Positions 1 through 64,000 of a DNA stretch of 64,000 bases are shown one piece after another (positions within the stretch are counted from its first letter, which is position 1; the number at the start of each line of letters is the position of its first letter). Source of the stretch: Natrinema salaciae (lineage in GTDB: Archaea; Halobacteriota; Halobacteria; Halobacteriales; Natrialbaceae); NCBI RefSeq assembly GCF_900110865.1, contig NZ_FOFD01000007.1, positions 62,001-126,000 of the forward strand, written 5' to 3'. A program made the translations under genes and the position numbers. The notes below the pieces were generated by a model. That model was not told the origin of the DNA and made no database searches. It saw nothing but the letters and a program-made list of their open reading frames with translations.

Positions 1-993
1 GTCCTGGATCTCCGAGAGCAGCGACGTCGCTCGCTCCGACAGTTCCTCGTCGAACCGGCGCTCGAGACGGCGCGCTTCGTTGGCGGCACCGGCGTAGTCG
101 TGGTCGATCGTCGGGAGGACGACGGCGAACACGGACTCGGTCCCGCCGGTGAGTTGCGCGGAGAGGTCGCGAGTGTGCTCGCGGGTTCGCGCCGCGAAGC
201 GACAGATCGACTCGAGGGCGGAGATCGGGGTGCCGTCTGGCCGGTCGTCGGCCACGCGGCTGCGCTCGCGACCACCGTCAACGGGCTCGTCCGCGTCGCC
301 GCATTCGGTCGCGAGTTCGTCGGCCCGGCTGCCGAGCGTCCCGGCCAGCCGTGCCAGGAAGGGCGCGGGACCGGTGGGGCTGACGCCGTCGCCCTCGGTC
401 TGTGCCTCGACGCGGCTGCGAAACTCCTGGACGCCGTCGATGCGCTCGGTGAGCCGATCGGGCGTCCCGAACAGCCGCGAGATGATCAACTGGTTGACCG
501 CGACGACGATCGGGATGAACGAGAACAGCCCCGCGATCATCGTACTGAACATCGTCGTGACGAATCGGCTCTCCCGGACGCCGATGACGTCGCTGACGCC
601 GAGGACGAGCGCGATCGCGAAGACGCCGGCGACGAATCCGCCGACGATCGCCCGCCGATCCCCCTCGAGCAGGAGCCACCGGCTGGCCCGTCGACGCGAC
701 GGCGTGTCGGTGAGATACCGGAGGCCGATTCGGCCGCCGGTCGAGAGGAGGCGAGCGCCGACCACCAGCGTGGCGACCGTCAGTCGCAGCACGTACCCGA
801 CGAGCGAGAGACCGAACGAGGACGACTCCTCGTCCTCGCGGCCGTCGCGATCGCGGTCGGCTCGCTCGTCGGGGCCGTGGCCCGAGCGATCGGGCTCGCC
901 GGCCGTCTCGGCGTCCGGGGAACGGCCTGCCGCGACGGACGGGGGCGATTCGAGATCGGGGTCGGAATCGGAGCGTGGTGGGTCGTCAGTCAT
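1..993 (-). CDS. Haloarchaeal membrane protein, 3' end outside the window
   Basis: The reading frame opens with ATG at 993 and is still open at base 1, so at least 331 residues are seen and the C-terminus is missing. Residues 1-60 are a very acidic, disordered tail. Three hydrophobic stretches follow at about 62-84, 113-137 and 143-170, the last rich in Phe and Ile. The rest is a soluble, mostly helical, charged region with no motif I recognise. It starts 30 bases after the stop of the DUF389 gene on the same strand, so the two are probably co-transcribed. I cannot name a family. It may be a halophile-specific integral membrane protein with a cytoplasmic C-terminal domain. Confidence 0.75.
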   Translation of the reverse strand, partial: MTDDPPRSDSDPDLESPPSVAAGRSPDAETAGEPDRSGHGPDERADRDRDGREDEESSSFGLSLVGYVLRLTVATLVVGARLLSTGGRIGLRYLTDTPSRRRASRWLLLEGDRRAIVGGFVAGVFAIALVLGVSDVIGVRESRFVTTMFSTMIAGLFSFIPIVVAVNQLIISRLFGTPDRLTERIDGVQEFRSRVEAQTEGDGVSPTGPAPFLARLAGTLGSRADELATECGDADEPVDGGRERSRVADDRPDGTPISALESICRFAARTREHTRDLSAQLTGGTESVFAVVLPTIDHDYAGAANEARRLERRFDEELSERATSLLSEIQD

Positions 994-1023
994 GGGAACG
1001 GAGGACGTCGGTAGCGGAGCGGT

Positions 1024-2031
1024 TCAGAGGCCATCGGAGACCACCTCGAGGAGTCGGATCGCGACCAGTAGCAGCGCCGTCAGCAGAATGACTCGTCGGA
1101 GGATGGCCCCCCTGGTCGTGCGGATTCGCGACCGATCCGTGGGGTGGAAGCCGACGGTCCACAGGGTCGCGATCGCGCCGACGTTGATCGCGATCACGTT
1201 GACCGCGACGACGACGAGCGAGCCGAGGACGGCCGCGGGTTCGGCCCAGGCGACGCCGACGCCGACGACGCCGATCGGCGGCATGATCGCGGCCGCGATC
1301 ATCACCCCGATGAGGTCCGTGATGCCGGTCGTCGCCATGCCGAGTCCCGCGGCGATCCCCGAGCAGACCGCGACGGTCACGAGCAGCGACGGCGGCAAGC
1401 CGTGGCTGCCGAGCCCGAGGCTCGCCTCGAGATCGACGGCGGCCGTGATGACCGTCGAGGTCTGCGCGAACGCCGCGAACGCGAGGGCGCTCGCCATCGC
1501 GACGCCGATCCCGACGAGCTGGAGTTTGACGCCGCGGACGAACAGCCGGCGCTCGTCGAGCACCGTCGCGGCGCTCGAGGCCATCGCCGGCCCCAGCAGG
1601 GGTGCGATCACCATCGCGCCGACCAGGACCGCGAGCGAATCGAGCAGGACGCCGGTGGTGGCGACGATGCCGCTGATCGCGGTCATCGCGGCGAAGATGA
1701 CGAGCGAGGGTAACTGCGACTGGGCCTTCGATCGGAGCTCGCTCCGCGAGATGCGCTTGAACGAGAGCCACTCTCGTCGCCGGGCGGAGTCGTCCCAGTC
1801 GCTGCCGACGATCGCCATCGGCTCTTCGACGACGACGGTGACGTCGCCAGCGACCGTCGCCAGATCGTCTTCGAGCGGTTCGACCGCGTGTGCGGGCGCA
1901 GGGACGGTGATCGTCCGACACTCGCCGTCCGTGTGGTCGGTGAGGCTGTACTCGAGGTCGTGGCGCTCGATGACCGCCGTAACCTCGTCGACGCTCGACT
2001 GTGAGGACGCGAGCACCGTCAACAGGCGCAT
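1024..2031 (-). CDS. DUF389 family membrane protein
   Basis: This 335-residue protein matches the DUF389 (TIGR00341) family. The N-terminal 125 residues or so form a small alpha/beta domain of the kind that precedes the membrane part. After an amphipathic segment with the words FKRISRSELRSKAQ come about six hydrophobic helices, including the conserved stretch VGAMVIAPLLGPAM and the later IAAAIMPPIGVVGVG. ATG at 2031 begins MRLLTVL and is preferred over upstream in-frame codons, which would add an Arg-rich, non-halophilic leader. DUF389 proteins have no settled biochemical role; an ion or small-solute transport function has been suggested from topology. The downstream membrane gene is 30 bases away, suggesting one operon. 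Confidence 0.9.
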   Translation of the reverse strand: MRLLTVLASSQSSVDEVTAVIERHDLEYSLTDHTDGECRTITVPAPAHAVEPLEDDLATVAGDVTVVVEEPMAIVGSDWDDSARRREWLSFKRISRSELRSKAQSQLPSLVIFAAMTAISGIVATTGVLLDSLAVLVGAMVIAPLLGPAMASSAATVLDERRLFVRGVKLQLVGIGVAMASALAFAAFAQTSTVITAAVDLEASLGLGSHGLPPSLLVTVAVCSGIAAGLGMATTGITDLIGVMIAAAIMPPIGVVGVGVAWAEPAAVLGSLVVVAVNVIAINVGAIATLWTVGFHPTDRSRIRTTRGAILRRVILLTALLLVAIRLLEVVSDGL

Positions 2032-2081
2032 GTTCGACGTTTCCGTGAGGGAGGTGGACCGTCCGTATCCGTCGCGGTCCG

Positions 2082-2648
2082 TCACAGTAGCGTGAGCGCA
2101 TCGGTAGCTGGGTCCGGATCGTCGGGGAACGTTCGAGCGAACAGCGAACAAACGGTCTCCCGAATCGTCTCGAGCCGATCGTCTCGGCCGCTGCGACACG
2201 AGTTTCCACAGCGGCCGACGGGTCCGTCGGCCGCTGAGACGTACGTCAACCGGCCGCCGCAGTCGGGACACCGCGGCTCCGCGTGGGCTCGCATCCACTC
2301 GACGTCGAACCCGTCACGGGCGAGTCGTTCGCCGAGAGCGTACCAGACGATGACGTCGCGTTCCTGACGGCCCGTCGCCGCTCGTTTGAGGCGGGTGAGC
2401 GAGAGTGCGGCGCGACAGTAGAGGCCGTCGTTCGGATCGGCGTGCCGGCGGTGACACCGCCGGAAGTAGGTCGCAAGGGCACGCCTCGAAGACCGACGCT
2501 TCCCCGTGGTGAGCGGACCGTCGAGCGCCGCGTTCGGCGAGAGGTCGTCGGCCTGGGGAACGCGTTCCGGGCGGCCGCGTTCGTCGTAGTGAACCTCTCG
2601 CGAGAGAGATGCACCGCTGGTCGGACAGAATGCGTGTTTTCCAATCAT
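2082..2648 (-). CDS. Conserved hypothetical protein with zinc-ribbon-like Cys pairs
   Basis: This 188-residue protein is not one I can assign to a named family. Two Cys pairs stand out. PRCPDCGGRLTYV near residues 128-140 is a typical treble-clef or zinc-ribbon first knuckle, and CGNSC about 16 residues later can complete the site. A further Cys lies near the N-terminus in HAFCPTSG. The central part is rich in Arg and Ala and predicted helical, with LYCRAALSLTRLKRAA. The first ATG (2648) is used. The stop lies 50 bases before the DUF389 start, so the gene may head the same minus-strand transcription unit. A nucleic-acid-binding or protein-binding role is only a guess from the zinc ribbon. Confidence 0.7.
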   Translation of the reverse strand: MIGKHAFCPTSGASLSREVHYDERGRPERVPQADDLSPNAALDGPLTTGKRRSSRRALATYFRRCHRRHADPNDGLYCRAALSLTRLKRAATGRQERDVIVWYALGERLARDGFDVEWMRAHAEPRCPDCGGRLTYVSAADGPVGRCGNSCRSGRDDRLETIRETVCSLFARTFPDDPDPATDALTLL

Positions 2649-2789
2649 CTGTGGATGGGGGTGATCGAACCCACAACGGGGCTCGACCGCGCATCCCGGC
2701 TAGCGCTGCCAGCGCCATAAGCTGACACAATATTGAGAACCTCTACAATAAAGAAACGGACCCATAGGAGGCTCTAGACGTATGTTTCG

Positions 2790-2807
2790 ATTATTTTGTG
2801 AAATAAT
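2790..2807. promoter_or_regulatory. AT-rich palindrome and promoter before the 2859 gene
   Basis: ATTATTT and AAATAAT form a perfect 7-bp inverted repeat around TGTG, inside an AT-rich island of otherwise GC-rich DNA. It lies about 50 bases before the ATG at 2859. It could supply the TATA element and also be a binding site for a dimeric regulator. The repeat is seen directly; its role is inferred. Confidence 0.5.
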
Positions 2808-2858
2808 ATTATGTATCTAGACACCTTATCAGTAGGCGGTTCATACCGCGGATGCGTC

Positions 2859-3302
2859 ATGTCTCGTGATGAGCTCGCAGCCGTCGATCCGACCGATCGT
2901 GCACCGTGGTACTGGTACGTCCTCATCGGCTATCCCATTCTGAGCCTGCTCGGCATCGTCTCGCTCGCTCGCCTTACCGGCGGCGGCTCGGTCGTGGCCT
3001 CGAGTCTCGGGAGCGTCGCGCTCCTGATCGTCGTCACCGCTGTCGGCGCGCTCACGCTGCCGTCGATCTGGCGCGACGTCGAGTTCGCCACGGACGAAGC
3101 CGAGGCGTGGACGCCCGATCGAGAGATCTACGTGGGTGCGGCGGTCGCTGCGCCCCTGGTTCTCGGCGTGCTCTCCGGGCTGGCGGCCGGGTTCGGAATC
3201 GCGATCGCCGTCACCGTGTTCGCGTTTCTGCTCTCGACCGTGGCGGTCTGCGTTGCCTACCTCTACAATCGCCACCGCGCGATCGGGTTGTTGGCCCGCT
3301 GA
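2859..3302 (+). CDS. Small four-helix haloarchaeal membrane protein
   Basis: The protein has 147 residues if it starts at the ATG at 2859 (MSRDELAAVDP). A longer in-frame start at 2811 would overlap the promoter region and add a non-acidic leader. Four hydrophobic segments are visible: the stretch around WYWYVLIGYPILSLLGIV, then VASSLGSVALLIVVTAVG, then YVGAAVAAPLVLGVLSG and FGIAIAVTVFAFLLSTVAVCVAYL as a paired C-terminal hairpin. A polar loop with acidic residues separates the two halves. No catalytic or metal-binding motif is visible. It resembles the many uncharacterised small membrane proteins of halophiles. An isolated gene with its own AT-rich promoter. Confidence 0.8.
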   Translation: MSRDELAAVDPTDRAPWYWYVLIGYPILSLLGIVSLARLTGGGSVVASSLGSVALLIVVTAVGALTLPSIWRDVEFATDEAEAWTPDREIYVGAAVAAPLVLGVLSGLAAGFGIAIAVTVFAFLLSTVAVCVAYLYNRHRAIGLLAR

Positions 3303-3452
3303 CGACGACCGATTCGGTCAGCCCCGGTCCGCACACGACGCGACCGCAGTTCGGCGCTCGGTATAGATCCTCTAGGTTTCGTCCATTTTTATGAGGTCCG
3401 GACTGTTGGTTATTGGTGTTGGCTAGCCCGGACGACGCGCCACTCGGCGCGG

Positions 3453-5054
3453 ATGATCTCCTGGCTCGACAGCACAGCCGCTGCTCTCCGACCGATCGCT
3501 GCGGTCGGACTCCTCGCTTCCTTCGGCCCGTCGGATCGCCGCCTCTCCACCATGCTCTCAGCGTTCCACTCACTCACTGACGCGTCAAGCCTCGCGCTCG
3601 CACAGGGACGACCCGTCGCCTCGCTGGCGGTCGCGATGATCGAGCACGGACGGGGTCGCCCGGCCCTGACGCTCGGACTGCTACCCGGCCCCCCCGTCGC
3701 CCCGAACGGCGGCGGACTCGATCTCGCGGCGCGGCTCGCGGGTGCGCTCGGCGCGTTCTTGCTGGCCGTCGTCGAGGGAGCGATCATCGCGTTCGAGATG
3801 GCCTGGGAGACCTGGTGGGCGCTCGTGCTCGGCTTTACGATCACCGGCGCGGTTCAGGAGTTCGTCTCCGAGGACCGGCTGACCGACTACCTCGGCGACG
3901 ACGGCTGGCGGGAGATCGGCTACGGAGCGCTGTTCGGCGCGTCCTCCTCGAGCTGTTCGTTCTCCGCGGTGGCGACGACCCGATCACTGTTCACGAAGGG
4001 TGCCTCGGCCGCGTCCAGTCTGGGTGCGTTCCAGTTCGCGAGTACGGATCTCGTACTCGAACTCGCGCTCGTCGTGACGCTCCTGCTCGGCTGGCAGTTC
4101 GCCGCCGCGGAGATCGTCGGCGGGCTCGTCGCGGTCGCCGTCCTCGGGGTCTTCTACCGGCGCTTCGTCCCCGAGTCCTGGATCGAGCGAGCGCGGGCCC
4201 GCGCCCGGGGGCTCGAGGACACGGAGTGTGCCACCTGCGGGATGGCCGCGAGTCCGACCGACGCGGACACGATCGAACGGACGGTCGACGGCGAACGACA
4301 GTACTTCTGCTGTTCCGGCTGCGCTAACGCGTACGATCCGGCGACCGACCGGGACGCGGTCACTGCCGGTCCGGAACTCCTCTCGGCCGACCGCTGGCGA
4401 TCGGCGACCGCGAACGCCGTCCGCGAGTGGGATATGCTCTGGCGAGACATCGCCCTGGGGTTTCTCATCGCGGGACTGCTGGCCGCGCTCGTCCCCACGT
4501 CGTGGTGGACCGCCCTCTTCGGTGTCGGTGCCGAGGGGAGTCTCACGCGGCTCGGCTCGAACGTCGTCATCGGTGCCGTGGTCGGGGTGTTGACGTTCCT
4601 CTGTTCCGTCGGTAACGTCCCCTTCGCGCTCGTCCTCTGGGAGAACGGCGTCTCCTTCGGCGGCGTCCTCGCGTTCATCTTCGCGGACCTGCTGATCCTG
4701 CCGCTGGTCCGCACCTACCGCCGGTACTACGGGACCCGCATGGCCGCCGTCGTCTCCGTCGCGTTCTTCGTCGCGGCGATCACCGCCGGCGCGGTCGTCG
4801 AACTCCTCTTCGGCGGACTCGGTCTCATCCCGCCCGCCGGCGAGGCCGGTGGCACGATCTCCGGGACGTTCACGACGCTCTTCAACGTCGTCGCCATCCC
4901 GATCCTCGCGGTACAGGTCTACGTCGCCCTCGAGCCCCACCAGCGCGTCCGGATCGGCAACCGACTCGCGCCCCACGTCGCCGGCGTCATCTATCACGCC
5001 CACAAGGCCCTCGAGCGGCTCGCCTACGCGCTCGAGGACCGCGGGCTGAAGTGA
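3453..5054 (+). CDS. Permease of the DUF318/YraQ type with an internal TRASH-like Cys module
   Basis: This 533-residue protein belongs to the COG0701 permease family: two homologous membrane halves, each with GFT/GAV-rich helices and a conserved polar turn (SSSSCSFSAVATTRSLF in the first half, TFLCSVGNVPFALVLWENG in the second). Between the halves, about residues 255-295, sits a soluble module CATCGM ... FCCSGC with Cys at 259, 262, 286, 287 and 290. This is a TRASH/YHS-like metal-binding pattern. Family members include metalloid and metal exporters such as ArsP, so a metal or metalloid substrate is likely but unproven. The first 95 residues or so are poorly conserved in appearance, and ATGs at 3552 or 3636 are possible later starts. 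It lies just before the MFS/oxidase pair, which hints at metal supply. Confidence 0.85.
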   Translation: MISWLDSTAAALRPIAAVGLLASFGPSDRRLSTMLSAFHSLTDASSLALAQGRPVASLAVAMIEHGRGRPALTLGLLPGPPVAPNGGGLDLAARLAGALGAFLLAVVEGAIIAFEMAWETWWALVLGFTITGAVQEFVSEDRLTDYLGDDGWREIGYGALFGASSSSCSFSAVATTRSLFTKGASAASSLGAFQFASTDLVLELALVVTLLLGWQFAAAEIVGGLVAVAVLGVFYRRFVPESWIERARARARGLEDTECATCGMAASPTDADTIERTVDGERQYFCCSGCANAYDPATDRDAVTAGPELLSADRWRSATANAVREWDMLWRDIALGFLIAGLLAALVPTSWWTALFGVGAEGSLTRLGSNVVIGAVVGVLTFLCSVGNVPFALVLWENGVSFGGVLAFIFADLLILPLVRTYRRYYGTRMAAVVSVAFFVAAITAGAVVELLFGGLGLIPPAGEAGGTISGTFTTLFNVVAIPILAVQVYVALEPHQRVRIGNRLAPHVAGVIYHAHKALERLAYALEDRGLK

Positions 5055-5220
5055 GCGCGGCGCGATCCCACGTCGACCGATCGCGGAGTCCACACTGTCA
5101 CCAGCGGACGCGCTGGCGCGTTCTGCGCTGGCCTCAGTCACCGATTTCCGACCCGTAACGGTCGCTCGCCAACGATCCGACCCGCCGAGTACCTCGTCGA
5201 CTCCACCACTTCAGAACGCT

Positions 5221-6600
5221 ATGACACCACAACCGATACCCGGCACCGAACGGAGCGATCCGGTCCAGCTCGTCTGTCTCGTCGCCCTCGTGGCGACCCA
5301 CGGAACGATCCGCCTGGCCGAACGATATCTGCCCGAGTTCGTCTCCGCGCTCGGCTACGGGCCGGTCGTCGTCGGCTCGCTGGTAACCCTCGGACTCGGC
5401 GTCGCCGTCGCCGCGTCCGAACGCTCGAGCGAGGCGACGGGCGACGACTCGTCCACCGGTCTCGAAACGACCGTGGTCGCCGTGCTGTCCGCGGCGCTCG
5501 CGGCGATCGGCCTGTTTGCCTGGGCGGGGGCACCCACGCTCGATACGCTGCTGGGCACCCCGCTATCAGCGCTCGGCTGGCTCACCGTCGGCGTCGTGCT
5601 CCTCCAGGCGTGGCACGTCGCCGGCCCCGCACGCGACCTGTGGCCCGTCGATACGCGGGTCTCGACCGGACTCACCAGCGCGGACGCCGTCGGGGACGAC
5701 GATGTCGACAGTTCGTCGCCCCGGCGGACGATCGGCCTCGACCGTCGAACGCGGATCGTCGTCGGTGCGCTCGGCGTCGCCGCCGCGGCGGTGTTGGCGA
5801 CGGCGGCCGTCGCCAGCGTCGGCGGTATCGGTGCCGGCTTCGCGCTCCTGGCGGCGACCGGCGCTGCGGTCGCCCTCGTCGGTGCAGTCGCGCTCGGAGC
5901 CGTTCGCGACCGACCGCGCCTGCTCGGCGATCGTCCGCGACGCGACGGACCGGCGGACGACTCGGTCCCCGAACCGGACCCGTCGCTCACGGTCGTCCGA
6001 CGCGCGGTCTCGCAGTTGCCCGACCGTCGGCGATGGGCGGTCATCGGCGACGCGCTCGTCCGGGTCGCGATCGCGGGGATCACGCCGTTCCTGATCCTCC
6101 TGGTCGTCGAGTACCGACCGATCGCGCTCTCGGTCGGCGGCCTCTCGCTCGCGCCGGCTGCGGTCTTCGGCCTGTTCGTCCTCGTCGAGGCCGTCGGCGC
6201 GATCGCCGGCGCGGTCTCGTTCCCCGTGCTCGCATCGCGCGTCGATCGCCGGGCGCTGCTCGCCGTCGGGCTCGCGGCGCTCTCGCTGGTCCCGATGGCG
6301 CTCGTCGCGGCCCCGGCCAGGGCGGGCGTCGTCGCCGCCCTGTTCGCGCTGCTTGGCTTCCGTACCGCGATCGAGCCGCTCCGGCCGACCGTCGGCGCGA
6401 GCGCTCGAGCCGCGCCGGTCCCCGGCCCCGCGCTCCCCGACGAGATCCGGACGGCGGTCCGGATCGCCGTCGTTCCGGCGCCGCTGCTCGGCGGGCTCCT
6501 GTACGCGATCGATCCGCTCGTGGCCGTTACCGCCGCGACGACGCTCGGCCTGCTCGGCGTCCGCGAACTGGGTCGCGCGTTCACCTGGGACCGGCAATGA
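5221..6600 (+). CDS. MFS-like membrane transporter, coupled to the oxidase gene
   Basis: The protein has 459 residues with roughly ten to twelve hydrophobic segments in two bundles, separated by a charged loop near 220-260 (RDRPRLLGDRPRRDGPADD). The fold resembles a divergent major facilitator protein. The usual MFS signature between helices 2 and 3 is not clear, so the assignment rests on topology. Its TGA at 6598-6600 overlaps the ATG of the heme-copper oxidase subunit (ATGA at 6597-6600), which implies translational coupling. In bacteria an MFS protein, CcoA, supplies copper to cbb3-type oxidase. A similar role here is an attractive inference, but no Met/His copper motif is obvious. Confidence 0.75.
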   Translation: MTPQPIPGTERSDPVQLVCLVALVATHGTIRLAERYLPEFVSALGYGPVVVGSLVTLGLGVAVAASERSSEATGDDSSTGLETTVVAVLSAALAAIGLFAWAGAPTLDTLLGTPLSALGWLTVGVVLLQAWHVAGPARDLWPVDTRVSTGLTSADAVGDDDVDSSSPRRTIGLDRRTRIVVGALGVAAAAVLATAAVASVGGIGAGFALLAATGAAVALVGAVALGAVRDRPRLLGDRPRRDGPADDSVPEPDPSLTVVRRAVSQLPDRRRWAVIGDALVRVAIAGITPFLILLVVEYRPIALSVGGLSLAPAAVFGLFVLVEAVGAIAGAVSFPVLASRVDRRALLAVGLAALSLVPMALVAAPARAGVVAALFALLGFRTAIEPLRPTVGASARAAPVPGPALPDEIRTAVRIAVVPAPLLGGLLYAIDPLVAVTAATTLGLLGVRELGRAFTWDRQ

Positions 6601-8138
6601 CGCGGTCTTCCACGCCGCGGCGCGCGCTCGGGGGGGCTGGCGGCTCGCTCGCGGGTCTCTCGCAGGTCGATCACCGGCGGCTCGCTCGCTGGCACCTCGC
6701 GTTCGCGCTGGTGATGGGGCTGTGGGGCGGGCTGGACGCCCTGTTCCTGCGAACGGCGCTCGTCACGCCGAGCCTGGACCGCTGGACGGCCGAGACCTAC
6801 AACGCCTTCTTCACGACCCACGGGCTGACGATGCTGTTCCTGTTCGCGTTGCCCGCGATCTGGGGGTTCGCGTACGCCGCGGTTCCCCCGTCGATCGAGG
6901 CAGACGGGATCGCACACCCTTGGCTCGGCGTCTGGGCGTTCTGGCTGCAGGTGCCCGCGGCGCTCGCGATCCGGGCCGGCACCGTCGGCGGGATCCTCGG
7001 CGTGGCCGGCCTCGAGCCGGTCTCGAGCGGCTGGACGCTGTACTCGCCGTTGAGCGTCCTGTCGCAGAACCCCGCCGTCGACAGCGTCCTCGTCGGTCTC
7101 CTGCTCGTCTCGGTCGGAACCGCGGCGACGGCGTGGACCCTCGTCGTCACGATCCGGCGGCGACGCGAGATCCGGTGGCTCGACGTCGACACGTTCACCT
7201 GGACGGTGCTGACCGCGGGCGCGATGTCGCTGGTCGCCTTCCCGGTACTCGCCGTCGCGGTCGCACTGTTGCTCGCCGACCGGACGCTCGGCACGGCGTT
7301 CCTCGTCGGCGGTGGCGGACCGCTGCTCTGGCAACACCTGTTCTGGTTCTTCGCGCACCCGCTGGTGTACGTGCTGGTGTTACCCCCGATGGGGATCGTC
7401 GGCCACGTCCTCCCGCGGTTCGCCGGGCGGCGGCTGTTCGGCCGCCGGTCGTCGGTGTACTCGACGCTCGCGATCGGCGTCGTCTCGTTCACCGTCTGGG
7501 CACACCACATGTTCGTGACCGGTGTCGGCCCGTCCGTTCGGACCGTCTTCATGATCACGACGCTGGCGGTGGCCCTGCCGAGCTCGGCGAAGCTCTGTAC
7601 GTGGCTCGTGACACTGTGGGGCGGCTCGATCCGGTACACCGCCCCCATGCTCGCGGTGCTGGCCGCCGTCGGCTTCTTCCTCGTCGGCGGCGTCACCGGC
7701 GTCTTCCTCGCCGTCGTCCCGATCAACGTCCGGTACACCGGGACCTACTACGTCGTCGCGCACTTCCACCTGCTGCTCGCCGGCTTCGTCGGGCTCGCCC
7801 TCGTCGCCGGCACCTACTACTGGTTCCCCCTGCTCACCGGCCGACGGCTCGAGCCCGGGCTCGCTCGCCTGCACTGCTGGCTCACGATCGTCGGCGTGGC
7901 GGTGACCTTCGGCGCGTTGCTGCTCGTCGGGCTCGCCCAGCTTCCGCGGCGCGTCGCGACGTATCCCGCGGCATACGCTCCGCTACACCAGCTCGCGACC
8001 GTCGGCGCGTACGTCATCGCCGCCGGCCAACTCGTCTTCCTCCTGAACCTCGGTCGGTCGCTGTGGGTCGGCGATCCCGCTCCCGACGATCCGTGGGCGC
8101 TCGAGGACGGCCCGTCGCACACGCGCGAATGGCGGTAG
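6597..8138 (+). CDS. Heme-copper oxidase subunit I homologue (orphan)
   Basis: This 513-residue membrane protein carries the full ligand set of a cytochrome oxidase subunit I: low-spin heme His75 in THGLTM, CuB His254 with cross-link Tyr258 in HPLVY, CuB His303-His304 in WAHHMF, and His389/His391 in AHFHLLL for the two hemes. Lys332 (SSAKLCTW) matches the K-channel lysine. The D-channel glutamate normally in HPEVY is Leu256, and there is no YS motif in its place. The ATG at 6597 overlaps the stop of the MFS gene. No subunit II, subunit III or Cu-A gene is nearby, so it either uses a partner encoded elsewhere or a dedicated electron donor. It reduces O2 in the membrane if functional. Confidence 0.88.
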   Translation: MTRSSTPRRALGGAGGSLAGLSQVDHRRLARWHLAFALVMGLWGGLDALFLRTALVTPSLDRWTAETYNAFFTTHGLTMLFLFALPAIWGFAYAAVPPSIEADGIAHPWLGVWAFWLQVPAALAIRAGTVGGILGVAGLEPVSSGWTLYSPLSVLSQNPAVDSVLVGLLLVSVGTAATAWTLVVTIRRRREIRWLDVDTFTWTVLTAGAMSLVAFPVLAVAVALLLADRTLGTAFLVGGGGPLLWQHLFWFFAHPLVYVLVLPPMGIVGHVLPRFAGRRLFGRRSSVYSTLAIGVVSFTVWAHHMFVTGVGPSVRTVFMITTLAVALPSSAKLCTWLVTLWGGSIRYTAPMLAVLAAVGFFLVGGVTGVFLAVVPINVRYTGTYYVVAHFHLLLAGFVGLALVAGTYYWFPLLTGRRLEPGLARLHCWLTIVGVAVTFGALLLVGLAQLPRRVATYPAAYAPLHQLATVGAYVIAAGQLVFLLNLGRSLWVGDPAPDDPWALEDGPSHTREWR

Positions 8139-8235
8139 AGTCCGGCCCGGAAGACGGCCGAGCTCACCGCCCGCGCGGCCGGCGATGGGATCAACCCACC
8201 GATCAGCCGGATCGGCGGCTGATTCGAACGAGAGA

Positions 8236-8300
8236 ATCGAGAGACGACCATCCCAGTCGCACCGATGACTGACCGACCCAGTCGTATCGAGAGACGACCA
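8236..8300. repeat. 15-bp direct repeat, two copies 50 bases apart
   Basis: ATCGAGAGACGACCA occurs at 8236-8250 and again at 8286-8300. The ten bases after each copy are also similar (7 of 10). The copies lie between the oxidase stop and the small membrane gene at 8351, so they could be regulator sites for that gene or the scar of a small duplication. Spacing is exactly 50 bases. Confidence 0.7.
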
Positions 8301-8350
8301 CTGCAGTTGCGTGCCGTTCGACCTCCTTCGTAACACGCTAGCTTTCCACA

Positions 8351-8677
8351 ATGTCAACCACGCCAAGTACCGACGTCGGGCTGATGCTGATCCAACTGAT
8401 CGCGATAACGATTCCGTCGACCGTCGTTCTGGTCAAGCAGTTGCGTCAATCGGACAACCTCAAGTGGCGGTTCCGGAAGCTGAGCTTCGGGCTCGTTGGC
8501 TCCTGTATTGCGCTGTTGATTACGGCCGCTATCGCCGTCCTGTCGTATTTCGTCGTTCAATTGCAGCTGCCCAACACCATCTATAGCGGACTCTTGCTCG
8601 TAATTCTCGGTCTGCTCCCGCTGGGGGCGTTCATCGCCGTTCTCTACCGAGAACACCGGAAAGAGTTCGGTCCCTGA
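8351..8677 (+). CDS. Small three-helix membrane protein
   Basis: A 108-residue protein with three clear hydrophobic segments at about 10-30, 43-69 and 77-98, joined by short basic turns (KQLRQSDNLKWRFRK) and ending in a charged tail YREHRKEFGP. The positive charges after helix 1 and at the C-terminus suggest both are cytoplasmic. Codon use is less GC-extreme than in the oxidase gene before it, with codons such as TTG and ATT. I recognise no family. The gene follows a duplicated 15-bp element and is followed immediately by a strong hairpin, so it is probably a single-gene unit. Confidence 0.72.
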   Translation: MSTTPSTDVGLMLIQLIAITIPSTVVLVKQLRQSDNLKWRFRKLSFGLVGSCIALLITAAIAVLSYFVVQLQLPNTIYSGLLLVILGLLPLGAFIAVLYREHRKEFGP

Positions 8678-8750
8678 AGCCGCCCGCTACGCCCGGATCC
8701 GGCCGGCTGCGGGTTCGATCCCCGCACGTAGCTTCGGCGGCTTCGCCGCC
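8676..8750 (+). other. tRNA-like minihelix and GC hairpin after the 8351 gene
   Basis: From the stop codon onward, GAAGCCGCC (8676-8684) pairs perfectly with GGCGGCTTC (8736-8744). Inside it GCTACG (8686-8691) pairs with CGTAGC (8727-8732). Abutting that is a textbook T-arm: TGCGGG / CCCGCA around the loop TTCGATC (8714-8720). The D and anticodon arms are absent; only about 16 bases with a CCGGATCCGG palindrome lie there. A competing hairpin GGCGG-CTTCG-CCGCC spans 8736-8750. It may be a relic of a tRNA, a transcript-end structure, or a regulatory leader of the PadR-like gene at 8763. Confidence 0.5.
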
Positions 8751-8762
8751 GATGCTGAACCG

Positions 8763-9149
8763 ATGTCCAATCACACACCCACGAACACCAACGACGATGA
8801 CGAATCGACCCCTGAGAGTGACGAACAGGATGGCCACGACGTTTCGGATCCTCGTCCGCTGACGAACCTGACCGGGTTCAAACGCGATCAGCTGTTCGTC
8901 ATCCGAAAGCTCGCGGACCGCAACCCCCACGGCCTCGTCATCAAAGACAAGCTGGACTGCTACTACGACGAGGAGATTACCCAGGGGCGGCTCTACCAGA
9001 ACCTGGCCGAACTCATCGAGGAGGGGTACGTCGAGAAACACCCCCTCGACGGCCGAACCAACGCGTACCGGCCGAGTTCCCGCGCCAACGAGCGCCTCGA
9101 GGAGCACTACGAGTGGGAGCGACGCTGTCTCTTTTGCGACCGTCGATGA
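8763..9149 (+). CDS. PadR/PhiH1-repressor-like winged-helix regulator
   Basis: This 128-residue protein has an acidic, disordered first 30 residues followed by a winged helix: LTGFKRDQLFVIRKLADRNPHGLVIKDKL, the recognition segment ITQGRLYQNLAELIEEGYVEKHPLDGRTNAYRPSSRA and a basic, helical end. The pattern GRLYxNLxxLxxxGxVxK with DGRTNxY in the wing is typical of the haloarchaeal PadR group related to the PhiH1 phage repressor. The C-terminus ends with a Cys pair (RRCLFCDRR). Such proteins bind DNA as dimers; the target here is unknown. The nearest plausible targets are its own promoter or the GDH-like operon that starts 160 bases downstream. Confidence 0.85.
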   Translation: MSNHTPTNTNDDDESTPESDEQDGHDVSDPRPLTNLTGFKRDQLFVIRKLADRNPHGLVIKDKLDCYYDEEITQGRLYQNLAELIEEGYVEKHPLDGRTNAYRPSSRANERLEEHYEWERRCLFCDRR

Positions 9150-9308
9150 ACGCGGATCGACCGCGTTCGCGCCGCACAGCCGCTGCGAATACCGGTTCCC
9201 GACCGAGCCGCACGCTCGCCGATCGCGTCGACTGAATCGGCCGGTTCGACGTCGACTGACGACCCCGACCGCCCTCGTCGGTCGACCCGACGAAACGATC
9301 GATCCACA

Positions 9309-10589
9309 ATGACGATACACACAGATTCCGCCAGCGACGAACGTAGTCGAACAGCACCCGATCTCGATGCCCCGTGGACGTACGCGGCGACCGCCGCACA
9401 GCGGCTCTCGCTTCCCGACGGGATCGAGCAGCGACTCATGTATCCGGATCACCGCCAGCGGATTTCGGTGCAGTTCGAACGCGACGACGGCACGCTCGGC
9501 GTCTGCGACGGCTACCGGGTCCGCCACGATGGCGTTCGCGGCCCGTACGTCGGGCCGCACCGGTACACCGACGCGCTGACCGGTGACGACTGCGCCGGAC
9601 TCGCGGCCGCGACGACCGTCAGCGCCGCGCTCGCGGGAATTCCGTTCGGCGGCGCAGCGGGCGGCGTCGCGGTCGATCCGACGGCGCTCTCGCGGGACGA
9701 GCGTGTCCGACTCACCAAATCGTACGCGGCCGCCGTCGCCGGCGTCGGCCCCCACAGCGACGTCCTCGTGCCGGACATCGGGACCGACGAGCGCACGATG
9801 GCGCAGTTCGCCGACGCCGTCGTCGACCGCGTCGACGGCCCCCACGACGCGACCGTCGCCGGCAAACCACCGGCCCTCGGCGGGTTCCGAGAGATCTCCC
9901 GGGCGGACGGCCGGAGCGTCGCCAGCGTGACCCAGGACGTCCTCGAGACCGACCACGACCGGCCGCTGTCCGGTGCGACGATCGCCGTCTACGGCACCGG
10001 CCACCGCGGCGCGACCGCCGCCCGCCTGCTCGAGTTCCGGGGCGGCACCGTCGTCGCGATGTGCAGCGACCGAGCGGGACTGACCGCACCGGACGAGACC
10101 GGGCTGGATACGGACCTCGCTCCCAGCTATCTCCAGCGGCCGGCGACGCTCGCCGAGTACGACGACGGGACGATAGTCGGCACCCGTGACGTCCTCGAGC
10201 GGAACGTCGACGTGCTGGTTCTCGCGGCACCCGCCACCACGGTGACCGCCGCGAACGCGGACACGGTCCGTGCCGACGTCGTCGTCGAAGGTGCCACCGG
10301 AAGCGTGACCCCCGGCGGCCAGCGCGCCCTCGAGGACCGCGGTATCGCGGTCGTTCCCGACGTGCTGGCGACGGTCGGGACGATGGTCGCGGCCCGCCTC
10401 GAGTGGGTCCGGACGGCCGGTCGCGACCGACTGAGCGAAGCGCGCGTGGCGAACGAGTTCGGCTACGCGCTCACCGACGCGGTCGACGACGTGCGAGACC
10501 GCCGGCAGCGGTGCGACCTGAGCTGGCGGGAAGCCGCCTACAGTGTCGGTCTCTCGCGCGTCGCGGCGGCCCACGAGGTGGTGCGATGA
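9309..10589 (+). CDS. Glutamate-dehydrogenase-like protein lacking substrate lysines
   Basis: The protein has 426 residues and the full two-domain layout of Glu/Leu/Phe/Val dehydrogenases, including a Rossmann segment IAVYGTGHRGATAARLL. The three lysines that bind glutamate are all changed. The motif GPYKGG reads GPYVGP (Val81), the helix lysine in TWK is Ser105, and PFGGAKGG reads PFGGAAGG (Ala117). Asp156 of the catalytic loop (VPDIGTD) and the GKPPALGG segment remain. True oxidative deamination of glutamate is therefore unlikely; a regulatory, binding or altered-substrate role is more plausible. The stop overlaps the ATG of the beta-propeller gene, so the two proteins probably act together. 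Confidence 0.85.
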   Translation: MTIHTDSASDERSRTAPDLDAPWTYAATAAQRLSLPDGIEQRLMYPDHRQRISVQFERDDGTLGVCDGYRVRHDGVRGPYVGPHRYTDALTGDDCAGLAAATTVSAALAGIPFGGAAGGVAVDPTALSRDERVRLTKSYAAAVAGVGPHSDVLVPDIGTDERTMAQFADAVVDRVDGPHDATVAGKPPALGGFREISRADGRSVASVTQDVLETDHDRPLSGATIAVYGTGHRGATAARLLEFRGGTVVAMCSDRAGLTAPDETGLDTDLAPSYLQRPATLAEYDDGTIVGTRDVLERNVDVLVLAAPATTVTAANADTVRADVVVEGATGSVTPGGQRALEDRGIAVVPDVLATVGTMVAARLEWVRTAGRDRLSEARVANEFGYALTDAVDDVRDRRQRCDLSWREAAYSVGLSRVAAAHEVVR

Positions 10590-11833
10590 TCGACCGGGTC
10601 GGCGAGTCGGTGACGGACGCGGTCGACTGGCTCCAGCGCGTCGGCCCGGCGACGGGGGACGCTGACGACGAATCCGAGGGGAGCGGCGACGGCAGACGGC
10701 GGGCAGCCGACGGGGCCGTGACCGACGACGGCGCTGGGATCGACGGCTGGGAGGCGGTCGAGTCGCCCACGTCGCGGACCCTCCACGGCGTCGTCCACGG
10801 CCAGGACGGCCCCTACGCCTGCGGCGAAGGCGGGCTCTTGCTCCACCGGACCCCCGACGGGTGGCGCACGCTCCTCGAGCGCGGTCCGGGCGTCGCGGAC
10901 AACACCCTCCGAGCCGTCGCCGCGACCGACGACGGCTGCCGGCTCTGGTTCGCCGGGGACAGCGGGGCGCTCGGGTTCTACGACGTTGCCGACGGTCACC
11001 TCAGCGACTACTCCGCGCCGATGGAGAAGACGAGCACCTGGGAGGCGATCGCCGTCACCGGGACCACCGGCGACGAGCGGGTTCGGGTCGCGAACGGCTC
11101 CGGCGAAGTCCTCGAGTGTCTCGTCGCGGACGGCTGTCCGGTCTGGGGCGACGTGGTCAAACCCGGCGGCGGATCGACGATCCCCGGCCTGACGGCGGGC
11201 CCGGATGGGTTCTACGCCGTCGACACCAGCGGCGGCGCCTACTACGAGGCCCGAGACCCCGAGTCGGCCGCGGTCGACGACGAACCGACGACCGACCAGT
11301 CGGCCGACGGCGAACCCGGGGACGGCGATTCGACGACTCCCGAATCCGAACCGGGGGACTCGAGTACCGCCGATCCGAGGGACGGCGACCCGGCGGACAC
11401 CGAGCCGACGGCGGACGAGTCGGCCGACGGCTGGGAGCGGATCGGCGTCCGAAACGCGCAGGTCGACTTCCAGGACGTCTGGGCCGGCGACGACTCCGTG
11501 TTCATCGCCGGTGCCGACGGCATCGCCTACCGGTACGACCCCCGCTGCGAGAACTGGACGCCGCTCCACGTCGGAGCGGGTGCCCTGCAGGCGATCCGCT
11601 CGGTCGGGACGGACGCCGTCGCGGTCGCGACCGGGGGCCGGATCTACGAACGCGACGCGAGCGTCCGCTGGACCGCACTCGAGGTCCCGACCGAACAGTC
11701 GCTCCACGACCTCGCGCTCGCCCGCTCGAGTGCCGACGTCGACGGCGGGCTGGCGACCGTCTCCGTCGACGTCGCCGTCGGTGCCGGCGGGACCATCCTC
11801 GAGCGCGATCGGCGGGACCGCTCGAGCGACTGA
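10586..11833 (+). CDS. Beta-propeller-like protein coupled to the GDH-like gene
   Basis: A 415-residue, cytosolic, highly acidic protein with repeated blade-like units ending in G-x-hydrophobic strands: LHGVVHGQDGPYACGEGGLL, AVAATDDGCRLWFAGDSGAL, GLTAGPDGFYAVDTSGGAYY, VWAGDDSVFIAGADGIAYRY, AIRSVGTDAVAVATGGRIY and VAVGAGGTILERD. The pattern suits a six- or seven-bladed propeller of the YCF48/BNR type. A low-complexity Asp/Glu/Ser/Pro linker at about 230-280 interrupts the propeller. The start ATG at 10586 lies inside the GDH-like gene's end (ATGA overlap), implying coupled translation and perhaps a complex. No signal peptide or enzyme motif is present. The function is unknown; a scaffolding role for the GDH-like partner is inferred. 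Confidence 0.78.
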   Translation: MIDRVGESVTDAVDWLQRVGPATGDADDESEGSGDGRRRAADGAVTDDGAGIDGWEAVESPTSRTLHGVVHGQDGPYACGEGGLLLHRTPDGWRTLLERGPGVADNTLRAVAATDDGCRLWFAGDSGALGFYDVADGHLSDYSAPMEKTSTWEAIAVTGTTGDERVRVANGSGEVLECLVADGCPVWGDVVKPGGGSTIPGLTAGPDGFYAVDTSGGAYYEARDPESAAVDDEPTTDQSADGEPGDGDSTTPESEPGDSSTADPRDGDPADTEPTADESADGWERIGVRNAQVDFQDVWAGDDSVFIAGADGIAYRYDPRCENWTPLHVGAGALQAIRSVGTDAVAVATGGRIYERDASVRWTALEVPTEQSLHDLALARSSADVDGGLATVSVDVAVGAGGTILERDRRDRSSD

Positions 11834-11880
11834 CTCCGACGGTGGGGCGTCGCCGATACAGTTTCCGACGACGATCTCTC

Positions 11881-11887
11881 GTTTTTT
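11881..11887 (+). terminator. T-run after the GDH-like/propeller operon
   Basis: Six T residues (11882-11887) lie 48 bases after the propeller stop, in DNA that otherwise has few T runs. Archaeal transcription commonly ends at such runs. Because the next start is only 37 bases further, the same stretch may also serve as a weak promoter element for the symporter. Confidence 0.35.
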
Positions 11888-11923
11888 GAACTGCGGTACC
11901 GAAGGACTAGAGCGGTGTGGCAA

Positions 11924-13249
11924 ATGGCAACTACCACTACTAAATCGCTCTGGCAACGGTACCGCTCGATCCCGATCGTCTACCGAATCGGCGCGGCGTT
12001 CGTGCTGGGCTCGATCGTCGGCCTGCTGGTCGGCGAGCCCGCGACGACCCTCCAACCGCTGGGCGACGTCTTCGTCCGGCTGCTGAGTATGATCGTCGTC
12101 CCGATCGTCATCTTCACCCTGTTGATGGGGATCAGACGGATCTCTCCGGGGACGCTGGGCAGGATCGGCGGTCAAGTGGTGGGGCTGTACGCCGTCATGT
12201 CGGCGATCGCGGTGTTCATCGGGCTGGGAGTAGCCAACCTGGTGAATCCCGGAACGGGGCTGACGCTGGCCGAGAACGTGGCGTTCGAGCCGGCCGAAAC
12301 GCCCGACTTCGTCGAGGTGCTGGTCGGCATCGTCCCGGAGAACCCGATCGGCGCGATGGCCGAGGGCGACGTGCTCGCGACGATCTTCTTCGTGATCGTC
12401 TTCGGAATCGCGCTCCTCATGCTACAGGAAACCGCCGAGGACGAGGCCGTTCAGCGCGGCGTCGAGTCGATCTTCGACATCGTCGAGGCCGGTACCGAGG
12501 CGCTGTTCACGATCGTCTGGGGCGTCATGGAGTACGGCGTCATCGGCGTCTTCGCGCTGATGGCCGCCGTCTTCGGCGAGGCCGGCGCGGACGCGCTCGT
12601 TCCCTTCGCGATGCTGATCGGCGCGCTGACCGCCGCGATCCTGCTCCACATCGGGGTGGTCTACCTCGGCGCGCTCGTCTTCGTGCTCACCCGGCAGTCC
12701 CCCGTCGCGTTCCTCACCGGTTCGAAGGACGCGATCGTGACCGCCCTCTCGATCCGCTCCTCGAGCGGCACGCTGCCGGTGACGATGGCCAACGCCGACG
12801 ACAACCTGCGGATCGACGAGAGCGTCTACGGCTTCTCGCTCCCGCTCGGCGCGACGATCAACATGGACGGGACGGCGATGTACCAGGGCGTCGTCGCGAT
12901 CTTCGCGGCCAACCTCGTCGGCGTCCAGTTGAGCATCGTCGAGCAGGTGACGGTCGTCCTCATCGCCGTTCTCGCGAGCATCGGTGCCGGCGGCGTCCCC
13001 GGCACGGGGCTGATCATGCTCACGCTGGTGCTGACCCAGCTCGGGCTCCCCCTCGAGGTGGTCGGCTTCGTCGCCGGCGTCGACCCGATCCTCGACCGAC
13101 TCCGGACGATGACGAACGTCACCGGCGACCTCGCCGTCACCACGGTCGTCGCCCACTGGAACGACGCGATCGACTTCTCGGGTGGCACCTGGGCCGACCC
13201 GACCCGGGGACTCGAGATCGGCGGCGATACCGCAGCGGGGAGCGACTGA
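11924..13249 (+). CDS. Dicarboxylate/amino acid:cation symporter (GltP/DctA family)
   Basis: The protein has 441 residues from the ATG at 11924 (MATTTTK); a GTG nine bases earlier is the alternative. It shows the DAACS family hallmarks: the serine-rich re-entrant hairpin SSSGTLPVTM, the motif GATINMDGTAMY in helix 7 that binds Na+, and the second hairpin IGAGGVPGTGLIM followed by VDPILDRLRTMTNVTGD, whose Asp and Asn bind substrate and sodium. Eight helices are visible. It should import glutamate, aspartate or C4-dicarboxylates with Na+, well suited to a halophile. It sits directly after the GDH-like operon, which suggests a shared link to glutamate, though it could have its own promoter. Confidence 0.92.
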   Translation: MATTTTKSLWQRYRSIPIVYRIGAAFVLGSIVGLLVGEPATTLQPLGDVFVRLLSMIVVPIVIFTLLMGIRRISPGTLGRIGGQVVGLYAVMSAIAVFIGLGVANLVNPGTGLTLAENVAFEPAETPDFVEVLVGIVPENPIGAMAEGDVLATIFFVIVFGIALLMLQETAEDEAVQRGVESIFDIVEAGTEALFTIVWGVMEYGVIGVFALMAAVFGEAGADALVPFAMLIGALTAAILLHIGVVYLGALVFVLTRQSPVAFLTGSKDAIVTALSIRSSSGTLPVTMANADDNLRIDESVYGFSLPLGATINMDGTAMYQGVVAIFAANLVGVQLSIVEQVTVVLIAVLASIGAGGVPGTGLIMLTLVLTQLGLPLEVVGFVAGVDPILDRLRTMTNVTGDLAVTTVVAHWNDAIDFSGGTWADPTRGLEIGGDTAAGSD

Positions 13250-13318
13250 ACCACTCGGCGACTCCGGTGGCGCTCCCGTTCGCACGGCGGATCGGCGATC
13301 GGGGGTCGGTCGCCGCGC

Positions 13319-16300
13319 CTATCGATCGTCCGCGAGCGCCTCGGCGACGACCTCGATCGGCGTCGGCGGCTCCTCGCTCGCGCCGGGTCGATCGCCGAGT
13401 TGCGTTCGACAGGACGCGCCGGGGGCGACGACGCGGTCGCCCTCGCTGTCGTCGACCTGCTCGTACAGCACCTCACCGATCGCCTTGCTCATCGAGTAGT
13501 GCTCAGCCTCGTAGCCGAAGCTCCCGGCCATCCCGCAGCAACTCGAATCGAGCGGGTCCACGGCGTACCCCGCCCGGCGAAGGACACCGACGGCGTGGTG
13601 GTCCTTCGCGTGGGCCTTCTGGTGACAGTGGCCGTGGTAGACGAGGTGGTCGCCGGGCGCGTCGAACTCGATCCCGGCATCGAGGTCGAACCGATCGACG
13701 TACTCGCAGACCCCGTAGGCGTTCTCGGCGACGCGATCGACGTCGCTCCCCGAGAGCAGATCTCCGTAGTCCGACTGGAGCATGACCGCGTCCGACGGTT
13801 CGATCAGGATCACGTCCCAGCCGTCGTCGACGAGCGGCGCGAGTCCGTCGACGGTTTCGCTGGCCTTCTCGGCCGCCAGGTCGAGCATTCCCTTCGAGAA
13901 CGCCGGACGGCCGACATCCCGCGGCGTGGCGACCCGAACGTGAACGCCGGCAGCTTCGAGGACGGCCAGCGCCGCCTCGCCGGCCGCCGGGTACTCGTGG
14001 TTGGTGTAGACGTCCGGCACCAACACGGCGCGACGGGCCGCTTCGTCCGCCGGGACGGCGGGGTCGCGATCGGCCACCCGCTTCGCGAAGGTCCGCCGCT
14101 CGAACGTCGGGAGATCACGTTCACTGGAGATCCCGAGCAGTTTCTCAGAGAGGAGGCCCGTCCCGGGGAGACTCGCGACCCAGTTCGAAACGGGCGCGGT
14201 CGCGGACCCGAGTTTCGCCAACGTCTCGAAGTTCGCGAAGAGCCGGTCGCGCAGCGAGACGCCGTTTCGTTCGTGGTACTCGTGGGACACTTCGGCTTTC
14301 AGCTTCGCCATATCGACGCCACTGGGGCAGTCGTGCTTGCAACCCTTGCAGCCGATACAGAGGTCGAGCACCTCCTCGACGAACTCGTCGTCGAACTGCG
14401 CCTCGCGATCCAGTTCGCCGCTCATCGCCTGCCTGAGCATGTTCGCGCGGCCGCGAGTCGAGAGTACCTCCTCGTGGCTCGCCCGGAACGTGGGGCACAT
14501 CACGCCGCCGGTAGTGGACTGCTCGCCGCGACAGCCGCCGCAGCCGTGACAGAGCTCGGCCATCCCCTGAAACCCGTTTTCGTCCTCCCACTCGAGGACG
14601 GGATCGAAGCCCGCGTCGAACTCGTACGCCGGTCCGAACCGGTGGTTCTCCGTCATGTCGGTCGGGTCGTCGTCGCGGAAGACGACCTGGCCCGGGTTCA
14701 GGAGCCAGTCGGGATCGAACGCCGTTTTCAACTCCCGGAAGATCTCCCACACCTCCTCCCCGTAGAGCTTGCGGTTCCACTGGGTGCGCGCGCGGCCGTC
14801 GCCGTGCTCGCCCGAGACCGAGCCGTCGTACTCGACGACGAGGTCGGTGACGGCGTCGGCGATCGACGCCATGTCCTCGAGTCCAGCCGCCGTCTTCGTG
14901 TTCACGAGCGGCCGAATGTGGAGGACGCCGGGACCGGCGTGGGCGTAGAAGCTGGCGTAGGTGTCGTGATCCTCGAGGATCGCCTGGAAGTGGACGACGA
15001 ACGCCCGGAGGTTTTCCGGCGGGATGCCGGTGTCCTCGATGAACGCGACGTGTTTCTCGTCGGTCGTCCGCGAGAGCAGGATCGGGAGCCCGGACTTGCG
15101 GAGCTTCCAGATCTTCGACTGGCTCGCCTCGTCGTAGGCTTCGATCGCGTCGAACGCGAGCGCGTCCGCGCCGGTGATCGGTCGCTCGGCCTCGTCGTCG
15201 ACGTCGCCCTCGGGATCGACGGTCGGGCACCGATCGGCGAGCAGGTTGGCGACCTGTCGTTCGCCGTCGGCGACGTCCTCGGCGTAAAACTCGACGATCA
15301 ACACGGCAGCCGTCCCCGCCGGAAGGAGTTCGGTGGTGGACGCGAACTCGGACGTGTTCCGTGCGAGGTCGAGCATCACGTCGTCGATCACCTCGACCGC
15401 GGCCGGGTCGTGCTCGACGATCCCCTCGACGTCGTCCATCGCGTCGAGTACCGACTCGTACGCCAGCAAGGCCATGCTCTTCTCAGCGGGGACGGGTTCG
15501 AGCGACACCGTCGCCTCGGTGACGATCGCGAGGGTCCCTTCGCTGCCACAGAGGAGCTTCGCGAGGTTGATCGAACCGCCCTCGGCGTCGGGTTCGCCGA
15601 TCCCGCGCTCGACACCCCTGGCGTCTTCGACCAGCCAGTCCAGGTTGTACCCCGAGACGTTGCGCTTGAGGTCGGGGTAGGCCTCCTCGATCAGGTCGCC
15701 CCGTTCGTCGAGGATCCGGGCGACCTCGGCGTAGATCGCCGACTCGAGGTCGTCTCCGTCGGCGAGTTCGGGGAGGGCCTCGAGGTCGACCTCACCGAAG
15801 GTCGTGACGGTGCCGTCCGCGAGGACGACCTCGCACGACTCGACGTAGGCGTCGGTCTTGCCGTACTCGAGGGAGTGTGCGCCGGTCGAGTTGTTGCCGA
15901 TCGCCCCACCGAGCGCGCTCTTGTCGCCCCAGGCGGGGTCCGGCGCGAACTTCAACCCGTGGGGCTCGAGCGCCTCGTTGAGCGTCCCGAGGTAGATCCC
16001 CGACTGGGCGGTCGCCCGCCGGTGGTCAGGATCGACCTCGACGACGCCGTCCATGTGCGTCGTGAAGTCGAGGACGACGGCCTCGTTGACGGTCTGGCCG
16101 GCGAGGCTCGTCCCGCCGCCGCGGGGCAACACCGGAATCTCCCGCTCGGCGCAGTACTCGACGACAGCGGCGACGTCCGCGGTCGATCGCGGAAAGACGA
16201 CCCCGATCGGCGTCACCTCGTAGATGCTCGCGTCGGTCGCGTACAGCTGCCGCGAGTACGAGTCCGCGCGGACTTCGCCGGCGATCCGCCGGTCGAGGTC

Positions 16301-16447
16301 GGCGACCAGCGTCGGTCGGTCGACGTCGTCGCTGCGGTAGTCGTAGTTCGCCTGCGGATCGAGTGCAGGGTCCCGGTCGGTCGTCGGTCGATCGGACGAC
16401 CCGATCGGACCGGTCGAATCCGTCGAATTGGGTGAATCAGTTGCCAT
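13319..16447 (-). CDS. FAD-linked oxidase fused to Fe-S/CCG module (D-lactate dehydrogenase-like)
   Basis: A 1042-residue fusion. Residues 45-290 form an FAD-binding type-4 domain (VLPRGGGTSLAGQTV near 107-120, then GGAIGNNSTGAHSLEYGKTD). The FAD-oxidase C-terminal domain follows, with HAGPGVLHIRPLVN and GSVSGEHGDGRAR. Then come two 4Fe-4S sites, CHGCGGC...CP and CIGCKGCKHDCP. The end is a pair of CCG-type cysteine-rich units with CHQKAHAK and SSCCGMAGSFGY. This layout matches DLD-type D-lactate or glycolate dehydrogenases joined to GlpC-like electron carriers. It should oxidise a 2-hydroxyacid at the membrane and pass electrons to the respiratory chain. It lies 57 bases downstream of an LctP permease gene in the same direction, so lactate is the best substrate guess. 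Confidence 0.9.
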   Translation of the reverse strand: MATDSPNSTDSTGPIGSSDRPTTDRDPALDPQANYDYRSDDVDRPTLVADLDRRIAGEVRADSYSRQLYATDASIYEVTPIGVVFPRSTADVAAVVEYCAEREIPVLPRGGGTSLAGQTVNEAVVLDFTTHMDGVVEVDPDHRRATAQSGIYLGTLNEALEPHGLKFAPDPAWGDKSALGGAIGNNSTGAHSLEYGKTDAYVESCEVVLADGTVTTFGEVDLEALPELADGDDLESAIYAEVARILDERGDLIEEAYPDLKRNVSGYNLDWLVEDARGVERGIGEPDAEGGSINLAKLLCGSEGTLAIVTEATVSLEPVPAEKSMALLAYESVLDAMDDVEGIVEHDPAAVEVIDDVMLDLARNTSEFASTTELLPAGTAAVLIVEFYAEDVADGERQVANLLADRCPTVDPEGDVDDEAERPITGADALAFDAIEAYDEASQSKIWKLRKSGLPILLSRTTDEKHVAFIEDTGIPPENLRAFVVHFQAILEDHDTYASFYAHAGPGVLHIRPLVNTKTAAGLEDMASIADAVTDLVVEYDGSVSGEHGDGRARTQWNRKLYGEEVWEIFRELKTAFDPDWLLNPGQVVFRDDDPTDMTENHRFGPAYEFDAGFDPVLEWEDENGFQGMAELCHGCGGCRGEQSTTGGVMCPTFRASHEEVLSTRGRANMLRQAMSGELDREAQFDDEFVEEVLDLCIGCKGCKHDCPSGVDMAKLKAEVSHEYHERNGVSLRDRLFANFETLAKLGSATAPVSNWVASLPGTGLLSEKLLGISSERDLPTFERRTFAKRVADRDPAVPADEAARRAVLVPDVYTNHEYPAAGEAALAVLEAAGVHVRVATPRDVGRPAFSKGMLDLAAEKASETVDGLAPLVDDGWDVILIEPSDAVMLQSDYGDLLSGSDVDRVAENAYGVCEYVDRFDLDAGIEFDAPGDHLVYHGHCHQKAHAKDHHAVGVLRRAGYAVDPLDSSCCGMAGSFGYEAEHYSMSKAIGEVLYEQVDDSEGDRVVAPGASCRTQLGDRPGASEEPPTPIEVVAEALADDR

Positions 16448-16504
16448 GTGCTGTTTCTGCGGTAGGTCTGCGTTTGTCGAACGGTACGGTCGCGTTCTCG
16501 GCCA

Positions 16505-18286
16505 TCAGAACACATCCGGGAAGAGCACGTAGGTGAACAGGAGCGCCCAGAGGCCGACGAACACGGTGTAGTAGAGTAGCGGAATGAGATTGAGCCGGAT
16601 CACGCGACCCTCCTCGCCGATGAGGTCGACGGTCGCGAGCGCGGCGACGACGTTGTGGATCGCCACGAGGTTGCCGATCGCGCCGCCGACGGCCTGCGCG
16701 CCGACGATCAGTTCCCGTGAGAGGCCGAGGCGCTCGGCCGCCACGAACTGGAACGGGCCGAACGTGATGTTCGAGACGGTGTTCGACCCGACGAGCGCGG
16801 CGCCGAGCGCGCCGATGAACGCGGCGACCATCGGGTAGGCGGGTCCGACCACGTTCGCCGTCGCTGTACCGAGGACGACGATCATGCTCTCGGTCCCCTC
16901 GGCGTGTGAGCCGGACTGGAGCATCACCTGTGCCATCGCAAGCACGAACACCAGCGCGATCAGCGGCGAGATCAGTTTCGAGGTCGCGCCGCCCCACGCC
17001 TCCGCGACTTGCCGGCGATTCATATCGAAGAGGCTGACCGCTGCGATCGCACTCACCAGCAGCCAGGTGCCGGGAACGTAAATGAAGTTGACGCCGGTTC
17101 CGAGACCGGTCCCGAGGACGTTCGCCCACTCGAAGAGGAACAGGCCGACGGTAAATTCGCCGACCTCTGTCGCGATCGTCCCCACCACGAGCGACACCTG
17201 CCGCCCGAAAAGCGACACCTGTTCCCCGCGAAGCAGGGCCGGGAAGGGGTCGAAGACGCGGGTGAACATCAGCAACACGACCAGCAGAACGTACGGAGAC
17301 CAGGCGCGCGCAAGCGAGATGTCGTGGGTTCCGGCCAGCACGCTCCTGGCGTCCGTCGGCTGGATCGACCCGGTCCAGTGATCGGGCCACTCGTCCTGGT
17401 CCGGAAAGGTCCACTTCTCGTCGGGGAGGAAGTATCCCGCACGGAGCGCGGCGATCGTGATCGCCGCACCGACCATCGATCCCACCAGCGACGGGAACTC
17501 GGCGCTGATGTACCACGCCGACAGCCAGTACGGGACCACGAACGCCAGGCCGGCGAACAGGCAGAGCGGCCAGACCGCGAGCGCCGGTCCGATCGATCGG
17601 TCCTCGGGATCGCCGAAGAAGTAGACGATCATCCCGACGACGAACAGTGGCATCACGAACCCGACCAGCGCGTGGTACGTCGCGGCCCACGCGGCAACGT
17701 TGACCGCGAACTCGCTCGGCGTCAGCCCGCCGGATTCGATCGCCGACTCGATTCCGGAGACGCTCGCCATCGGCTCCCTGATACCCACGATGATCGGCGT
17801 CCCGACCGCACCGTAGGTGACCGCGATGATGTGACCGATCAGCGCGGCGACGACTGCGGCCAGCGCGGGGAAGCCGAGGCCGAGCAGCAGCGGCGCGACG
17901 ACCGCGGCCGGCGCCCCGAAGCCGGCCGCACCCTCGATGAACGTCGAAAGGAAGAACGCGATCAGGACGATCTGGACGCGGCGGTCCTCGCTGATCATCG
18001 CGAACCCGGCGTTGAGCACGTCGAACGCCCCCGCTCGAAGCATCGTGTACAACAGGACGAGCGCCCCGAAGACGATGAAGAGGATCTGGACGGCGATCAC
18101 CGTCCCCTCGATGGTCGCCGCGACCAACCACCTGACGGGCATCCCCCAGCCGAAGGCGGCGACGGCGAGCGCCGAGAGCCAGGCGATCGGCATCGCGCGC
18201 GTGGCTGGCCAGAGGAACCCGACGAGCAGAACGCTGACGACGATCAGCGGAACCGCCGCGAGGACGACTTCGATCAGCTCGGTCAT
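16505..18286 (-). CDS. lctP: L-lactate permease family (LctP), copy 1
   Basis: The 593-residue integral membrane protein aligns end to end with the LctP family. It has the segments [44 protein letters not shown] and, near the end, [26 protein letters not shown], which are the family's most conserved stretches. Twelve to fourteen helices are expected. It would bring in lactate, and perhaps glycolate, with H+ or Na+. The ATG at 18286 (MTELIEVVL) aligns with the start of the second copy; a GTG at 18310 is the longer option. The FAD/Fe-S dehydrogenase follows in the same direction. The winged-helix regulator at 18629 is divergent, with a shared 342-base control region. Confidence 0.93.
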   Translation of the reverse strand: MTELIEVVLAAVPLIVVSVLLVGFLWPATRAMPIAWLSALAVAAFGWGMPVRWLVAATIEGTVIAVQILFIVFGALVLLYTMLRAGAFDVLNAGFAMISEDRRVQIVLIAFFLSTFIEGAAGFGAPAAVVAPLLLGLGFPALAAVVAALIGHIIAVTYGAVGTPIIVGIREPMASVSGIESAIESGGLTPSEFAVNVAAWAATYHALVGFVMPLFVVGMIVYFFGDPEDRSIGPALAVWPLCLFAGLAFVVPYWLSAWYISAEFPSLVGSMVGAAITIAALRAGYFLPDEKWTFPDQDEWPDHWTGSIQPTDARSVLAGTHDISLARAWSPYVLLVVLLMFTRVFDPFPALLRGEQVSLFGRQVSLVVGTIATEVGEFTVGLFLFEWANVLGTGLGTGVNFIYVPGTWLLVSAIAAVSLFDMNRRQVAEAWGGATSKLISPLIALVFVLAMAQVMLQSGSHAEGTESMIVVLGTATANVVGPAYPMVAAFIGALGAALVGSNTVSNITFGPFQFVAAERLGLSRELIVGAQAVGGAIGNLVAIHNVVAALATVDLIGEEGRVIRLNLIPLLYYTVFVGLWALLFTYVLFPDVF

Positions 18287-18628
18287 CGACGCCACCTCTC
18301 CCCCGTCCACGAGTACCGTCGCGAACAGATCATGTCATGGATTGCCATGTGTAGATTGTTGATTTATAGCTATCGGACCGAGTAACCGTCTCGCGGGGGT
18401 TCCCGCTCGGCTGACACGGGACGGCCGGCGAATGTCTCCCATCCGCGTCCGCTGTGAGTTCTCGATCCGCGAATCCCCGGACCGGCTCGCCTGCCGATCG
18501 CGGCGCGCGCCGAAATCGGCGCTCGATTCGTCCCGTCGAACGCGCTCGAGCGGCGGCTTCCGACCGGTCTCCGGGCCAAATTCAGAGAAATGTAAAGGCA
18601 TATCCGAACGTGTGTGCTGATTTCTCGC
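18287..18628. promoter_or_regulatory. Divergent control region, lctP copy 1 and winged-helix regulator
   Basis: This 342-base gap between two divergent genes holds no convincing gene. A minus-strand TATA element, TATAAATC, lies at 18361-18368 and would start the lctP transcript with a leader of about 50 bases. The regulator's side has ACGTGTGTGCTGA (18609-18621), which resembles, weakly, the repeats upstream of lutC. Autoregulation by the regulator is a plausible inference. Confidence 0.5.
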
Positions 18629-19234
18629 ATGAGCGACGATCGTGAGCGAAACGGCCACGGTCAGTACGCGGATCGGATCCCGCCGGAGGCCGCCCTCGAG
18701 GCGTTCGACGAACGGGAGGATCTCGGCCGACCGCTGACGGCGGACGACGTCATGGCACACCTGGACTGCTCGCGGCGGACCGCACACAACAAACTCAACG
18801 ACCTCGTCGAGGAGGGAGCGCTCGAGACGCGCAAGATCGGCGCTCGCGGCCGGGTCTGGTGGGTGCCGATCGAGGCCGGCCCGGATCAGGACTCCCGGCA
18901 GACGGCGGTTCGAACCGAGGAGGAGACGCCGCCGCCCGCGGTCCGGGAGGCGATGACGGCGGTCGACCTCCCCGGCACGGGTGCGATGCTCGAGGCCCGC
19001 CGGAAGGCCCTCCTCGCGTCTTACGAGTATCTCATCGATCACCCGAGCGCCAGGAAGTCCGACTTCCTCGAGAACGTCTACCCGGACCACTCCGCGGGGT
19101 TCGAAACGGACGAGGGCTGGTGGAACGCGATCCAGCCTGCGCTGAAGGAGTTGCCGGGCGTCGACCCGCCGGAAGAGCGCGGCCACATCTGGAACTTCCT
19201 CGGGAGCGATCGGTTCACGCCGACGCTCGGGTGA
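18629..19234 (+). CDS. Winged-helix transcriptional regulator of the lactate island
   Basis: The 201-residue protein starts at ATG 18629 (MSDDRERNG); the GTG/ATG 15 bases earlier is less likely. Residues 15-75 form a winged helix: RPLTADDVMAHLDCSRRTAHNKLNDLVEEGALETRKIGARGRVWWV, with the recognition helix around SRRTAHNKL. The C-terminal part, about 105-200, is an uncharacterised domain seen in haloarchaeal regulators, with ARRKALLASYEYLIDHPSARKSDFLENVYPDHSAGF and a Trp-rich end. It is placed between two lctP genes and divergent from one of them, so it probably senses lactate or a related acid and controls uptake. The effector is unknown. Confidence 0.82.
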   Translation: MSDDRERNGHGQYADRIPPEAALEAFDEREDLGRPLTADDVMAHLDCSRRTAHNKLNDLVEEGALETRKIGARGRVWWVPIEAGPDQDSRQTAVRTEEETPPPAVREAMTAVDLPGTGAMLEARRKALLASYEYLIDHPSARKSDFLENVYPDHSAGFETDEGWWNAIQPALKELPGVDPPEERGHIWNFLGSDRFTPTLG

Positions 19235-19259
19235 GACCGATCCTCGTAGCATCATCTCG

Positions 19260-19526
19260 TTATTCATGGGTTCGGATTCGGACGCGCCCTGCGTTCGTCA
19301 TGATTACTCGATACCCGTCGACCGAGAACGAAACGACGAGGTCCCCGTCGCCGGAGCCGTCCGCGAGGAGCGCGTCGAGCGCCTCGGGATCGACGTAGTC
19401 GTAGAGCGTGAATTCGAGTTCGTCGACCACGGCGTTCGGATCTTCGAGCGTCCGGAGTCCGTCGACGAGGGCGACGCTGGCCGGCCGTTCGTCGTCGTAC
19501 CGCAGTTCGAGTGTTGTTACGTCCAT
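19260..19526 (-). CDS. Stand-alone HalOD1 output-domain protein
   Basis: An 88-residue acidic protein that is almost entirely one HalOD1 domain. It has the typical hydrophobic opening VALVDGLRTLEDPNAVVDELEFTLYDYVDPEALDALL, an acidic Gly-rich loop, and the final strands LVVSFSVDGYRVIMTNAGRVRIR. HalOD1 domains are common C-terminal output parts of haloarchaeal signalling proteins and also exist alone; their partners are unknown. The gene follows lctP copy 2 by 61 bases in the same direction and converges on the winged-helix regulator. A role in tuning the lactate system is inferred from position only. Confidence 0.75.
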   Translation of the reverse strand: MDVTTLELRYDDERPASVALVDGLRTLEDPNAVVDELEFTLYDYVDPEALDALLADGSGDGDLVVSFSVDGYRVIMTNAGRVRIRTHE

Positions 19527-19587
19527 CTGATTCGTGACGTCTCGTGTCGGGTCGATCGTTATCGAAGCGCAACGCCCGTTCCCGACC

Positions 19588-21381
19588 CTAGAAGAGGCCG
19601 GGGAAGAGGATGTAGCAGAACACGGTCGTGACGATCCCGACGCCGACCGCGTAGTAGATGAGCGGGATCAGGTTCAGCCGCATCACGCGGCCTTCCTGGC
19701 CGACGAGGCCGACGGTCGCGAGCGCGGCGACGACGTTGTGGATCGCCACGAGGTTGCCGATCGCGCCGCCGACGGCCTGCGCGCCGACGATGAGCTGCGT
19801 CGGCAGTCCGAGCTGCGAGGCGGCCTCGAACTGGAAGCCGCCGAAGGTGATGTTCGACACCGTGTTCGAGCCGGCCATCGCCGCGCCGAGCGCGCCGATG
19901 AGCGCTGCGATGAACGGGTACGCGGGACCGGCGACGTCGGCCGTCACTTGCGCGAGGACGAAGATCATGCTCTCGGTGCCCTCGGCGTGGGCGCCGGACT
20001 GGAGCATCACTTGCACCATCGCGATGACGAACACCAGCGCGATGAGCGGCGCGACGAGCTTCTGAAGGGTCTCGGTCCAAGCGGCCGTCACCTGCTCGCC
20101 GTCCATTCCGTACAGCGGAATCGCGATCAGCGCACAGAGGACGAGCCAGAAGCCGGGGACGTAGACCCAGCTGATACCGCCGCCGAGACCAGTTCCGAGG
20201 ATGTTCGGCCACGACGTATTAAAGAGGAACGAGAACTTGCCGACCCCGATGAGTTCCTCCTGCAGCAGTTCGGGAAGCGGGTCGACGATGCGAGTCACGA
20301 CCAACAGGACGACCAGCAGGATGTACGGCGTCCAGGCTCGAAGCAGGGACATGTTGGCCGTCCCGACGTCGGCCGTCCGAACGCCGCCGTCAGCAGCGAC
20401 CGCGTCGCCGTCACTGCTGCCGACGCCGGGCGCGTTCGCCCGTCCCGGTTCGATCGTTCCGACCCAGTGAGCGGGCCACGCTTCGCGATCCGGGAAATCC
20501 CATTCCTCGTCCGGCACGAAGTAGCCGGCTTTCAACGCGCCGACGACGATCGCGCCGCCGACCATCGCGCCCATCAGCGAGGGGAATTCAGCGCTGATCT
20601 GGGCTGACAGCCAGTACGGGATCACGAACGCGAGTCCGGAGAACAGACACAGCGGCGCGACCTCCCACGCCGGCTCGAGACTCCGTTCCTCGGTATCGCC
20701 GAAGAAGTAGACGACCATCCCGACGGCGAACAGGGGCATGACGAACCCGACCAGCGCGTGGTACGTCGCGGCCCAGACGGCGACTTCGACCGAGTACGCC
20801 TGAACGGTGAAGCCGGCGTCGGTGATCGCCGTTTCCGTTGCCGCCGTCGATCCGAGCGGATTCTCGATGCCGACGATGATCGGCGTCCCGACCGCACCGT
20901 ACGTGACCGCGAGGACGTGACCGATCAGGCCGGCGATCACCGCCGCGAGAGCCGGGAAGCCCAGCGCCAGCAGCAGCGGCGCGACGACCGCCGCGGGCGT
21001 CCCGAAGCCGGCTGCGCCCTCGATGAACGCCGCGAGGAAGAAGCCGATGAGAACGATCTGGACGCGGCGATCGTCACTGATTCGCGCGAACCCCTGGTTG
21101 ATCCGATCGAACGCGCCTGCCCGCATGAGCGTGTACAGCAGGAGCAGCGCGCCAAAGACGATCCAGAGGATCTGGATCGCCGTCATGAGGCCCACGATCG
21201 ACGCTGCAGCGACGTAATCGAACGGCATCCCCCAGATGCCGAGTGCGATCGCCACTGCGGTGATGTAGGCGATCGGCATCGCCCGCGTCGCGGGCCAGAG
21301 CAGTCCGACGAGCAGGACGCCAGCCAGAACGAGCGGCAACGCCGCGGCCACGATCTCGATCGCGCTAGCCACTGGTCTCAC
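19588..21381 (-). CDS. lctP: L-lactate permease family (LctP), copy 2
   Basis: A 597-residue paralogue of copy 1, with the same conserved stretches ([59 protein letters not shown]). A longer polar loop near residues 320-345, with [10 protein letters not shown], is absent from copy 1. There is no ATG at the start. GTG at 21381 gives the longest form; a second GTG at 21372 aligns better with copy 1 and may be the true start. A clear TATATAAT box lies at 21473-21480. Two copies in one island suggest different affinities or substrates (for example lactate versus glycolate or pyruvate). It is co-directional with the HalOD1 gene. Confidence 0.92.
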
Positions 21382-21469
21382 CCCTGTACCCCGCTACGGA
21401 AGTCGGTGATGGACGGACTCTGTCGATGCCATGTTGGATTGGGTCTGGCATGGGGGAGGCAAGTATTGA

Positions 21470-21484
21470 ACGATTATATATACT
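21470..21484 (-). promoter_or_regulatory. TATA promoter of lctP copy 2
   Basis: Read on the minus strand this is GTATATATAATCG, a strong archaeal TATA element in GC-rich surroundings. Transcription would begin near 21450, leaving a leader of about 70-80 bases before the GTG start. Confidence 0.65.
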
Positions 21485-21759
21485 CTTCGATCGTTCGAGT
21501 CGATCGACCCGTCCGCCGGGCCGCCCCGACGTGGAACGCGCTGTTTCTACCGCGTAGCAGACGCTCCGCGGAACTGCCGCGAAACGCGCCGAACGGACCG
21601 CTTCCGGCGAGATTACGGCCCACGGGGTAGCTGTACGTGGAGCGCGTGCACAACCGCCAACGGTGGCCAAAATCCCGTTTCTTGAGGCCCTGGGCTCGAA
21701 TTCGGAGTCAACCGCTCCGCCGACGTCTCCATCGGCGGATCGAAGACGGCACACCAGCT

Positions 21760-21880
21760 CCTGTTCACACGTCTGAATAGGGGATACAGTCAAGTGCACA
21801 GGTAGTTCAGTCGTGTGAACAGGCCATTTCACTTGTGTGTTCAGGTCATGGTGGCTGGTGCGCGCTCACGGTTCACACGG
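21760..21880. repeat. Operator-like array of imperfect 18-bp repeats upstream of lutC
   Basis: The unit CCTGTTCACACGTCTGAA (21760-21777) recurs in the opposite orientation at 21806-21823 with one mismatch, and in weaker forms at 21786-21802 and 21828-21845. A partial copy, GTTCACACG, lies at 21871-21879. The three minus-oriented copies are 21-22 bases apart, i.e. two turns of the helix on the same DNA face. That geometry is typical of cooperative regulator binding. The array lies between the divergent lctP copy 2 and lutC genes, about 220-300 bases before lutC. The 21382-22062 gap holds no convincing gene. Confidence 0.65.
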
Positions 21881-22062
21881 TTCGCCGTCGATACGCTGAT
21901 ATCTTCGAGTGGATCGTATCGGTTCGAAGAGGCACAAAAGCCGCCAGCACGCTCGTCCGTCCGGTGATAACTGCGAGTCGGATAGCGACCCTTCGGCGCG
22001 TGATGGTACGAGCCGCGTGAACGAACAGAACAATGAAATAGGCACGGCAGTAGCATCGTTTC

Positions 22063-22605
22063 ATGAGTGTCGATACAGGGTCCGCCCCCGAGCGGTTCGA
22101 AGCCGCGCTCACGGACCTCGACGTGCCGGTCACGTACGCCGAACCGACGGAGTTCGACCGTGCGCTGGAGACGATCGCCAGCGAGCCCGCGATCGGAACA
22201 CCGCTCCCGTTCGACTCGGTCTCGCTTCCCGACTGGGTGGACGACGAGCCGACGCCCACGAGCCTCGAGTCGGCGACGACGGGAATAACGGCCGCCTCGA
22301 TGGGAATCGCGGACTACGGAAGCGTCGTCCTGCCCGCGACCGACGAGGGAGCGGAACAGGTAAGTCTCTTTCCGGACCTGCACGTGGCCGTCGTCCGCCT
22401 GGCGGACATCGTTTCGGACATGCGAACCGCGATCGATCGACTCGGCCCCCGCCTCCGCGACGGCGGCAGCGCCATCGTCGCGACCGGGCCGAGCGCGACC
22501 GCCGACATGGGCGCGCTCGTGCGGGGTGCACACGGGCCGACGGAGGTCCACGTCGTCGTTCTCGAAGCGAACGGTTCGGTGACGACGGGTGAGGCAGATG
22601 AGTAG
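22063..22605 (+). CDS. lutC: LutC/YkgG-type LUD domain protein
   Basis: A 180-residue LUD-domain protein. The first 60 residues are variable. The core has SLESATTGITAASMGIADYGSVVLPATDEGAEQVSLFPDLHVAVVRLADIVSDM and the ending ATGPSATADMGALVRGAHGPTEVHVVVLE, which match the conserved TGADxGIADTGTI and GPSRTADIE patterns of LutC. In Bacillus, LutABC are needed for L-lactate use and are thought to form an Fe-S lactate dehydrogenase complex. The stop overlaps the start of the LutB-LutA fusion gene, consistent with a two-gene operon replacing the usual three. The start ATG at 22063 is the only good one. Confidence 0.88.
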   Translation: MSVDTGSAPERFEAALTDLDVPVTYAEPTEFDRALETIASEPAIGTPLPFDSVSLPDWVDDEPTPTSLESATTGITAASMGIADYGSVVLPATDEGAEQVSLFPDLHVAVVRLADIVSDMRTAIDRLGPRLRDGGSAIVATGPSATADMGALVRGAHGPTEVHVVVLEANGSVTTGEADE

Positions 22606-24823
22606 CACCGACCGCGAGGCGAAAGCCGAGCGGATTCGCCACCTCCTCGAGACCGAGGGGGACGCCGTCGAGGCGAACACGCTCGGGTTCAACCAGGGAC
22701 GATACGAGTCGGTCGCGGAGCTCGAAGACTACGAGGCCCTGAAAGGCGAGGCCCGTGCGATCAAAGAGGACGCGATCGAACGCCTGCCGGAACTGATCGA
22801 CGAGCTCCGGGCGACGGTCGAGGAAAACGGCGGCACCGTCTACGTCGCCGACGACGCGGCCGACGCCAATCGCTACGTTCGGGAACTCGCGAGCGAGAAG
22901 GCGGCCGATCGAGTGGTGAAATCAAAGTCGATGACCAGCGAGGAACTCGAGGTGAACGAGGCGCTCGAAGGCGATGGGGTTGACGTCGTCGAGACCGACC
23001 TCGGCGAGTGGGTGCTTCAGGTCGCCGACGAGTCGCCCTCGCACATTGTCGCACCGGCGATACACAAGTCCCGCGAGGAGATCGCCCGCCTGTTCAATTC
23101 CCAGTTCGATCCCGAGGAACCGCTCGAAACCGCCGAGGAGCTGACTCAATTCGCGCGCGAACGCCTGGGGGAGTTGATCCGTGGTGCGGACGTAGGCATG
23201 ACGGGCGCGAACTTCATCACCGCGGACTCGGGGACGATCATGCTGGTGACGAGCGAAGGCAACGCCCGGAAGACGGCCGTCGTCCCGGACACCCACGTCG
23301 CCGTCGCCGGAATCGAGAAGATCGTCCCCTCCGTCGAGGAACTCGCCCCGTTCATCGAACTGATCGGCCGATCGGGAACGGGCCAGGACATCACTTCCTA
23401 CATCTCCTTGCTGACGCCGCCGGTCGAGTCGCCGATCGTCGATTTCAACGAGCCGGACGTCGCGTTCGCGGACCGCGACGACGATCGGGACTTCCACCTC
23501 GTGTTGATCGACAACGGTCGCACGGCGATGCGCGAGGACGACCAGCTCCGCGAGACGCTGTATTGCATCCGGTGTTCGGCGTGTGCGAACTCCTGTGCCA
23601 ACTTCCAGTCGGTCGGCGGCCACGCCTTCGGCGGCGAGACCTACACCGGCGGGATCGCCACCGGCTGGGAGGCCGGCGTCCACGGGCAGGAGTCCGCGGC
23701 CGAGTTCAACGACCTCTGTACCGGCTGTACGCGCTGCGTGAACGCCTGCCCGGTGGGGATCGACATCCCGTGGATCAACACCGTCGTCAGGGATCGGCTC
23801 AACCGCGAGGGCGGCCGCGACCGGTTCGAGTTCGTCTACGACGAACTGGTCCCCGACGAGGAACCGGGCGGTCTGGACCTCCAGAAGCGTCTGTTCGGAA
23901 ACTACGAGACGCTCGCCAAAGTCGGCAGCGCGACCGCGCCGGTCTCGAACCGGCTGGCCCGCCTCGGCCCCGTCAGAACCGCCATGGAGTGGGCCGTCGG
24001 AATCGATAGTCGCAGGGACCTCCCCGCGTTCCAGCGCGAGACGCTTCGCGACTGGTACGACGCGCGCGGGCCGCGGATCGATCCGGCGGACGCGGCCCGA
24101 GAGGTCGTCCTCTACCCCGACACGTACACGAATTACGTCGACGTCGATCGAGGGAAGGCGGCCGTCCGCGTGCTGGAGGCGCTCGACGTCCGCGTTCGGG
24201 TCCCCTCCGTCGGCGAGAGCGGCCGGGCACCGTTCTCACAGGGGATGGTCGAAACCGCGGATCGACAGGCGAGTCGCGTCTACAGCGCGCTCGCCGAACA
24301 CGTCGACGCCGGGCGAGACATCGTCGTGATCGAACCCAGCGACCTCGCGATGTTCCGCCGCGAGTACGAGAAGCTGCTGCCCGAGCGATCGTTCGAGCGA
24401 CTCCGAGACAACAGTTACGACGTGCTCGAGTACGTCTACGGCGTGCTCGCGAACGGTGGCGACCCTACCGAACTCCGTGACGGCGGAGAGGGCCCGCCGA
24501 TCGCGTACCACGCCCACTGCCAGCAGCGCACGCTGGGGCTCGATCGCTACACGACCGCGGTCTTCGACGACCTCGCCTACGACGTCGTCGAGAGCGACGT
24601 CGAGTGTTGCGGGATGGCCGGGAGCTTCGGCTACAAGCGCGAGTACTACGAACTCAGCATGGACGTCGGCGAGCGACTCGCCGAGCAGTTCACCGATCCC
24701 CGGGCCGAGGATCGGCTGGTCGTCGCCAGCGGCACCTCCTGCGAGGAGCAGTTAGGAGACCTGCTCGATCGGGACGCGGTCCACCCGATCGAGGTGCTCG
24801 ATCCGCGGTCGCGGCTCCGCTGA
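22598..24823 (+). CDS. LutB-LutA fusion, Fe-S lactate utilisation protein
   Basis: 741 residues from ATG 22598; the GTG at 22589 is an alternative. Residues 70-300 are a LUD domain of the LutB type (VGMTGANFITADSGTIMLVTSEGNARKT). Two 4Fe-4S sites follow, CIRCSACANSC and CTGCTRCVNACP. The C-terminal third carries two CCG units like LutA (HAHCQQRTLG and ECCGMAGSFGYK). LutA and LutB are therefore fused in one chain. The segment FGNYETLAKVGSATAPVSN also occurs, nearly unchanged, in the FAD-linked enzyme at 13319-16447, showing common ancestry of the Fe-S/CCG part. It likely oxidises L-lactate to pyruvate with LutC. The gene overlaps lutC by 8 bases. Confidence 0.9.
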   Translation: MSSTDREAKAERIRHLLETEGDAVEANTLGFNQGRYESVAELEDYEALKGEARAIKEDAIERLPELIDELRATVEENGGTVYVADDAADANRYVRELASEKAADRVVKSKSMTSEELEVNEALEGDGVDVVETDLGEWVLQVADESPSHIVAPAIHKSREEIARLFNSQFDPEEPLETAEELTQFARERLGELIRGADVGMTGANFITADSGTIMLVTSEGNARKTAVVPDTHVAVAGIEKIVPSVEELAPFIELIGRSGTGQDITSYISLLTPPVESPIVDFNEPDVAFADRDDDRDFHLVLIDNGRTAMREDDQLRETLYCIRCSACANSCANFQSVGGHAFGGETYTGGIATGWEAGVHGQESAAEFNDLCTGCTRCVNACPVGIDIPWINTVVRDRLNREGGRDRFEFVYDELVPDEEPGGLDLQKRLFGNYETLAKVGSATAPVSNRLARLGPVRTAMEWAVGIDSRRDLPAFQRETLRDWYDARGPRIDPADAAREVVLYPDTYTNYVDVDRGKAAVRVLEALDVRVRVPSVGESGRAPFSQGMVETADRQASRVYSALAEHVDAGRDIVVIEPSDLAMFRREYEKLLPERSFERLRDNSYDVLEYVYGVLANGGDPTELRDGGEGPPIAYHAHCQQRTLGLDRYTTAVFDDLAYDVVESDVECCGMAGSFGYKREYYELSMDVGERLAEQFTDPRAEDRLVVASGTSCEEQLGDLLDRDAVHPIEVLDPRSRLR

Positions 24824-25222
24824 TCCGAGCCCCTTCGATCCGTTCAGTCGCGACGCCGGCCGCCCGATCGGGCTGAGGGCAGCCAGATCCGCAGGAACAG
24901 CTCTTCGCCCGGCGTTTTCTGCCGAGCGGATTCCGACCCGTTCGAAACCACCCGGGGGCGGTACCGGCGAAAAGGTGAATTCAGCATCGTGGATCGTGTG
25001 AGTGGCAGTCTGACGCAAACCGCCCTAGCGATCACCGATCTGCCTCCGCGCGATCACGGAAGTCGAGAAGTGGAACACCGAGCGCCAGGAGTCGATACCG
25101 ATCGACGACCGACGGGTGAGAAGGCAGGCGACTCGCGTCGAAAGAGGGCCGAGTCGACGATTTTTCGGCCATCGGGTCAGCGCTCGGATACCGATCCGTT
25201 CGGTCACCGATTCGGTCGATGC
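24824..25222. other. Intergenic gap, no gene seen
   Basis: This 399-base stretch separates the convergent lutBA and acyl-CoA synthetase genes. Open frames exist on both strands (for example 24752-25018 minus), but they are Arg/Pro-rich and lack halophilic composition. No hairpin terminator or repeat stood out. Confidence 0.5.
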
Positions 25223-27247
25223 TTACCGCGCGTCCTCGAGGTCCTCTAACGCGCCCGGGTTTTCGATGCTGCTCATGTCGCCCAGATCCTCGCCGGTGTA
25301 GGTCGCCTGAATGGCGCGGCGGATGATCTTGCCCGATTGCGTCTTGGGGAACTCGTCGACGAACAGCACTTCGCGCGGGCGGAACGGTTTGCCGAGTTCC
25401 TCCCCGACCTGTGCGCGAAGTTCTTCGCGGAGATCGTCCGTTTCGTCGATCCCGTCCTCGAGGACGACGTAGGCGACGACGGCGGTTCCGGTAGTGTCGT
25501 CGGGCGCGCCGATGGCGGCCGCCTGGTTGACGGCTGCGTGATCGATGAGCGCACCTTCGACCTCCGCCGGGCCGACTTTTCTGCCGGCTACGTTGAGGGT
25601 GTCGTCGGCGCGGCCGTGGAGGAACCAGAAGCCGTCCGCATCCTTCTGGGCCCAGTCGCCGTGGTCCCACATGTCCTCGAACGTCGACCAGTACTCGTCG
25701 AGATAGCGTTCGTCGCCCGACCACAGGGACTTGGTCATCGATGGACATGAGTCGCGGGCGACCAGGTAGCCGCGTTCGTTGTCCTCCCTGATCGAGTTCC
25801 CGTCGCGGTCGACGATATCGATGTCCATCCCGAGGCCGGGGCCGCCGAGCGTACAGGGTTTGAGCGGTTCCGTCGGCAACGGCATCAGGAAGCAGCCGCA
25901 GATCTCGGTGCCGCCGGAGATGTTGATGATCGGACAGTCGCCGTCACCGACGTTCTCGTAGAACCAGTGCCAGGATTCGGGGTCCCAGGGTTCGCCCGTC
26001 GACCCCAGAATCCGCAGGCTCGAGAGGTCGTACCCCTCGAGCCAGTCGTCGCCGTGCTTTCGCAGCGCCCGGATTGCGGTCGGCGAGATCCCGAACTGGG
26101 TGAGCTTGTGGCGGTCAATCATCTCCCAGAAGCGGTCCGGTTCGGGATGGTCGGGCGCACCCTCGTACATGAAGACGGTGCCGCCGAAAGTGTGGGTGCC
26201 GATCAGGGACCACGGTCCCATCATCCAGCCGATATCGGAGACCCAGAAGAATCGGTCGGCGGGCTTGAGGTCCATCCCGAAGTAGACCTCCTTGGGACAC
26301 TGGACCTGTACCCCGGCGTGGGTGTGGACGATCCCCTTCGGCTTCCCCGTCGTCCCCGAGGAGTACAGCAGCATCGACTCCTGGCTCGAGTCCAGGGACT
26401 TCGTCTCGTAGTCGTCGTCCTGCGCCTCGACGGCGTCGGTCCACCACTCGTCGCGGTCGTCGTTCCAGGGGATCTCGTGCTCGCTGCCCCGATCGCTCGA
26501 ACCCAACCTGTCGAAGACGATCGTGTGCTCGACGTGGCCCGCCTCCGCGATCGCTTCGTCGGCGGCGGACTTGAGGAAGACCGGATCGCCGCGGCGGTAG
26601 AAGCCGTCGCCGGTGAACAGCACAGCCGGTTCCGAGTCGGCGATCCGGGTCGCGGCCGCGTCCACGCCGAACCCGGAGAAGATCGGGACCGCGATCGCAC
26701 CGACCTTGAAACAGCCGTAGAGGATCGAGACGACCTCGGGCACCATCGGCATGTAGAGTCCGACCGTGTCGCCCGTCCCGACGCCGCGCGCCTCGAGCGC
26801 GTTCGCGACCTGGTTCGCCCCCCGGTGGAGTTCGTGGTAAGTCACCTCGCGGACCTCGCCGTCCTCGCCCTCCCAGATGGTCGCGACTTTGTTCCGTCGC
26901 TCCTCGTCGACGGCGGCGTGACGGTCCACGACGTTGTGGGCGATGTTGAGTTCCCCGCCGGGGTACCAGTCGGCGAACTGCGGCCCCTCGCTGTCGTCTC
27001 TCACTTCGTCGTACGCCTCGTAGAACTCGATGTCGAGGTAGTCGACCAGTTCGTCCCAGAACCAGTCGACGCCGCTCTCGGGCTCGTCCTCGAGGGCCAT
27101 CGTCGTCCGTTCGATCAGGTCCTCGTAGTCGTCGATCCCGTACTCCCGCATGAACTCGTCGACGTTCGTCGACTCGACGAACTCCCGGCGTGGCTCGTGG
27201 GCGATCTCGTCGATGTCCTCGAGACTGGGGCTGGTGTTCCCGGACAT
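25223..27247 (-). CDS. Acetyl-CoA synthetase-like AMP-forming acyl-CoA ligase
   Basis: The 674-residue protein follows the ACS layout: an N-terminal cap (NIAHNVVDRHA), the AMP-binding loop LLYSSGTTGKPKGIVHTH near residue 290, the adenine region INISGGTEICG, the hinge GRADDTLNVAGRKVGPAEVE near residue 560, and the C-terminal catalytic lysine in PKTQSGKIIRRAI. It activates acetate, propionate or a similar short acid with ATP and CoA. Several substitutions near the acyl pocket leave the exact acid uncertain. It ends the lactate island and converges with lutBA. It could recover acetate or link acid uptake to acetyl-CoA. The ATG at 27247 gives an acidic start typical of halophile ACS. Confidence 0.88.
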   Translation of the reverse strand: MSGNTSPSLEDIDEIAHEPRREFVESTNVDEFMREYGIDDYEDLIERTTMALEDEPESGVDWFWDELVDYLDIEFYEAYDEVRDDSEGPQFADWYPGGELNIAHNVVDRHAAVDEERRNKVATIWEGEDGEVREVTYHELHRGANQVANALEARGVGTGDTVGLYMPMVPEVVSILYGCFKVGAIAVPIFSGFGVDAAATRIADSEPAVLFTGDGFYRRGDPVFLKSAADEAIAEAGHVEHTIVFDRLGSSDRGSEHEIPWNDDRDEWWTDAVEAQDDDYETKSLDSSQESMLLYSSGTTGKPKGIVHTHAGVQVQCPKEVYFGMDLKPADRFFWVSDIGWMMGPWSLIGTHTFGGTVFMYEGAPDHPEPDRFWEMIDRHKLTQFGISPTAIRALRKHGDDWLEGYDLSSLRILGSTGEPWDPESWHWFYENVGDGDCPIINISGGTEICGCFLMPLPTEPLKPCTLGGPGLGMDIDIVDRDGNSIREDNERGYLVARDSCPSMTKSLWSGDERYLDEYWSTFEDMWDHGDWAQKDADGFWFLHGRADDTLNVAGRKVGPAEVEGALIDHAAVNQAAAIGAPDDTTGTAVVAYVVLEDGIDETDDLREELRAQVGEELGKPFRPREVLFVDEFPKTQSGKIIRRAIQATYTGEDLGDMSSIENPGALEDLEDAR

Positions 27248-27640
27248 TGTTACTCGTAGGTAAGGGTCATACCACCATCAAACAACAGGTCGTCACCGTC
27301 GAGGGCCGGCCGAGATCGAAGACGCCGAGCAGGAAGCGGTTGGCGACGGCGAGATGGCGTTCTCGGCCGTTCAGCAGCGGCTCGACACTGACGCCGAAAC
27401 GCTCGAGGCGGGATCGCAAAGCGCGCTCGACGATCGAAAACGCGACCGTCGTCCGGTACGAACGGGTCGTTCACTGGACGGGAACGGTCACCACCGATAC
27501 GATCGCTACAGATGCGGCTGTCTCGTCTAGGTACTCGGAAATAGATCTGTGAGTAGACGGATCACGATACCTGGAGAATCCAGAGCCTTATTTTGGTGGA
27601 TGCCATAATATGACATCATAGGAAGTAGGACTGAACGCTC
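27248..27640. other. Intergenic region with a possible gene remnant and the Hsp20 promoter
   Basis: No complete gene is visible. On the plus strand, 27309-27450 keeps an open frame reading like a halophilic helix (AEIEDAEQEAVGDGEM, then AVQQRLDTDAETLEAG) but has no start and soon turns into non-acidic sequence; it may be a decayed gene. A TATA-like CATAATATG at 27604-27612 lies about 30 bases before the Hsp20-like start. Confidence 0.4.
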
Positions 27641-28180
27641 ATGAGCAACGACGACGAAACCGAGCGGGAAACCAGTGAATCGCCGAACTCCTCGTCCGAC
27701 AGTCACGAAACGGGTCCCTCCGTTGGAGGCGCTCTTGAAACCGCTCTTCAGGCCGGACTGCGGTCGTTGTCCGACGGGTTGGCGAATCTACTCGAAGAGG
27801 CCAAAAGCGACAGAGCGGCCCCTCGAGCCCGTCCCTCGACCGGCAGAGAGGGGGAAGATCCGCGCCCAGACGACGTGAAACGCGAGCGGAAGACGCGGAC
27901 GAACGGATCGACGGCCGAAGCGTGTTTGATCGACACTCGCGTCACCGACGACGAATTCGTCGTCGTCGCTGATATGCTCGGTGCAAGTATAGACGACATC
28001 ACGGTCGCTATCGATCCACGAACGAACGAACTCGTTATCAGGAAGTCCGCGAGAGTCGTCGGACGGGTCGAACTCCCGCGGGACTCGCCCGACATCACGA
28101 AAGCGTGGTTCAAGAACGGGATCCTCGAAGTCTATCTGAAAGCGGACGATTCCGAACCACTCGAGGAGTCACGCGCCTAG
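27641..28180 (+). CDS. Hsp20/GvpH-like protein, orphan
   Basis: 179 residues. The first 100 are acidic and disordered apart from a helix (GALETALQAGLRSLSDGLANLLEEAK). The last 80 form an alpha-crystallin-like beta domain: CLIDTRVTDDEFVVVADMLGASIDDITVAIDPRTNELVIRK, then VGRVELPRDSPDITKAWFKNGILEVYLKA. The final strand has ILEVYL, close to the Hsp20 IxI motif. The layout (disordered N-part plus divergent Hsp20) resembles GvpH of haloarchaeal gas-vesicle clusters. No other gvp gene is in the window, so it is either an orphan GvpH relative or a general small chaperone. Codons are slightly less GC-rich than neighbours. It has its own promoter. Confidence 0.8.
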   Translation: MSNDDETERETSESPNSSSDSHETGPSVGGALETALQAGLRSLSDGLANLLEEAKSDRAAPRARPSTGREGEDPRPDDVKRERKTRTNGSTAEACLIDTRVTDDEFVVVADMLGASIDDITVAIDPRTNELVIRKSARVVGRVELPRDSPDITKAWFKNGILEVYLKADDSEPLEESRA

Positions 28181-28438
28181 AAGAGCGATTCGTTCCGGGC
28201 AAGATCGATCTGTTCCGGGTGCCGCGGGTGTCCCTATCGACGCGGACACGAGCCGTTCGGCGAATACGCTCGAGTCGTTCGGCGGTTGCGGCGATACCGG
28301 AGCGGCGACGCCGGTACCGATCAACCTCGGGACCCGTTTCGGACGTTCCTCGATCGAATAGCCGCGAACGGGCGGGAGGACGCCGTTTCGATCGACCGAA
28401 TCCAGAGGCGTTATCACGTCCCGGTGGGACCGGAAGCT

Positions 28439-29356
28439 ATGACATTCGCGGTTCCGGATTCGCTGCTCGGCGTCCTCCTGGCGAGCGTCGCCGCCGTCGG
28501 GTTCGCAGGGCAGTTTCTCTGCATCCGGCTCGGAACCGACGACGGGGACGTCACCGACGCGGTCCTCGTCGTCCTGGCCAGTCACGTCGTCCTGCTCGCG
28601 CCGGCCGTGTTCGCGCTCCACTCGCGGCCGTACGCGGCGCTTGTCACGCCGCTCTCGGTCGCGTCGTTCGCGGCGGCCGGCATCGTCGGTATGTTCGTCG
28701 CGCGCCTGCTGATGTTCACCAGTATCGAGGCGCTCGGCGCGAACGTGACTTCCCCCGTAATCGCGTCGAACGTCCTCTTCGCGACGATCTTCGCCGTCGT
28801 CGTCCTCGGGGAACGGCTGACCGCGAGTCACTTCGTCGGAATCGTCCTGATCGTCGCCGGCATCGCCGTCGTCTCCTGGGAGACCGCAGCCGCCGCCGAT
28901 ACCGACCGATCCATCCGAGAGACGGGCAAGACGATCGTGCTGCCGCTCGCCGCCGCCGTCTGTATCGGTATCGAACCGATCTTCGTCTCGATCGGGCTCG
29001 CCGAAGGGACGCCGATCCTGCCCGGCCTCGTCGTCATGGCGAGCGCCGCGACCGCCGGCTTCGTCGGCTACCTGGCGGTGACCGGCTCGCTGGGCGGGGT
29101 CCCCCTTCGCAGTCCGTCGACGGCGTGGTACGTCGCGGGCGGGCTCTCGACGACCGTCGGCTTCGTCGCGTACTTCGCGGCGCTCGCGGTCGCACCCGTC
29201 GTCCTCGTCATGCCGCTGCTCCAACTTACGCCGTTGCTGGTCGTCGTCCTCTCCGTCCTGTTTCTCCCGCGGCGACTCGAGCGCGTCACCTGGCGCGTCA
29301 CCGCCTCCGCGGTCGTCGTCGTTCTGGGTGCGACGGTCGTCTCCGTCGTGGGGTGA
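28439..29356 (+). CDS. EamA/DMT-family transporter
   Basis: A 305-residue membrane protein with ten helices in two EamA repeats. Repeat 1 ends with SNVLFATIFAVVVLGERLTASHFVGIVLIVAGIAVV, where the GE-R-L pattern and the following helix are diagnostic. Repeat 2 ends with LLQLTPLLVVVLSVLFLPRRLERVTWRVTASAVVVVLGATVV. The ATG at 28439 (MTFAVPDSLLG) begins directly with helix 1; the longer frame from 28286 is Arg-rich and rejected. DMT proteins export amino acids, nucleosides or drugs. The substrate cannot be read from sequence. It lies between the Hsp20 gene and the amine island and converges with the HDAC-like gene 90 bases away. Confidence 0.88.
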   Translation: MTFAVPDSLLGVLLASVAAVGFAGQFLCIRLGTDDGDVTDAVLVVLASHVVLLAPAVFALHSRPYAALVTPLSVASFAAAGIVGMFVARLLMFTSIEALGANVTSPVIASNVLFATIFAVVVLGERLTASHFVGIVLIVAGIAVVSWETAAAADTDRSIRETGKTIVLPLAAAVCIGIEPIFVSIGLAEGTPILPGLVVMASAATAGFVGYLAVTGSLGGVPLRSPSTAWYVAGGLSTTVGFVAYFAALAVAPVVLVMPLLQLTPLLVVVLSVLFLPRRLERVTWRVTASAVVVVLGATVVSVVG

Positions 29357-29446
29357 GCCGCCCGGTGATCGCGCCTCGTCGTCCCGTCGGGGTCGTTCGG
29401 AACGTGGACTGTGGTGAACGGCCCGATCGCGTCGGCCGCTCGCGAA

Positions 29447-30559
29447 CTACTCGAGCGGCCAGTAGTCAGCGTGCGCCTCGATCGCCCGGTCGACCGCCTG
29501 CTCGGCGAGCGCCGGGTTTCCTGCCATCCACGCGAACGGATCGTCGATCTCGGACTCGAGTCCGAGCGCGCCCTCGAGGACGCCGAGCGTCGCGTACGCG
29601 AGGTGGGTTATCTGATAGCCGCCCTCCTGTACGAGGGCGAGGGAGTCGTCCGCGTGCTCGGACGCCAGCGCCCGCGCCCGCTCGCCCAGGGACTCGAAGC
29701 CGGCTTTCGTGACGGTGTTCCGCCCCAGCGGATCCATCGTCCCCGGGTCCTGGCCCGCGCTCACCAGCAGGACGTCGGGATCGAACGCTCCCAGTACCGG
29801 CCCGACGAGTTCGTCCATCGCGTACCGGTACCCGTCGTCGCCGGTGCCGGCCGGGAGCGGAACGTTGACCGTGTACCCCTCGCCGTCGCCGGTCCCCTGC
29901 TCGGTGAGATCGCACGACTGCGGGTGGCTCACCTCGTCCCACGGCCAGTGGTCGTTGTGGAGGCTGACGAGGAGGACGTCGTCGCGGTCGTCGAAGATCT
30001 CCTGGGTCCCGTTCGCGTGGTGGACGTCCCAGTCGAGGACCGCCACGCGGTCCGCTCGCCCCGTCTCGAGCAAGTGGGCTGCGGCGACGGCGACGTTGTT
30101 GAAAAAGCAAAAGCCGTCGCTCTGGGACGACTGCGCGTGGTGGCCGCTCGGCCGGACGAGCGCGTACGGGAGCGCCGAGGTTCCGGGGTCGGCCGCGTGT
30201 TCGGCGGCGGCGATCGCTCCGCCAGCGGCGGTCGCCGCGGCGCGATACGTTTCCGCGTTGCCGCCCGTTTCCGCCGTGAGCCGACCGCCGCCGTCGTCGG
30301 CCCAGGAGCGAACCGCCTCGACGTACGACGCGGCGTGAACGCGGGTCAGTTCGGTTTCGGTCGCCGGCTCGATGTCGGCCCAGGTCGTCCGATCGCCGAG
30401 CTCGCTCCGGAGGATGGACCGGACGTTCTCGATGCGTTCGCGCCGATCCGGATGGGGCTCTCTCACCGCCAGCCGGCCGGTCCACGGCATCTCGAAATCG
30501 CCCGCGGGAGGAACGTGTGCCAGCGCCGCGTCGTCGTAATAGACGCACAGCTCGGTCAT
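29447..30559 (-). CDS. HDAC-family amidohydrolase (acetylpolyamine amidohydrolase-like)
   Basis: A 370-residue member of the arginase/deacetylase fold. The catalytic His pair is His140-His141 in PSGHHAQ. Zinc ligands are Asp178 and His180 in LDWDVHHANGTQEIF, and the third comes from the Asp in SAGQDPG. GFCFFNNVAVAA and EGGYQ are also conserved. Single-domain prokaryotic members include acetylpolyamine and acetoin-type deacetylases. The neighbourhood (Pot-type importer, aminotransferases, C-N hydrolase) favours deacetylation of N-acetylated amines. ATG 30559 (MTELCVYYDD) is chosen over upstream Arg-rich codons. It is on the same strand as the aminotransferase, 281 bases downstream of it, so it could share that transcript or have its own promoter. 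Confidence 0.9.
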   Translation of the reverse strand: MTELCVYYDDAALAHVPPAGDFEMPWTGRLAVREPHPDRRERIENVRSILRSELGDRTTWADIEPATETELTRVHAASYVEAVRSWADDGGGRLTAETGGNAETYRAAATAAGGAIAAAEHAADPGTSALPYALVRPSGHHAQSSQSDGFCFFNNVAVAAAHLLETGRADRVAVLDWDVHHANGTQEIFDDRDDVLLVSLHNDHWPWDEVSHPQSCDLTEQGTGDGEGYTVNVPLPAGTGDDGYRYAMDELVGPVLGAFDPDVLLVSAGQDPGTMDPLGRNTVTKAGFESLGERARALASEHADDSLALVQEGGYQITHLAYATLGVLEGALGLESEIDDPFAWMAGNPALAEQAVDRAIEAHADYWPLE

Positions 30560-30840
30560 GTCGCCTCCGAGCCGTCGGCGACGGCGACCGCGGCCGTCTG
30601 CGGGCCGGTCCACGCCATCGCTGTCGTCGGGTCGGTCGTGGGGAGCAGCGGCCGAGGCGATCCGTCTGTCGAAGTGCACATCTCGACTGTAGCCACAGAG
30701 CGGGCGACGAAAAAGATCCCGACGGGGGCGGCCGTCGGCGGCTCAGGGAGACGGTTCGGAACGCGGTCGGCATCGAACCGCAACCGCCCCGGTCGACATC
30801 GTCCTCGCCGTCGTCGCAACCGGCTCAGCTTCGGCGTCGG

Positions 30841-32010
30841 TCACCACCAGCGGTTCTCGCGCAGTCGATCGACCGCCTCCCGAATCGTCTCCTCGTTTCG
30901 CGAGAAGGTAAACCGGATCCAGTCCGCGTCGGCGTCGGGGTCCGTGTAGAAGCTGCTTCCCGGCACGGCGGCGACGCCGGCCTCGCGGATGAGCCGATAG
31001 CAGAACTCGAGGTCGGCTTCGTCCGTCGGATACCGCGTCATCATGTAGTACGCGCCGTCGGGCGTGACGGGATCGAGCCCCGCCTCGACGAGCCCGTCGT
31101 AGAGCAGGTCGCGGCGCCGCTCGTAGGACGCGGACAGCTCCTCGTAGTACGAGTCGGGCAGCGAGAGCGCCTCGACGCCCGCCCGCTGGAACGGCGTCGG
31201 CGCGCAGATGCTCGTGTAGTCGTGGACCTTCCGGAGCTCCCGGGAGAGGTACTCGGGGGCGAGACAGAATCCGACGCGCCAGCCGGTGACGCTGAACGTC
31301 TTCGACATGCCGGTACAGACGACCGTCCGGTCGGCGAGGTCGCCGACTTCGACCGGGCTGAGGTAGTCGTCGTCGTAGACGATGTGCTCGTAAATCTCGT
31401 CGGTGAGCACGATCAGGTCGTGTTCGAAGACGATCTCCTCGATCCGCTCGAGTTCGTCGCGGGAGAACACCTTCCCCGTCGGATTCATCGGCGTGTTGAG
31501 CACGAGGATCCGGGCGTCTTCGGCCGCCGCCGCGAGCCGCTCGTAGTCGATCTCGAGGGTGTCGGTGATGTCGAGGGGGACGGCCGTCGCGCCGGCGAAC
31601 TGGCTGGCCGGGATGTAGCTCTCGTAGACCGGTTCGAAGTAGATCACCTCGTCGCCCGGTTCCGCGAGCGCGAGCATCGTCGACATGATCGCCTCGCTGG
31701 TGCCGCTCGTGATCGTCACCTCGGTCTCGGGGTCGTATTCGACGCCCTTCCAGTCGGCGTACCGCTCCGCGACCGCGTCCCGGAGATCCGGGAGCCCCCA
31801 GGTGATCGTGTACTGGCTCTCCGCGTCGATCGCGTCTTTGGCGGCCGCCTTGATTTCGACCGGCGTCTCGTCCGCATCGGGAATCCCCTGCGAGAGGTTG
31901 ATCGCGTCCTCACGGAGCGCTTCCCGAGTCATTTCGCGGATTACCGACTCGGCGACGCCGCTCGTTCGGGTCGTGCCGACGGCGTCGCTCGAAAGCGATC
32001 GCTCGCTCAT
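30841..32010 (-). CDS. PLP-dependent aminotransferase, class I/II
   Basis: A 389-residue fold-type I aminotransferase. Lys237 in CTGMSKTFSVTGWRVGF forms the PLP Schiff base. Asn176 (NTPMNPTGK) and Asp204 (LTDEIYEHIVYD) contact the cofactor, and GTSEAIMSTMLAL is the phosphate-binding turn. Arg in the final third (WIRFTFSR) should bind the substrate carboxylate. The ATG at 32010 (MSERSLSSDAVG) is favoured over one 93 bases upstream. Substrate preference (aspartate, aromatic, kynurenine or amine-derived) cannot be read out. It is divergent from an NrpR-type regulator with a 336-base control region, suggesting nitrogen-linked expression. Confidence 0.9.
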   Translation of the reverse strand: MSERSLSSDAVGTTRTSGVAESVIREMTREALREDAINLSQGIPDADETPVEIKAAAKDAIDAESQYTITWGLPDLRDAVAERYADWKGVEYDPETEVTITSGTSEAIMSTMLALAEPGDEVIYFEPVYESYIPASQFAGATAVPLDITDTLEIDYERLAAAAEDARILVLNTPMNPTGKVFSRDELERIEEIVFEHDLIVLTDEIYEHIVYDDDYLSPVEVGDLADRTVVCTGMSKTFSVTGWRVGFCLAPEYLSRELRKVHDYTSICAPTPFQRAGVEALSLPDSYYEELSASYERRRDLLYDGLVEAGLDPVTPDGAYYMMTRYPTDEADLEFCYRLIREAGVAAVPGSSFYTDPDADADWIRFTFSRNEETIREAVDRLRENRWW

Positions 32011-32210
32011 CGTTGCCTCACCGTTGCGTTCGCGTGCTGGGTCGTCAGGTTCGTGTCCATCGTTCGTTCCGTATTCGTCGATTGTATCGTAATCGCTCCG
32101 CAAACCGTCGCTCGAGGAGCGCGGTCCGAGCCGACACGACGCGGTCGTCGCGGCGCGACATCGCTGCGTCGTTCGTCGGCGGCAGTTTCCTTGTCATTTC
32201 TCCGCACGGC

Positions 32211-32254
32211 GGCAATGGGTTGCCATCAACTGTGTTGCCGTAGCTGGCATAAAA
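32211..32254. promoter_or_regulatory. GGCA/TGCC half-site cluster and TATA box before the first nrpR-like gene
   Basis: GGCA-ATGGGT-TGCC (32211-32224) is a 4-N6-4 palindrome. Eleven bases later TGCC-GTAGCT-GGCA (32236-32249) has the same geometry with the half-sites reversed, and it runs straight into CATAAAAG (32248-32255), a TATA-like element for the gene at 32347. The surrounding gap 32011-32346 has no other gene. The spacing is that of NrpR operators but with a different half-site, so autoregulation is a reasonable inference. Confidence 0.5.
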
Positions 32255-32346
32255 GCGTACGCACTGTGTCGACGCGGACGCGGACCGACGACGGGTCGGC
32301 CGCTGAAACCAAACCTTGGTGTGTGTTGTCTGTGAGTAAGACTCGT

Positions 32347-33387
32347 ATGGCACCGGAACTCGACAGGCGGACGTACGATCTGCTCCGTCTGGTCGACCGG
32401 CACGCCCCGATCGGCAGCATCCAGCTCGTCGAACTGATGCAGCTCCACGGGTACGATATCAAAGACCGGACGATCAGACTGACGCTTTCGGAGCTCGACG
32501 AACTCGGGCTCACGGAGAAAGTGCCCGGAAAGGGCCGCCGCCTCACCGACAGCGGACGCATGGAACTCGAGCAGGGGGACGTCAATAGCCGCCTCGGGCA
32601 GATCCGCGCGCGCATCTCCGCGCTCACGAGCCGCGTGAGCTACGACCCGATCGAGGACGCCGGGACCCTCGTCGCCGCCGCCGCGTTCATCGACGAGCCG
32701 GCGGTCGACGAGACCCTCCGGCTTCTCGAGCGGCTCGAATCGCTCCCGCTCGGTCCGGTTCCGGTCTCGCTCGAGGAGAGCGCCCCGGACGAGCCGGGGG
32801 AGTACCGGCTGCTCGCTCCCTCGAGCATCTCCCTCGACGGCGTCTTGCTCTCCCACGGGGTCGACGCAACCCTCTCGACGGCGGGCGTCCTCGAATACGA
32901 GCCCGTCGAAGCGCCGTCGGACGACGCCGACGCCGAACGCGGCGGTCGAATCGCGCGATACGTCGACGTGCTCAACGGCGAGGGGTCGTCGATCGACGTC
33001 ATTTCGCTGTTGATCGAGGCCGGCCGAAGCGACGTCGCGAGCATCATCGAGGATGGCGACACCGGCCTCGTCATCGGTGACGATCGCGAATTCCCGATCA
33101 ACAGGTACGAGGAAGCCCGGGATCTGGTCCACTCGAGTCGCGAGTCGCTCGGCGGGGCCCTCGACTTTCGACGACCGCGCGAACAGGACCACCACCCCAG
33201 CGGCAACTCCGCGTGGGCGTTCGGCTCGATCACGTACGTCGGGACCGGTGAGCTCCTGTTGACGACGCTCAACGAGTACGGCCTCTCCGACTCGTGGGAA
33301 ACGCTGTACGGAACGGTTGCGAGAAAAGAACTCGAGCCGGTCGGGGCGGCTCGCGCGCCGCCGCTGGACCACTACTCGAGGTCGTAG
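32347..33387 (+). CDS. NrpR-type transcriptional regulator, paralogue 1
   Basis: The 346-residue protein starts MAPELDRRTYDLLRLV. Residues 5-75 form the winged helix of NrpR (PIGSIQLVELMQLHGYDIKDRTIRLTLSELDELGLTEKVPGKGRRLTDSG). The rest is one NRD (DUF128) ligand-binding domain, with LDGVLLSHGVDA, SIDVISLLIEAGRSDVASII and SLGGALDFRRPR. In methanogens NrpR represses nitrogen genes and is released by 2-oxoglutarate. Having one NRD means it would bind DNA as an oligomer. Its 3' end overlaps the end of the carbon-nitrogen hydrolase gene on the other strand by 16 bases. It is divergent from the class I aminotransferase, its likely target. The effector here may be 2-oxoglutarate or an amine. Confidence 0.88.
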   Translation: MAPELDRRTYDLLRLVDRHAPIGSIQLVELMQLHGYDIKDRTIRLTLSELDELGLTEKVPGKGRRLTDSGRMELEQGDVNSRLGQIRARISALTSRVSYDPIEDAGTLVAAAAFIDEPAVDETLRLLERLESLPLGPVPVSLEESAPDEPGEYRLLAPSSISLDGVLLSHGVDATLSTAGVLEYEPVEAPSDDADAERGGRIARYVDVLNGEGSSIDVISLLIEAGRSDVASIIEDGDTGLVIGDDREFPINRYEEARDLVHSSRESLGGALDFRRPREQDHHPSGNSAWAFGSITYVGTGELLLTTLNEYGLSDSWETLYGTVARKELEPVGAARAPPLDHYSRS

Positions 33388-34220
33388 ACGTCCGGCCGGC
33401 GGTCCGCGAGGGCGTCGTCGCGATCCGTCAGCGCCTTGCGCCGCGCTCGCCGGAGGTCGCAGTCGGCGGCGAGCGCGTGCTCACCCGTCCGCGGAGCGGG
33501 GCCCGCGACCGGCACGCCGTTCGGATCGACGATGACGCTCTGCCCCTCGAACGAGGTTCCGCGTTCGGTTCCCGCGCGATCGGCACAGGCCACGAACACG
33601 CGGTTCGCGTTGGCGTGTGCGACCGTCTGATGGACGCCCATCGTCCAGCCGGCGGGCCGTTCGTCGCCCGCCGTCCCGTCGTCACCCGCCGGCTCGGGAA
33701 CCCAGTTCGTCGGCACGGCGACGAGGTCGGCACCGGCTCGAGCCTGCGAGATCGTCTGTTCCGGAAACCAGAGGTCGTTGCAGATCTGCACGCCGAGCCG
33801 GCCGAACGGCGTCTCGAAGACCGGGACGTCGTCGCCGGCCGCGAACCATCGCTTCTCCTCGTTCCAGCGGTGGACCTTTCGGTAGACTCCCTCGACGCCG
33901 TCGGGCGAAACCACCAGCGCGCTGTTGTAGAACGCGTCGTCGTCGGCCTCGGCGAACCCGCCCACGATCCACGTGCCGGTCTCGGCGGCGACGGCCGCCC
34001 AGGCCCGGCCGGTCGGACCGTCGCGCGGTTCGGCCACGGCCGCGAGTTCGTCGGTCGACTCGAACACGTAGCCCGTGGTCGCGAGCTCCGGCAGCACGAC
34101 GAGATCGGCGTCGGCGTTCTCCCGGACGGCGTCGACGGTTCGGTCCCGATTGGCCTCGACGGCCCCGAATTCCGGGACCGTCTGTGCGACGACGATCCTG
34201 GCGTCGGCCGGCGAACTCAC
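33372..34220 (-). CDS. Carbon-nitrogen hydrolase (nitrilase superfamily)
   Basis: A 282-residue nitrilase-superfamily enzyme with its catalytic triad intact: Glu45 (LPELATTGY), Lys115 (YRKVHRW) and Cys147 (VQICNDLWFPE). Members cleave amides such as N-carbamoylputrescine, omega-amides or N-carbamoyl amino acids. The start is GTG at 34220, which overlaps the TGA of the fused permease gene (GTGA at 34217-34220). This makes it the last gene of the PotD-PotA-PotBC operon and places its substrate among the imported compounds or their breakdown products. No signal peptide, so it acts in the cytosol. N-carbamoylputrescine amidase or an amidase releasing ammonia are leading but unproven options. Confidence 0.9.
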   Translation of the reverse strand: MSSPADARIVVAQTVPEFGAVEANRDRTVDAVRENADADLVVLPELATTGYVFESTDELAAVAEPRDGPTGRAWAAVAAETGTWIVGGFAEADDDAFYNSALVVSPDGVEGVYRKVHRWNEEKRWFAAGDDVPVFETPFGRLGVQICNDLWFPEQTISQARAGADLVAVPTNWVPEPAGDDGTAGDERPAGWTMGVHQTVAHANANRVFVACADRAGTERGTSFEGQSVIVDPNGVPVAGPAPRTGEHALAADCDLRRARRKALTDRDDALADRRPDVYDLE

Positions 34221-36091
34221 TCCCAGATCCCTCCGGACATGCGCTCGATCGCGGTCATCACGACGACCGTGAGCGCGATGAAGACCACGCTCGCCGCCGC
34301 GATCGTCGGCGGGTACGAGTAGCGCAGCTGGTTGAAGATCTGTATCGGGATCGTGTCCACGAGGAACAGCGACAGCAGCCACGCGATGATGTACTCGTTC
34401 AGCGAGAGGATGAACGCGAACAGCGCGCCGGAGATCACGTTCGCCCGCAACAGCGGGTACGTGATCGTGCGGATCGTTCGCACCGGCGACGCGCCGAGGT
34501 TCATCGCGGCTTCCTCGTAGGTTCGATCGATCTCGCCGAGTCCCTGCGAGATCAGGATGAACGGGAACGGCGCGTAGAAGATCCCGTGGGCGACGATGAT
34601 GCTCAGCTGAGAGCCGGCGAAGCCGATCTCCAGGAAGAACACGAGGAAGGCCACGCCGATGATCACCGGCGGAACCAGAATCGGCAGGACGCCGAGCGTT
34701 CCGAAGATGGCCCCGAGCCGGTAGTCGAACCGATCCAGTGCGAACGCGAGGGTTCCACCGATCGACGTACTGAGCAGCGCTGCAGCCGATGCGATCGTGA
34801 GGCTGTTGATCAGCGCGATCAGCCACGACGAGTCAGTGAAGAACTCGCCGTACCACTGCAACGAGAACCCGCCCGGCGGGAACGTCAGGAACTGCTCGGG
34901 AGTGAACGAGACGGCGACGATGATCCCGAGGGGAGCGGCGATGTACACCATGACGGCCGCCACGTACAGGCGGAAACTGACCCACGTTATCGACTCTCTG
35001 GTCGTCGAATCGACCGACGTCACCAGCGAATTCACGGCGCTCGAGATCGCACCGGCCGCCCCGGCGAGACCCGTCCGTTCGGCCGCGGCGGCGACACCGC
35101 GGCGGGCGCGCGCCCCGATACCGGTGGCGTTCGCGGCCGCCGTCGCGTCGTCCGATCCGCTGTCGACGGTCTCTATCTCCTCCGTTCCGCCGAGGCTCGC
35201 GGTCGTGACGCCGGTGAACCGAACGAACACCCAGAGGAACGCGAGCACGACGGCGATCAGCCCGATGCTCATCGCGGCCCCGAACGGGTAGTTGCTCTCG
35301 CTCATGATCTGCTGTTCGATCAGCACCGGCAGGGTCCGCTGTGCGGAACTTCCGAGGAGCCGCGGCAGCACGTACGACCCGAGTGCCAGGATGAAGACGA
35401 GCGCGGTGCCGCTGGTGATCCCGTGTTTCGACAGCGGGAGCGTCACCCGGCGGAACGTCGTAGCCGGTCCCGCACCGAGGTTCTTCGACGCCTCGAGCAG
35501 CTCGCCGTCGATGTTCCGAATGCTGCTGTAGAGCGTGAGTATCATGAACGGCAGGAAGACGTACACCATACCGACGATCAACCCCCAGTAGCCGGGGTAG
35601 AACGACTGGTGTTGGGAGAGGACCCCGGTGGCGACGCCGATCGAACTCAGGATCCCGTTGGAGGCCAGAATGACCTGCCACGCGTACGCCCTGATGACGT
35701 AGGTTACCCACAGCGAAGAGATGATCGTGATCAGCAGCGCGCTCCGCAGCCACGGTCGCCGCATCTGGGCGAGGTAGTACGCCATCGGATAGCCAAGCAG
35801 CAGCGAGATGACGGCCGTTACCAGCGAAATTTCGACCGTTAGCCACAGCTGCCCGAGATAGAGACTGCTCGTGAGAAAGCGCGTGTAGTTCTCGAGCGTG
35901 AACCCCATCTCGTACTGGCCGCCGGGAATGTTGACCCAGAAGCTGAACACCACCAGCATGGCCAGCGGCACGAGAAAGATCGCGACGAGCCAGCTCAGCG
36001 GGTACGACAGCACGTACCACTTCGCGTTCGCTCTGAGCCCCGCCCGTCCGGCCTCGCTGCCGTCGTCGGTCGCGGATGTCTCGGTCGCCAT
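34217..36091 (-). CDS. Fused ABC permease, PotB and PotC halves in one chain
   Basis: This 624-residue protein contains two complete binding-protein-dependent permease domains. The first (about 25-315) ends with the EAA-loop EASKNLGAGPATTFRRVTLP near residue 205, and the second (about 380-620) has EEAAMNLGASPVRTIRTITYP near residue 530. A charged, Ala-rich linker with IETVDSGSDDATAAANATG joins them. In bacteria these are normally two proteins, PotB and PotC. The fusion supplies both membrane halves of a spermidine/putrescine-type importer. The gene begins one base after the TAG of potA and its stop overlaps the GTG of the C-N hydrolase, a tight operon. Confidence 0.9.
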   Translation of the reverse strand: MATETSATDDGSEAGRAGLRANAKWYVLSYPLSWLVAIFLVPLAMLVVFSFWVNIPGGQYEMGFTLENYTRFLTSSLYLGQLWLTVEISLVTAVISLLLGYPMAYYLAQMRRPWLRSALLITIISSLWVTYVIRAYAWQVILASNGILSSIGVATGVLSQHQSFYPGYWGLIVGMVYVFLPFMILTLYSSIRNIDGELLEASKNLGAGPATTFRRVTLPLSKHGITSGTALVFILALGSYVLPRLLGSSAQRTLPVLIEQQIMSESNYPFGAAMSIGLIAVVLAFLWVFVRFTGVTTASLGGTEEIETVDSGSDDATAAANATGIGARARRGVAAAAERTGLAGAAGAISSAVNSLVTSVDSTTRESITWVSFRLYVAAVMVYIAAPLGIIVAVSFTPEQFLTFPPGGFSLQWYGEFFTDSSWLIALINSLTIASAAALLSTSIGGTLAFALDRFDYRLGAIFGTLGVLPILVPPVIIGVAFLVFFLEIGFAGSQLSIIVAHGIFYAPFPFILISQGLGEIDRTYEEAAMNLGASPVRTIRTITYPLLRANVISGALFAFILSLNEYIIAWLLSLFLVDTIPIQIFNQLRYSYPPTIAAASVVFIALTVVVMTAIERMSGGIWE

Positions 36092-37186
36092 CTATTCCTC
36101 CACGATTCGGCAGTCGTCGGGATCGACGCGAACAGTCGCTCGCTGCCCCGACGATCGCTGGTTCAGGCCGCTCCGGCGAACGACGACGAGCTCTCTGCCC
36201 GCCTCGGTCTCGAGCCGGAACTCGACGCTGCTGCCGAGGTGCCGTTTGAACGTGATTTCGCCCTCGAAGACGTTCTCGACGCTGCCCGTCGAGCGGGTCC
36301 CGCCGTCGGCGCTCGCGGTCCCGAACTCGAACCGCTCCGGTCGAACGACGACCGAAACGTCCGCGCCGGGCTCGATCCCGGGGCGGCTCTTCGACCGAAC
36401 GGTCACGTCTCCGCAGTCGACGGTCGCGTACCCGTCGTCGACCGCCGTCACCGAGCCGTCGAAGATGTTCGCGGTGCCGAGGAAGTCCGCGACGAATCGC
36501 GTGTCGGGATCGTTGTACACTTGGTCCGGCGGGCCGACCTGTTCGAACCGGCCGTCGTTCATCACGGCGAGTCGATCGGACATCGTCAGCGCCTCTTCCT
36601 GGTTGTGCGTGACGAAGACGGTCGTGATCCCGATCTCCTGCTGGATTCGGCGCAACTCGACTTGCATTTGTTCTCTGAGTTGCTTGTCGAGACTGGCCAG
36701 GGGCTCGTCGAGCAACAGCGCCTTCGGGCGCGGTGCCAGCGCTCGAGCGAGCGCGATCCGCTGTTGCTGTCCGCCGGAGAGCTGATCCGGCGTTCGATCG
36801 CCGACGCCGGGCAATTCGACCAGCTCGAGCATTTCGGCCACTCGCGCGTCGATCTCCTCGTCGGTGTACTCGCCCGACGCTTCCATGCCGTACGCGATGT
36901 TCTCGTGGATGGTCATGTGCGGGAACAGCGCGAAGTCCTGAAACACCATCCCCGTGTCGCGCTCGTACGGCGGCGCGTCGGTCACGTCCTCGCCGTCGAT
37001 GCGGATCGACCCATCCGTCGGCGTTTCGAAGCCGGCGATCGTCCGCAGCGTCGTGGTCTTGCCACAGCCCGACGGCCCCACGAGCGTGACGAACTCCCCG
37101 CTCTCGATGTCGATGTCGACCCCCTTGACGGCGAGGACGCCACCCGGATAGCGCTTCGAGACCCCGGTGAGTGAGATCCCGCTCAT
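36092..37186 (-). CDS. potA: ABC transporter ATPase, PotA type
   Basis: A 364-residue ATPase: Walker A GPSGCGKTTT at 37-46, Q-loop in VFQDFALFPHMT, signature LSGGQQQR at 136-143, Walker B ALLLDEP ending with Asp160, and the switch His in VFVTHNQEEA. After residue 240 comes a TOBE domain with DVSVVVRPERFEF, as in PotA, FbpC and related importers. It energises uptake by the fused permease and the PotD-like binding protein. ATG 37186 overlaps the TGA of the binding-protein gene (ATGA at 37183-37186). PotA-type ATPases also serve iron or phosphonate importers, so the substrate assignment relies on the neighbours. Confidence 0.92.
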   Translation of the reverse strand: MSGISLTGVSKRYPGGVLAVKGVDIDIESGEFVTLVGPSGCGKTTTLRTIAGFETPTDGSIRIDGEDVTDAPPYERDTGMVFQDFALFPHMTIHENIAYGMEASGEYTDEEIDARVAEMLELVELPGVGDRTPDQLSGGQQQRIALARALAPRPKALLLDEPLASLDKQLREQMQVELRRIQQEIGITTVFVTHNQEEALTMSDRLAVMNDGRFEQVGPPDQVYNDPDTRFVADFLGTANIFDGSVTAVDDGYATVDCGDVTVRSKSRPGIEPGADVSVVVRPERFEFGTASADGGTRSTGSVENVFEGEITFKRHLGSSVEFRLETEAGRELVVVRRSGLNQRSSGQRATVRVDPDDCRIVEE

Positions 37187-38289
37187 TCGCCGACGATGAA
37201 CTCCTCCCAGCGTTCGTTGACCCAGTCTTCCTCCTCGACGTAGAGCTCGTAGCTCGGGACGATGGCTTCGTCCGGCCCCGGACCCGCGATCTTCTCGTAG
37301 GTCTCGTCGTCGATCTCGGAGTGCTCGCGATCGATCGTCGGGCTCGTGTAGAGGTTCTCGGCGACGCGGTCCTGCACTTCGGGTCGGCTCGCGTAATCGA
37401 TGAACTGCTGCGCCTCGTCTTTCAGCTCCGAGGTCTCGAGCGTCACCCAGTGCCCGGAGTCGAGGATCGATCCCTCCGAGACGAAGTTCGACTGCACCGG
37501 CGCGCCGTCGTCCTGCATGACCAGCGTGATGTCGCTGTACAGCATGCCACCGGGTACCTCGCCGTCGCGGAGCCGCTGCTGGAACTCCGCTTCGTTCTCG
37601 TACCAGAAGTTGGCCTGGGGCTTCACTTCCTCGAGCTTCTCGAACACCTCGAGCACGCCGTCCTGGTCGGTCAGGATCTCCTGTCCGTCGAAGAACACCT
37701 CCGCCGTGACGTCGAGCAGGAACGAGTTCGATGCGTAGCCCAGCAGGCCGAGCTGGTCCTCGTACTGGTCGTCCCACAGCGCTTCCCACGTGTCGATCGG
37801 TTCCTCGATCTCCTCGGTGTTCTGAACGAGGTTGATGTACCACGACAGCGCACCAACGCTCGAGATACCCCCGTCGGCTTCGCCGACGAGGTCGTCGCTG
37901 ATGTACTCGAGGTTCTCGAAGTCGCCCTCGTCCCAGATGTGCCAGAGATCGGAGTTGAGGCCCTGGAGGACCCCCGTCTGAGCCATAATCGCGACGTCGA
38001 CGGGCGCTTCGCCCGCCTGAACGCCGTTCTCGTACTGGGTGAGTGCTTCCTCGGAAGTGGGCTGGGCCTCCGACTTGACCTCGAAGTCGACCTCCTCGGT
38101 AAACGGACCGAACAGGTGTTCGTCCATCACCTCCTGGAAGACGCCGCCGTAAACGGCTACCGTTAGCGCGTCGTCACCGCTCTCGAGAAAGCCCGTACAT
38201 CCTGCGAGTCCGGCCAGCGAAATCGCGCTTCCGCTGGCTGCGGTCGTTCGAAGGAATTTCCGTCGTCCGTGCGTGTACTTACCTGGCAT
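37183..38289 (-). CDS. potD: Tat-exported substrate-binding lipoprotein, PotD type
   Basis: 368 residues from the ATG at 38289. The start holds a twin-arginine signal (HGRRKFLRTTAASG) and a lipobox LAGC with Cys31, so the mature protein is a lipid-anchored binding protein outside the cell. The fold belongs to extracellular solute-binding family 1: LTVAVYGGVFQEVMDEHLF at the first strand, DVAIMAQTGVL, WYINLVQN, and a late acidic, Trp-rich end. Acidic pocket residues would suit a cationic amine such as putrescine or spermidine. The ATG falls inside a GGCA-N6-TGCC palindrome. An ATG 54 bases further upstream is a weaker choice as it would precede the Tat motif with a charged leader. Confidence 0.88.
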   Translation of the reverse strand: MPGKYTHGRRKFLRTTAASGSAISLAGLAGCTGFLESGDDALTVAVYGGVFQEVMDEHLFGPFTEEVDFEVKSEAQPTSEEALTQYENGVQAGEAPVDVAIMAQTGVLQGLNSDLWHIWDEGDFENLEYISDDLVGEADGGISSVGALSWYINLVQNTEEIEEPIDTWEALWDDQYEDQLGLLGYASNSFLLDVTAEVFFDGQEILTDQDGVLEVFEKLEEVKPQANFWYENEAEFQQRLRDGEVPGGMLYSDITLVMQDDGAPVQSNFVSEGSILDSGHWVTLETSELKDEAQQFIDYASRPEVQDRVAENLYTSPTIDREHSEIDDETYEKIAGPGPDEAIVPSYELYVEEEDWVNERWEEFIVGE

Positions 38290-38298
38290 TACCTTGCC
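38285..38298. promoter_or_regulatory. GGCA-N6-TGCC palindrome across the potD start codon
   Basis: GGCA-TTACCT-TGCC has the same 4-N6-4 form and half-sites as the element at 32211-32224. It covers the ATG of potD, where a bound repressor would block transcript start or early elongation. A minus-strand TATA-like TTTTATGTATG lies at about 38326-38336. The gap between potD and the second nrpR-like gene is otherwise empty. Confidence 0.45.
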
Positions 38299-38434
38299 AC
38301 CGTTACTCTCCCATCTCCCTTTCTCATACATAAAACTTCCCACGTGACCGCGATATTCTGGTCATGTTTTACACACAACTGGATGAACCTGTCCCGATAC
38401 ACGATTATTCGACTGAATAGAAGACAGACGTAGA

Positions 38435-39442
38435 TTATTGCGACCGTGAAAGTACAGAACGCGGACGTACCGCCGCGAGGGTCTCCCACTCGAGGGCGAT
38501 TCCGGACTCGACACACGCGGAGATGAGGCATTCTGACGCCCCCGCGTACGTGAGCGACGCGAACTTCCACCCGGGTTCCCCCCACGGGAACGGGCCGGGC
38601 TCTCGAGGTCGGCGAACGTCGAGAACGCCGCCCAGGCGATCGCGGGTCGTCACCGCGAGTTCGGCGGCCGTGTCGTAGTGGACGAGCGGGAACTCGCGGT
38701 TGTCGGCGACCAGCAGTCCGGTTTCACCGTCGAGCGCGTTCGTGACGTCCGTCTCCCGGGCCCTGATCAACAGCGAGACCAGATCCACCGTCGCCCGCTC
38801 GTCGCCGATCACGTCGGTGAACCGGCGAATCGCGCCGCCGTGAACCGCCGGCTCCGGGTCGTCGTACGGAACGGTGTCCGGCCGCTGGTGATACTCGACG
38901 ACGCCGATCGTGTCCGGGTGGCTCTCGATCCCGTGCGAGAGCAAGACGCCGTCGATCGTCACGCTCGAGGGGACCGCGACCTCGAGTCGGTCGCCGTCGG
39001 GTCCGTCGACCGGGTCGACCGCGGTCGGAACGGGGCCGAGCCGCGAGTCGTTCATCCGCGTCACCAGCTCGTCGAGGGTCGATCGATCCTCGCGCGAGAC
39101 GGTCACGGTTCCGACGACGACGTCGCCCGCGTCGGCCGCCGGGTCGTAGGTGACCCGACTCGTGAGATCGGCGAGTCGTTCGCTGACGCGTTCGATCCGA
39201 CCGCTGAGCCCGCCGCGCTCGAGTTCGCTGCGGCCGGCCGCCGTCAGTCGGCGTCCCTTTCCGCCCGCTTTCTCGGTCAGTCCCGCCTCGTCGAGGTCGG
39301 CGAGGGTGTTCCGGACCGTCCGCTCGGTCACCGAGTAGCCGTGTTCGCGGAGGTGCTCCGTGAGGTGGACGCTTCCGATCGGTTCGTGGGCCGCCAGCAG
39401 GCGGAGGATATCGTACGTTCGCCGGTCGGGATCGGTCGCCAT
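38435..39442 (-). CDS. NrpR-type transcriptional regulator, paralogue 2
   Basis: 335 residues, opening MATDPDRRTYDILRLLAAHEP, and clearly homologous to paralogue 1 along its whole length (PIGSVHLTEHLREHGYSVTERTVRNTLADLDEAGLTEKAGGKGRRLTAAG for the winged helix; VTIDGVLLSHGIES, ATVDLVSLLIRARETDVTNAL, LGGVLDVRRPREPGPFPWG for the NRD domain). Recognition-helix residues differ (ERTVRNTL against DRTIRLTL), so the two may read different operators, consistent with the two palindrome classes in this island. The gene follows the class-III aminotransferase with a gap of 7 bases, so regulator and enzyme form an operon. The likely operator is GGAA-N6-TTCC upstream of that operon. Confidence 0.87.
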   Translation of the reverse strand: MATDPDRRTYDILRLLAAHEPIGSVHLTEHLREHGYSVTERTVRNTLADLDEAGLTEKAGGKGRRLTAAGRSELERGGLSGRIERVSERLADLTSRVTYDPAADAGDVVVGTVTVSREDRSTLDELVTRMNDSRLGPVPTAVDPVDGPDGDRLEVAVPSSVTIDGVLLSHGIESHPDTIGVVEYHQRPDTVPYDDPEPAVHGGAIRRFTDVIGDERATVDLVSLLIRARETDVTNALDGETGLLVADNREFPLVHYDTAAELAVTTRDRLGGVLDVRRPREPGPFPWGEPGWKFASLTYAGASECLISACVESGIALEWETLAAVRPRSVLSRSQ

Positions 39443-39449
39443 TACGGGA

Positions 39450-40853
39450 CTACTGCTGTGCCGCCGCTAAATGGGTGGCGAGATCCGCGAACGCGTCGAC
39501 GTGGGCGTCGATCTCGTCGGCGGTGTGCTGGACGCTGATCGTCCACTGCTGGGAGGCGTCGTGGGGGTGCGGGATGACGCCCCTGTTCAGCATGCCGAAC
39601 CAGTACGCCTCGTGGAACGGTTCGTCGACGGCCGCCCAGTCGCGGAACGTCCGGATCGGCTCCTCGGTGAAGTAAACCATTCCCTGCGAGCCGACGCCGG
39701 TCACCTGCGCCTCGAGCCCTTCGTCCTCGATCACGTCCCGGTAGCCGGCCGCGAGGCGATCGGCGAGGTCGGTCACGCGGTCGTACGCCTCGTCGGTGAG
39801 GACGTCGCGCAGCGTGATACCGACGGCCCGCAGCGCCAGCGGATTCCCGTTGTACGTCCCGTAGTGTGCCGCACCGGTCGCGACGCCCTCGTCGAGATCG
39901 GCCGCGATCCGGTCCATGATCTCGCGGCGGCCGCCGAACGCGCCGACGGGGTACCCGCCGCCGATGGCCTTCGCCAGCGCGACGAGATCGGGCTGCACAC
40001 CGTAGTACTCCGCCCCGCCGCCGGGCGCGAGCTTGACCCCGGTTTTCACCTCGTCGAAGATCAGGACGACGTTGTACTCGTCGGCGAGCGTTCGCAACCG
40101 CTCGAGGTACCCGTCGACGGGTTCGACGAGCCCGAGGTTGAGACAGGCCGGTTCGACGAGAATGGCGGCCACCTCGCGGCCGTGCTCGCGGAGCAGTCGC
40201 TCGACGCTCTCGGCGTCGTTGTACTGCGCCAGCAACACGTCGTCGGGGACCGAGTCGGGGATGCCCTGGGATTCCGCGACGCGACACGGGTCCGACGCGG
40301 GGCCCGCTCGCTCGAGCGGTGGCATCTTGCTCACCAGGGCCGGGTCGTGCGCCCCGTGATAGGCCCCCTCCATGCGGATGATCTTCTCCCGACCGGTGTA
40401 GGCCCGTGCCAGCCGCGTCGCGTGCATGACCGACTCGGTCCCGCTGTTGGTAAAGCGAACCCGCTCGATCGCGTCCCAGCGGTCGATCAGCGGTTCGGCC
40501 GCGAACTCGATCAGTTCGTTCGGGCGGGTGTACAGCGTCCCGCGGTCGATCTGCTCGATCACGCCCGCCGATAGTTTCGGATGCGTGTGCCCGACGAGCT
40601 GCGTTCCGTTGTTGAGCGCGAAGTCGAGGTACTCGTTCCCGTCGACGTCGTAGAGAGACGCCCCCGCCGCGCGGTCCGCGTGAACTGGGTAGGGGTCGTA
40701 CGCTCGGAACGTGCTACAGACGCCGGCCGGGACCAGTTCCCGGAGATCGTCGGCCATGGCCGCCGAATTCGGCGTCCGTTCTCGATAGCGATCGTACTCC
40801 CTCGAGAGCAGTTCTTCCGCCAGCGCGTCGGTGGTCGATATCGGATTGTCCAT
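39450..40853 (-). CDS. Class-III aminotransferase, HemL-like
   Basis: A 467-residue PLP enzyme resembling glutamate-1-semialdehyde aminotransferases. Lys295 in VALAKAIGGGYPVGAFGG binds PLP, Asp267 in LIFDEVKTGVKL contacts the ring, and NSGTESVMHATRLARAYTGREKI is the phosphate-binding region. The opening VPAGVCSTFRAYDPYPVHA is typical of the HemL-like branch used in catabolic aminotransferases rather than heme synthesis. The substrate could be a diamine, a beta- or gamma-amino acid, or an aldehyde derived from the imported amine. It heads a two-gene operon with NrpR paralogue 2, and its ATG lies 11 bases from a GGAA-N6-TTCC palindrome. Confidence 0.9.
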   Translation of the reverse strand: MDNPISTTDALAEELLSREYDRYRERTPNSAAMADDLRELVPAGVCSTFRAYDPYPVHADRAAGASLYDVDGNEYLDFALNNGTQLVGHTHPKLSAGVIEQIDRGTLYTRPNELIEFAAEPLIDRWDAIERVRFTNSGTESVMHATRLARAYTGREKIIRMEGAYHGAHDPALVSKMPPLERAGPASDPCRVAESQGIPDSVPDDVLLAQYNDAESVERLLREHGREVAAILVEPACLNLGLVEPVDGYLERLRTLADEYNVVLIFDEVKTGVKLAPGGGAEYYGVQPDLVALAKAIGGGYPVGAFGGRREIMDRIAADLDEGVATGAAHYGTYNGNPLALRAVGITLRDVLTDEAYDRVTDLADRLAAGYRDVIEDEGLEAQVTGVGSQGMVYFTEEPIRTFRDWAAVDEPFHEAYWFGMLNRGVIPHPHDASQQWTISVQHTADEIDAHVDAFADLATHLAAAQQ

Positions 40854-40860
40854 CGGATAT

Positions 40861-40880
40861 ACCGGAATTGTATTTCCGGT
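40861..40880. promoter_or_regulatory. NrpR-type operator, site 1
   Basis: The bases form a near-perfect palindrome whose core is GGAA (40864-40867), TTGTAT, TTCC (40874-40877), flanked by ACC and GGT. GGAA-N6-TTCC is the operator form described for methanogen NrpR. It sits just upstream of the class-III aminotransferase start, where a bound protein would occlude the transcript start. NrpR paralogue 2, encoded in the same operon, is the obvious candidate binder. Confidence 0.7.
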
Positions 40881-41000
40881 CTGTACGTCGAGTCAGTGCG
40901 AGAGGTAATAAATCTACTTGCCCAAACAGGCGAATATCTCGACGAGGACCCCTCATAACTGGTGGCGCTGCGCGATCGGCGTGCCACCACCGTCTAAAAT

Positions 41001-41019
41001 ACGGAACTGTCTTTCCGGT
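41001..41019. promoter_or_regulatory. NrpR-type operator, site 2
   Basis: GGAA (41003-41006), CTGTCT, TTCC (41013-41016): same core as site 1, with spacer pattern N-TGT-N-T shared by both. It lies 150 bases before the ATG-proximal site on the aminotransferase side and 148 bases before the histidine kinase start. Two sites allow DNA looping or cooperative repression. The 40854-41150 gap holds no other feature. Confidence 0.65.
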
Positions 41020-41150
41020 CGGTGGCGGCGGTCGCGAGCCCCGTCTTCGGGAATCCCGGAGGCGGCGTTCACGACCGTACCGACGCTGCGAGCGTCCAGG
41101 TGGTGCCAGCCGGCGAGAGCTTTTTCCGGACCAACGACTACTATCGGAGC

Positions 41151-44100
41151 ATGAGTACACGAGCGGGCGCGAACGACGGGGCGTTCTGGGGGGACGCTGA
41201 CGACGACGTCGCGCTCGACCGCTATCGGACGCTCGTCAACACGATCGACGACGGGATCTACCAGCTCGACGCCGACGGACGCTTCGTCGCCGTCAACGAC
41301 GTCATCGTCGAGGCGACCGGCTATTCGCGCGACGACCTCCTCGGCGAGCACGTCTCGTTCGTGGTCGACGACGCCGACGCCGGCCGCATCGAGCGCGAAC
41401 TCGCGAACCGGATCGACGCGAACGACGACGTCGCGACGTTCGAACTCGCCGTCCGAACGGCCGACGGCGAGACGATCCCCTTCGAGGCACGGATCAACCT
41501 CCTGATGGAAGACGGCGAGTTTCGGGGGTCCATCGGCGTCGCCCGCGACCGCTCCGAGAAACGGTACCGACGGGAAACGCTCGCATCGGCGGCGTCGTAC
41601 GAGTCGATCACGAGCATCATCGACAACGCCGATATCGGTGTCATGGTCCTCGACGAGTCGTTCGAAATCGAGTGGGCCGACGCGACCATCGAGCAGTATT
41701 TCGGTCTCGACCGGTCGGCTCTCATCGGCCGGAGCCACCGCGAGGTCGTCGACGACACCCTCAAGAACCGGTTCGACGATCCCGAGTCGTTCGCGGAGAC
41801 GGTCCTGTCCGCGTACGACGACGATCGCGACGTCGATCGCTTCGAGTGTCACGTCGTGGCACCCTCGAGCGACCTCGAGGACCGATGGGTGAAATACCAG
41901 AGCAAGCCGATCGAGTCGGGGACGTTCGCCGGCGGCCGGGTCGAGCTCTACTACGACATCACCGATCAGAAGCAGTCCGAAGACGCCCTGCAGGAGAGCG
42001 AAGAGGAGTTCCAGTCGCTGGTCGACGCCGTCGAGGAGTACGCCATCTTCCGGCTGGACACGACGGGTCGGGTCACCAGCTGGAACAGAGGCGCGCGGAA
42101 GATCAAGGGATACGACCGCGAGGAGATCGTCGGCGACCACTTCTCGCGGTTCTACACCGACGACGACCGAGCGGCGAACGTCCCCGAGCGCAACCTCGAG
42201 CGGGCCCTCGAGAACGGGTCGACCGAGGACGAGGGATGGCGCGTCCGCGAGGACGGCACGCGGTTCTGGGCGAACGTCACGATCACAGCCGTCCGCGACG
42301 ACGACGGTACCCATCGGGGCTACCTGAAAGTGACCCGTGATATGACGGATCGGCGAGCACGCGAGCAGGAACTCGAGACCGAGCTCCAGCGCATCCTCGG
42401 CAGGATCTCCGACGCCTTCTACGCGGTCGACGACGAGTTCCGGCTCACCCACGTCAACGAGCGCGCCGCGGAACTCCTGCAACGTCCCGAGGAGGAACTG
42501 CTCGGGGAGGTCGTCTGGGACGTGTTTCCGGATCTTCGCGAGCTCGAGACCGTCTGGGACGCCTTCCACACGGCGCTGAAAACGCAGGAGCCGACCAGCT
42601 ACGAGCTCTACTACGACACGCTCGACTTCCACGTCGAGGCGAACCTCTACCCCTCCGAGACCGGCATCTCGGTGTACTTCCGCGACGTCACCGAGCGCAG
42701 GGAACGCGAGCGCGAACTCGAGCAGACGGAGCGGCGCTTCGAAGCCATCTTCGAGGATCCGAACATCCTCGTCGGCCTGCTCGAGCCCGACGGGACGGTC
42801 CTCGACATCAATCAGACGGCGATGGAGTACATCGACGCCGACCTCGAGGACGTGGTCGGCGACCAGTTCTGTAAGACCCCCTGGTGGAGCGAGGGCGTGC
42901 AGCCCGACGTCAGACGGTGGACCGAGCGCGCGGCGGCCGGCGAGTACGTCAACTTCGAAACCGACCTCACTCGGCCGGACGGCGAGCGGTACACGCTCAA
43001 CGGCGTCTTCAGACCGGTCACGAACGACGACGGCGAGGTCGTCTCGCTCATCGTCTCGGACCGCGACGTCACCGAGCGAAAGAAGCGCGAACGCGAACTC
43101 GAGGAGTCCGAACAGCGGTACCGCACCCTCGCGGAGCACTTCCCGAACGGCATCGTCACCCTGTTCGACCACGACCTCGAGTACACGCTGGCGGCGGGGC
43201 AGGGCTTCGATAAGATCCCGCCGGAGCCGGCCGACATCGAGGGGAAGTGCTTCACCGACGCCTGGCCGACGGAGACGAGCGACGCGCTCGAACCGGCGCT
43301 CCATGACGCCCTCGAGGGCGAGGAGCGGTCGGTCGAACTCGAGTACGCCGGTCGAGAGTGGGTGCTGTATTCGGTCCCGATCACCGACAACCGGGGCGAC
43401 GTCTTCGCCGGGGTGACGATGGCCCACGACATCACCGAACGAAAGGAGTATCAACGGAAGCTCGAGGAGACCATCGATCGGCTCGAGGAGTCCAACAAGC
43501 GGTTAGAGCAGTTCGCCTACGCGGCGAGCCACGACCTGCAGGAGCCCCTGCGGATGGTCTCGAGTTACCTCCGGCTCATCGAGAGCCGCTACGCCGATGC
43601 CCTCGACGCGGACGGCGAGGAGTTCCTCTCGTTCGCCGTCGAGGGTGCCGACCGGATGCGCAGGATGATCGAGGGGCTACTGACCTACTCGCGGGTCGAG
43701 ACCCAGGGCGAGCCGCTCGAACCGGTCGATCTCGACTCGGTCCTCGAGGGCGTGCTGGCGGATTTACAGCTGCAGATCGAGGAGACGAACGCCGAGCTCG
43801 CGGTCGAGGACCTCCCCCGCGTCGAGGGCGACGCGGACCAGCTTCGGCAGGTGTTTCAGAACCTGCTCGCGAACGCGATCGAGTACAGCGGCGACGAACC
43901 GCCACGGATCGCCGTCGACGCCGAACGCAGGGGCGACCAGTGGGTGATCTCGGTCCGCGACGAGGGAATCGGGATCGATCCCGACGACCAGGGCCGCGTG
44001 TTCGAAGTCTTCCAGCGGCTGCACAGTCGCGAGGAACACCCCGGCACCGGGATCGGGCTGGCGCTCTGTCAGCGGATTCTCGAACGTCACGGCGGGGATA

Positions 44101-44177
44101 TCTGGGTCGAGTCGGAGCCCGGCGAGGGGGCGACGTTCTCCCTGACGCTTCCCGCGGTCGGGGAGTCCGCCCGCTGA
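41151..44177 (+). CDS. Six-PAS sensor histidine kinase
   Basis: A 1008-residue soluble kinase. Six PAS repeats are visible, beginning around YRTLVNTIDDGIYQLD, YESITSIIDNADIGVMVLD, FQSLVDAVEEYAIFRLD, LQRILGRISDAFYAVDD, FEAIFEDPNILVGLLE and YRTLAEHFPNGIVTLFD, each followed by a YFRDVTER- or VTRDMTDR-type linker. Then comes a HisKA domain with phospho-acceptor His794 in ASHDLQEPLRMVSSYLRLI and a HATPase_c domain with NLLANAIEYS, DEGIGIDP and GTGIGLALC. No membrane segment exists, so it senses an internal signal such as redox state or a small ligand. The ATG at 41151 is chosen; upstream frame is not halophilic. No response regulator is adjacent. Confidence 0.92.
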   Translation: MSTRAGANDGAFWGDADDDVALDRYRTLVNTIDDGIYQLDADGRFVAVNDVIVEATGYSRDDLLGEHVSFVVDDADAGRIERELANRIDANDDVATFELAVRTADGETIPFEARINLLMEDGEFRGSIGVARDRSEKRYRRETLASAASYESITSIIDNADIGVMVLDESFEIEWADATIEQYFGLDRSALIGRSHREVVDDTLKNRFDDPESFAETVLSAYDDDRDVDRFECHVVAPSSDLEDRWVKYQSKPIESGTFAGGRVELYYDITDQKQSEDALQESEEEFQSLVDAVEEYAIFRLDTTGRVTSWNRGARKIKGYDREEIVGDHFSRFYTDDDRAANVPERNLERALENGSTEDEGWRVREDGTRFWANVTITAVRDDDGTHRGYLKVTRDMTDRRAREQELETELQRILGRISDAFYAVDDEFRLTHVNERAAELLQRPEEELLGEVVWDVFPDLRELETVWDAFHTALKTQEPTSYELYYDTLDFHVEANLYPSETGISVYFRDVTERRERERELEQTERRFEAIFEDPNILVGLLEPDGTVLDINQTAMEYIDADLEDVVGDQFCKTPWWSEGVQPDVRRWTERAAAGEYVNFETDLTRPDGERYTLNGVFRPVTNDDGEVVSLIVSDRDVTERKKRERELEESEQRYRTLAEHFPNGIVTLFDHDLEYTLAAGQGFDKIPPEPADIEGKCFTDAWPTETSDALEPALHDALEGEERSVELEYAGREWVLYSVPITDNRGDVFAGVTMAHDITERKEYQRKLEETIDRLEESNKRLEQFAYAASHDLQEPLRMVSSYLRLIESRYADALDADGEEFLSFAVEGADRMRRMIEGLLTYSRVETQGEPLEPVDLDSVLEGVLADLQLQIEETNAELAVEDLPRVEGDADQLRQVFQNLLANAIEYSGDEPPRIAVDAERRGDQWVISVRDEGIGIDPDDQGRVFEVFQRLHSREEHPGTGIGLALCQRILERHGGDIWVESEPGEGATFSLTLPAVGESAR

Positions 44178-44364
44178 ACCGATCGGTATCACCGCCCCGT
44201 CGCACGGTTGCTATCGCTCACCGCCACGGTCGATCGCAGACCCGACAGCGGACAGTCACGGCCAGCAGTACGGCTGCGCACGGATCGGCCGCGAGGGAGG
44301 AAGCGACCGCCGTCTCGGCGGGCGATCGACGAATTGTAAGGTAGCTTATAGTCGTCTGACGTAC

Positions 44365-44371
44365 GTTTATG
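44365..44371 (+). promoter_or_regulatory. TATA box of the coiled-coil/smc/scpA unit
   Basis: GTTTATG lies 25-31 bases before the ATG at 44396, the spacing expected for a leaderless transcript. A second AT-rich element, CTTATAG, is at 44345-44351. The gap 44178-44395 holds nothing else recognisable. Confidence 0.5.
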
Positions 44372-44395
44372 TGGCCGGACGGACCCCTAGTTGAT

Positions 44396-44707
44396 ATGTC
44401 GAACAACCGCGTCGAGCAGCTCGAATCGACGGTTGCGGAACTCGAGTCGACGGTAGAGGGCCTGACGGACGAACTCATCGAGGCGAAAGAGCGGATCCGC
44501 GTCCTCGAGGCCGAACTCGACGCCGACACGCCGACGCGCGTCCCCGAGCGACGGAACGGGGAAACCGGGACGGCGGCGACCGGCGGGAACGAAACGCCCG
44601 AAGCCGAACCCGACGAAGTCGCCGAAGCGGCGGCCGACGCCGACACCGAGGAGGCCACCGGCGACGAAGCGGAAGACTCAGGTAGCGACGACATTATCGT
44701 CGCATAA
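44396..44707 (+). CDS. Small coiled-coil protein upstream of smc
   Basis: A 103-residue, highly acidic protein. Residues 5-45 are a leucine-zipper-like coiled coil (VEQLESTVAELESTVEGLTDELIEAKERIRVLEAEL) with heptad hydrophobics. The remainder is low-complexity Ala/Glu/Asp/Gly sequence ending DDIIVA. A longer in-frame start at 44369 would precede the leaderless ATG and is rejected. Position directly before smc (88 bases) and shared direction suggest a functional tie to the SMC complex, as is common for such small bZIP-like halophile proteins. Its partner is unknown. Confidence 0.8.
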   Translation: MSNNRVEQLESTVAELESTVEGLTDELIEAKERIRVLEAELDADTPTRVPERRNGETGTAATGGNETPEAEPDEVAEAAADADTEEATGDEAEDSGSDDIIVA

Positions 44708-44795
44708 CTGCGGACGACGCCGCGATTCGGGGAGTACTGAGACACGGTGGGCCCCGAGCAGCCGACCGTAGCGGTACGGAGGTTTCGCAACGAGA

Positions 44796-47700
44796 ATGTA
44801 CATCAAGTCGATCGTCCTCGACAAGTTCAAGAGCTTCGGCAGGAAGACGAAGATTCCGTTCTACGAGGACTTCACCGTCGTCACGGGGCCGAACGGCTCC
44901 GGGAAGTCGAACATCATCGACGCCGTCCTCTTCGCGCTCGGACTGGCCCGCACCCGCGGGATCCGCGCCGAGAAACTGACCGACCTCATCTACAACCCCG
45001 GTCACGAGGACGGCGGTAGCTCCGGGGGGCCTCGCGAGGCCACCGTCGAGGTGATCCTCGACAACTCCGACGGCACCCTCGAGCGATCGCAGGTCGTCAA
45101 CGCCGCGGGGAGCGAGGACGTCGGCGACGTGGACGAGATTCGCATCCGTCGCCGCGTCAAGGAAACCGAGGACAACTACTACTCCTACTACTATCTGAAC
45201 GACCGCTCGGTCAACCTCTCGGACATTCAGGATCTGCTCGCACAGGCCGGGATCACGCCGGAGGGTTACAACGTCGTCATGCAGGGCGACGTCACCGAGA
45301 TCATCAACATGACGCCCCACGCCCGTCGGGAGATCATCGACGAGATCGCGGGCGTCGCGGAGTTCGACGCCAAGAAGGAAGACGCCTTCGGGGAACTCGA
45401 GACGGTGCAGGAACGGATCGACGAGGCGGAACTCCGCATCGAGGAGAAACGCGACCGGCTCGACCAGCTCGCGGACGAGCGCCGGGAGGCGATGCGCTAC
45501 CGCCGGCTCCGCCGCGAGAAAGACGAGTACGAGGGCTACAAGAAGGCCAGCGAGCTCGAGGAGAAACGCGCCGCGCTCGAGTCGGTCGAGACCGAAGTCG
45601 ACGACCTCGCCGACGAGCTTCGGGAGCTCCAGCGGGAGCTCGACGAACGCGAGGGGAAAGTCGTCCGCTTACAGGAGGACCTCGAGGACCTGAACGCGGA
45701 GATCGAGCGCAAGGGCGAGGACGAGCAGCTCCGGATCAAAAGCGAGATCGAGGAGATCAAAGGCGACATCTCGCGGCTCGAGGACAAGATCGAGACCAGC
45801 GAGGAGGCGATCGAGGACGCCGAGGCGAAGCGCCGCGAGGCCTTCGTCCAGATCGACCGGAAACAGGAGACGATCGACGACCTCGACGACGAGATGCGCG
45901 AACACAAGCTCGAGAAGGCCTCGATCAAGGGCGAAATTCAGGAACGCGAGGCCGAACGCGACGACCTCGAGGCCGAAATCGAGGCCGTCGACACGGAGTT
46001 CGACGAGCTCAAGGCCGAACTCGCCGAGCGCAAGGACGACCTCGAGGAAGCGAAGACCGAAAAGAACGACCTGCAACGCGAGCAGGACCGCCTGCTCGAC
46101 GAAGCGCGACGGCGCTCGAACAACATCGACGAGACGGCGGCGACGATCGAGGAGCGGCGCGAGGAGCTCCCCGAGATCGAGAGCCAGCGGAGCGACCTCG
46201 AGCGCGAACTCGAGAAGGCCGAACGGAACCGGCAGAACATCGCCGAGGTCGTCGACGACCTGAAAGGCGAGAAGCGGCGGCTGCAGTCCGACGTCGACGA
46301 CCTCGACGACGAGATCCAGGCGAAACAGCAGGAGTACGCCGAACTCGAGGCCAACGCCGGCGAGAGCGGCGACTCCTCGTTCGGTCGCGCGGTCACGACG
46401 ATCCTCAACTCGGGGATCGACGGCGTCCACGGCGCGGTCGCCCAGCTGGGGACCGTCGCCGGCGAGTACGCGGTCGCCTGCGAGACCGCCGCCGGCGGGC
46501 GGCTGGCGAACGTCGTCGTCGACGACGACGTCATCGGCCAGCAGTGTATCGAGCACCTCAAGTCCCGAAACGCGGGCCGGGCGACCTTCCTGCCGCTGAC
46601 GGACATGAGCCAGCGCCGGCTGCCGTCGGCACCCAGCGATCCGGGGGTCGTCGGCTTCGCGTACAACCTCGTCGACTTCGACGGCGAGTACGCTGGCGTC
46701 TTCTCCTACGTCCTCGGGGACACGCTGGTCGTCGAGGACATCGAGACCGCCCGCTCGTACATGGGCGACTATCGGATGGTCACGCTCGACGGCGACCTGG
46801 TCGAGAAAAGCGGCGCGATGACCGGCGGCTCCGGCGGCGGCTCGCGCTACTCCTTTACCGGCGGGGGCGAGGGCCAACTCGAGCGCGTCGCGAAACAGAT
46901 CACGGAGCTCCAGGAGGAGCGGGAATCGCTGCGGGAGGACCTTCGGGGCGTCGAGGAACGTCTCGACGACGCCCGTGACCGCAAGAGCGACGCGGCCGAC
47001 GAGGTGCGATCGATCGAGGCCGAACTCGAGGGGCTCGACGACCAGCGCGAGCGCATCGAGACCGAGATCGCGGACCTGGAGGACGACCTCGAGGAGCTCC
47101 GGGCGGAACGGGAGACCGTCGACGGGCGGATGAACGAGCTCTCCGCGGAGATCGAGGCCAAGACGGCGACGGTCGAGGAGCTCGAAGCCGAGATCGCGGC
47201 GCTCGAACGCGAACTCGCGGACTCGAAGATCCCCGAACTGACCGACCAGATCGAGGCGCTCGAGGCCGAGATCGACGAACGGGAGGACCGCATTCAGGAA
47301 CTCGACGGCACGCTCAACGAGTTGAGCCTCGAGAAGGAGTACGCCGAGGACGCCATCGAGGACCTCCACGACGACATCGAGACCGCCCAGAACCGCACGG
47401 CCGAACACGAGGACCGGATCGACGAGTACGAGGCGCAGATCGAGGCGAAGCGCGAGGAACTCGAGGAGAAACGCGCGGCCGTCGAAGCGCTCGAAGAAGA
47501 GCTCACCGAGTTGAAAGACGACCGCAGCGATCTCAAGGAGGAGCTCTCCGAGGCCCGGACGAAACGCGACCAGCAGCAAGACCGGGTCAACGCGGTCGAA
47601 AGCAAACTCGAGGACGCACGCGAGCGCGCGAACAGCCTCGAGTGGGAGATCGAATCCCTCGAATCGGAGGTCGGCGACTACGACCCCGACGACGTGCCCG

Positions 47701-48368
47701 ACCACGAGACCGTCCTCGAGATGATCGACCTCCTGCAGGCGGACATGGAGGCGATGGAGCCCGTGAACATGCTCGCGATCGACGAGTACGACGAGGTCCG
47801 CAGCGACCTCGACGACCTCGAGGAGGGCAAGGAGACGCTCGTCGAGGAGGCCGACGGGATCCGCGACCGGATCGAGCAGTACGAGACCCAGAAGAAGCAG
47901 ACGTTCATGGACGCCTACGACGCGATCGCCGCCCACTTTACGGAGATCTTCGAGAAGCTCTCGGAGGGAACGGGGACGCTCCACCTCGAGAACGAGGCGG
48001 ACCCGTTCGACGGCGGGCTGACGATGAAGGCCCAGCCGGGCGACAAGCCGATCCAGCGGCTCGATGCCATGTCCGGCGGCGAGAAGTCGCTGACGGCGCT
48101 GGCCTTTATCTTCGCGATCCAGCGGCACAATCCGGCCCCGTTCTACGCGCTCGACGAGGTCGACGCCTTCCTCGACGCGGTCAACGCCGAGCGGATCGGC
48201 GAGATGGTCGACGAACTCTCCGACAAAGCGCAGTTCGTCGTCGTCTCCCACCGCTCGGCCATGCTCGACCGCTCCGAGCGGGCCATCGGCGTGACGATGC
48301 AACAGGACAACGTGAGCGCGGTGACCGGAATCGATCTGAGTAGCGGCGAGGTGCCGGCCGATGACTAG
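44796..48368 (+). CDS. smc: Chromosome segregation protein SMC
   Basis: A full-length 1190-residue SMC. Walker A GPNGSGKSN lies at 31-39. Long coiled coils at about 165-520 and 680-1030 flank a hinge near 525-660 (FGRAVTTILNSGIDGVHGAVAQL, GAMTGGSGGGSRY). The signature MSGGEKSLTALAF is at about 1092-1104 and Walker B FYALDEVDAFLD near 1120. It forms the ATPase arms of the condensin-like complex that organises and separates the chromosome. The end overlaps the scpA start by 8 bases. No ScpB gene is next to them in the window. Strong Glu/Asp/Arg heptads are as expected for a halophile coiled coil. Confidence 0.97.
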   Translation: MYIKSIVLDKFKSFGRKTKIPFYEDFTVVTGPNGSGKSNIIDAVLFALGLARTRGIRAEKLTDLIYNPGHEDGGSSGGPREATVEVILDNSDGTLERSQVVNAAGSEDVGDVDEIRIRRRVKETEDNYYSYYYLNDRSVNLSDIQDLLAQAGITPEGYNVVMQGDVTEIINMTPHARREIIDEIAGVAEFDAKKEDAFGELETVQERIDEAELRIEEKRDRLDQLADERREAMRYRRLRREKDEYEGYKKASELEEKRAALESVETEVDDLADELRELQRELDEREGKVVRLQEDLEDLNAEIERKGEDEQLRIKSEIEEIKGDISRLEDKIETSEEAIEDAEAKRREAFVQIDRKQETIDDLDDEMREHKLEKASIKGEIQEREAERDDLEAEIEAVDTEFDELKAELAERKDDLEEAKTEKNDLQREQDRLLDEARRRSNNIDETAATIEERREELPEIESQRSDLERELEKAERNRQNIAEVVDDLKGEKRRLQSDVDDLDDEIQAKQQEYAELEANAGESGDSSFGRAVTTILNSGIDGVHGAVAQLGTVAGEYAVACETAAGGRLANVVVDDDVIGQQCIEHLKSRNAGRATFLPLTDMSQRRLPSAPSDPGVVGFAYNLVDFDGEYAGVFSYVLGDTLVVEDIETARSYMGDYRMVTLDGDLVEKSGAMTGGSGGGSRYSFTGGGEGQLERVAKQITELQEERESLREDLRGVEERLDDARDRKSDAADEVRSIEAELEGLDDQRERIETEIADLEDDLEELRAERETVDGRMNELSAEIEAKTATVEELEAEIAALERELADSKIPELTDQIEALEAEIDEREDRIQELDGTLNELSLEKEYAEDAIEDLHDDIETAQNRTAEHEDRIDEYEAQIEAKREELEEKRAAVEALEEELTELKDDRSDLKEELSEARTKRDQQQDRVNAVESKLEDARERANSLEWEIESLESEVGDYDPDDVPDHETVLEMIDLLQADMEAMEPVNMLAIDEYDEVRSDLDDLEEGKETLVEEADGIRDRIEQYETQKKQTFMDAYDAIAAHFTEIFEKLSEGTGTLHLENEADPFDGGLTMKAQPGDKPIQRLDAMSGGEKSLTALAFIFAIQRHNPAPFYALDEVDAFLDAVNAERIGEMVDELSDKAQFVVVSHRSAMLDRSERAIGVTMQQDNVSAVTGIDLSSGEVPADD

Positions 48369-49419
48369 CGATGGCTCCTCGAGCGACGCGAGCGGCGACC
48401 GGAGCGAGCCGGACGACGACGGGATTCCGCTGCACATCGCCGGCCACGAGGACCGCGAGCGACCCGGGGACGCGAGTCCGGACTCTCAACCGAACGGCGA
48501 AAGCGACGGCGACGGCGACCGCGACCCCCAGAGTGGCGACTCGGTCCTCGAGTTCACGGACGTGGAGATGGCCCCGTCGGGAGACGACGGCGACGGCGAC
48601 GACGACGAGGAAGCGGTCGAACCGGTCGAACTGCTCGTCCAGCTCGCGAAAGACGGCGAGATCGATCCGTGGGACATCGACGTCGTTCGGGTCACCGACA
48701 AGTTCCTCGCCGCGATCGAGGACGTCGACCTGCGGACGTCCGGACGGGCGCTGTTCTACGCGAGCGTCCTCCTGCGGATGAAAAGCGACGAGCTGTTCGC
48801 GACCGACGAGCCCGACGAGGAGGAGCTTCCGCCGTGGGAAGCGCCCTTCGCCGACGACGGGACGATGGACGCGGAGAGCGACGACCGGGACTACCCGCCG
48901 GGGTTCGACCCCGTCGAGAACCTCGAGGAAGAGATGGAGCGACGCCTCGAACGCAAGCACGCCCGCGGGAAGCCGGAGACGCTGGACGAACTGGTCCGCG
49001 AACTGCGCACCGCCGAGCGCGACACCTGGTGGAAGGAATCGCGCAGTTACGACACCAGCGGCTCGCCGACGGGGTACGACCGCGGCGTCCAGGAGCTGAA
49101 CTACCACTCCGGCGACGACTTCCGGGTCGACGACGAACCGACCAGCGACGACGTCACCCACACGACTCACGAGGAGGACATCGAGGCGGTCATCGACGAC
49201 GTCGAGGGCGAACTCGAGCGTCACTACGACGAAGGCCGCGACGAGGTGCTGTACGCCGAGATCGACGAAGTCGGCGGCACGCGCGTGATGACCTATCTCG
49301 CGCTGCTGTTCCTGGCTCACCGGGGACGGGTCACGCTCGAGCAGGACGAACTGTTCGGCGACCTCTGGGTCCAGCGGGTGACGGTGGACGCGGAGCCCGA
49401 AGAGGCGACCGCCGACTGA
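48361..49419 (+). CDS. scpA: Segregation and condensation protein A
   Basis: The kleisin partner of SMC, 352 residues. The family core begins near residue 86 with EPVELLVQLAKDGEIDPWDIDVVRVTDKFLAAI and continues through ASVLLRMKSDELF. The C-terminal winged helix (EVLYAEIDEVGGTRVMTYLALLFLAHRGRVTLEQDELFGDLWVQRV) binds an SMC head. The first 85 residues are a long Asp/Ser/Gly-rich extension, and a second acidic insertion follows near 165-180. These make it longer than typical bacterial ScpA of about 250 residues. It overlaps smc by 8 bases, so both proteins are made from one transcript. Confidence 0.93.
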   Translation: MTSDGSSSDASGDRSEPDDDGIPLHIAGHEDRERPGDASPDSQPNGESDGDGDRDPQSGDSVLEFTDVEMAPSGDDGDGDDDEEAVEPVELLVQLAKDGEIDPWDIDVVRVTDKFLAAIEDVDLRTSGRALFYASVLLRMKSDELFATDEPDEEELPPWEAPFADDGTMDAESDDRDYPPGFDPVENLEEEMERRLERKHARGKPETLDELVRELRTAERDTWWKESRSYDTSGSPTGYDRGVQELNYHSGDDFRVDDEPTSDDVTHTTHEEDIEAVIDDVEGELERHYDEGRDEVLYAEIDEVGGTRVMTYLALLFLAHRGRVTLEQDELFGDLWVQRVTVDAEPEEATAD

Positions 49420-49509
49420 CGTCGGTTCGGACGACGGCCGACGGGACGCGAGCCCGTCGTGTGCTCGCGTCGAAAGGATTATCTGTTCGTTCGAAAATCG
49501 ATTACACGA

Positions 49510-50031
49510 ATGACACGACCGGGTCGGCGACAGAGCGTCGGGCGCGGACTCCGTCGTGTAGCCGATTACGCCGGGTTCGTGTTCCTCTGGGGCTGGATTC
49601 TCGTATCGCTGCTGTTCCTGCCGGCGATGCTCGGTGCTCCCGTCGTCGGCATCGCGCTCTTTCTCGTCGGGCTCGTCGTCTGCTGGCAGGCGGCCGAAGC
49701 CTCGAGCGACCCCGTTCACACCGTCGGTACGAAACGCGAGGTTCGAACCGGCCGCGTCGACTCGGCGACCGTCGACTGCGGCGAGTGCGGGCGGCCGGCC
49801 GAGGGCGGCGAGTACCGCCGCTACGAGGAACGGCGCGTGCTGTTCGGAGCCACGATTTCGGTTCCGGAATCGGGAGAGAACGTCTACTGCGAGGCGTGTG
49901 CGGTCGATCCGCGCGATCCGTTCGACGACGGCGTCGACGGCGAGCGCGAGCCGTGGGCGGCCGGCGACCCGACCGACCTGGAATCGCCGGACCCCGCTAC
50001 GTCGTCCGGTCTCGAGTCGGAACGGTCGTGA
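49510..50031 (+). CDS. Two-helix membrane protein with a zinc-ribbon domain
   Basis: A 173-residue protein from ATG 49510 (MTRPGRRQSV). Two adjacent hydrophobic helices (YAGFVFLWGWILVSLLFLP and APVVGIALFLVGLVVCW, about residues 18-60) form a hairpin. A cytoplasmic domain follows with two Cys pairs, CGECGRPAEGGEYRRYEER near 92-110 and CEAC near 135, which make a zinc ribbon. The tail is acidic and disordered. This layout (membrane hairpin plus zinc ribbon) is common among uncharacterised halophile proteins. It follows scpA in the same direction with a 90-base gap that has its own AT-rich stretch, so it may be a separate unit. Confidence 0.82.
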   Translation: MTRPGRRQSVGRGLRRVADYAGFVFLWGWILVSLLFLPAMLGAPVVGIALFLVGLVVCWQAAEASSDPVHTVGTKREVRTGRVDSATVDCGECGRPAEGGEYRRYEERRVLFGATISVPESGENVYCEACAVDPRDPFDDGVDGEREPWAAGDPTDLESPDPATSSGLESERS

Positions 50032-50052
50032 CGGTGCGACTCGACGGACGCG

Positions 50053-50913
50053 TCACTCCAGATACTCGCCGGCCAGGAGGTCGACGCGCTCGAGGGTCGC
50101 CTCGGGGATCGCCTCCTGTGGCGTGTTGATCGTCCCCTCGAGTGCGCTCCAGGCATCGCTCTCGAAGTCGTCGGGCATCGTTCGGATGGCGTGTTCGACG
50201 ACCGCGTTGATCGCGTCCTGATTGGCCGCGGCGTTCTCGAGGACCTCGTCCAGCGTGACCTCGTTGTCTTCCTTCCAGACGTCGTAGTCGGTGACGCCGG
50301 CGACGGTGGCGTAGCTCAGTTCGGCCTCGCGGGCGAGTTTCGCTTCCGGAATGGCGGTCATTCCGACGATGTCCCAGCCCTGCTCGCGGTAGAATTCGCT
50401 CTCCGCACGGGTGGAGTACTGCGGCCCTTCGATACAGACGTAGGTGCCGTCTTCCTGCGTTTTCGTCCCGTCGTCGGTCGCCTCGCGGGCCGACTCGGCG
50501 AGGTGGGAGACCATTTCGGGACAGTAGGGATCGGCAAAGCCCATGTGGACGACCATGCCGTCGCCGAAGAACGTCGGCGTGCGGTGCTTGGTCCGGTCGA
50601 AAATCTGGTCGGGGACGACCAGCGTCCGCGGCGGCAGTTCCTCGCGCAGGCTGCCGACCGCGTTCGTGGCGATGACCCGGTCGACGCCGACCGACTTGAG
50701 CGCGTAGATGTTCGCCCGGTAGGCCGCGTCGGTCGGCGGATGCTGGTGGTCCGAACCGTGGCGCGGGAGGAACGCGACCTCTCGCCCGGCGAGTTCGCCG
50801 AGCGTGACCGCCTCGCTCGGCTCGCCGTAGGGCGTCGAAAGCTCCTCTTTGCGGGTGTTCTCGAGTGGCAGTGCTTCGTAAATACCGCTCCCGCCGATAA
50901 CGCCGATCGTCAT
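50053..50913 (-). CDS. mtnP: S-methyl-5'-thioadenosine phosphorylase
   Basis: A 286-residue PNP/MTAP family-2 enzyme. The opening MTIGVIGGSGIYE holds the phosphate-binding Gly-Gly-Ser. PRHGSDHQHPPTDAAYRANIYAL is the conserved MTAP-type phosphate/ribose loop, YVCIEGPQYSTRAES is diagnostic, and VGMTAIPEAKLARE with TDYD closes the active site. It cleaves 5'-methylthioadenosine with phosphate to give adenine and methylthioribose-1-phosphate, part of methionine salvage. ATG 50913 is preferred to the 123-base longer frame, which lacks family similarity. It converges with the zinc-ribbon gene and is divergent from the MATE exporter, with about 150 bases between. Confidence 0.93.
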   Translation of the reverse strand: MTIGVIGGSGIYEALPLENTRKEELSTPYGEPSEAVTLGELAGREVAFLPRHGSDHQHPPTDAAYRANIYALKSVGVDRVIATNAVGSLREELPPRTLVVPDQIFDRTKHRTPTFFGDGMVVHMGFADPYCPEMVSHLAESAREATDDGTKTQEDGTYVCIEGPQYSTRAESEFYREQGWDIVGMTAIPEAKLAREAELSYATVAGVTDYDVWKEDNEVTLDEVLENAAANQDAINAVVEHAIRTMPDDFESDAWSALEGTINTPQEAIPEATLERVDLLAGEYLE

Positions 50914-51061
50914 GCGAATCCCTCGGCGTACCAGTACCGTAAACGGACTGGTTCCCGTCTTCGGCTCCGGCGCGGAACCGCCCCCGTGAGCTATCACCGA
51001 CGGTGGTTGTCGATACCACGCCTCACGAGAACCCAAGTAGAGCCGTCGTCACTGTTCGGCC

Positions 51062-52525
51062 ATGGCAGTCGACGAGGAGCAGCAGGGCGGCCTCACTGAA
51101 GGGCCGCTCGTGCGGCCGATGGTTCGGCTGGCGTGGCCGCTCGTGGTCATCCAGCTGTTGCAGGTGGCGTACAACGTCGGCGACACCTTCTGGCTCGGCG
51201 CACTCTCGCCCGACGCGGTGGGTGCGGTGAGCCTCGCGTTTCCGCTCCTGTTCCTCCTGATCGCGATCGGCGGCGGCTTCACGGCGGCCGGCGCGATCCT
51301 GATCGCCCAACACACCGGCGCGGAGAGCGGCGACGCGGGCCTGATCGCCGGGCAGACGCTGTCGTTCGTCTCGCTGGTCGCGATCGGACTGAGCGCGCTT
51401 GGCTTCGTCGCGACCGAGCCGATGCTCGCCGCGCTCCCCGCCGACGCCGAGACGGAAGCCGCGATCCTTCCGCTGGCCGCCGAGTACCTGCGGGTGTTCT
51501 TCCTCGGACTCCCCTTCCTCTTCGGCTTCTTCGTCTTCGTCGCGCTCATGCGCGGCTACGGTAGCACGCGTGCGCCGATGCGAGTAATGCTCGTCAGCGT
51601 CGTCATCAACCTCGCGATCGACCCGTTGCTCATCTTCGGCGTCGGCCCGCTGCCGCGACTCGAGGTGCAGGGAGCCGCCGTCGCGACGCTCGTCTCGCGA
51701 GGAATCGCGACGGCGATCGGCTTCTACCTGCTGTACTACACCGACGTGGGGCCCGACATCCGGGCCGCCCACCTCCGGCCGCGACGGGAGTACGTCGCGA
51801 AGATCACGCGATTGGGAGTCCCGACGGCGCTCGAGCAGTCGATGACGGCGCTGGCCCTGGTCGCGATGACGGCGATGGTCGTGACCTTCCCGCCGGCGGT
51901 CGTCGCGGCCTACGGGCTGGGGAACCGGTTGATTTCGCTCGCCTTCCTGCCGGCGATGGGGCTGGGGCAGGCCACGGATACGATCGTCGGTCAGAATCTG
52001 GGTGCGGGCGAGCCCGATCGGGCGGCGAGGGCGGTCCGGATCGCCGCGGGGGTCATCGCGGGCGTCATGCTCGTGGCCGGCCTCCTCGCCGTCCTCTTCC
52101 CGGAGCCGATCGTCTCGGTGTTCGTCACCGCCGACGCGGCGGGCAAAGCGGCGACGATCGACTACGGCGTGACGTACCTCCGGTACGCCGCGGTCGGCTT
52201 CGCCTTCATGGGCGTGCTCCAGGTCGTTCAGGGGGCGTTCCGTGGGGCTGGAAACACGAAGACGGCGCTCGCGTTCGCGGTGCTCGGGCTCTGGATCGTG
52301 CGGGTCCCGGTCACGTACTACCTGCTCTTCGTCGCCGAGTGGGGGCCGACCGGTATCTGGACGGGCGTCGTGGTCGGTGACGTCGTCGGCGCGATCGCCG
52401 CCGTCGCGTGGTTCACGCGGGGTACGTGGAAGCGCTCGATCGTCGAAACCGACGACGGCGAGCGGCCGACGGACGGACCGGTCGGGACGGCCGGGGCGGC
52501 CGACACGGAGTCGACCGCGGAGTGA
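51062..52525 (+). CDS. MATE-family efflux transporter
   Basis: A 487-residue protein with twelve helices in two six-helix MatE repeats. Repeat 1 opens PLVRPMVRLAWPLVVIQLLQVAYNVGDTFWLG and repeat 2 YVAKITRLGVPTALEQSMTALALVAM. The family words AYGLGNRLISLAFLPAMGLGQATDTIVGQNLGAG and FAFMGVLQVVQGAFRGAGNTK are present. MATE proteins export cationic drugs or metabolites using Na+ or H+; in a halophile Na+ coupling is likely. The C-terminal 35 residues form an acidic cytoplasmic tail. The start ATG at 51062 is the first good one. The substrate is unknown. Confidence 0.93.
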   Translation: MAVDEEQQGGLTEGPLVRPMVRLAWPLVVIQLLQVAYNVGDTFWLGALSPDAVGAVSLAFPLLFLLIAIGGGFTAAGAILIAQHTGAESGDAGLIAGQTLSFVSLVAIGLSALGFVATEPMLAALPADAETEAAILPLAAEYLRVFFLGLPFLFGFFVFVALMRGYGSTRAPMRVMLVSVVINLAIDPLLIFGVGPLPRLEVQGAAVATLVSRGIATAIGFYLLYYTDVGPDIRAAHLRPRREYVAKITRLGVPTALEQSMTALALVAMTAMVVTFPPAVVAAYGLGNRLISLAFLPAMGLGQATDTIVGQNLGAGEPDRAARAVRIAAGVIAGVMLVAGLLAVLFPEPIVSVFVTADAAGKAATIDYGVTYLRYAAVGFAFMGVLQVVQGAFRGAGNTKTALAFAVLGLWIVRVPVTYYLLFVAEWGPTGIWTGVVVGDVVGAIAAVAWFTRGTWKRSIVETDDGERPTDGPVGTAGAADTESTAE

Positions 52526-52579
52526 CGGTTGGTCGGGACGCCGCACAAATTCTCGAAAACGGGGCCGTGGGCGGCCGAA

Positions 52580-53308
52580 TCAGCAGTTTCGTTCGATCGC
52601 CGCGCGGAGCGTCCGCTCGAGATCGGCCTCGTCGCCGTCCCTGAGCGAGAGCCGATCGTATCGTTCGTCGGCGTCGAACTGTTCCGCCAGCAGGCCACCG
52701 CGACGGTCCACCTCGAGCACCAGGTCGAAGCCATCGTCCTCGGGCAGCGTGACGATCTCGAGTTCGTCGAGTTCGCCGGCGAAGGGGCCGGATCGGGGGA
52801 CGAACTCGAACTCCTGAACGAAGCGGTGATTCGAGAACAGCGACTCCGTCGCTTCGCACTCCGCCGTTCGGAGCCTGAACCCGAGCGAATCGACGGCGTC
52901 GAACAGCGCCCGGCGCAGCGGATCGGGTTCGATCTCGAGTTCGTCGCGGTCGTCGGGATCGATCGCCCAGTCGATGTCGAGGCCAGTATCGAGCCAGACG
53001 CTCGTGCGCCCCATCGTGACGGGCGTGTGGTACGGAACGTCGATCGATACGGTGTGGGATCGCTCCTCGCCAGGCTCGATCGTAAACGAGTCAGCGATGC
53101 GGAACGTGTCGATCTTCGCCGTTCGTCGACTCTCGTCGGTCTCGTAGCTCGTCGCGAGCGCGAAGTAGATACTGTCGACCTCCTGCGCGTCGTTGCCGCC
53201 GGTAACGTCGACGCGCGCATCGACGGATTCGCCCGCCGTGAGCGTCGTCGGCAGGACCGTATCGACCGTTGCGGCACCGATACCGAGGCTCGAAAGGACA
53301 CCGTTCAT
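52580..53308 (-). CDS. Spo0M-like arrestin-fold protein
   Basis: A 242-residue member of the Spo0M family. The N-terminal arrestin-like half has LPTTLTAGESVDARVDVTGGNDAQEVDSIYFAL and the typical FTIEPGEERSHTVSIDVPYHTPVTMGRTSVWLDTGLDIDWAIDPDD. The second half carries LRRALFDAVDSLGFRLR, then FEFVPRSGPFAGELDELEI. In Bacillus Spo0M affects sporulation control; in archaea the function is unknown, with a scaffold role suspected. The promoter has an AT-rich box 27-30 bases from the ATG, so the transcript is leaderless. It converges with the MATE gene. There is no signal peptide or membrane helix. Confidence 0.9.
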   Translation of the reverse strand: MNGVLSSLGIGAATVDTVLPTTLTAGESVDARVDVTGGNDAQEVDSIYFALATSYETDESRRTAKIDTFRIADSFTIEPGEERSHTVSIDVPYHTPVTMGRTSVWLDTGLDIDWAIDPDDRDELEIEPDPLRRALFDAVDSLGFRLRTAECEATESLFSNHRFVQEFEFVPRSGPFAGELDELEIVTLPEDDGFDLVLEVDRRGGLLAEQFDADERYDRLSLRDGDEADLERTLRAAIERNC

Positions 53309-53332
53309 ACGACGAGTACTGTCACAGTCACC

Positions 53333-53350
53333 GCTTAAATAATTATATTA
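53333..53350 (-). promoter_or_regulatory. TATA promoter of the Spo0M-like gene
   Basis: On the minus strand this AT-only block contains ATTATTTAAG, whose centre is about 29 bases from the ATG at 53308. This is the usual arrangement of a leaderless haloarchaeal promoter. Confidence 0.6.
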
Positions 53351-53438
53351 TTGACACCCGCGGCGGCGACCGAGCGGCGTGTGACCCGGCACGATCGCAT
53401 CGAGCGGCGTCCGTCGCCCGTCGACCGATCGGCTGCAG

Positions 53439-54134
53439 TTACTCGACGAGCGCCCACTCGTCGTCGCCGACCGACTCGAGGAGTTCGCGTCGTTCCATCT
53501 CGCGCAGGACCTCCGACAGCCGGTCGGGCTGGGCGATCTCCATCTCGATCCGTTCGATGCCGTGGTAGTCGGTGAGGTAGTGGCGGATCGCCTCGTTCGT
53601 GAACGTCTCCTGGTCGGCTTTCTCCATCGCACTGGAGATCAGATCGATCATGTCCTCGATGAAGTTCCACGGGTAGACGATCCAGGACCACGCCTCGAGT
53701 CGTTCCCCGACGTAGTCGGGCTGGAACTCGCTGGTGCCGAGCAACTGGAGCGTCGCGGTGCGGACCTCGCCGGCATCGCGGTCGTCGACGTACTCGTAGG
53801 CGCGCTCGATCGAGCCGCCGGTGTCGGCGATGTCGTCGATGATGAGCACGTCCTTGTCCGCGACGCTGCCTTCGGGCATCGGATAGCGGACGGTCGGCTC
53901 ACCGGACTTCTGGGCGGTGCCGACGTAGTGTTCCATCTTCAGGCTCGTCAGGTCGTCCAGCCCGAGGAAGTCACAGAGACACCGGCCGGCGAACCAGCCG
54001 CCGCGCGCCAGAGCGACGACGACGTCCGGTTCGAACTCGTCGTCGCGGATGTCGTCTGCCACGTCCCCACACAGGCCGTAAATGTACTCCCAGTTGGTAA
54101 TCGTACAGTCGAAATCGTCCGGTAAGTCGGACAT
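53439..54134 (-). CDS. Phosphoribosyltransferase (purine type)
   Basis: A 231-residue type-I phosphoribosyltransferase. The PRPP-binding motif VLIIDDIADTGGSIERAYEY lies near residues 95-115, and the PP-loop is VVALARGGWFAGRCLCDFLG near 40-60. MEHYV and the C-terminal hydrophobic WSWIVYPWNFIEDMI complete the fold. After residue 170 there is an extra helical domain of about 60 residues resembling a winged helix (RHYLTDYHGIERIEMEIAQPDRLSEVLREMERRELLESV). It probably salvages guanine or xanthine, or acts as a PRPP sensor. ATG 54134 (MSDLPDDFDC) is preferred over the 63-base longer frame. Confidence 0.87.
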   Translation of the reverse strand: MSDLPDDFDCTITNWEYIYGLCGDVADDIRDDEFEPDVVVALARGGWFAGRCLCDFLGLDDLTSLKMEHYVGTAQKSGEPTVRYPMPEGSVADKDVLIIDDIADTGGSIERAYEYVDDRDAGEVRTATLQLLGTSEFQPDYVGERLEAWSWIVYPWNFIEDMIDLISSAMEKADQETFTNEAIRHYLTDYHGIERIEMEIAQPDRLSEVLREMERRELLESVGDDEWALVE

Positions 54135-54238
54135 CTGATGGCCACCTACCCGGTGTCTCGAGCGCAGCCCCCTTAAGTTGGCTGAAACGAGCCGCACCCT
54201 CGAGCGATCGCCGCGGGCTGGAACGGAACCGCCGTGGA

Positions 54239-54267
54239 TTTATAACCTAGTGATACAACCTAGTTAT
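54239..54267 (+). promoter_or_regulatory. thiC promoter with an 11-bp direct repeat
   Basis: TTTATAA (54239-54245) is a TATA box 25-31 bases from the thiC ATG, so the transcript is leaderless. Overlapping it and the expected start, AACCTAGTGAT (54244-54254) and AACCTAGTTAT (54257-54267) repeat with one mismatch at a spacing of 13. There is no room for a TPP riboswitch. A DNA-binding thiamine regulator such as the archaeal ThiR family is a good candidate. Confidence 0.65.
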
Positions 54268-54269
54268 CC

Positions 54270-55709
54270 ATGGCACAGACACAGATTCAGGCCGCCCGCG
54301 AAGGGACGGTGACGCCCGAGATGGAACGCGTGGCCGAGCGAGAGAACCGCGATCCGGCGTTCGTGCGCGAGCAGGTCGCCACGGGGCAGGCCGTGATCCC
54401 GACGAACCGACACCACGACGCGCTCGACCCGATGGTGATCGGCCGGGAGTTCGCGACGAAGGTCAACGCCAACATCGGCAACAGCGAGACGACCAGCGAC
54501 CTCGAGACCGAACTGGAGAAGCTCCACACCGCGGTCCACTACGGCGCGGACACGGTGATGGATCTCGGCACCGGCAGCGACTTAGACGAGATCCGGGAAA
54601 CCCACATCGAGCACTCGCCGGTACCACTCGGCACGGTCCCGCTGTACGAGGCGGTCACGCAGGCGGGCAGCCCCGAGGACGTCACGACGGACCTGTTGCT
54701 CGAGATCATCGAGAAGCAGGCGAAACAGGGCGTCGACTACATGACGATCCACGCGGGGATTCTCGCCGAACACCTGCCGTTGACCGACGGCCGGAAGACC
54801 GGGATCGTCTCGCGGGGTGGCTCGATCATGGCCAAGTGGATGGAGGAGAACGGCGAGCAGAATCCGCTCTATCAGGTGTTCCCGGAGATCTGCGAGATCT
54901 TCGCCGAGCACGACGTCACGTTCAGCCTCGGGGACAGCCTGCGACCCGGCTGTCTGGCCGACGCCTGCGACGAGGCCCAGTACGCCGAGCTCGACACGTT
55001 GGGCGAACTCACGCGGGTCGGCTGGGACCGCGGCGTGCAGGTGATGGTCGAGGGGCCGGGCCACGTCCCCATGCACAAGGTCGCGGAGAACGTCGAGCGC
55101 CAGCAGGCGGTCTGCGATGGCGCGCCCTTCTACGTGCTCGGCCCGCTCGTGACCGATATCGCGCCGGGCTACGACCACATCACGAGCGCCATCGGTGCCG
55201 CGATGGCCGCCGAAGCCGGTGCCGCGATGTTGTGTTACGTCACGCCGAAGGAACACCTGGGCCTCCCCGAGGAGGACGACGTCCGCGACGGCCTCGCCGC
55301 CTACCGGATCGCGGCTCACGCCGGCGACGTGGCGACCGAACGACCCGGGGCACGCGACTGGGACGACGCGCTCTCGGAAGCCCGCTACGAGTTCGACTGG
55401 CGCGAACAGTTCCGACTCGCGCTCGACCCGGACCGCGCCCGCTCGTACCACGACCAGACGCTTCCCGGTGACAACTACAAGGAGGCCCGCTTCTGCTCGA
55501 TGTGCGGCGCGGAGTTCTGTTCGATGCGGATCGACCAGGACGCCAGGGACGGTGGCGAGATGGAGCGGATCGAGGGCGAGGAGCGGACCGATCTCGAGTC
55601 CTCGCCCGCCGCGGAGGTCAACCGCCCGCCGGTCGGGACCCACGCGTCCGGCGACCTCCCGCCCGTGGCGGACCACGCCGAGTCGCTCGAGGAAGCCGAC
55701 GACGATTGA
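54270..55709 (+). CDS. thiC: Phosphomethylpyrimidine synthase
   Basis: A 479-residue radical-SAM enzyme that converts 5-aminoimidazole ribotide to hydroxymethylpyrimidine phosphate in thiamine synthesis. The C-terminal cluster motif CSMCGAEFC has Cys409, Cys412 and Cys417, the ThiC 4Fe-4S ligands. VNANIGNSE near residue 70, TIHAGIL and [10 protein letters not shown] are conserved active-site segments. [25 protein letters not shown] is a strong family signature. The length suits the short archaeal/bacterial form rather than the 630-residue enterobacterial one. The last 45 residues are an acidic tail. The leaderless promoter carries an operator-like direct repeat. Confidence 0.97.
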
Positions 55710-55804
55710 CTCGACGCGCGACGGCCTTCGCATATCAGCGGTCGATACAGTCACGGAGAATCGACCTCGTCTTTATCTGATAGACCGTGGTCGGTCCGGT
55801 ATCG

Positions 55805-57151
55805 ATGACTCCCCGACGGCGGACCGTACTGGCAGCGGTATCGACGGCGACAGCGTCGGCAGCGGCCGGCTGTGCCGATCTGCTCGCCGATACGACGGAC
55901 GACGAATCCGACTCGCAGACCGCCGACGACGCGGCGACGGCGTTCGTCGACGATCTCGCGAACGAGCGGTTCGAACGGGCCAGCGAGCGATTCGCCTCGG
56001 ATAACCGGGACCGGTACGGCGACCCCGGCCGACTCGAGCGCCTCTGGATGGGATATCAGTCGGTCGGCGGCTCGTTCGAGGAGACCGTCGACACGAGCGT
56101 GACCGAGGGCGACAGTCGCAAGGCGATCGACCTGACGCTCTCGTTCGCCCGCGGCGAACACGCCTGCCGCATCGTCGTCGACGACGAGTCGCGCCTCCTC
56201 GACTGCGGCATCGCGGACAGCTACGAACGACCGTCGTACGTCGACTCGAGCGCGATCGCCACCGAGGACGTCACGCTCGCGGTCGACGGCGACGGCTGTT
56301 CGCTCCCCGGGGTCGTCACGACGCCAGCGGACGGTGGCGGCGACGCTCCCGGCGTCGTCCTGGTCCACGACTCCGGCCCGGTGACCGCGAACACCGCTCG
56401 CGGCGGAACGCAGTTCTTTACGGATCTCGCCGAGGGGCTCACCACGCAGGGAATCGCGACCCTCCGGTACGACAAGCGCGTTCCCGCGTGCGATGTCGAG
56501 CCGGCCGACTACACCCTCGATCGCGTCACCGTCGACGACGCGCTGAGCGCGATCGAGCGACTCCGGGGGACCGACGGCGTCGACGCGGACCGGATCGTCG
56601 TCGTCGGCCACGGTCTCGGCGGGCGAGCCGCTCCCAGAATCGCCGCTCGAGACGGAGGGGTCGCCGGCGTCGTCGGGCTGGCCGCGCCGGCGCGCCCGTA
56701 TCACGAGCTGACCCTCGAACAACTCGAGCACAAGGTGTCGGTCGGCGACCACGAGTGGAGCGACCTGGCGAACGTGTACGACCGGTGGAGCGACCAGATC
56801 GAGTCGGTCCGCGCGGAGGAGTACAGCGCGGACGACGTCCTGCTCAACAAGCCCGGGGCGTTCTGGGAGAGCCTCGCAGCGTACGACCACGTTGGCACCG
56901 CGGCGGAGACGGACGTTCCGCTCCGCTTCCTCCAGGGGACGCGGGACTTCCAGGTCGACGTCACCGACGACCTCGAACGATGGCGGTCCGAACTCGAGGG
57001 GGCGTCGAACGCGACGTTCGAGACGTACGACGGACTCAACCACCTGTTCATGCCGGTCGACGGCGAGTCGGTCGAGTTCGAGTACGCCGTCCGAAACAAC
57101 GTGACCGAACGGGTCGTCACCGAGCTGGCGAACTGGATCGACGGGCTGTAG
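55805..57151 (+). CDS. Alpha/beta-hydrolase-like lipoprotein with serine nucleophile replaced
   Basis: 448 residues from ATG 55805 (MTPRRRTVLAAV). A twin-arginine-like signal and lipobox AAGC place it on the outer face of the membrane. Residues 45-130 form a small DUF3887-type domain (AATAFVDDLANERFERASERF). Residues 170-445 are an alpha/beta hydrolase with GVVLVHDSGP, TLRYDKRVPA and final His in YDGLNHLFMP. The nucleophile elbow, normally GHSxGG, reads GHGLGG with Gly270 in place of Ser. Unless another residue substitutes, hydrolysis is lost and the protein may only bind its ligand. It follows thiC in the same direction with a 95-base gap. Confidence 0.85.
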   Translation: MTPRRRTVLAAVSTATASAAAGCADLLADTTDDESDSQTADDAATAFVDDLANERFERASERFASDNRDRYGDPGRLERLWMGYQSVGGSFEETVDTSVTEGDSRKAIDLTLSFARGEHACRIVVDDESRLLDCGIADSYERPSYVDSSAIATEDVTLAVDGDGCSLPGVVTTPADGGGDAPGVVLVHDSGPVTANTARGGTQFFTDLAEGLTTQGIATLRYDKRVPACDVEPADYTLDRVTVDDALSAIERLRGTDGVDADRIVVVGHGLGGRAAPRIAARDGGVAGVVGLAAPARPYHELTLEQLEHKVSVGDHEWSDLANVYDRWSDQIESVRAEEYSADDVLLNKPGAFWESLAAYDHVGTAAETDVPLRFLQGTRDFQVDVTDDLERWRSELEGASNATFETYDGLNHLFMPVDGESVEFEYAVRNNVTERVVTELANWIDGL

Positions 57152-57207
57152 CGTGCCGACGCTCCGCCGACCGAGGATTCATACGCCAGTCGTCCGATCC
57201 ACGTCGT

Positions 57208-58107
57208 ATGGAGACGATTCGGGTCCTGCAGGTCGACGCCTTCACCGACGAACCGCTCACCGGCAACCCCGCGGGAGTCGTCCCGGACGCGGACGGCCTC
57301 TCGGACGGACAGATGCGAGCGATCGCCGCCGAGATGGCCGTCAGCGAGACGGCCTTCCTTCGCTCGAGCGAGACTGCCGACCGGCGGGTCAGGTACTTCA
57401 CGCCCACCCAGGAGGTCGACCTCTGCGGACACGCGACGGTCGGAACGTTTGCACACCTCGCCGACGAGGGGCTCGAGCCCGGGACGACGACCCTCGAGAC
57501 GAACGTCGGAACGCTCGAGATCGACGTGCGATCGGACGGGACGGTGTGGATGACACAGGACGAGCCGACGATCCGCGAAGTCGACGCGGGGTACGACCGC
57601 GTCGCCGACGCGCTCGGCGTCGATCAGGCTGCGCTCGAGGGCGCGAGCGCCGACATTCCGCTCGCGGTGGCCTCGACGGGGCTGCCGTTTCTGATCGTCC
57701 CGATCACCTATCTCTCGGACGTCGGGAACGCCGAACCCGACATGGCCGCGATCGACGCGCTCGCCGACGACGTCGACGCCGCGGGCGTCTATCTCTTCAC
57801 GTTCGACGCACTCGAGCGCGACTCGACGCTGCACGGGCGCATGTTCGCGCCGGGAGCCGGCGTCCCGGAGGACCCGGTGACCGGGACCGCGAGCGGGGCC
57901 GTCTGCGCGTACCTCGACCGGTTCGGCGCGTTCGACGACGACTTGCCCGAGGAGCTCCGCCTCGAGCAGGGTCACTACGTCGACCGTCCGGGGATCGTTC
58001 GCGTCCGCCTCGACGACGCGGTGCGAGTCGGCGGCCGGGGCGTGACCGCCCTCGACGGCTCGATCGTCGTCCCCGAGGCCGACGAGGACGAGATCCTCGA
58101 GGCCTGA
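57208..58107 (+). CDS. PhzF-family isomerase/epimerase
   Basis: A 299-residue PhzF-like protein. The N-terminal hallmarks are FTDEPLTGNPAGVV and MAVSETAFL, with the catalytic Glu47. The second half has the conserved RYFTPTQEVDLCGHATVGT in the middle, then GRMFAPGAGVPEDPVTGTASGA, which binds the substrate carboxylate. The two halves are the typical pseudo-dimeric hot-dog-like folds. PhzF proteins isomerise small unsaturated acids, for example in phenazine synthesis; most homologues have unknown substrates. No phenazine cluster is nearby, so a general metabolic role is likely. ATG at 57208 is close to the previous stop (56 bases), suggesting co-transcription with the lipoprotein gene. Confidence 0.92.
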   Translation: METIRVLQVDAFTDEPLTGNPAGVVPDADGLSDGQMRAIAAEMAVSETAFLRSSETADRRVRYFTPTQEVDLCGHATVGTFAHLADEGLEPGTTTLETNVGTLEIDVRSDGTVWMTQDEPTIREVDAGYDRVADALGVDQAALEGASADIPLAVASTGLPFLIVPITYLSDVGNAEPDMAAIDALADDVDAAGVYLFTFDALERDSTLHGRMFAPGAGVPEDPVTGTASGAVCAYLDRFGAFDDDLPEELRLEQGHYVDRPGIVRVRLDDAVRVGGRGVTALDGSIVVPEADEDEILEA

Positions 58108-58525
58108 GCGGACTCGTGCGAGCGGCTCGTCGCGGTCGTCGAGTACGCCGAGTCCGCCCTGCACGTCGCCGGCGAGGAAATCGATCGCGATCAGCGCCAG
58201 TCGACCCCGGCGGGGCGACCGCGATCCATCGATCGACGAACGGCGACCCGACCGAGTGTCGACGGTCGGCACCGGTGACAATAACCGTAAATTTACTGTG
58301 CCGATAGCTTATATATTTACTCGACGAGACGAGCGGCGGTCGCCGCCGCGACTGACGTGTGACGGCCGTTCGCGGTGCGATTTCGCAATTCGACCGGTTC
58401 CGTGATCCCCTCGAAAACGACCGTCTGCCGGCCGAAAGCGCCAGAAACTCATTCAGTTCCGAGTTGCGATTCGGCGCGACTGTTCGCAACCTTCTTTATT
58501 CGTTCCAGTGACCACCTCACTAGAG
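58108..58525. other. Intergenic region before PEP synthase
   Basis: 418 bases without a convincing gene. The first 120 bases keep an acidic open frame on the plus strand (ERLVAVVEYAESALHVAGEE) with no start codon, possibly a gene remnant. AT-rich elements at 58301-58321 (CTTATATATTTAC) and at 58493-58499 (TTTATTC) could drive the ppsA gene; the second is about 30 bases from its ATG. Confidence 0.4.
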
Positions 58526-60871
58526 ATGGCTGTACTCTGGCTGGACGAGATCAGTGCCGGCGACCTCGAGAAGGTCGGCGGTAAAGGTGCCTCCTTGGGC
58601 GAGCTCACGGGCGCAGGGCTGCCCGTTCCACCGGGATTCGTCGTGACTGCTGGGACTTATCGATCGTTCATCGAAGATGCCGAAATAGACGAGGAACTGT
58701 TCGAGGCCGTCGACGTCGACGTCGACGACTCGAGTGCGCTGGCCGACGCCGCGGACCGCGCACAGGAACTCATCATCGAGACACCGTTCCCCGACGAGCT
58801 CCGCGAGGAGATCCTCGAGAGCTACCGCGAGGTCGGCACCGGCGAAGCGTTCGTCGCGGTCCGGTCGTCGGCGACGGCCGAGGACCTGCCGGACGCCTCC
58901 TTCGCCGGGCAACAGGAGACGTTCCTCAACGTCACCGAGGCGGACCTGCTGGACCGCGTCCGGGAGTGTTGGGCGTCGCTCTTCACGCAACGGGCGATCT
59001 ACTATCGACAGGAGCAGGGGTTCGACCACTCGGCGGTGAACATCGCGGTCGTCGTCCAGCAGATGGTCGACGCCGAGAAGTCGGGCGTGATGTTCACGAG
59101 CCATCCCTCGACGGGCGACGCGACGATGATCATCGAGGCCGCGTGGGGGCTGGGCGAAGCCGTCGTCTCCGGTGCCGTCTCGCCGGACAACTACGTCATC
59201 GACCGCGAGGACCGGTCGGTCGACGTCACCGTCGCCGAGAAGAAGGTGATGCACGAGAAAGACGAGGCGACCGGACAGACCGTCGAGCGCGAGGTGCCCG
59301 AGGACAAGCGCGACGCGCGGGTCGTTTCCGACGACGAGATCGACGCGCTGATGGACCTCGGCGAGCGCGTCGAAGACCACTACGGCCAACCGCAGGACGT
59401 CGAGTGGGCGATCGTCGGCAGCGACGTCTACATGCTCCAGTCGCGCCCGATCACGACGATCGACGAGGCCGGCAGTGACGCCGCGGACGCCACCGGCGGC
59501 GTCGACCCCTCGAAGGGGCTGACCGACGGCAGCGGCAGCGTCCAGCCGGCCGAGAGCGCCAGCACGGGCGGAGCCGGGTCGGGCTCGAGCGGCACCGGCG
59601 ACGTCCTCGTCGACGGGCTCGGCTCGAGTCCGGGGACGGTCAGCGGGCCCGCACGGATCGTGAAAAAGCTCGACGATCTGGCCAAGGTCGGCGAGGGCGA
59701 CATCATCGTCACCGAGATGACGATGCCCGACATGGTGCCCGCGATGAAGCGGGCCTCGGGCATCGTCACCGACGAAGGCGGCATGACCAGTCACGCCGCG
59801 ATCGTCTCCCGCGAACTCGGCGTTCCCGCCATCGTCGGGACGACCAACGCGACGACCGTCCTCGAGGACGGACAGGTCGTCACGCTCGACGGTGACAAGG
59901 GCTCGGTGCTCGAGGGGTCGGCGGTCGATCCCGACGAGGAGACCGAACCCGTCGAGGAGGTCCGCCCGCAGTCGCCGGTCAAGCCGATGACCGCGACGGA
60001 GGTCAAGGTCAACGTCTCCATTCCGGAAGCCGCCGAACGCGCGGCCGCGACGGGTGCCGACGGCGTCGGTCTCCTGCGGACGGAGCACATGATCCTCTCG
60101 CTGAACCAGACGCCCGAGACGTTCATCGAAGAGAACGGCGAGGACGCGTACATCACGGAGCTCGTCCAGGGCATCCGCGGCGTCGCCGACGAGTTCTACC
60201 CGCGTCCCGTTCGCGTGCGCACGCTCGACGCGCCGACCGACGAGTTCCGCCAGCTCGAGGGCGGCGAGAACGAACCCGACGAACACAACCCGATGCTCGG
60301 CTACCGGGGGATCCGCCGCTCGCTCGATCGCCCCGACGTCTTCGCCCACGAACTCGAGGCGTTTCGCCGGCTCTACGAGATGGGGTACGACAACGTCGAG
60401 ATCATGTTCCCGCTGGTCAACGACGCCGAGGACATCTATCAGGCCAAAGCGTGCATGAAAGAGGCGGGCATCGACCCCGAAAAGCGCCACTGGGGTGCGA
60501 TGATCGAGACGCCCGCGTCCGCGCTCTCGGTCGAGGAGATGGCCGAGGCGGGCATCGAGTTCGCCTCTTTCGGCACCAACGACCTGACCCAGTACACGCT
60601 CGCGGTCGACCGCAACAACGAGCACGTCGCCGACCGCTTCGACGAGCTCCACCCCGCCGTGTTACGGCTGATCGGCGACGTCATCGAGACCTGTCGCGAA
60701 CACGGCGTCGAGACCAGTATCTGCGGACAGGCCGGGTCCAAACCCGAGATGGTTCGGTTCCTCGTCAACGAGGGTGTCAGCTCTATCTCGGCGAACATCG
60801 ACGCCGTCCGCGACGTCCAGCACGAAGTCAAGCGGGTCGAGCAGAAGCTGCTGCTCGATTCGGTTCGGTAA
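58526..60871 (+). CDS. ppsA: Phosphoenolpyruvate synthase
   Basis: A 781-residue PEP synthase: ATP-grasp domain at 1-330 (VGGKGASLGELTGAGLPVPPGFVVTA, then VRSSATAEDLPDASFAGQQETFLN), the swivelling phospho-histidine domain with His423 in GGMTSHAAIVSRELGVPAIVG, and the TIM barrel with LLRTEHM, NPMLGYRGIRR and FGTNDLTQYTLAVDR. The C-terminal SICGQAGSKPEMVRFLVNEGVSSIS is also typical. It makes PEP from pyruvate and ATP, opening gluconeogenesis from lactate or pyruvate. A 60-residue Gly/Ser linker at 325-375 separates the first two domains. ATG 58526 is used; a GTG 18 bases upstream is possible. A short T-run near 60895 may end the transcript. Confidence 0.97.
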   Translation: MAVLWLDEISAGDLEKVGGKGASLGELTGAGLPVPPGFVVTAGTYRSFIEDAEIDEELFEAVDVDVDDSSALADAADRAQELIIETPFPDELREEILESYREVGTGEAFVAVRSSATAEDLPDASFAGQQETFLNVTEADLLDRVRECWASLFTQRAIYYRQEQGFDHSAVNIAVVVQQMVDAEKSGVMFTSHPSTGDATMIIEAAWGLGEAVVSGAVSPDNYVIDREDRSVDVTVAEKKVMHEKDEATGQTVEREVPEDKRDARVVSDDEIDALMDLGERVEDHYGQPQDVEWAIVGSDVYMLQSRPITTIDEAGSDAADATGGVDPSKGLTDGSGSVQPAESASTGGAGSGSSGTGDVLVDGLGSSPGTVSGPARIVKKLDDLAKVGEGDIIVTEMTMPDMVPAMKRASGIVTDEGGMTSHAAIVSRELGVPAIVGTTNATTVLEDGQVVTLDGDKGSVLEGSAVDPDEETEPVEEVRPQSPVKPMTATEVKVNVSIPEAAERAAATGADGVGLLRTEHMILSLNQTPETFIEENGEDAYITELVQGIRGVADEFYPRPVRVRTLDAPTDEFRQLEGGENEPDEHNPMLGYRGIRRSLDRPDVFAHELEAFRRLYEMGYDNVEIMFPLVNDAEDIYQAKACMKEAGIDPEKRHWGAMIETPASALSVEEMAEAGIEFASFGTNDLTQYTLAVDRNNEHVADRFDELHPAVLRLIGDVIETCREHGVETSICGQAGSKPEMVRFLVNEGVSSISANIDAVRDVQHEVKRVEQKLLLDSVR

Positions 60872-60937
60872 CGACCGTCGCGCGCCGGGTTCGGTTTTTC
60901 CGGTCCGATCCGCCTCGGGTCCCTTCGCGAGACGCAC

Positions 60938-61156
60938 TCACGGCACCGACGCCGCCGCGGACGACACGACGCCGACCAGGACGAGCCCAAGGCCAGTCGC
61001 GACGAGGATGGCCGCGATCAACGCGATCAGCATCCGAATCGACCGGCGTACGTCGGCCGGCACGTCGAGCCGTGGCGCGAGTCGCCGAGCGGCGACGAGA
61101 ACTGCGATCCCGGCCGTCAACGTCGCCAGCCCGATCGCGAACAGTTCGGCGTCCAT
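60938..61156 (-). CDS. Small two-helix membrane protein
   Basis: A 72-residue protein with two hydrophobic helices (LFAIGLATLTAGIAVLVAARRLA and MLIALIAAILVATGLGLVLVGVV) connected by a basic loop LDVPADVRRSIR. The charge pattern puts the loop in the cytoplasm. It converges with ppsA and lies 52 bases downstream of another small membrane gene on the same strand, so the two probably form a pair. No family recognised. Confidence 0.65.
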   Translation of the reverse strand: MDAELFAIGLATLTAGIAVLVAARRLAPRLDVPADVRRSIRMLIALIAAILVATGLGLVLVGVVSSAAASVP

Positions 61157-61208
61157 GCCGTCCGGCTACCACTGAACCGGTGAAAAAACGGTCGTCTGCA
61201 ACGGGCGC

Positions 61209-61418
61209 TCACCAGAGCGAGGCGACCGCCGCCACAGCGAGAAACGCCGCGCCGACGACGACGCCACAGATCGCGATTACGAGTCCGAGCAACCGCAACA
61301 GATCCGTCATCAGCGCCGGGTACTCGGGCTGGGGCTCGAGGTTCGCGACGAGAACGTAGACGAACGCCCCGGCACCGACCGAGAGCAGCCCGAACGTCGC
61401 CGTCCCGACCCAGGTCAT
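61209..61418 (-). CDS. Small two-helix membrane protein
   Basis: A 69-residue protein: a first helix WVGTATFGLLSVGAGAFVYVLVA, a short acidic loop NLEPQPEYP, and a second helix LLRLLGLVIAICGVVVGAAFLAVAAV. The loop faces outside by charge. It has no motif beyond the hairpin. It is followed by a similar-sized membrane gene in the same direction, and is divergent from the 61498 gene with 79 bases between them. Confidence 0.62.
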   Translation of the reverse strand: MTWVGTATFGLLSVGAGAFVYVLVANLEPQPEYPALMTDLLRLLGLVIAICGVVVGAAFLAVAAVASLW

Positions 61419-61497
61419 GGGTTCGATCGGACGGCCGGCTACCTATACGCTGTGGCCCAGGGAAAGGCCCATGACGGAGGGTGGCCTCAGTTGACAT

Positions 61498-62130
61498 ATG
61501 AGCGACCGCTCGGACGAGATCACCGAGAGCCGGAACGGAGATCCCCCCGCAACTGACGACCTCCTGGAGGAGACGGATCGCCTGCTCTCGGAGTCGGGTA
61601 CGTCCGGCGACGCGGCCCGCTCGGACGCGTCCCCGGGCCAGGGCTCGGACCCAGAGTTCGATCCCGAACGGGACGCTGCACTCGAATCCGACGGGGCGTC
61701 CGCGGGCGATGCCGACGCCGGGACCGGTTCGTCGCGGTTGTCGCCGTCGTCGTGGCTCTCGCCGCTCACGTCCCGCCTCTCGCTCGGCCGGTACTTCTCG
61801 CCGAAGGCCTACTTCGCACTCGTCCTCGTGCTCGGGGCCGGCCTGCTGGCCGGCGCGACCGCGCTGCCGTTCGGCGGCCGACTGGTCGGCATGTTCGCCA
61901 CCGCCTTCGTCGTCGGCCTGCTCGCGTCGAAGCGCCGCTACCTCGAGATAGCGACGGCCGGCGTGTCGGTCGGCGGCGTCGCAGCCGTCCTCAACTACAC
62001 GGTCCTGGCCGTCGCCGGCTCCGGACAAGCGGTCGTCGCCGTCGGGGCGACCGTCGGCCTCCTCGCGTCCGTCGTGGGCTACTACTTCGGTCGCGATCTG
62101 CGCGACGGGCTCTCGAGGGACGTCGACTGA
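61498..62130 (+). CDS. Four-helix membrane protein with acidic N-terminal tail
   Basis: A 210-residue protein. The first 95 residues are acidic and disordered (Asp, Ser, Gly-rich). Four hydrophobic segments follow between 100 and 195: AYFALVLVLGAGLLAGATALPF, LVGMFATAFVVGLLAS, ATAGVSVGGVAAVLNYTVLAV and AVVAVGATVGLLASVVGYYFG. Short basic turns (KRRY) fit cytoplasmic loops. The end is a short charged tail. No known family by eye; possibly a DUF456-like small membrane protein. It converges with the ArsR-type gene, with only one base between the stop codons. Confidence 0.78.
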   Translation: MSDRSDEITESRNGDPPATDDLLEETDRLLSESGTSGDAARSDASPGQGSDPEFDPERDAALESDGASAGDADAGTGSSRLSPSSWLSPLTSRLSLGRYFSPKAYFALVLVLGAGLLAGATALPFGGRLVGMFATAFVVGLLASKRRYLEIATAGVSVGGVAAVLNYTVLAVAGSGQAVVAVGATVGLLASVVGYYFGRDLRDGLSRDVD

Positions 62131-62131
62131 G

Positions 62132-62791
62132 CTACCCGTTCGTCGTCAACTCCCAGCCGCGTTTGGTTCGGCGAACGACCCCGTTGTCGGCCATCACCTC
62201 GAGCAACTCGGCGACGACCTCGTGGGGGGCGTCGATGTCCTCGCTGAGTTCGCCGACCGATTTCGGCTCCGAGCGGACGCTCGCGAGCAGGTCGGCGTAG
62301 ATTCGACTCTCCGGACCGGCGCCGACCGACTCGGAGATGCTATCGAGCACGTCGTGGAGCCGGCCCTGTACCCACCGCTGTGCCAGCGAGAGCTCGTTCT
62401 CGAGTTGTTCGAGGTCTTCCAGGGCGGCGAGGAGTTCGTCGAGGTCGTCGGTGTCGTCCCAGGAGACGTCGAAGGAGAGGTGACGACACGTCGTGATGTC
62501 GAAACTGTTGTTCGACGGATACGCACTCTTGCTCGCGAAGCCATACGGCGAGACGTTTACCTCGAGCCGAACGTTCCGAGCGATGTGAAAGTACTTCCGT
62601 CGTTGATCGTCGACCCGGCTCTCGATCAGCCCGGCCTCCTCGAGTTTCCGTAGGTGTTCGATAACCGCTTTGGGACTCACACCGATATACTCCGAGATTT
62701 CCGTCACATAACAGGGCTTGCGGGCGAGCAACCGGAGGATCCGCCTCCGGTTTTCGTTCCCGAGTAAATCCAACAACGCGGCGGAGTCCAT
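62132..62791 (-). CDS. ArsR-type regulator with two winged helices
   Basis: A 219-residue DNA-binding protein. Residues 1-80 form an ArsR-like winged helix (LLDLLGNENRRRILRLLARKPCYVTEISEYIGVSPKAVIEHLRKLEEAGLIESRVDDQRRKYFHIA). A central acidic coiled region follows (LDELLAALEDLEQLENELSLAQRW), then a second winged helix at about 165-215 (LLASVRSEPKSVGELSEDIDAPHEVVAELLEVMADNGVVRRTKRGWEL). The metal-binding Cys pattern of ArsR is absent apart from one Cys in KPCYV, so a metal sensor is unlikely. This layout is common in halophiles. It begins a unit whose nearest neighbours are the converging membrane gene and the secreted coiled-coil gene on the same strand. Confidence 0.87.
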   Translation of the reverse strand: MDSAALLDLLGNENRRRILRLLARKPCYVTEISEYIGVSPKAVIEHLRKLEEAGLIESRVDDQRRKYFHIARNVRLEVNVSPYGFASKSAYPSNNSFDITTCRHLSFDVSWDDTDDLDELLAALEDLEQLENELSLAQRWVQGRLHDVLDSISESVGAGPESRIYADLLASVRSEPKSVGELSEDIDAPHEVVAELLEVMADNGVVRRTKRGWELTTNG

Positions 62792-62860
62792 CGTGGGAGG
62801 GTTAGTGATCGCCGCTGAAAAGCGTGTCTGCTCGCCGGACTCGCGGTGCCGGCCGCGACC

Positions 62861-63658
62861 CTAGCTGCCGGTGGCGTCCGCGCCGCCGGTCTCGGTTCCC
62901 GCTCCGGCGGCCGATCCGCCGTTCGGTTTCTCCGCTGGCTGCCCGGGATCGTCAGGTGCCCCCCCTGCGGACCGCTCGGGAGTCCCCTTGTCCGCGGGCC
63001 CGCCGCTCCCGTCGTCGCTACCGTTTCCCGGACCGGGCTCGGTGGGCGGACCGCGGTCGTCCGGTGGTCCCGCGCCGTGACCGGGCGGAGTATCGGCCTC
63101 GGCCAGGCCGCGAGCGACCGCCGCAGTGCCGGGGCCGGCCTCCGCGGAGGCGTTTTGCCGCATCGTCGCCGCGTTCCCGCGGAGGGCCGCGAGCCGATCC
63201 TCGCCGACGCCGACCTCGGCGGCGCGGCGTTCGGCCCGTTCGATCGATCGCTCCAGGCTCGCGATTTCGACCGTCAGCGTCGCCATTCGCGACTGATAGG
63301 CCCCCCGAGAGAGCGCGCCCCGTTGTGCACGGAGCTCGTCGCGCTCGGCCTCGAGCCGAGACACCTGCTCCGCGAGTCGCGTTGCTCGGTCGCTGACGAT
63401 CTCCTCCCGGCTCTCGTTGTCGGCGGACTCGTATGCTGCCTCGAACATGCCGGACTCGACCGTGTTCTTCGTGTCGGCCGCGTTCGCCTGCATCAACGTT
63501 CCGACTGACGCGTTCGTCGTTTCGGCGTCGGACTGATCGGACTGACCGGTCTGGGCCCCGGTCAACGGGCTCACCACGGTACCGCTCGCGAGCGGCGCGA
63601 CCGTGAGCCCGACGACGGCGAGCACCACGAGGAGGGCGACCGACCGAGTGGTAGTCAT
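62861..63658 (-). CDS. Secreted coiled-coil protein with a Gly/Pro-rich tail
   Basis: A 265-residue protein. A Sec-type signal peptide (MTTTRSVALLVVLAVVGLTVAPLASG) is followed by an acidic Ser/Asn region. A long coiled coil spans about residues 75-145 (SREEIVSDRATRLAEQVSRLEAERDELRAQRGAL ... VEIASLERSIERAERRAAEVG). The last 90 residues are low complexity with Gly, Pro, Asp and Ser. No anchor is seen, so it is exported and may join the surface layer or act outside the cell. It lies 69 bases upstream of the ArsR-type gene in the same direction. No family beyond halophile-specific secreted proteins is recognised. Confidence 0.8.
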   Translation of the reverse strand: MTTTRSVALLVVLAVVGLTVAPLASGTVVSPLTGAQTGQSDQSDAETTNASVGTLMQANAADTKNTVESGMFEAAYESADNESREEIVSDRATRLAEQVSRLEAERDELRAQRGALSRGAYQSRMATLTVEIASLERSIERAERRAAEVGVGEDRLAALRGNAATMRQNASAEAGPGTAAVARGLAEADTPPGHGAGPPDDRGPPTEPGPGNGSDDGSGGPADKGTPERSAGGAPDDPGQPAEKPNGGSAAGAGTETGGADATGS

Positions 63659-64000
63659 TACGGTACCCGTCGGACGAATTTACTAAAAAGACGGACCTTC
63701 GTTCGAACCGTTTACTCCGTTCTATCGACGTCCGAGATCCGTTTTGAGCGTTCAAGACGGCCGCAGTTCCCGCGACCGGTCCAGTCCCACGAGAACGATC
63801 CGTCCGCATCGTACGCCCCACTTTCGAACCGGTCATTCGGGTCGTCCTCTCGAACCCGCCGCTCACGTGCGACGGGGCTTCGGGGGGCCAACGGGTGTCC
63901 GACCGGAAACGGTATTCGACTGCTAACTCGTTCCACGACAGTCACGGATGCGTTCGATCCGCGGACGTCCGACGGGCCGGAAACTGGTCTGATAGCACGA
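63659..64000. other. Window end, no gene confidently called
   Basis: The 342 bases to the window edge hold open frames on both strands (one minus-strand frame, 63712-63999, is open to the edge and ends with an acidic, Trp-containing tail). None has a clear start, so no gene is asserted. A TTTAGTAA element at about 63677-63686 on the minus strand is the likely promoter of the secreted coiled-coil gene. Confidence 0.4.

Follow-up and report, generated by a model that had tools for sequence, protein, structure and literature searches.

Haloarchaea of the family Natrialbaceae encode a conserved protein, here termed GDHX, that belongs by sequence to the glutamate dehydrogenase (GDH) family and lacks the residues of the GDH active site. 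We propose, with moderate confidence, that GDHX is a pseudoenzyme derived from an ordinary haloarchaeal GDH, and that it now acts as a non-catalytic cytosolic partner that helps to assemble or regulate an oxidase/permease module encoded in the same gene cluster. The window analyzed here, 64,000 nucleotides of the Natrinema salaciae genome, contains one such cluster (Table 1). A sequence-only reading had covered the last two genes of this cluster and proposed a catalytically dead GDH coupled to a beta-propeller protein; active-site residues, dN/dS values and the overlap of the two genes support this proposal, and point to a protein kept by selection. The upstream genes and five further substitutions (Ser362Ala, Gly83Pro, Arg196Ile, Asn355Thr and Asn330Thr) had been missed.

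Table 1. Features of the GDHX cluster in the window, with positions counted from its first nucleotide
Feature	Position	Strand	Basis
ArsP_1-type permease, weak TRASH-like metal-site matches	3453..5054	+	PF03773 1.5e-65; weak CuZn efflux SO_0444
MFS-like membrane protein, named by appearance	5221..6600	+	no Pfam or NCBIfam match
COX1, aa3-type heme-copper oxidase subunit I, no subunit II adjoining	6597..8138	+	PF00115 7e-120; CtaD 488 bits (cut-off 671)
COX1 Leu256 codon, D-channel Glu in oxidases (HPEVY -> HPLVY)	7362..7364	+	alignment
Small membrane protein (SMP), 108 aa	8351..8677	+	membrane nature judged from sequence
PadR-type regulator	8763..9149	+	PF03551; at equivalent place in 23/23 other GDHX loci
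GDHX, predicted GDH-fold protein without GDH active site, 426 aa	9309..10589	+	PF02812, PF00208, paralog alignment
Val81 codon, first substrate lysine of GDHs (RGPYKGG -> RGPYVGP)	9549..9551	+	paralog alignment; hydrophobic in 23/23 GDHX
Ser105 codon, second lysine of GDHs (MTWK -> TTVS)	9621..9623	+	alignment; K in 0/23 GDHX
Ala117 codon, catalytic lysine of GDHs (GG[AG]KGG -> GGAAGG)	9657..9659	+	alignment; Ala in 23/23 GDHX
Asp156 codon, catalytic-loop Asp, not conserved across GDHX	9774..9776	+	D13 G6 E3 N1
Cytosolic beta-propeller, 415 aa: N-terminal helix, acidic linker, propeller	10586..11833	+	partial AF2 model, Foldseek, overlap

GDHX is a conserved protein of Natrialbaceae

GDHX spans both GDH domains over its whole length, scoring 106.5 bits (E 1e-30) against Pfam PF02812 (cut-off 25.3) and 119.1 bits (3e-34) against PF00208 (cut-off 23.4), and with both domains above their cut-offs it can be assigned by predicted fold to the ELFV dehydrogenase superfamily. 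It matches 56 GDH sequences in the PDB, including both chains of 3AOE. The closest family model is NCBIfam NF041398, haloarchaeal GdhB, with 334.9 bits over residues 27-424; this score lies far below the curated cut-off of 620, and the three lysines are missing from GDHX. The window genome encodes four ordinary GDH paralogs besides GDHX. An AlphaFold2 model of GDHX built on three sequences reached a pLDDT of 39, too poor for use, and a PADLOC search with three proteins gave no match. The Natrinema zhouii copy carries the database name 'Glu/Leu/Phe/Val dehydrogenase dimerization domain-containing protein', and a metabolic model that read this annotation as a GDH would be wrong.

The protein is not an oddity of a single genome. 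Within Natrinema, GDHX occurs in 11 of 29 genomes (the window's own counted) at 74-100% identity, with the next GDH matches at 44% or below, and across Natrialbaceae it is found at E 1e-100 in 23 of 125 genomes from seven genera; all genomes come from one collection, the thresholds were set once the matches were known, and the sequences are not independent of one another. Under strict cut-offs, COX1 and the propeller are each found in 25 of the 125 genomes, the identical 25 in both cases, and all of these loci hold a GDH-fold protein without the three lysines. The two genomes beyond the 23, G145 and G061, each have a GDH-like gene at the cluster. That of G145 is a GDHX at 49%, in which the three lysines and the catalytic-loop Asp are absent and the Gly loop is broken; that of G061 is more distant, with Leu, Gln and Met in place of the lysines and Gly in place of the Asp, and retains the active-site Arg and Ser equivalents. 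At the level of the order (n=392), COX1 (at least 68%) and GDHX co-occur in the same 16 genomes, and a phylum sample (n=294) yielded no further GDHX at E 1e-92.

The GDH active site is replaced in GDHX

The earlier reading reported Val81, Ser105 and Ala117 in place of the GDH lysines in the open reading frame at 9309-10589, and our alignments bear this out. Lysine occupies all three positions in the four own-genome paralogs and in every one of 59 further haloarchaeal GDHs (a set of 63 including repeats, less the cluster GDH L144, the repeats L176 and L177, and the window genome's own paralog L001), and is absent from all three in 23 of 23 GDHX proteins and in the G145 and G061 copies. Across the 23, position 81 is L12 V6 I3 M1 A1, position 105 is S16 T4 G1 R1 A1, and position 117 is Ala without exception. 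The window copy contains two lysines in total, and because Lys186 alone is conserved across GDHX (23/23), the three missing lysines have no substitute; the reconstitution of a lysine from another position, which the same reading had named as evidence against its proposal, is ruled out.

Further pocket positions, chosen by C. symbiosum GDH numbering, are replaced as well. The presumed Ser380 equivalent (Ser362Ala) is Ala and the Gly91 equivalent (Gly83Pro) is Pro in 23/23 GDHX, the Arg205 equivalent (Arg196Ile in the window) is I14 L3 F3 M2 V1, and Asn330 and Asn355 are replaced (Asn330Thr, Asn355Thr). Among 160 positions invariant in ordinary GDHs, 46 are unchanged and invariant in GDHX. We infer that GDHX has no GDH activity.

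The nucleotide fold and the catalytic-loop Asp had been described as kept. This holds for the window copy, which has Asp156 and a complete GxGxxG motif, but not across GDHX, where Asp is found in 13 of 23 proteins (G in six, E in three, N in one) and the middle Gly in 14 (S5 A2 E1 T1 in the others), with the last Gly in 21. In the GDHX alignment, 14 pocket positions have a mean entropy of 1.07 bits versus an average of 0.80 (at or above the value of 93.6% of random sets), and the nucleotide loop has an entropy of 1.35 (at or above 98% of random sets). These results are modest; the pocket and nucleotide loop are more variable than GDHX as a whole, which makes it less likely that a site for glutamate or NAD(P)H has been conserved. 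They do not favor the earlier suggestion of a sensor for glutamate or NAD(P)H state, in which GDHX would retain ligand binding and signal to the propeller. The Asp and Gly motif of the window copy and the coupled propeller would suit such a sensor; however, the Lys, Arg and Ser residues of the substrate site are gone, and a conserved ligand would be expected to hold the Asp and the middle Gly at more than the frequencies given above, with the Gly motif broken in at least nine of 23 proteins and both features lost in G145. We regard this role as very unlikely.

GDHX might instead be an enzyme whose old cleft has taken on another reaction or ligand. Several cleft positions have been replaced and then frozen in 23/23 GDHX (G83P, K117A, S362A, W101A and N292T), and the first three of these would leave room for a new ligand; a new His84 is near-invariant, occurring in 22 of 23 aligned rows and in G145. 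Against this, the pocket and the nucleotide loop both vary above the average, and we see no conserved acid/base set that obviously substitutes for the lost one, which together make a new enzyme quite unlikely.

GDHX is under purifying selection and overlaps the propeller gene

Purifying selection acts on GDHX, with dN/dS values (Nei-Gojobori) of 0.08-0.27 over 11 genome pairs compared to 0.09-0.18 for ordinary GDH (7 pairs), 0.08-0.30 for COX1 (11 pairs) and 0.17-0.34 for the propeller (11 pairs); the far pair G000/G084 gives 0.46 for GDHX. The GDHX copies are free of internal stops. The overlap of the GDHX stop with the start of the next gene is exactly as first described (ATGA at 10586-10589, with the propeller start within the GDHX stop), and a 4-nt overlap, ATGA or GTGA, links GDHX to a propeller open reading frame of 362-466 aa in 23 of 23 loci, a count outside which G145 lies. 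Both the gene pair and the loss of the three lysines, whose conservation the sequence-only reading had proposed to check in other genomes, are conserved.

The dN/dS values, the open frames and the exact overlap rule out a pseudogene. More broadly, a decaying gene carried along by its neighbors would be consistent with the loss of nearly all substrate residues, and with most genome pairs evolving somewhat faster than ordinary GDH; given dN/dS well below 1, frames that are all open, the overlap in all 23 loci and a GDH-fold protein in 25 of 25 clusters, we assign this explanation almost no probability.

GDHX belongs to a conserved gene cluster with two types of propeller

The order ArsP_1 permease, MFS-like protein, COX1, 108-aa protein, PadR, GDHX and propeller is shared by 22 other loci and G145; at locus L077 the propeller was unreported by tblastn, yet is present. 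A PpoB2-type gene (PF09948) lies downstream of the propeller in 16 of 22 loci and in G145, and in the window no PpoB2-type gene was called between the propeller and a symporter. The latter, an SDF symporter (PF00375) at 11915, is the glutamate-type symporter of the earlier reading; it is present as described but its link to the cluster is not supported, the gene being complete in one (G022) and fragmentary in two of 23 other GDHX loci, and we ruled it out as a cluster member. The conserved neighborhood extends leftward from the cluster and ends on that side with a second propeller, a protein of unknown type (cl9) and a DUF389 protein, which lie in window positions 1-2298 and in the part of the contig immediately before the window (L081).

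That the partner of GDHX is a beta-propeller is supported by a partial AlphaFold2 model, which has beta strands at fair confidence across approximately residues 56-222, and by Foldseek, which matches this model to beta-propellers and places Ycf48/HCF136 at rank 2 with ~12% identity. No signal sequence was seen on the GDHX-coupled propeller, and the window's copy gave no match to PF14870 (YCF48) at E up to 1. In G010, the start of the cluster's second propeller is lipobox-like, and this protein scores 32.8 bits against PF14870 (cut-off 27).

In its evolution GDHX follows the cluster in its entirety, the propeller no more than other members: a particular link sought by distance correlation gave no special signal, with r values against GDHX of 0.97 for the MFS-like protein, 0.95 for COX1 and 0.91 for the propeller (partial correlations of 0.52, 0.27 and 0.25). 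The N-terminal helix of the propeller was considered as a docking element for GDHX and ruled out, as such helices also occur in GDH-less clusters. In G145 (L184, about 9716-9900), the linker of the cytosolic propeller is cysteine-rich and metal-binding in appearance. The window genome also encodes a large family of related propellers, with 13 matching stretches (for example L080, L082, L083 and L084), some of which have Tat-like starts.

The oxidase subunit of most GDHX clusters has lost the presumed D-channel Glu

All 24 GDHX clusters and all 21 distant ones encode a COX1 that retains the heme and copper ligands and the Tyr. A regular-expression scan had suggested that copper ligands were lost; alignment ruled this out, with all ligands intact and Glu alone lost. 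This Glu, in the motif HPEVY, is presumably the D-channel proton donor, and its position is L in 22, Q in one and E in one of the 24 GDHX clusters, versus E in all 21 distant clusters including G061. A crude pattern search for a subunit II motif in the 24 loci found none. COX1 has changed too, apparently after the GDH lost catalysis, as G061 pairs a dead GDH with the normal oxidase Glu. A tentative extension, which we hold as possible and speculative, is that the haloarchaeal module was disarmed stepwise, first in GDH catalysis and then in the COX1 Glu, and might now be a non-pumping, metal-linked apparatus for oxygen or redox sensing or assembly, with a lipoprotein propeller outside and the dead GDH and its propeller inside.

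Residue-complete GDHs occupy three distant clusters

COX1 relatives at 50-56% identify more distant forms of the cluster, mostly from other families, of which 21 were retrieved (20 plus L086). Seventeen of the retrieved stretches show no GDH, and the general module can therefore do without this protein; G061 has the inactive GDH described above. In G215, G337 and G233, a GDH lies near PadR or the propeller and retains K, K, K, D and Ser. In G337 the end of the GDH gene overlaps the start codon of the following gene (GTGA); the G233 protein reaches 571 against NF041398 (cut-off 620). Apparent genes for cation/proton antiporters and a regulatory subunit, named by appearance, are found in distant clusters (L130, L131, L137 and L138).

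GDHX, the G061 protein and the three complete cluster GDHs form a clade with a FastTree support of 0.99 among 86 sequences. In an IQ-TREE analysis (LG+F+R4) of 43 selected sequences, this common clade, which rests on long branches, has an SH-aLRT of 94.8 and a UFBoot of 88, and GDHX plus G061 receives 100/100; with the inactive sequences removed, the three complete cluster GDHs still group (99.3/100). Gene position offers independent support for the clade. A common origin of GDHX and the complete cluster GDHs is moderately supported by these trees and gene positions, and catalysis was probably lost inside the cluster, as complete GDHs occupy the equivalent place and share a clade with GDHX. 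The plain reading would be that an active GDH sat in the cluster and that a single catalytic loss preceded the spread of the Natrialbaceae versions; two independent losses, in G061 and in GDHX, would be the alternative. Metabolic enzymes whose dead copies became regulators are familiar, but a living ancestor and its dead form are not usually known to occupy one genetic seat. Here one cluster houses a GDH with all its residues in some haloarchaea and its stripped counterpart in Natrialbaceae, which makes the change from enzyme to non-enzyme traceable and testable.

Proposed role of GDHX and comparison with known systems

In the sequence-only reading, no described system of this kind was known. 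This was too strong: in the nearest described case, GdhA of Thermus thermophilus is a GDH subunit that regulates without catalysis (PMC9570180), although no such case is known from the oxidase/permease cluster setting of GDHX. Thermus GdhA, part of a hetero-hexameric GDH (PDB 3AOE), resembles GDHX in being a GDH-family paralog that lacks catalysis, in the case of GDHX as judged from its residues. By description rather than by comparison of residues, the two differ in setting: GdhA is a leucine sensor within a GDH hexamer, whereas GDHX is propeller-coupled in an oxidase/permease cluster.

This precedent raises the possibility that GDHX pairs with an active GDH of the cell in a mixed hexamer, as its regulatory subunit. 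Four ordinary paralogs in the same genome could supply the partner, and many structural residues persist, as the 46 unchanged positions of 160 indicate. Yet GDHX tracks the presence of the cluster and not that of ordinary GDHs, which give a match in all 47 good-quality genomes. In alignments of haloarchaeal sequences, the C-terminal G[LS]WP tail of the four own-genome paralogs is also absent in 11 of 11 Natrinema GDHX proteins, and the leucine sites of Thermus and bovine GDH use C-terminal residues (PMC9570180). Moreover, the sister cluster proteins are complete GDHs, and therefore a partner would have been unnecessary at first. We consider a mixed hexamer unlikely.

Two further proteins invite comparison. 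YwlG of Staphylococcus aureus has a GDH-like fold and is called a possible pseudoenzyme by its authors (PMC9522360); it differs from GDHX in being about half the size, 11% identical to GudB, a member of another family, and partnered with HPF. Ycf48/HCF136 is a 7-bladed propeller that acts in photosystem II assembly, where it binds a membrane redox protein at a site of metal ligands (PMC10403576). The GDHX-coupled propeller is like it in its Foldseek rank and unlike it in being cytosolic, of low identity and without a PF14870 match, whereas the lipoprotein propeller of G010 passes that model. By analogy, a Ycf48-like lipoprotein propeller in the cluster hints that a metal redox site is assembled or protected.

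The favored reading, in which GDHX is a non-catalytic partner of the module, can be laid out as a series of putative steps. An ordinary haloarchaeal GDH would have joined a membrane cluster encoding an ArsP-type permease, oxidase subunit I, PadR, and Ycf48-like and cytosolic propellers, and would have lost catalysis there, in the ancestor of the Natrialbaceae versions. GDHX would now be made together with the cytosolic propeller through the overlapping stop and start, probably as an oligomeric, cytosolic, non-catalytic partner of the cluster's membrane proteins, and as a scaffold or regulator may help to assemble or regulate the oxidase/permease module. We infer the oligomeric state, the contact with the propeller and the assembly or regulatory role. 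Our analysis also points to an oxidase/permease/propeller module for which, among the titles and abstract openings searched, mostly of literature outside subscription, we found no description, either of the cluster or of a dead haloarchaeal GDH.

Further downstream, window positions 13319-21381 encode a 1042-aa protein resembling an FAD/iron-sulphur oxidase, together with a pair of large transporters related to each other (cl11), all named by appearance; this is perhaps a lactate locus.

Follow-up and report, generated by a model that had tools for sequence, protein, structure and literature searches.

A conserved palindrome at the aminotransferase-nrpR2 promoter of Natrinema salaciae as a predicted NrpR2 operator, with variant sites at the paralogues

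The window, that is the whole stretch of 64,000 nucleotides of Natrinema salaciae DNA analysed here, carries the genes and predicted sites listed in Table 1. AT3 and nrpR2 are separated by a 7-nt gap and form an operon, and the transporter operon lies downstream of it in a gene order that is retained in orthologous loci. Across these loci, the neighbours include an agmatinase-like ureohydrolase (in nearly all), the polyamine-type transporter, the amidohydrolase, aminotransferases and a histone-deacetylase-like gene, a content which suggests that the cluster uses amino, guanidino or polyamine nitrogen. The best NCBIfam matches of AT3 fall under their cut-offs. A third paralogue, nrpR3, is located about 90 kb off on the same contig. 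The ureohydrolase gene is found between AT1 and nrpR1 in three loci (L038, L039, L070); it is absent from this interval here (32010-32347), and this genome has a copy at the nrpR3 locus (L040:6823-7824). A histone-deacetylase-like gene, possibly encoding an acetylpolyamine amidohydrolase, occupies 29450-30553 on the minus strand, and in L048, L052, L053 and L055 the homologous gene diverges from AT3.

Table 1. Genes and predicted regulatory sites of the cluster, numbered by position in the window.
Feature	Position	Strand	Basis
AT1, class-I aminotransferase, cluster edge	30841..32010	-	PF00155 E 3.7e-68; start codon picked by eye
GGCA-N6-TGCC site upstream of nrpR1	32211..32224	+	13/16 nrpR1 upstream regions
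nrpR1, convergent paralogue flanking the transporter operon	32347..33387	+	PF01995 E 4.7e-17, PF08461
Polyamine-type ABC transporter operon: solute-binding protein, ATPase, fused permeases, nitrilase-family amidohydrolase	33372..38289	-	
TGGCA-N6-TGCCA, predicted second operator type, overlapping the transporter operon ATG	38284..38299	-	Conserved in 14/14 loci
nrpR2, winged helix plus one NrpR regulatory domain, 335 aa	38435..39442	-	PF08461, PF01995; PDB 3nek
AT3, class-III aminotransferase (glutamate-1-semialdehyde aminomutase-like), first operon gene	39450..40853	-	Pfam PF00202 E 1.6e-57
Site 1, predicted NrpR2 operator ACCGGAA-N6-TTCCGGT	40861..40880	-	Genome uniqueness, 16-species conservation, presence/absence test
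TATA-like box of the AT3-nrpR2 operon, TTTATTA, predicted	40906..40912	-	Read from sequence
Site 2, distal copy TACGGAA-N6-TTCCGGT, 2 mismatches to the extended site	41000..41019		Distal-copy statistics

The product of nrpR2 belongs to the NrpR family, scoring 81 bits against the NrpR regulatory domain (PF01995; curated cut-off 25) and matching HTH_12 (PF08461, E 2e-12) with its N-terminal winged helix. In the AlphaFold model (mean pLDDT 86), helices span residues 24-33 and 40-52, and the wing strands span 56-59 and 63-66. The effector-domain fold is like that of the NrpR-like protein MJ0159 of Methanocaldococcus jannaschii (PDB 3nek; profile E 3e-8; Foldseek E 7e-12, TM 0.76 on the target), although identity is about 16% and the match spans just the regulatory part of NrpR2. 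Residues 33-77, within the winged helix, resemble archaeal ribosomal protein S19e (profile E about 1e-5).

Two GGAA-N6-TTCC palindromes had been reported next to this nrpR gene, and reading of the sequence located both, with the core of site 1, GGAATTGTATTTCC, at 40864-40877 and that of site 2, GGAACTGTCTTTCC, at 41003-41016. Both sit at the AT3 promoter, and nrpR2 starts 1.4 kb downstream in the same operon. Site 1 is longer than first noted, being a perfect palindrome of 20 bp with 7-bp arms, and it lies between the TATA-like box and the AT3 ATG; orthologues show a TATA-like stretch at a comparable distance. The genome (4.86 Mb) has a single copy of the form CCGGAA-N6-TTCCGG, namely that in site 1, and a scan of the window for the extended motif with up to two mismatches returned sites 1 and 2 only. 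The bare GGAA-N6-TTCC core occurs three times in the window against 0.64 expected, a count that is reached by 4 of 100 shuffles and is weak evidence when taken alone. Genome-wide, its 81 copies compare with about 49 from the window shuffle rate scaled up, a frequency near chance, and bare-core counting was dropped as an uninformative operator marker. The reversed-pattern count for the bare core (8 sites) was set aside as an unsuitable control, given the bias in base order. The intergenic or coding labels given to one-mismatch sites are rough, as a simple gene caller skipped some genes.

Orthologous clusters were gathered by a genome search, a class-wide search and a scan of named genomes, which included Natrialba, Natrarchaeobius, Natronorubrum and Halobacterium bonnevillei. 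The proximal CGGAA-N6-TTCCG is kept at the equivalent place, within about 10 nt of the AT3 ATG, in all 16 species with the AT3-nrpR2 operon (the sixteenth being G132), a figure that does not amount to 16 independent events because all are Halobacteria and several, within Natrialba, are close relatives. This conservation bears out the proposal that site 1 is a candidate operator of the linked NrpR paralogue. By unbiased enumeration of every 5-mer half-site with spacers of 0-14 in 13 AT3 upstream regions, CGGAA-N6 was the top palindrome (13/13 regions), and in shuffles no pair exceeded two regions. Mean information reached 1.88 bits in the arm columns, compared with 0.60 in the spacer and 0.50 in the upstream flank. 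The spacer pattern N-TGT-N-T, to which the original prediction had drawn attention, is present in both copies of the window and is not kept in orthologues; since the spacer drifts while the arms are nearly invariant, it is taken as a coincidence. A further match, which many species have within the AT3 coding sequence at about 676 bp ahead of nrpR2, was rejected as an operator because the conserved protein stretch EPExxFL together with common codons accounts for it.

The sites might also act in the transcript, as RNA hairpins or terminators instead of DNA operators. Site 1 would fold as a 7-bp stem (-10.5 kcal/mol in a 46-nt stretch, z -1.5), and site 2 scores as terminator-like on the minus strand. 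Nevertheless, among 15 sequences no compensatory changes were found and the outer pairs break freely, the loop length is constant at 6, and the start codon is a long way downstream of the nrpR1 sites and of the distal AT3 sites. Because arm substitutions are never compensated, a role in RNA is most improbable, and the site is read as DNA.

The extended site goes together with the operon. ACCGGAA-N6-TTCCGG is found genome-wide in 14 of the 16 operon-bearing genomes versus 2 of 16 NrpR-less relatives, and the reversed pattern, used as a control, in none of the 32 genomes. The two operon-bearing exceptions (G394, G132) carry one-arm variants, TACGGAA or AGCGGAA, at the equivalent spot, and the three off-target copies are all within ORFs. 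Short palindromes are bound by many archaeal regulators, and another dimeric winged-helix regulator, encoded elsewhere, could in principle bind these palindromes, the linkage to NrpR being incidental. Such an explanation is improbable in view of this presence/absence pattern, of the published NrpR operator, whose geometry and core equal those of site 1 (PMC2723118), and of the recurrence of the site 1 geometry at all three NrpR paralogue loci, with an operator type that tracks the NrpR tree. Site 1 is thus very likely to be bound by the NrpR-type repressor that the operon itself encodes, although NrpR1 or NrpR3 might bind it as well.

At the paralogue loci, the sites at nrpR1, at the transporter operon and at nrpR3 have the half-site GGCA-N6-TGCC or a mixed one, with a flank that is usually AC and not GG; the AA core with GG flank is confined to the NrpR2 clade in a FastTree phylogeny of 52 proteins. 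Unbiased enumeration recovered GGCA-N6-TGCC at a fixed position over the ATG in 14 of 14 transporter promoters. The genome has exactly two copies of the longer TGGCA-N6-TGCCA, one at the transporter operon and one at an nrpR3-linked aminotransferase, and GGMA-N6-TKCC, mostly with an ACC flank, is present in 15 of 18 non-redundant nrpR3 loci. The sister NrpR repressors of the cluster seem to recognise a somewhat altered form of the site, each site type being assigned to its paralogue by linkage. The pattern GTGGCA-N6-TGCC was dropped as an uninformative marker, since its genome-wide count is about 5 per genome without enrichment in NrpR-positive genomes.

Site 2 is weaker than site 1 and its position is not conserved. 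Nonetheless, it represents a real class of distal sites, as 4 of 13 species (L048, L050, L055 and this genome) have another GGAA-N6-TTCC upstream of AT3 against 0.046 expected by chance, and none of 2000 shuffles reached four. The distance between distal and proximal copies varies from 106 to 171 bp, so that the distal site is regarded as a recurrent but not fixed auxiliary, and the likeliest role of site 2 is that of an auxiliary NrpR2 site specific to its lineage. In L048 and L055 the distal site is on the side of the divergent histone-deacetylase-like gene; on the same side of AT3, this genome has a PAS histidine kinase gene. The original prediction allowed site 2 to control this divergent kinase, and the site does fall within the intergenic region common to the kinase and AT3. 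This role is unlikely, given that the kinase adjoins AT3 in this genome only among the loci compared, that its ATG is about 135 bp from the site and that distal copies occur in other species which have no such kinase. The original observation holds, more strongly for site 1 and more weakly for the spacer and for site 2. On the minus strand, TATTTTAG follows site 2, and the terminator-like hairpin scored there is a weak one.

In Methanococcus maripaludis, the NrpR operator is GGAAN6TTCC and is found at nif, glnA and glnK-amtB (PMC2723118); the title of Lie et al. (2005), cited in that paper, names two operators at one promoter. The likeness in form to the methanogen operator, as first proposed, is thus confirmed. 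Both systems share the protein family (winged helix plus NrpR regulatory domain), the operator core and the half-site spacing, and GGAA-N6-TTCC stands at the regulated promoter in all 16 proximal sites, as it would in an NrpR system. However, the haloarchaeal proteins are short, have one regulatory domain and occur as three paralogues, the operator has a longer CC/GG flank for NrpR2 and GGCA-type half-sites for NrpR1, and NrpR2 is tied to a local catabolic cluster instead of a glnA/nif regulon. The family membership and the common core could be taken to mean that NrpR2, like its methanogen counterpart, represses nitrogen genes globally, with site 1 in one regulon with glnA and amt. In this genome, the methanogen-type operators at glnA and amt/glnK are missing, and the forecast of sites at these genes failed, since no GGMA-N6-TKCC was found within 1.5 kb of either of the two glnA copies or of amt. 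The extended site is present once per genome, strong NrpR matches were obtained in just 44 of 391 haloarchaeal genomes (weaker ones span the winged helix only), and a Haloferax volcanii study states that the master NrpR is not conserved in haloarchaea (PMC6801745). A global role for NrpR2 is accordingly very improbable.

We consider it likely, from the arrangement and conservation of these sites, that NrpR2 represses its own AT3-nrpR2 operon by binding site 1 as the operator and that the paralogues use variant sites. As the known family works as a dimeric repressor on half-sites one turn apart near the transcription start, we infer that an NrpR2 dimer would read both CCGGAA half-sites, which are spaced by one helical turn (10 bp, GGAA to TTCC), and, positioned just downstream of the TATA box, would block transcription until an effector releases it. 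NrpR1 probably governs the transporter/amidohydrolase operon and its own upstream region via GGCA-N6-TGCC, and NrpR3 would act through mixed GGMA-N6-TKCC sites flanked by ACC. Given one extended site per genome, NrpR2 seems to be devoted to the autoregulation of its operon, and the sister NrpRs on changed sites would make up a local repressor set, not a global nitrogen switch.

Autoregulated local catabolic repressors are a general kind, exemplified by bacterial GntR and LacI types. Like these, NrpR2 is encoded in an operon with a catabolic gene and has one predicted operator near the start, with a putative auxiliary distal operator in some species; unlike them, it belongs to another protein family and would act on an archaeal promoter. 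It is conceivable, and is offered here tentatively, that NrpR, a global nitrogen repressor by origin, has given rise in haloarchaea to several pathway-specific repressors, with operators that came to differ in half-site and flanks. On this reading, the effector might be an amino, guanidino or polyamine substrate of the cluster and not 2-oxoglutarate. If true, the operator forms would be CCGGAA for NrpR2 and GGCA or TGGMA for NrpR1/NrpR3, one base apart plus flanks, and several paralogues could therefore work side by side in a cell while hardly interfering with one another.

Little is understood of how haloarchaea regulate their nitrogen metabolism, and the present work supplies concrete predicted operators, together with a paralogue set that has distinguishable predicted DNA targets and candidate specificity residues. 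These residues are TERTVRxTLADLD plus a GGKGR wing in NrpR2 and KDRTIRLTLSELD plus a PGKGR-type wing in NrpR1. The candidate operators and residues thus leave a DNA-recognition code open to simple binding assays. At the nrpR3 locus of this genome, a single intergenic region (L040:9180-9345) has two different NrpR-type sites: TGGCA-N6-TGCCA lies at the start of the divergent aminotransferase and GGAA-N6-TTCCACC upstream of nrpR3, and both sites are retained in L041, L042 and L044. Hybrid operators that pair a GGAA with a TGCC half-site, and so are intermediate in type, were also observed upstream of nrpR genes in L043, L046, L047 (nrpR1), L058 and L061.
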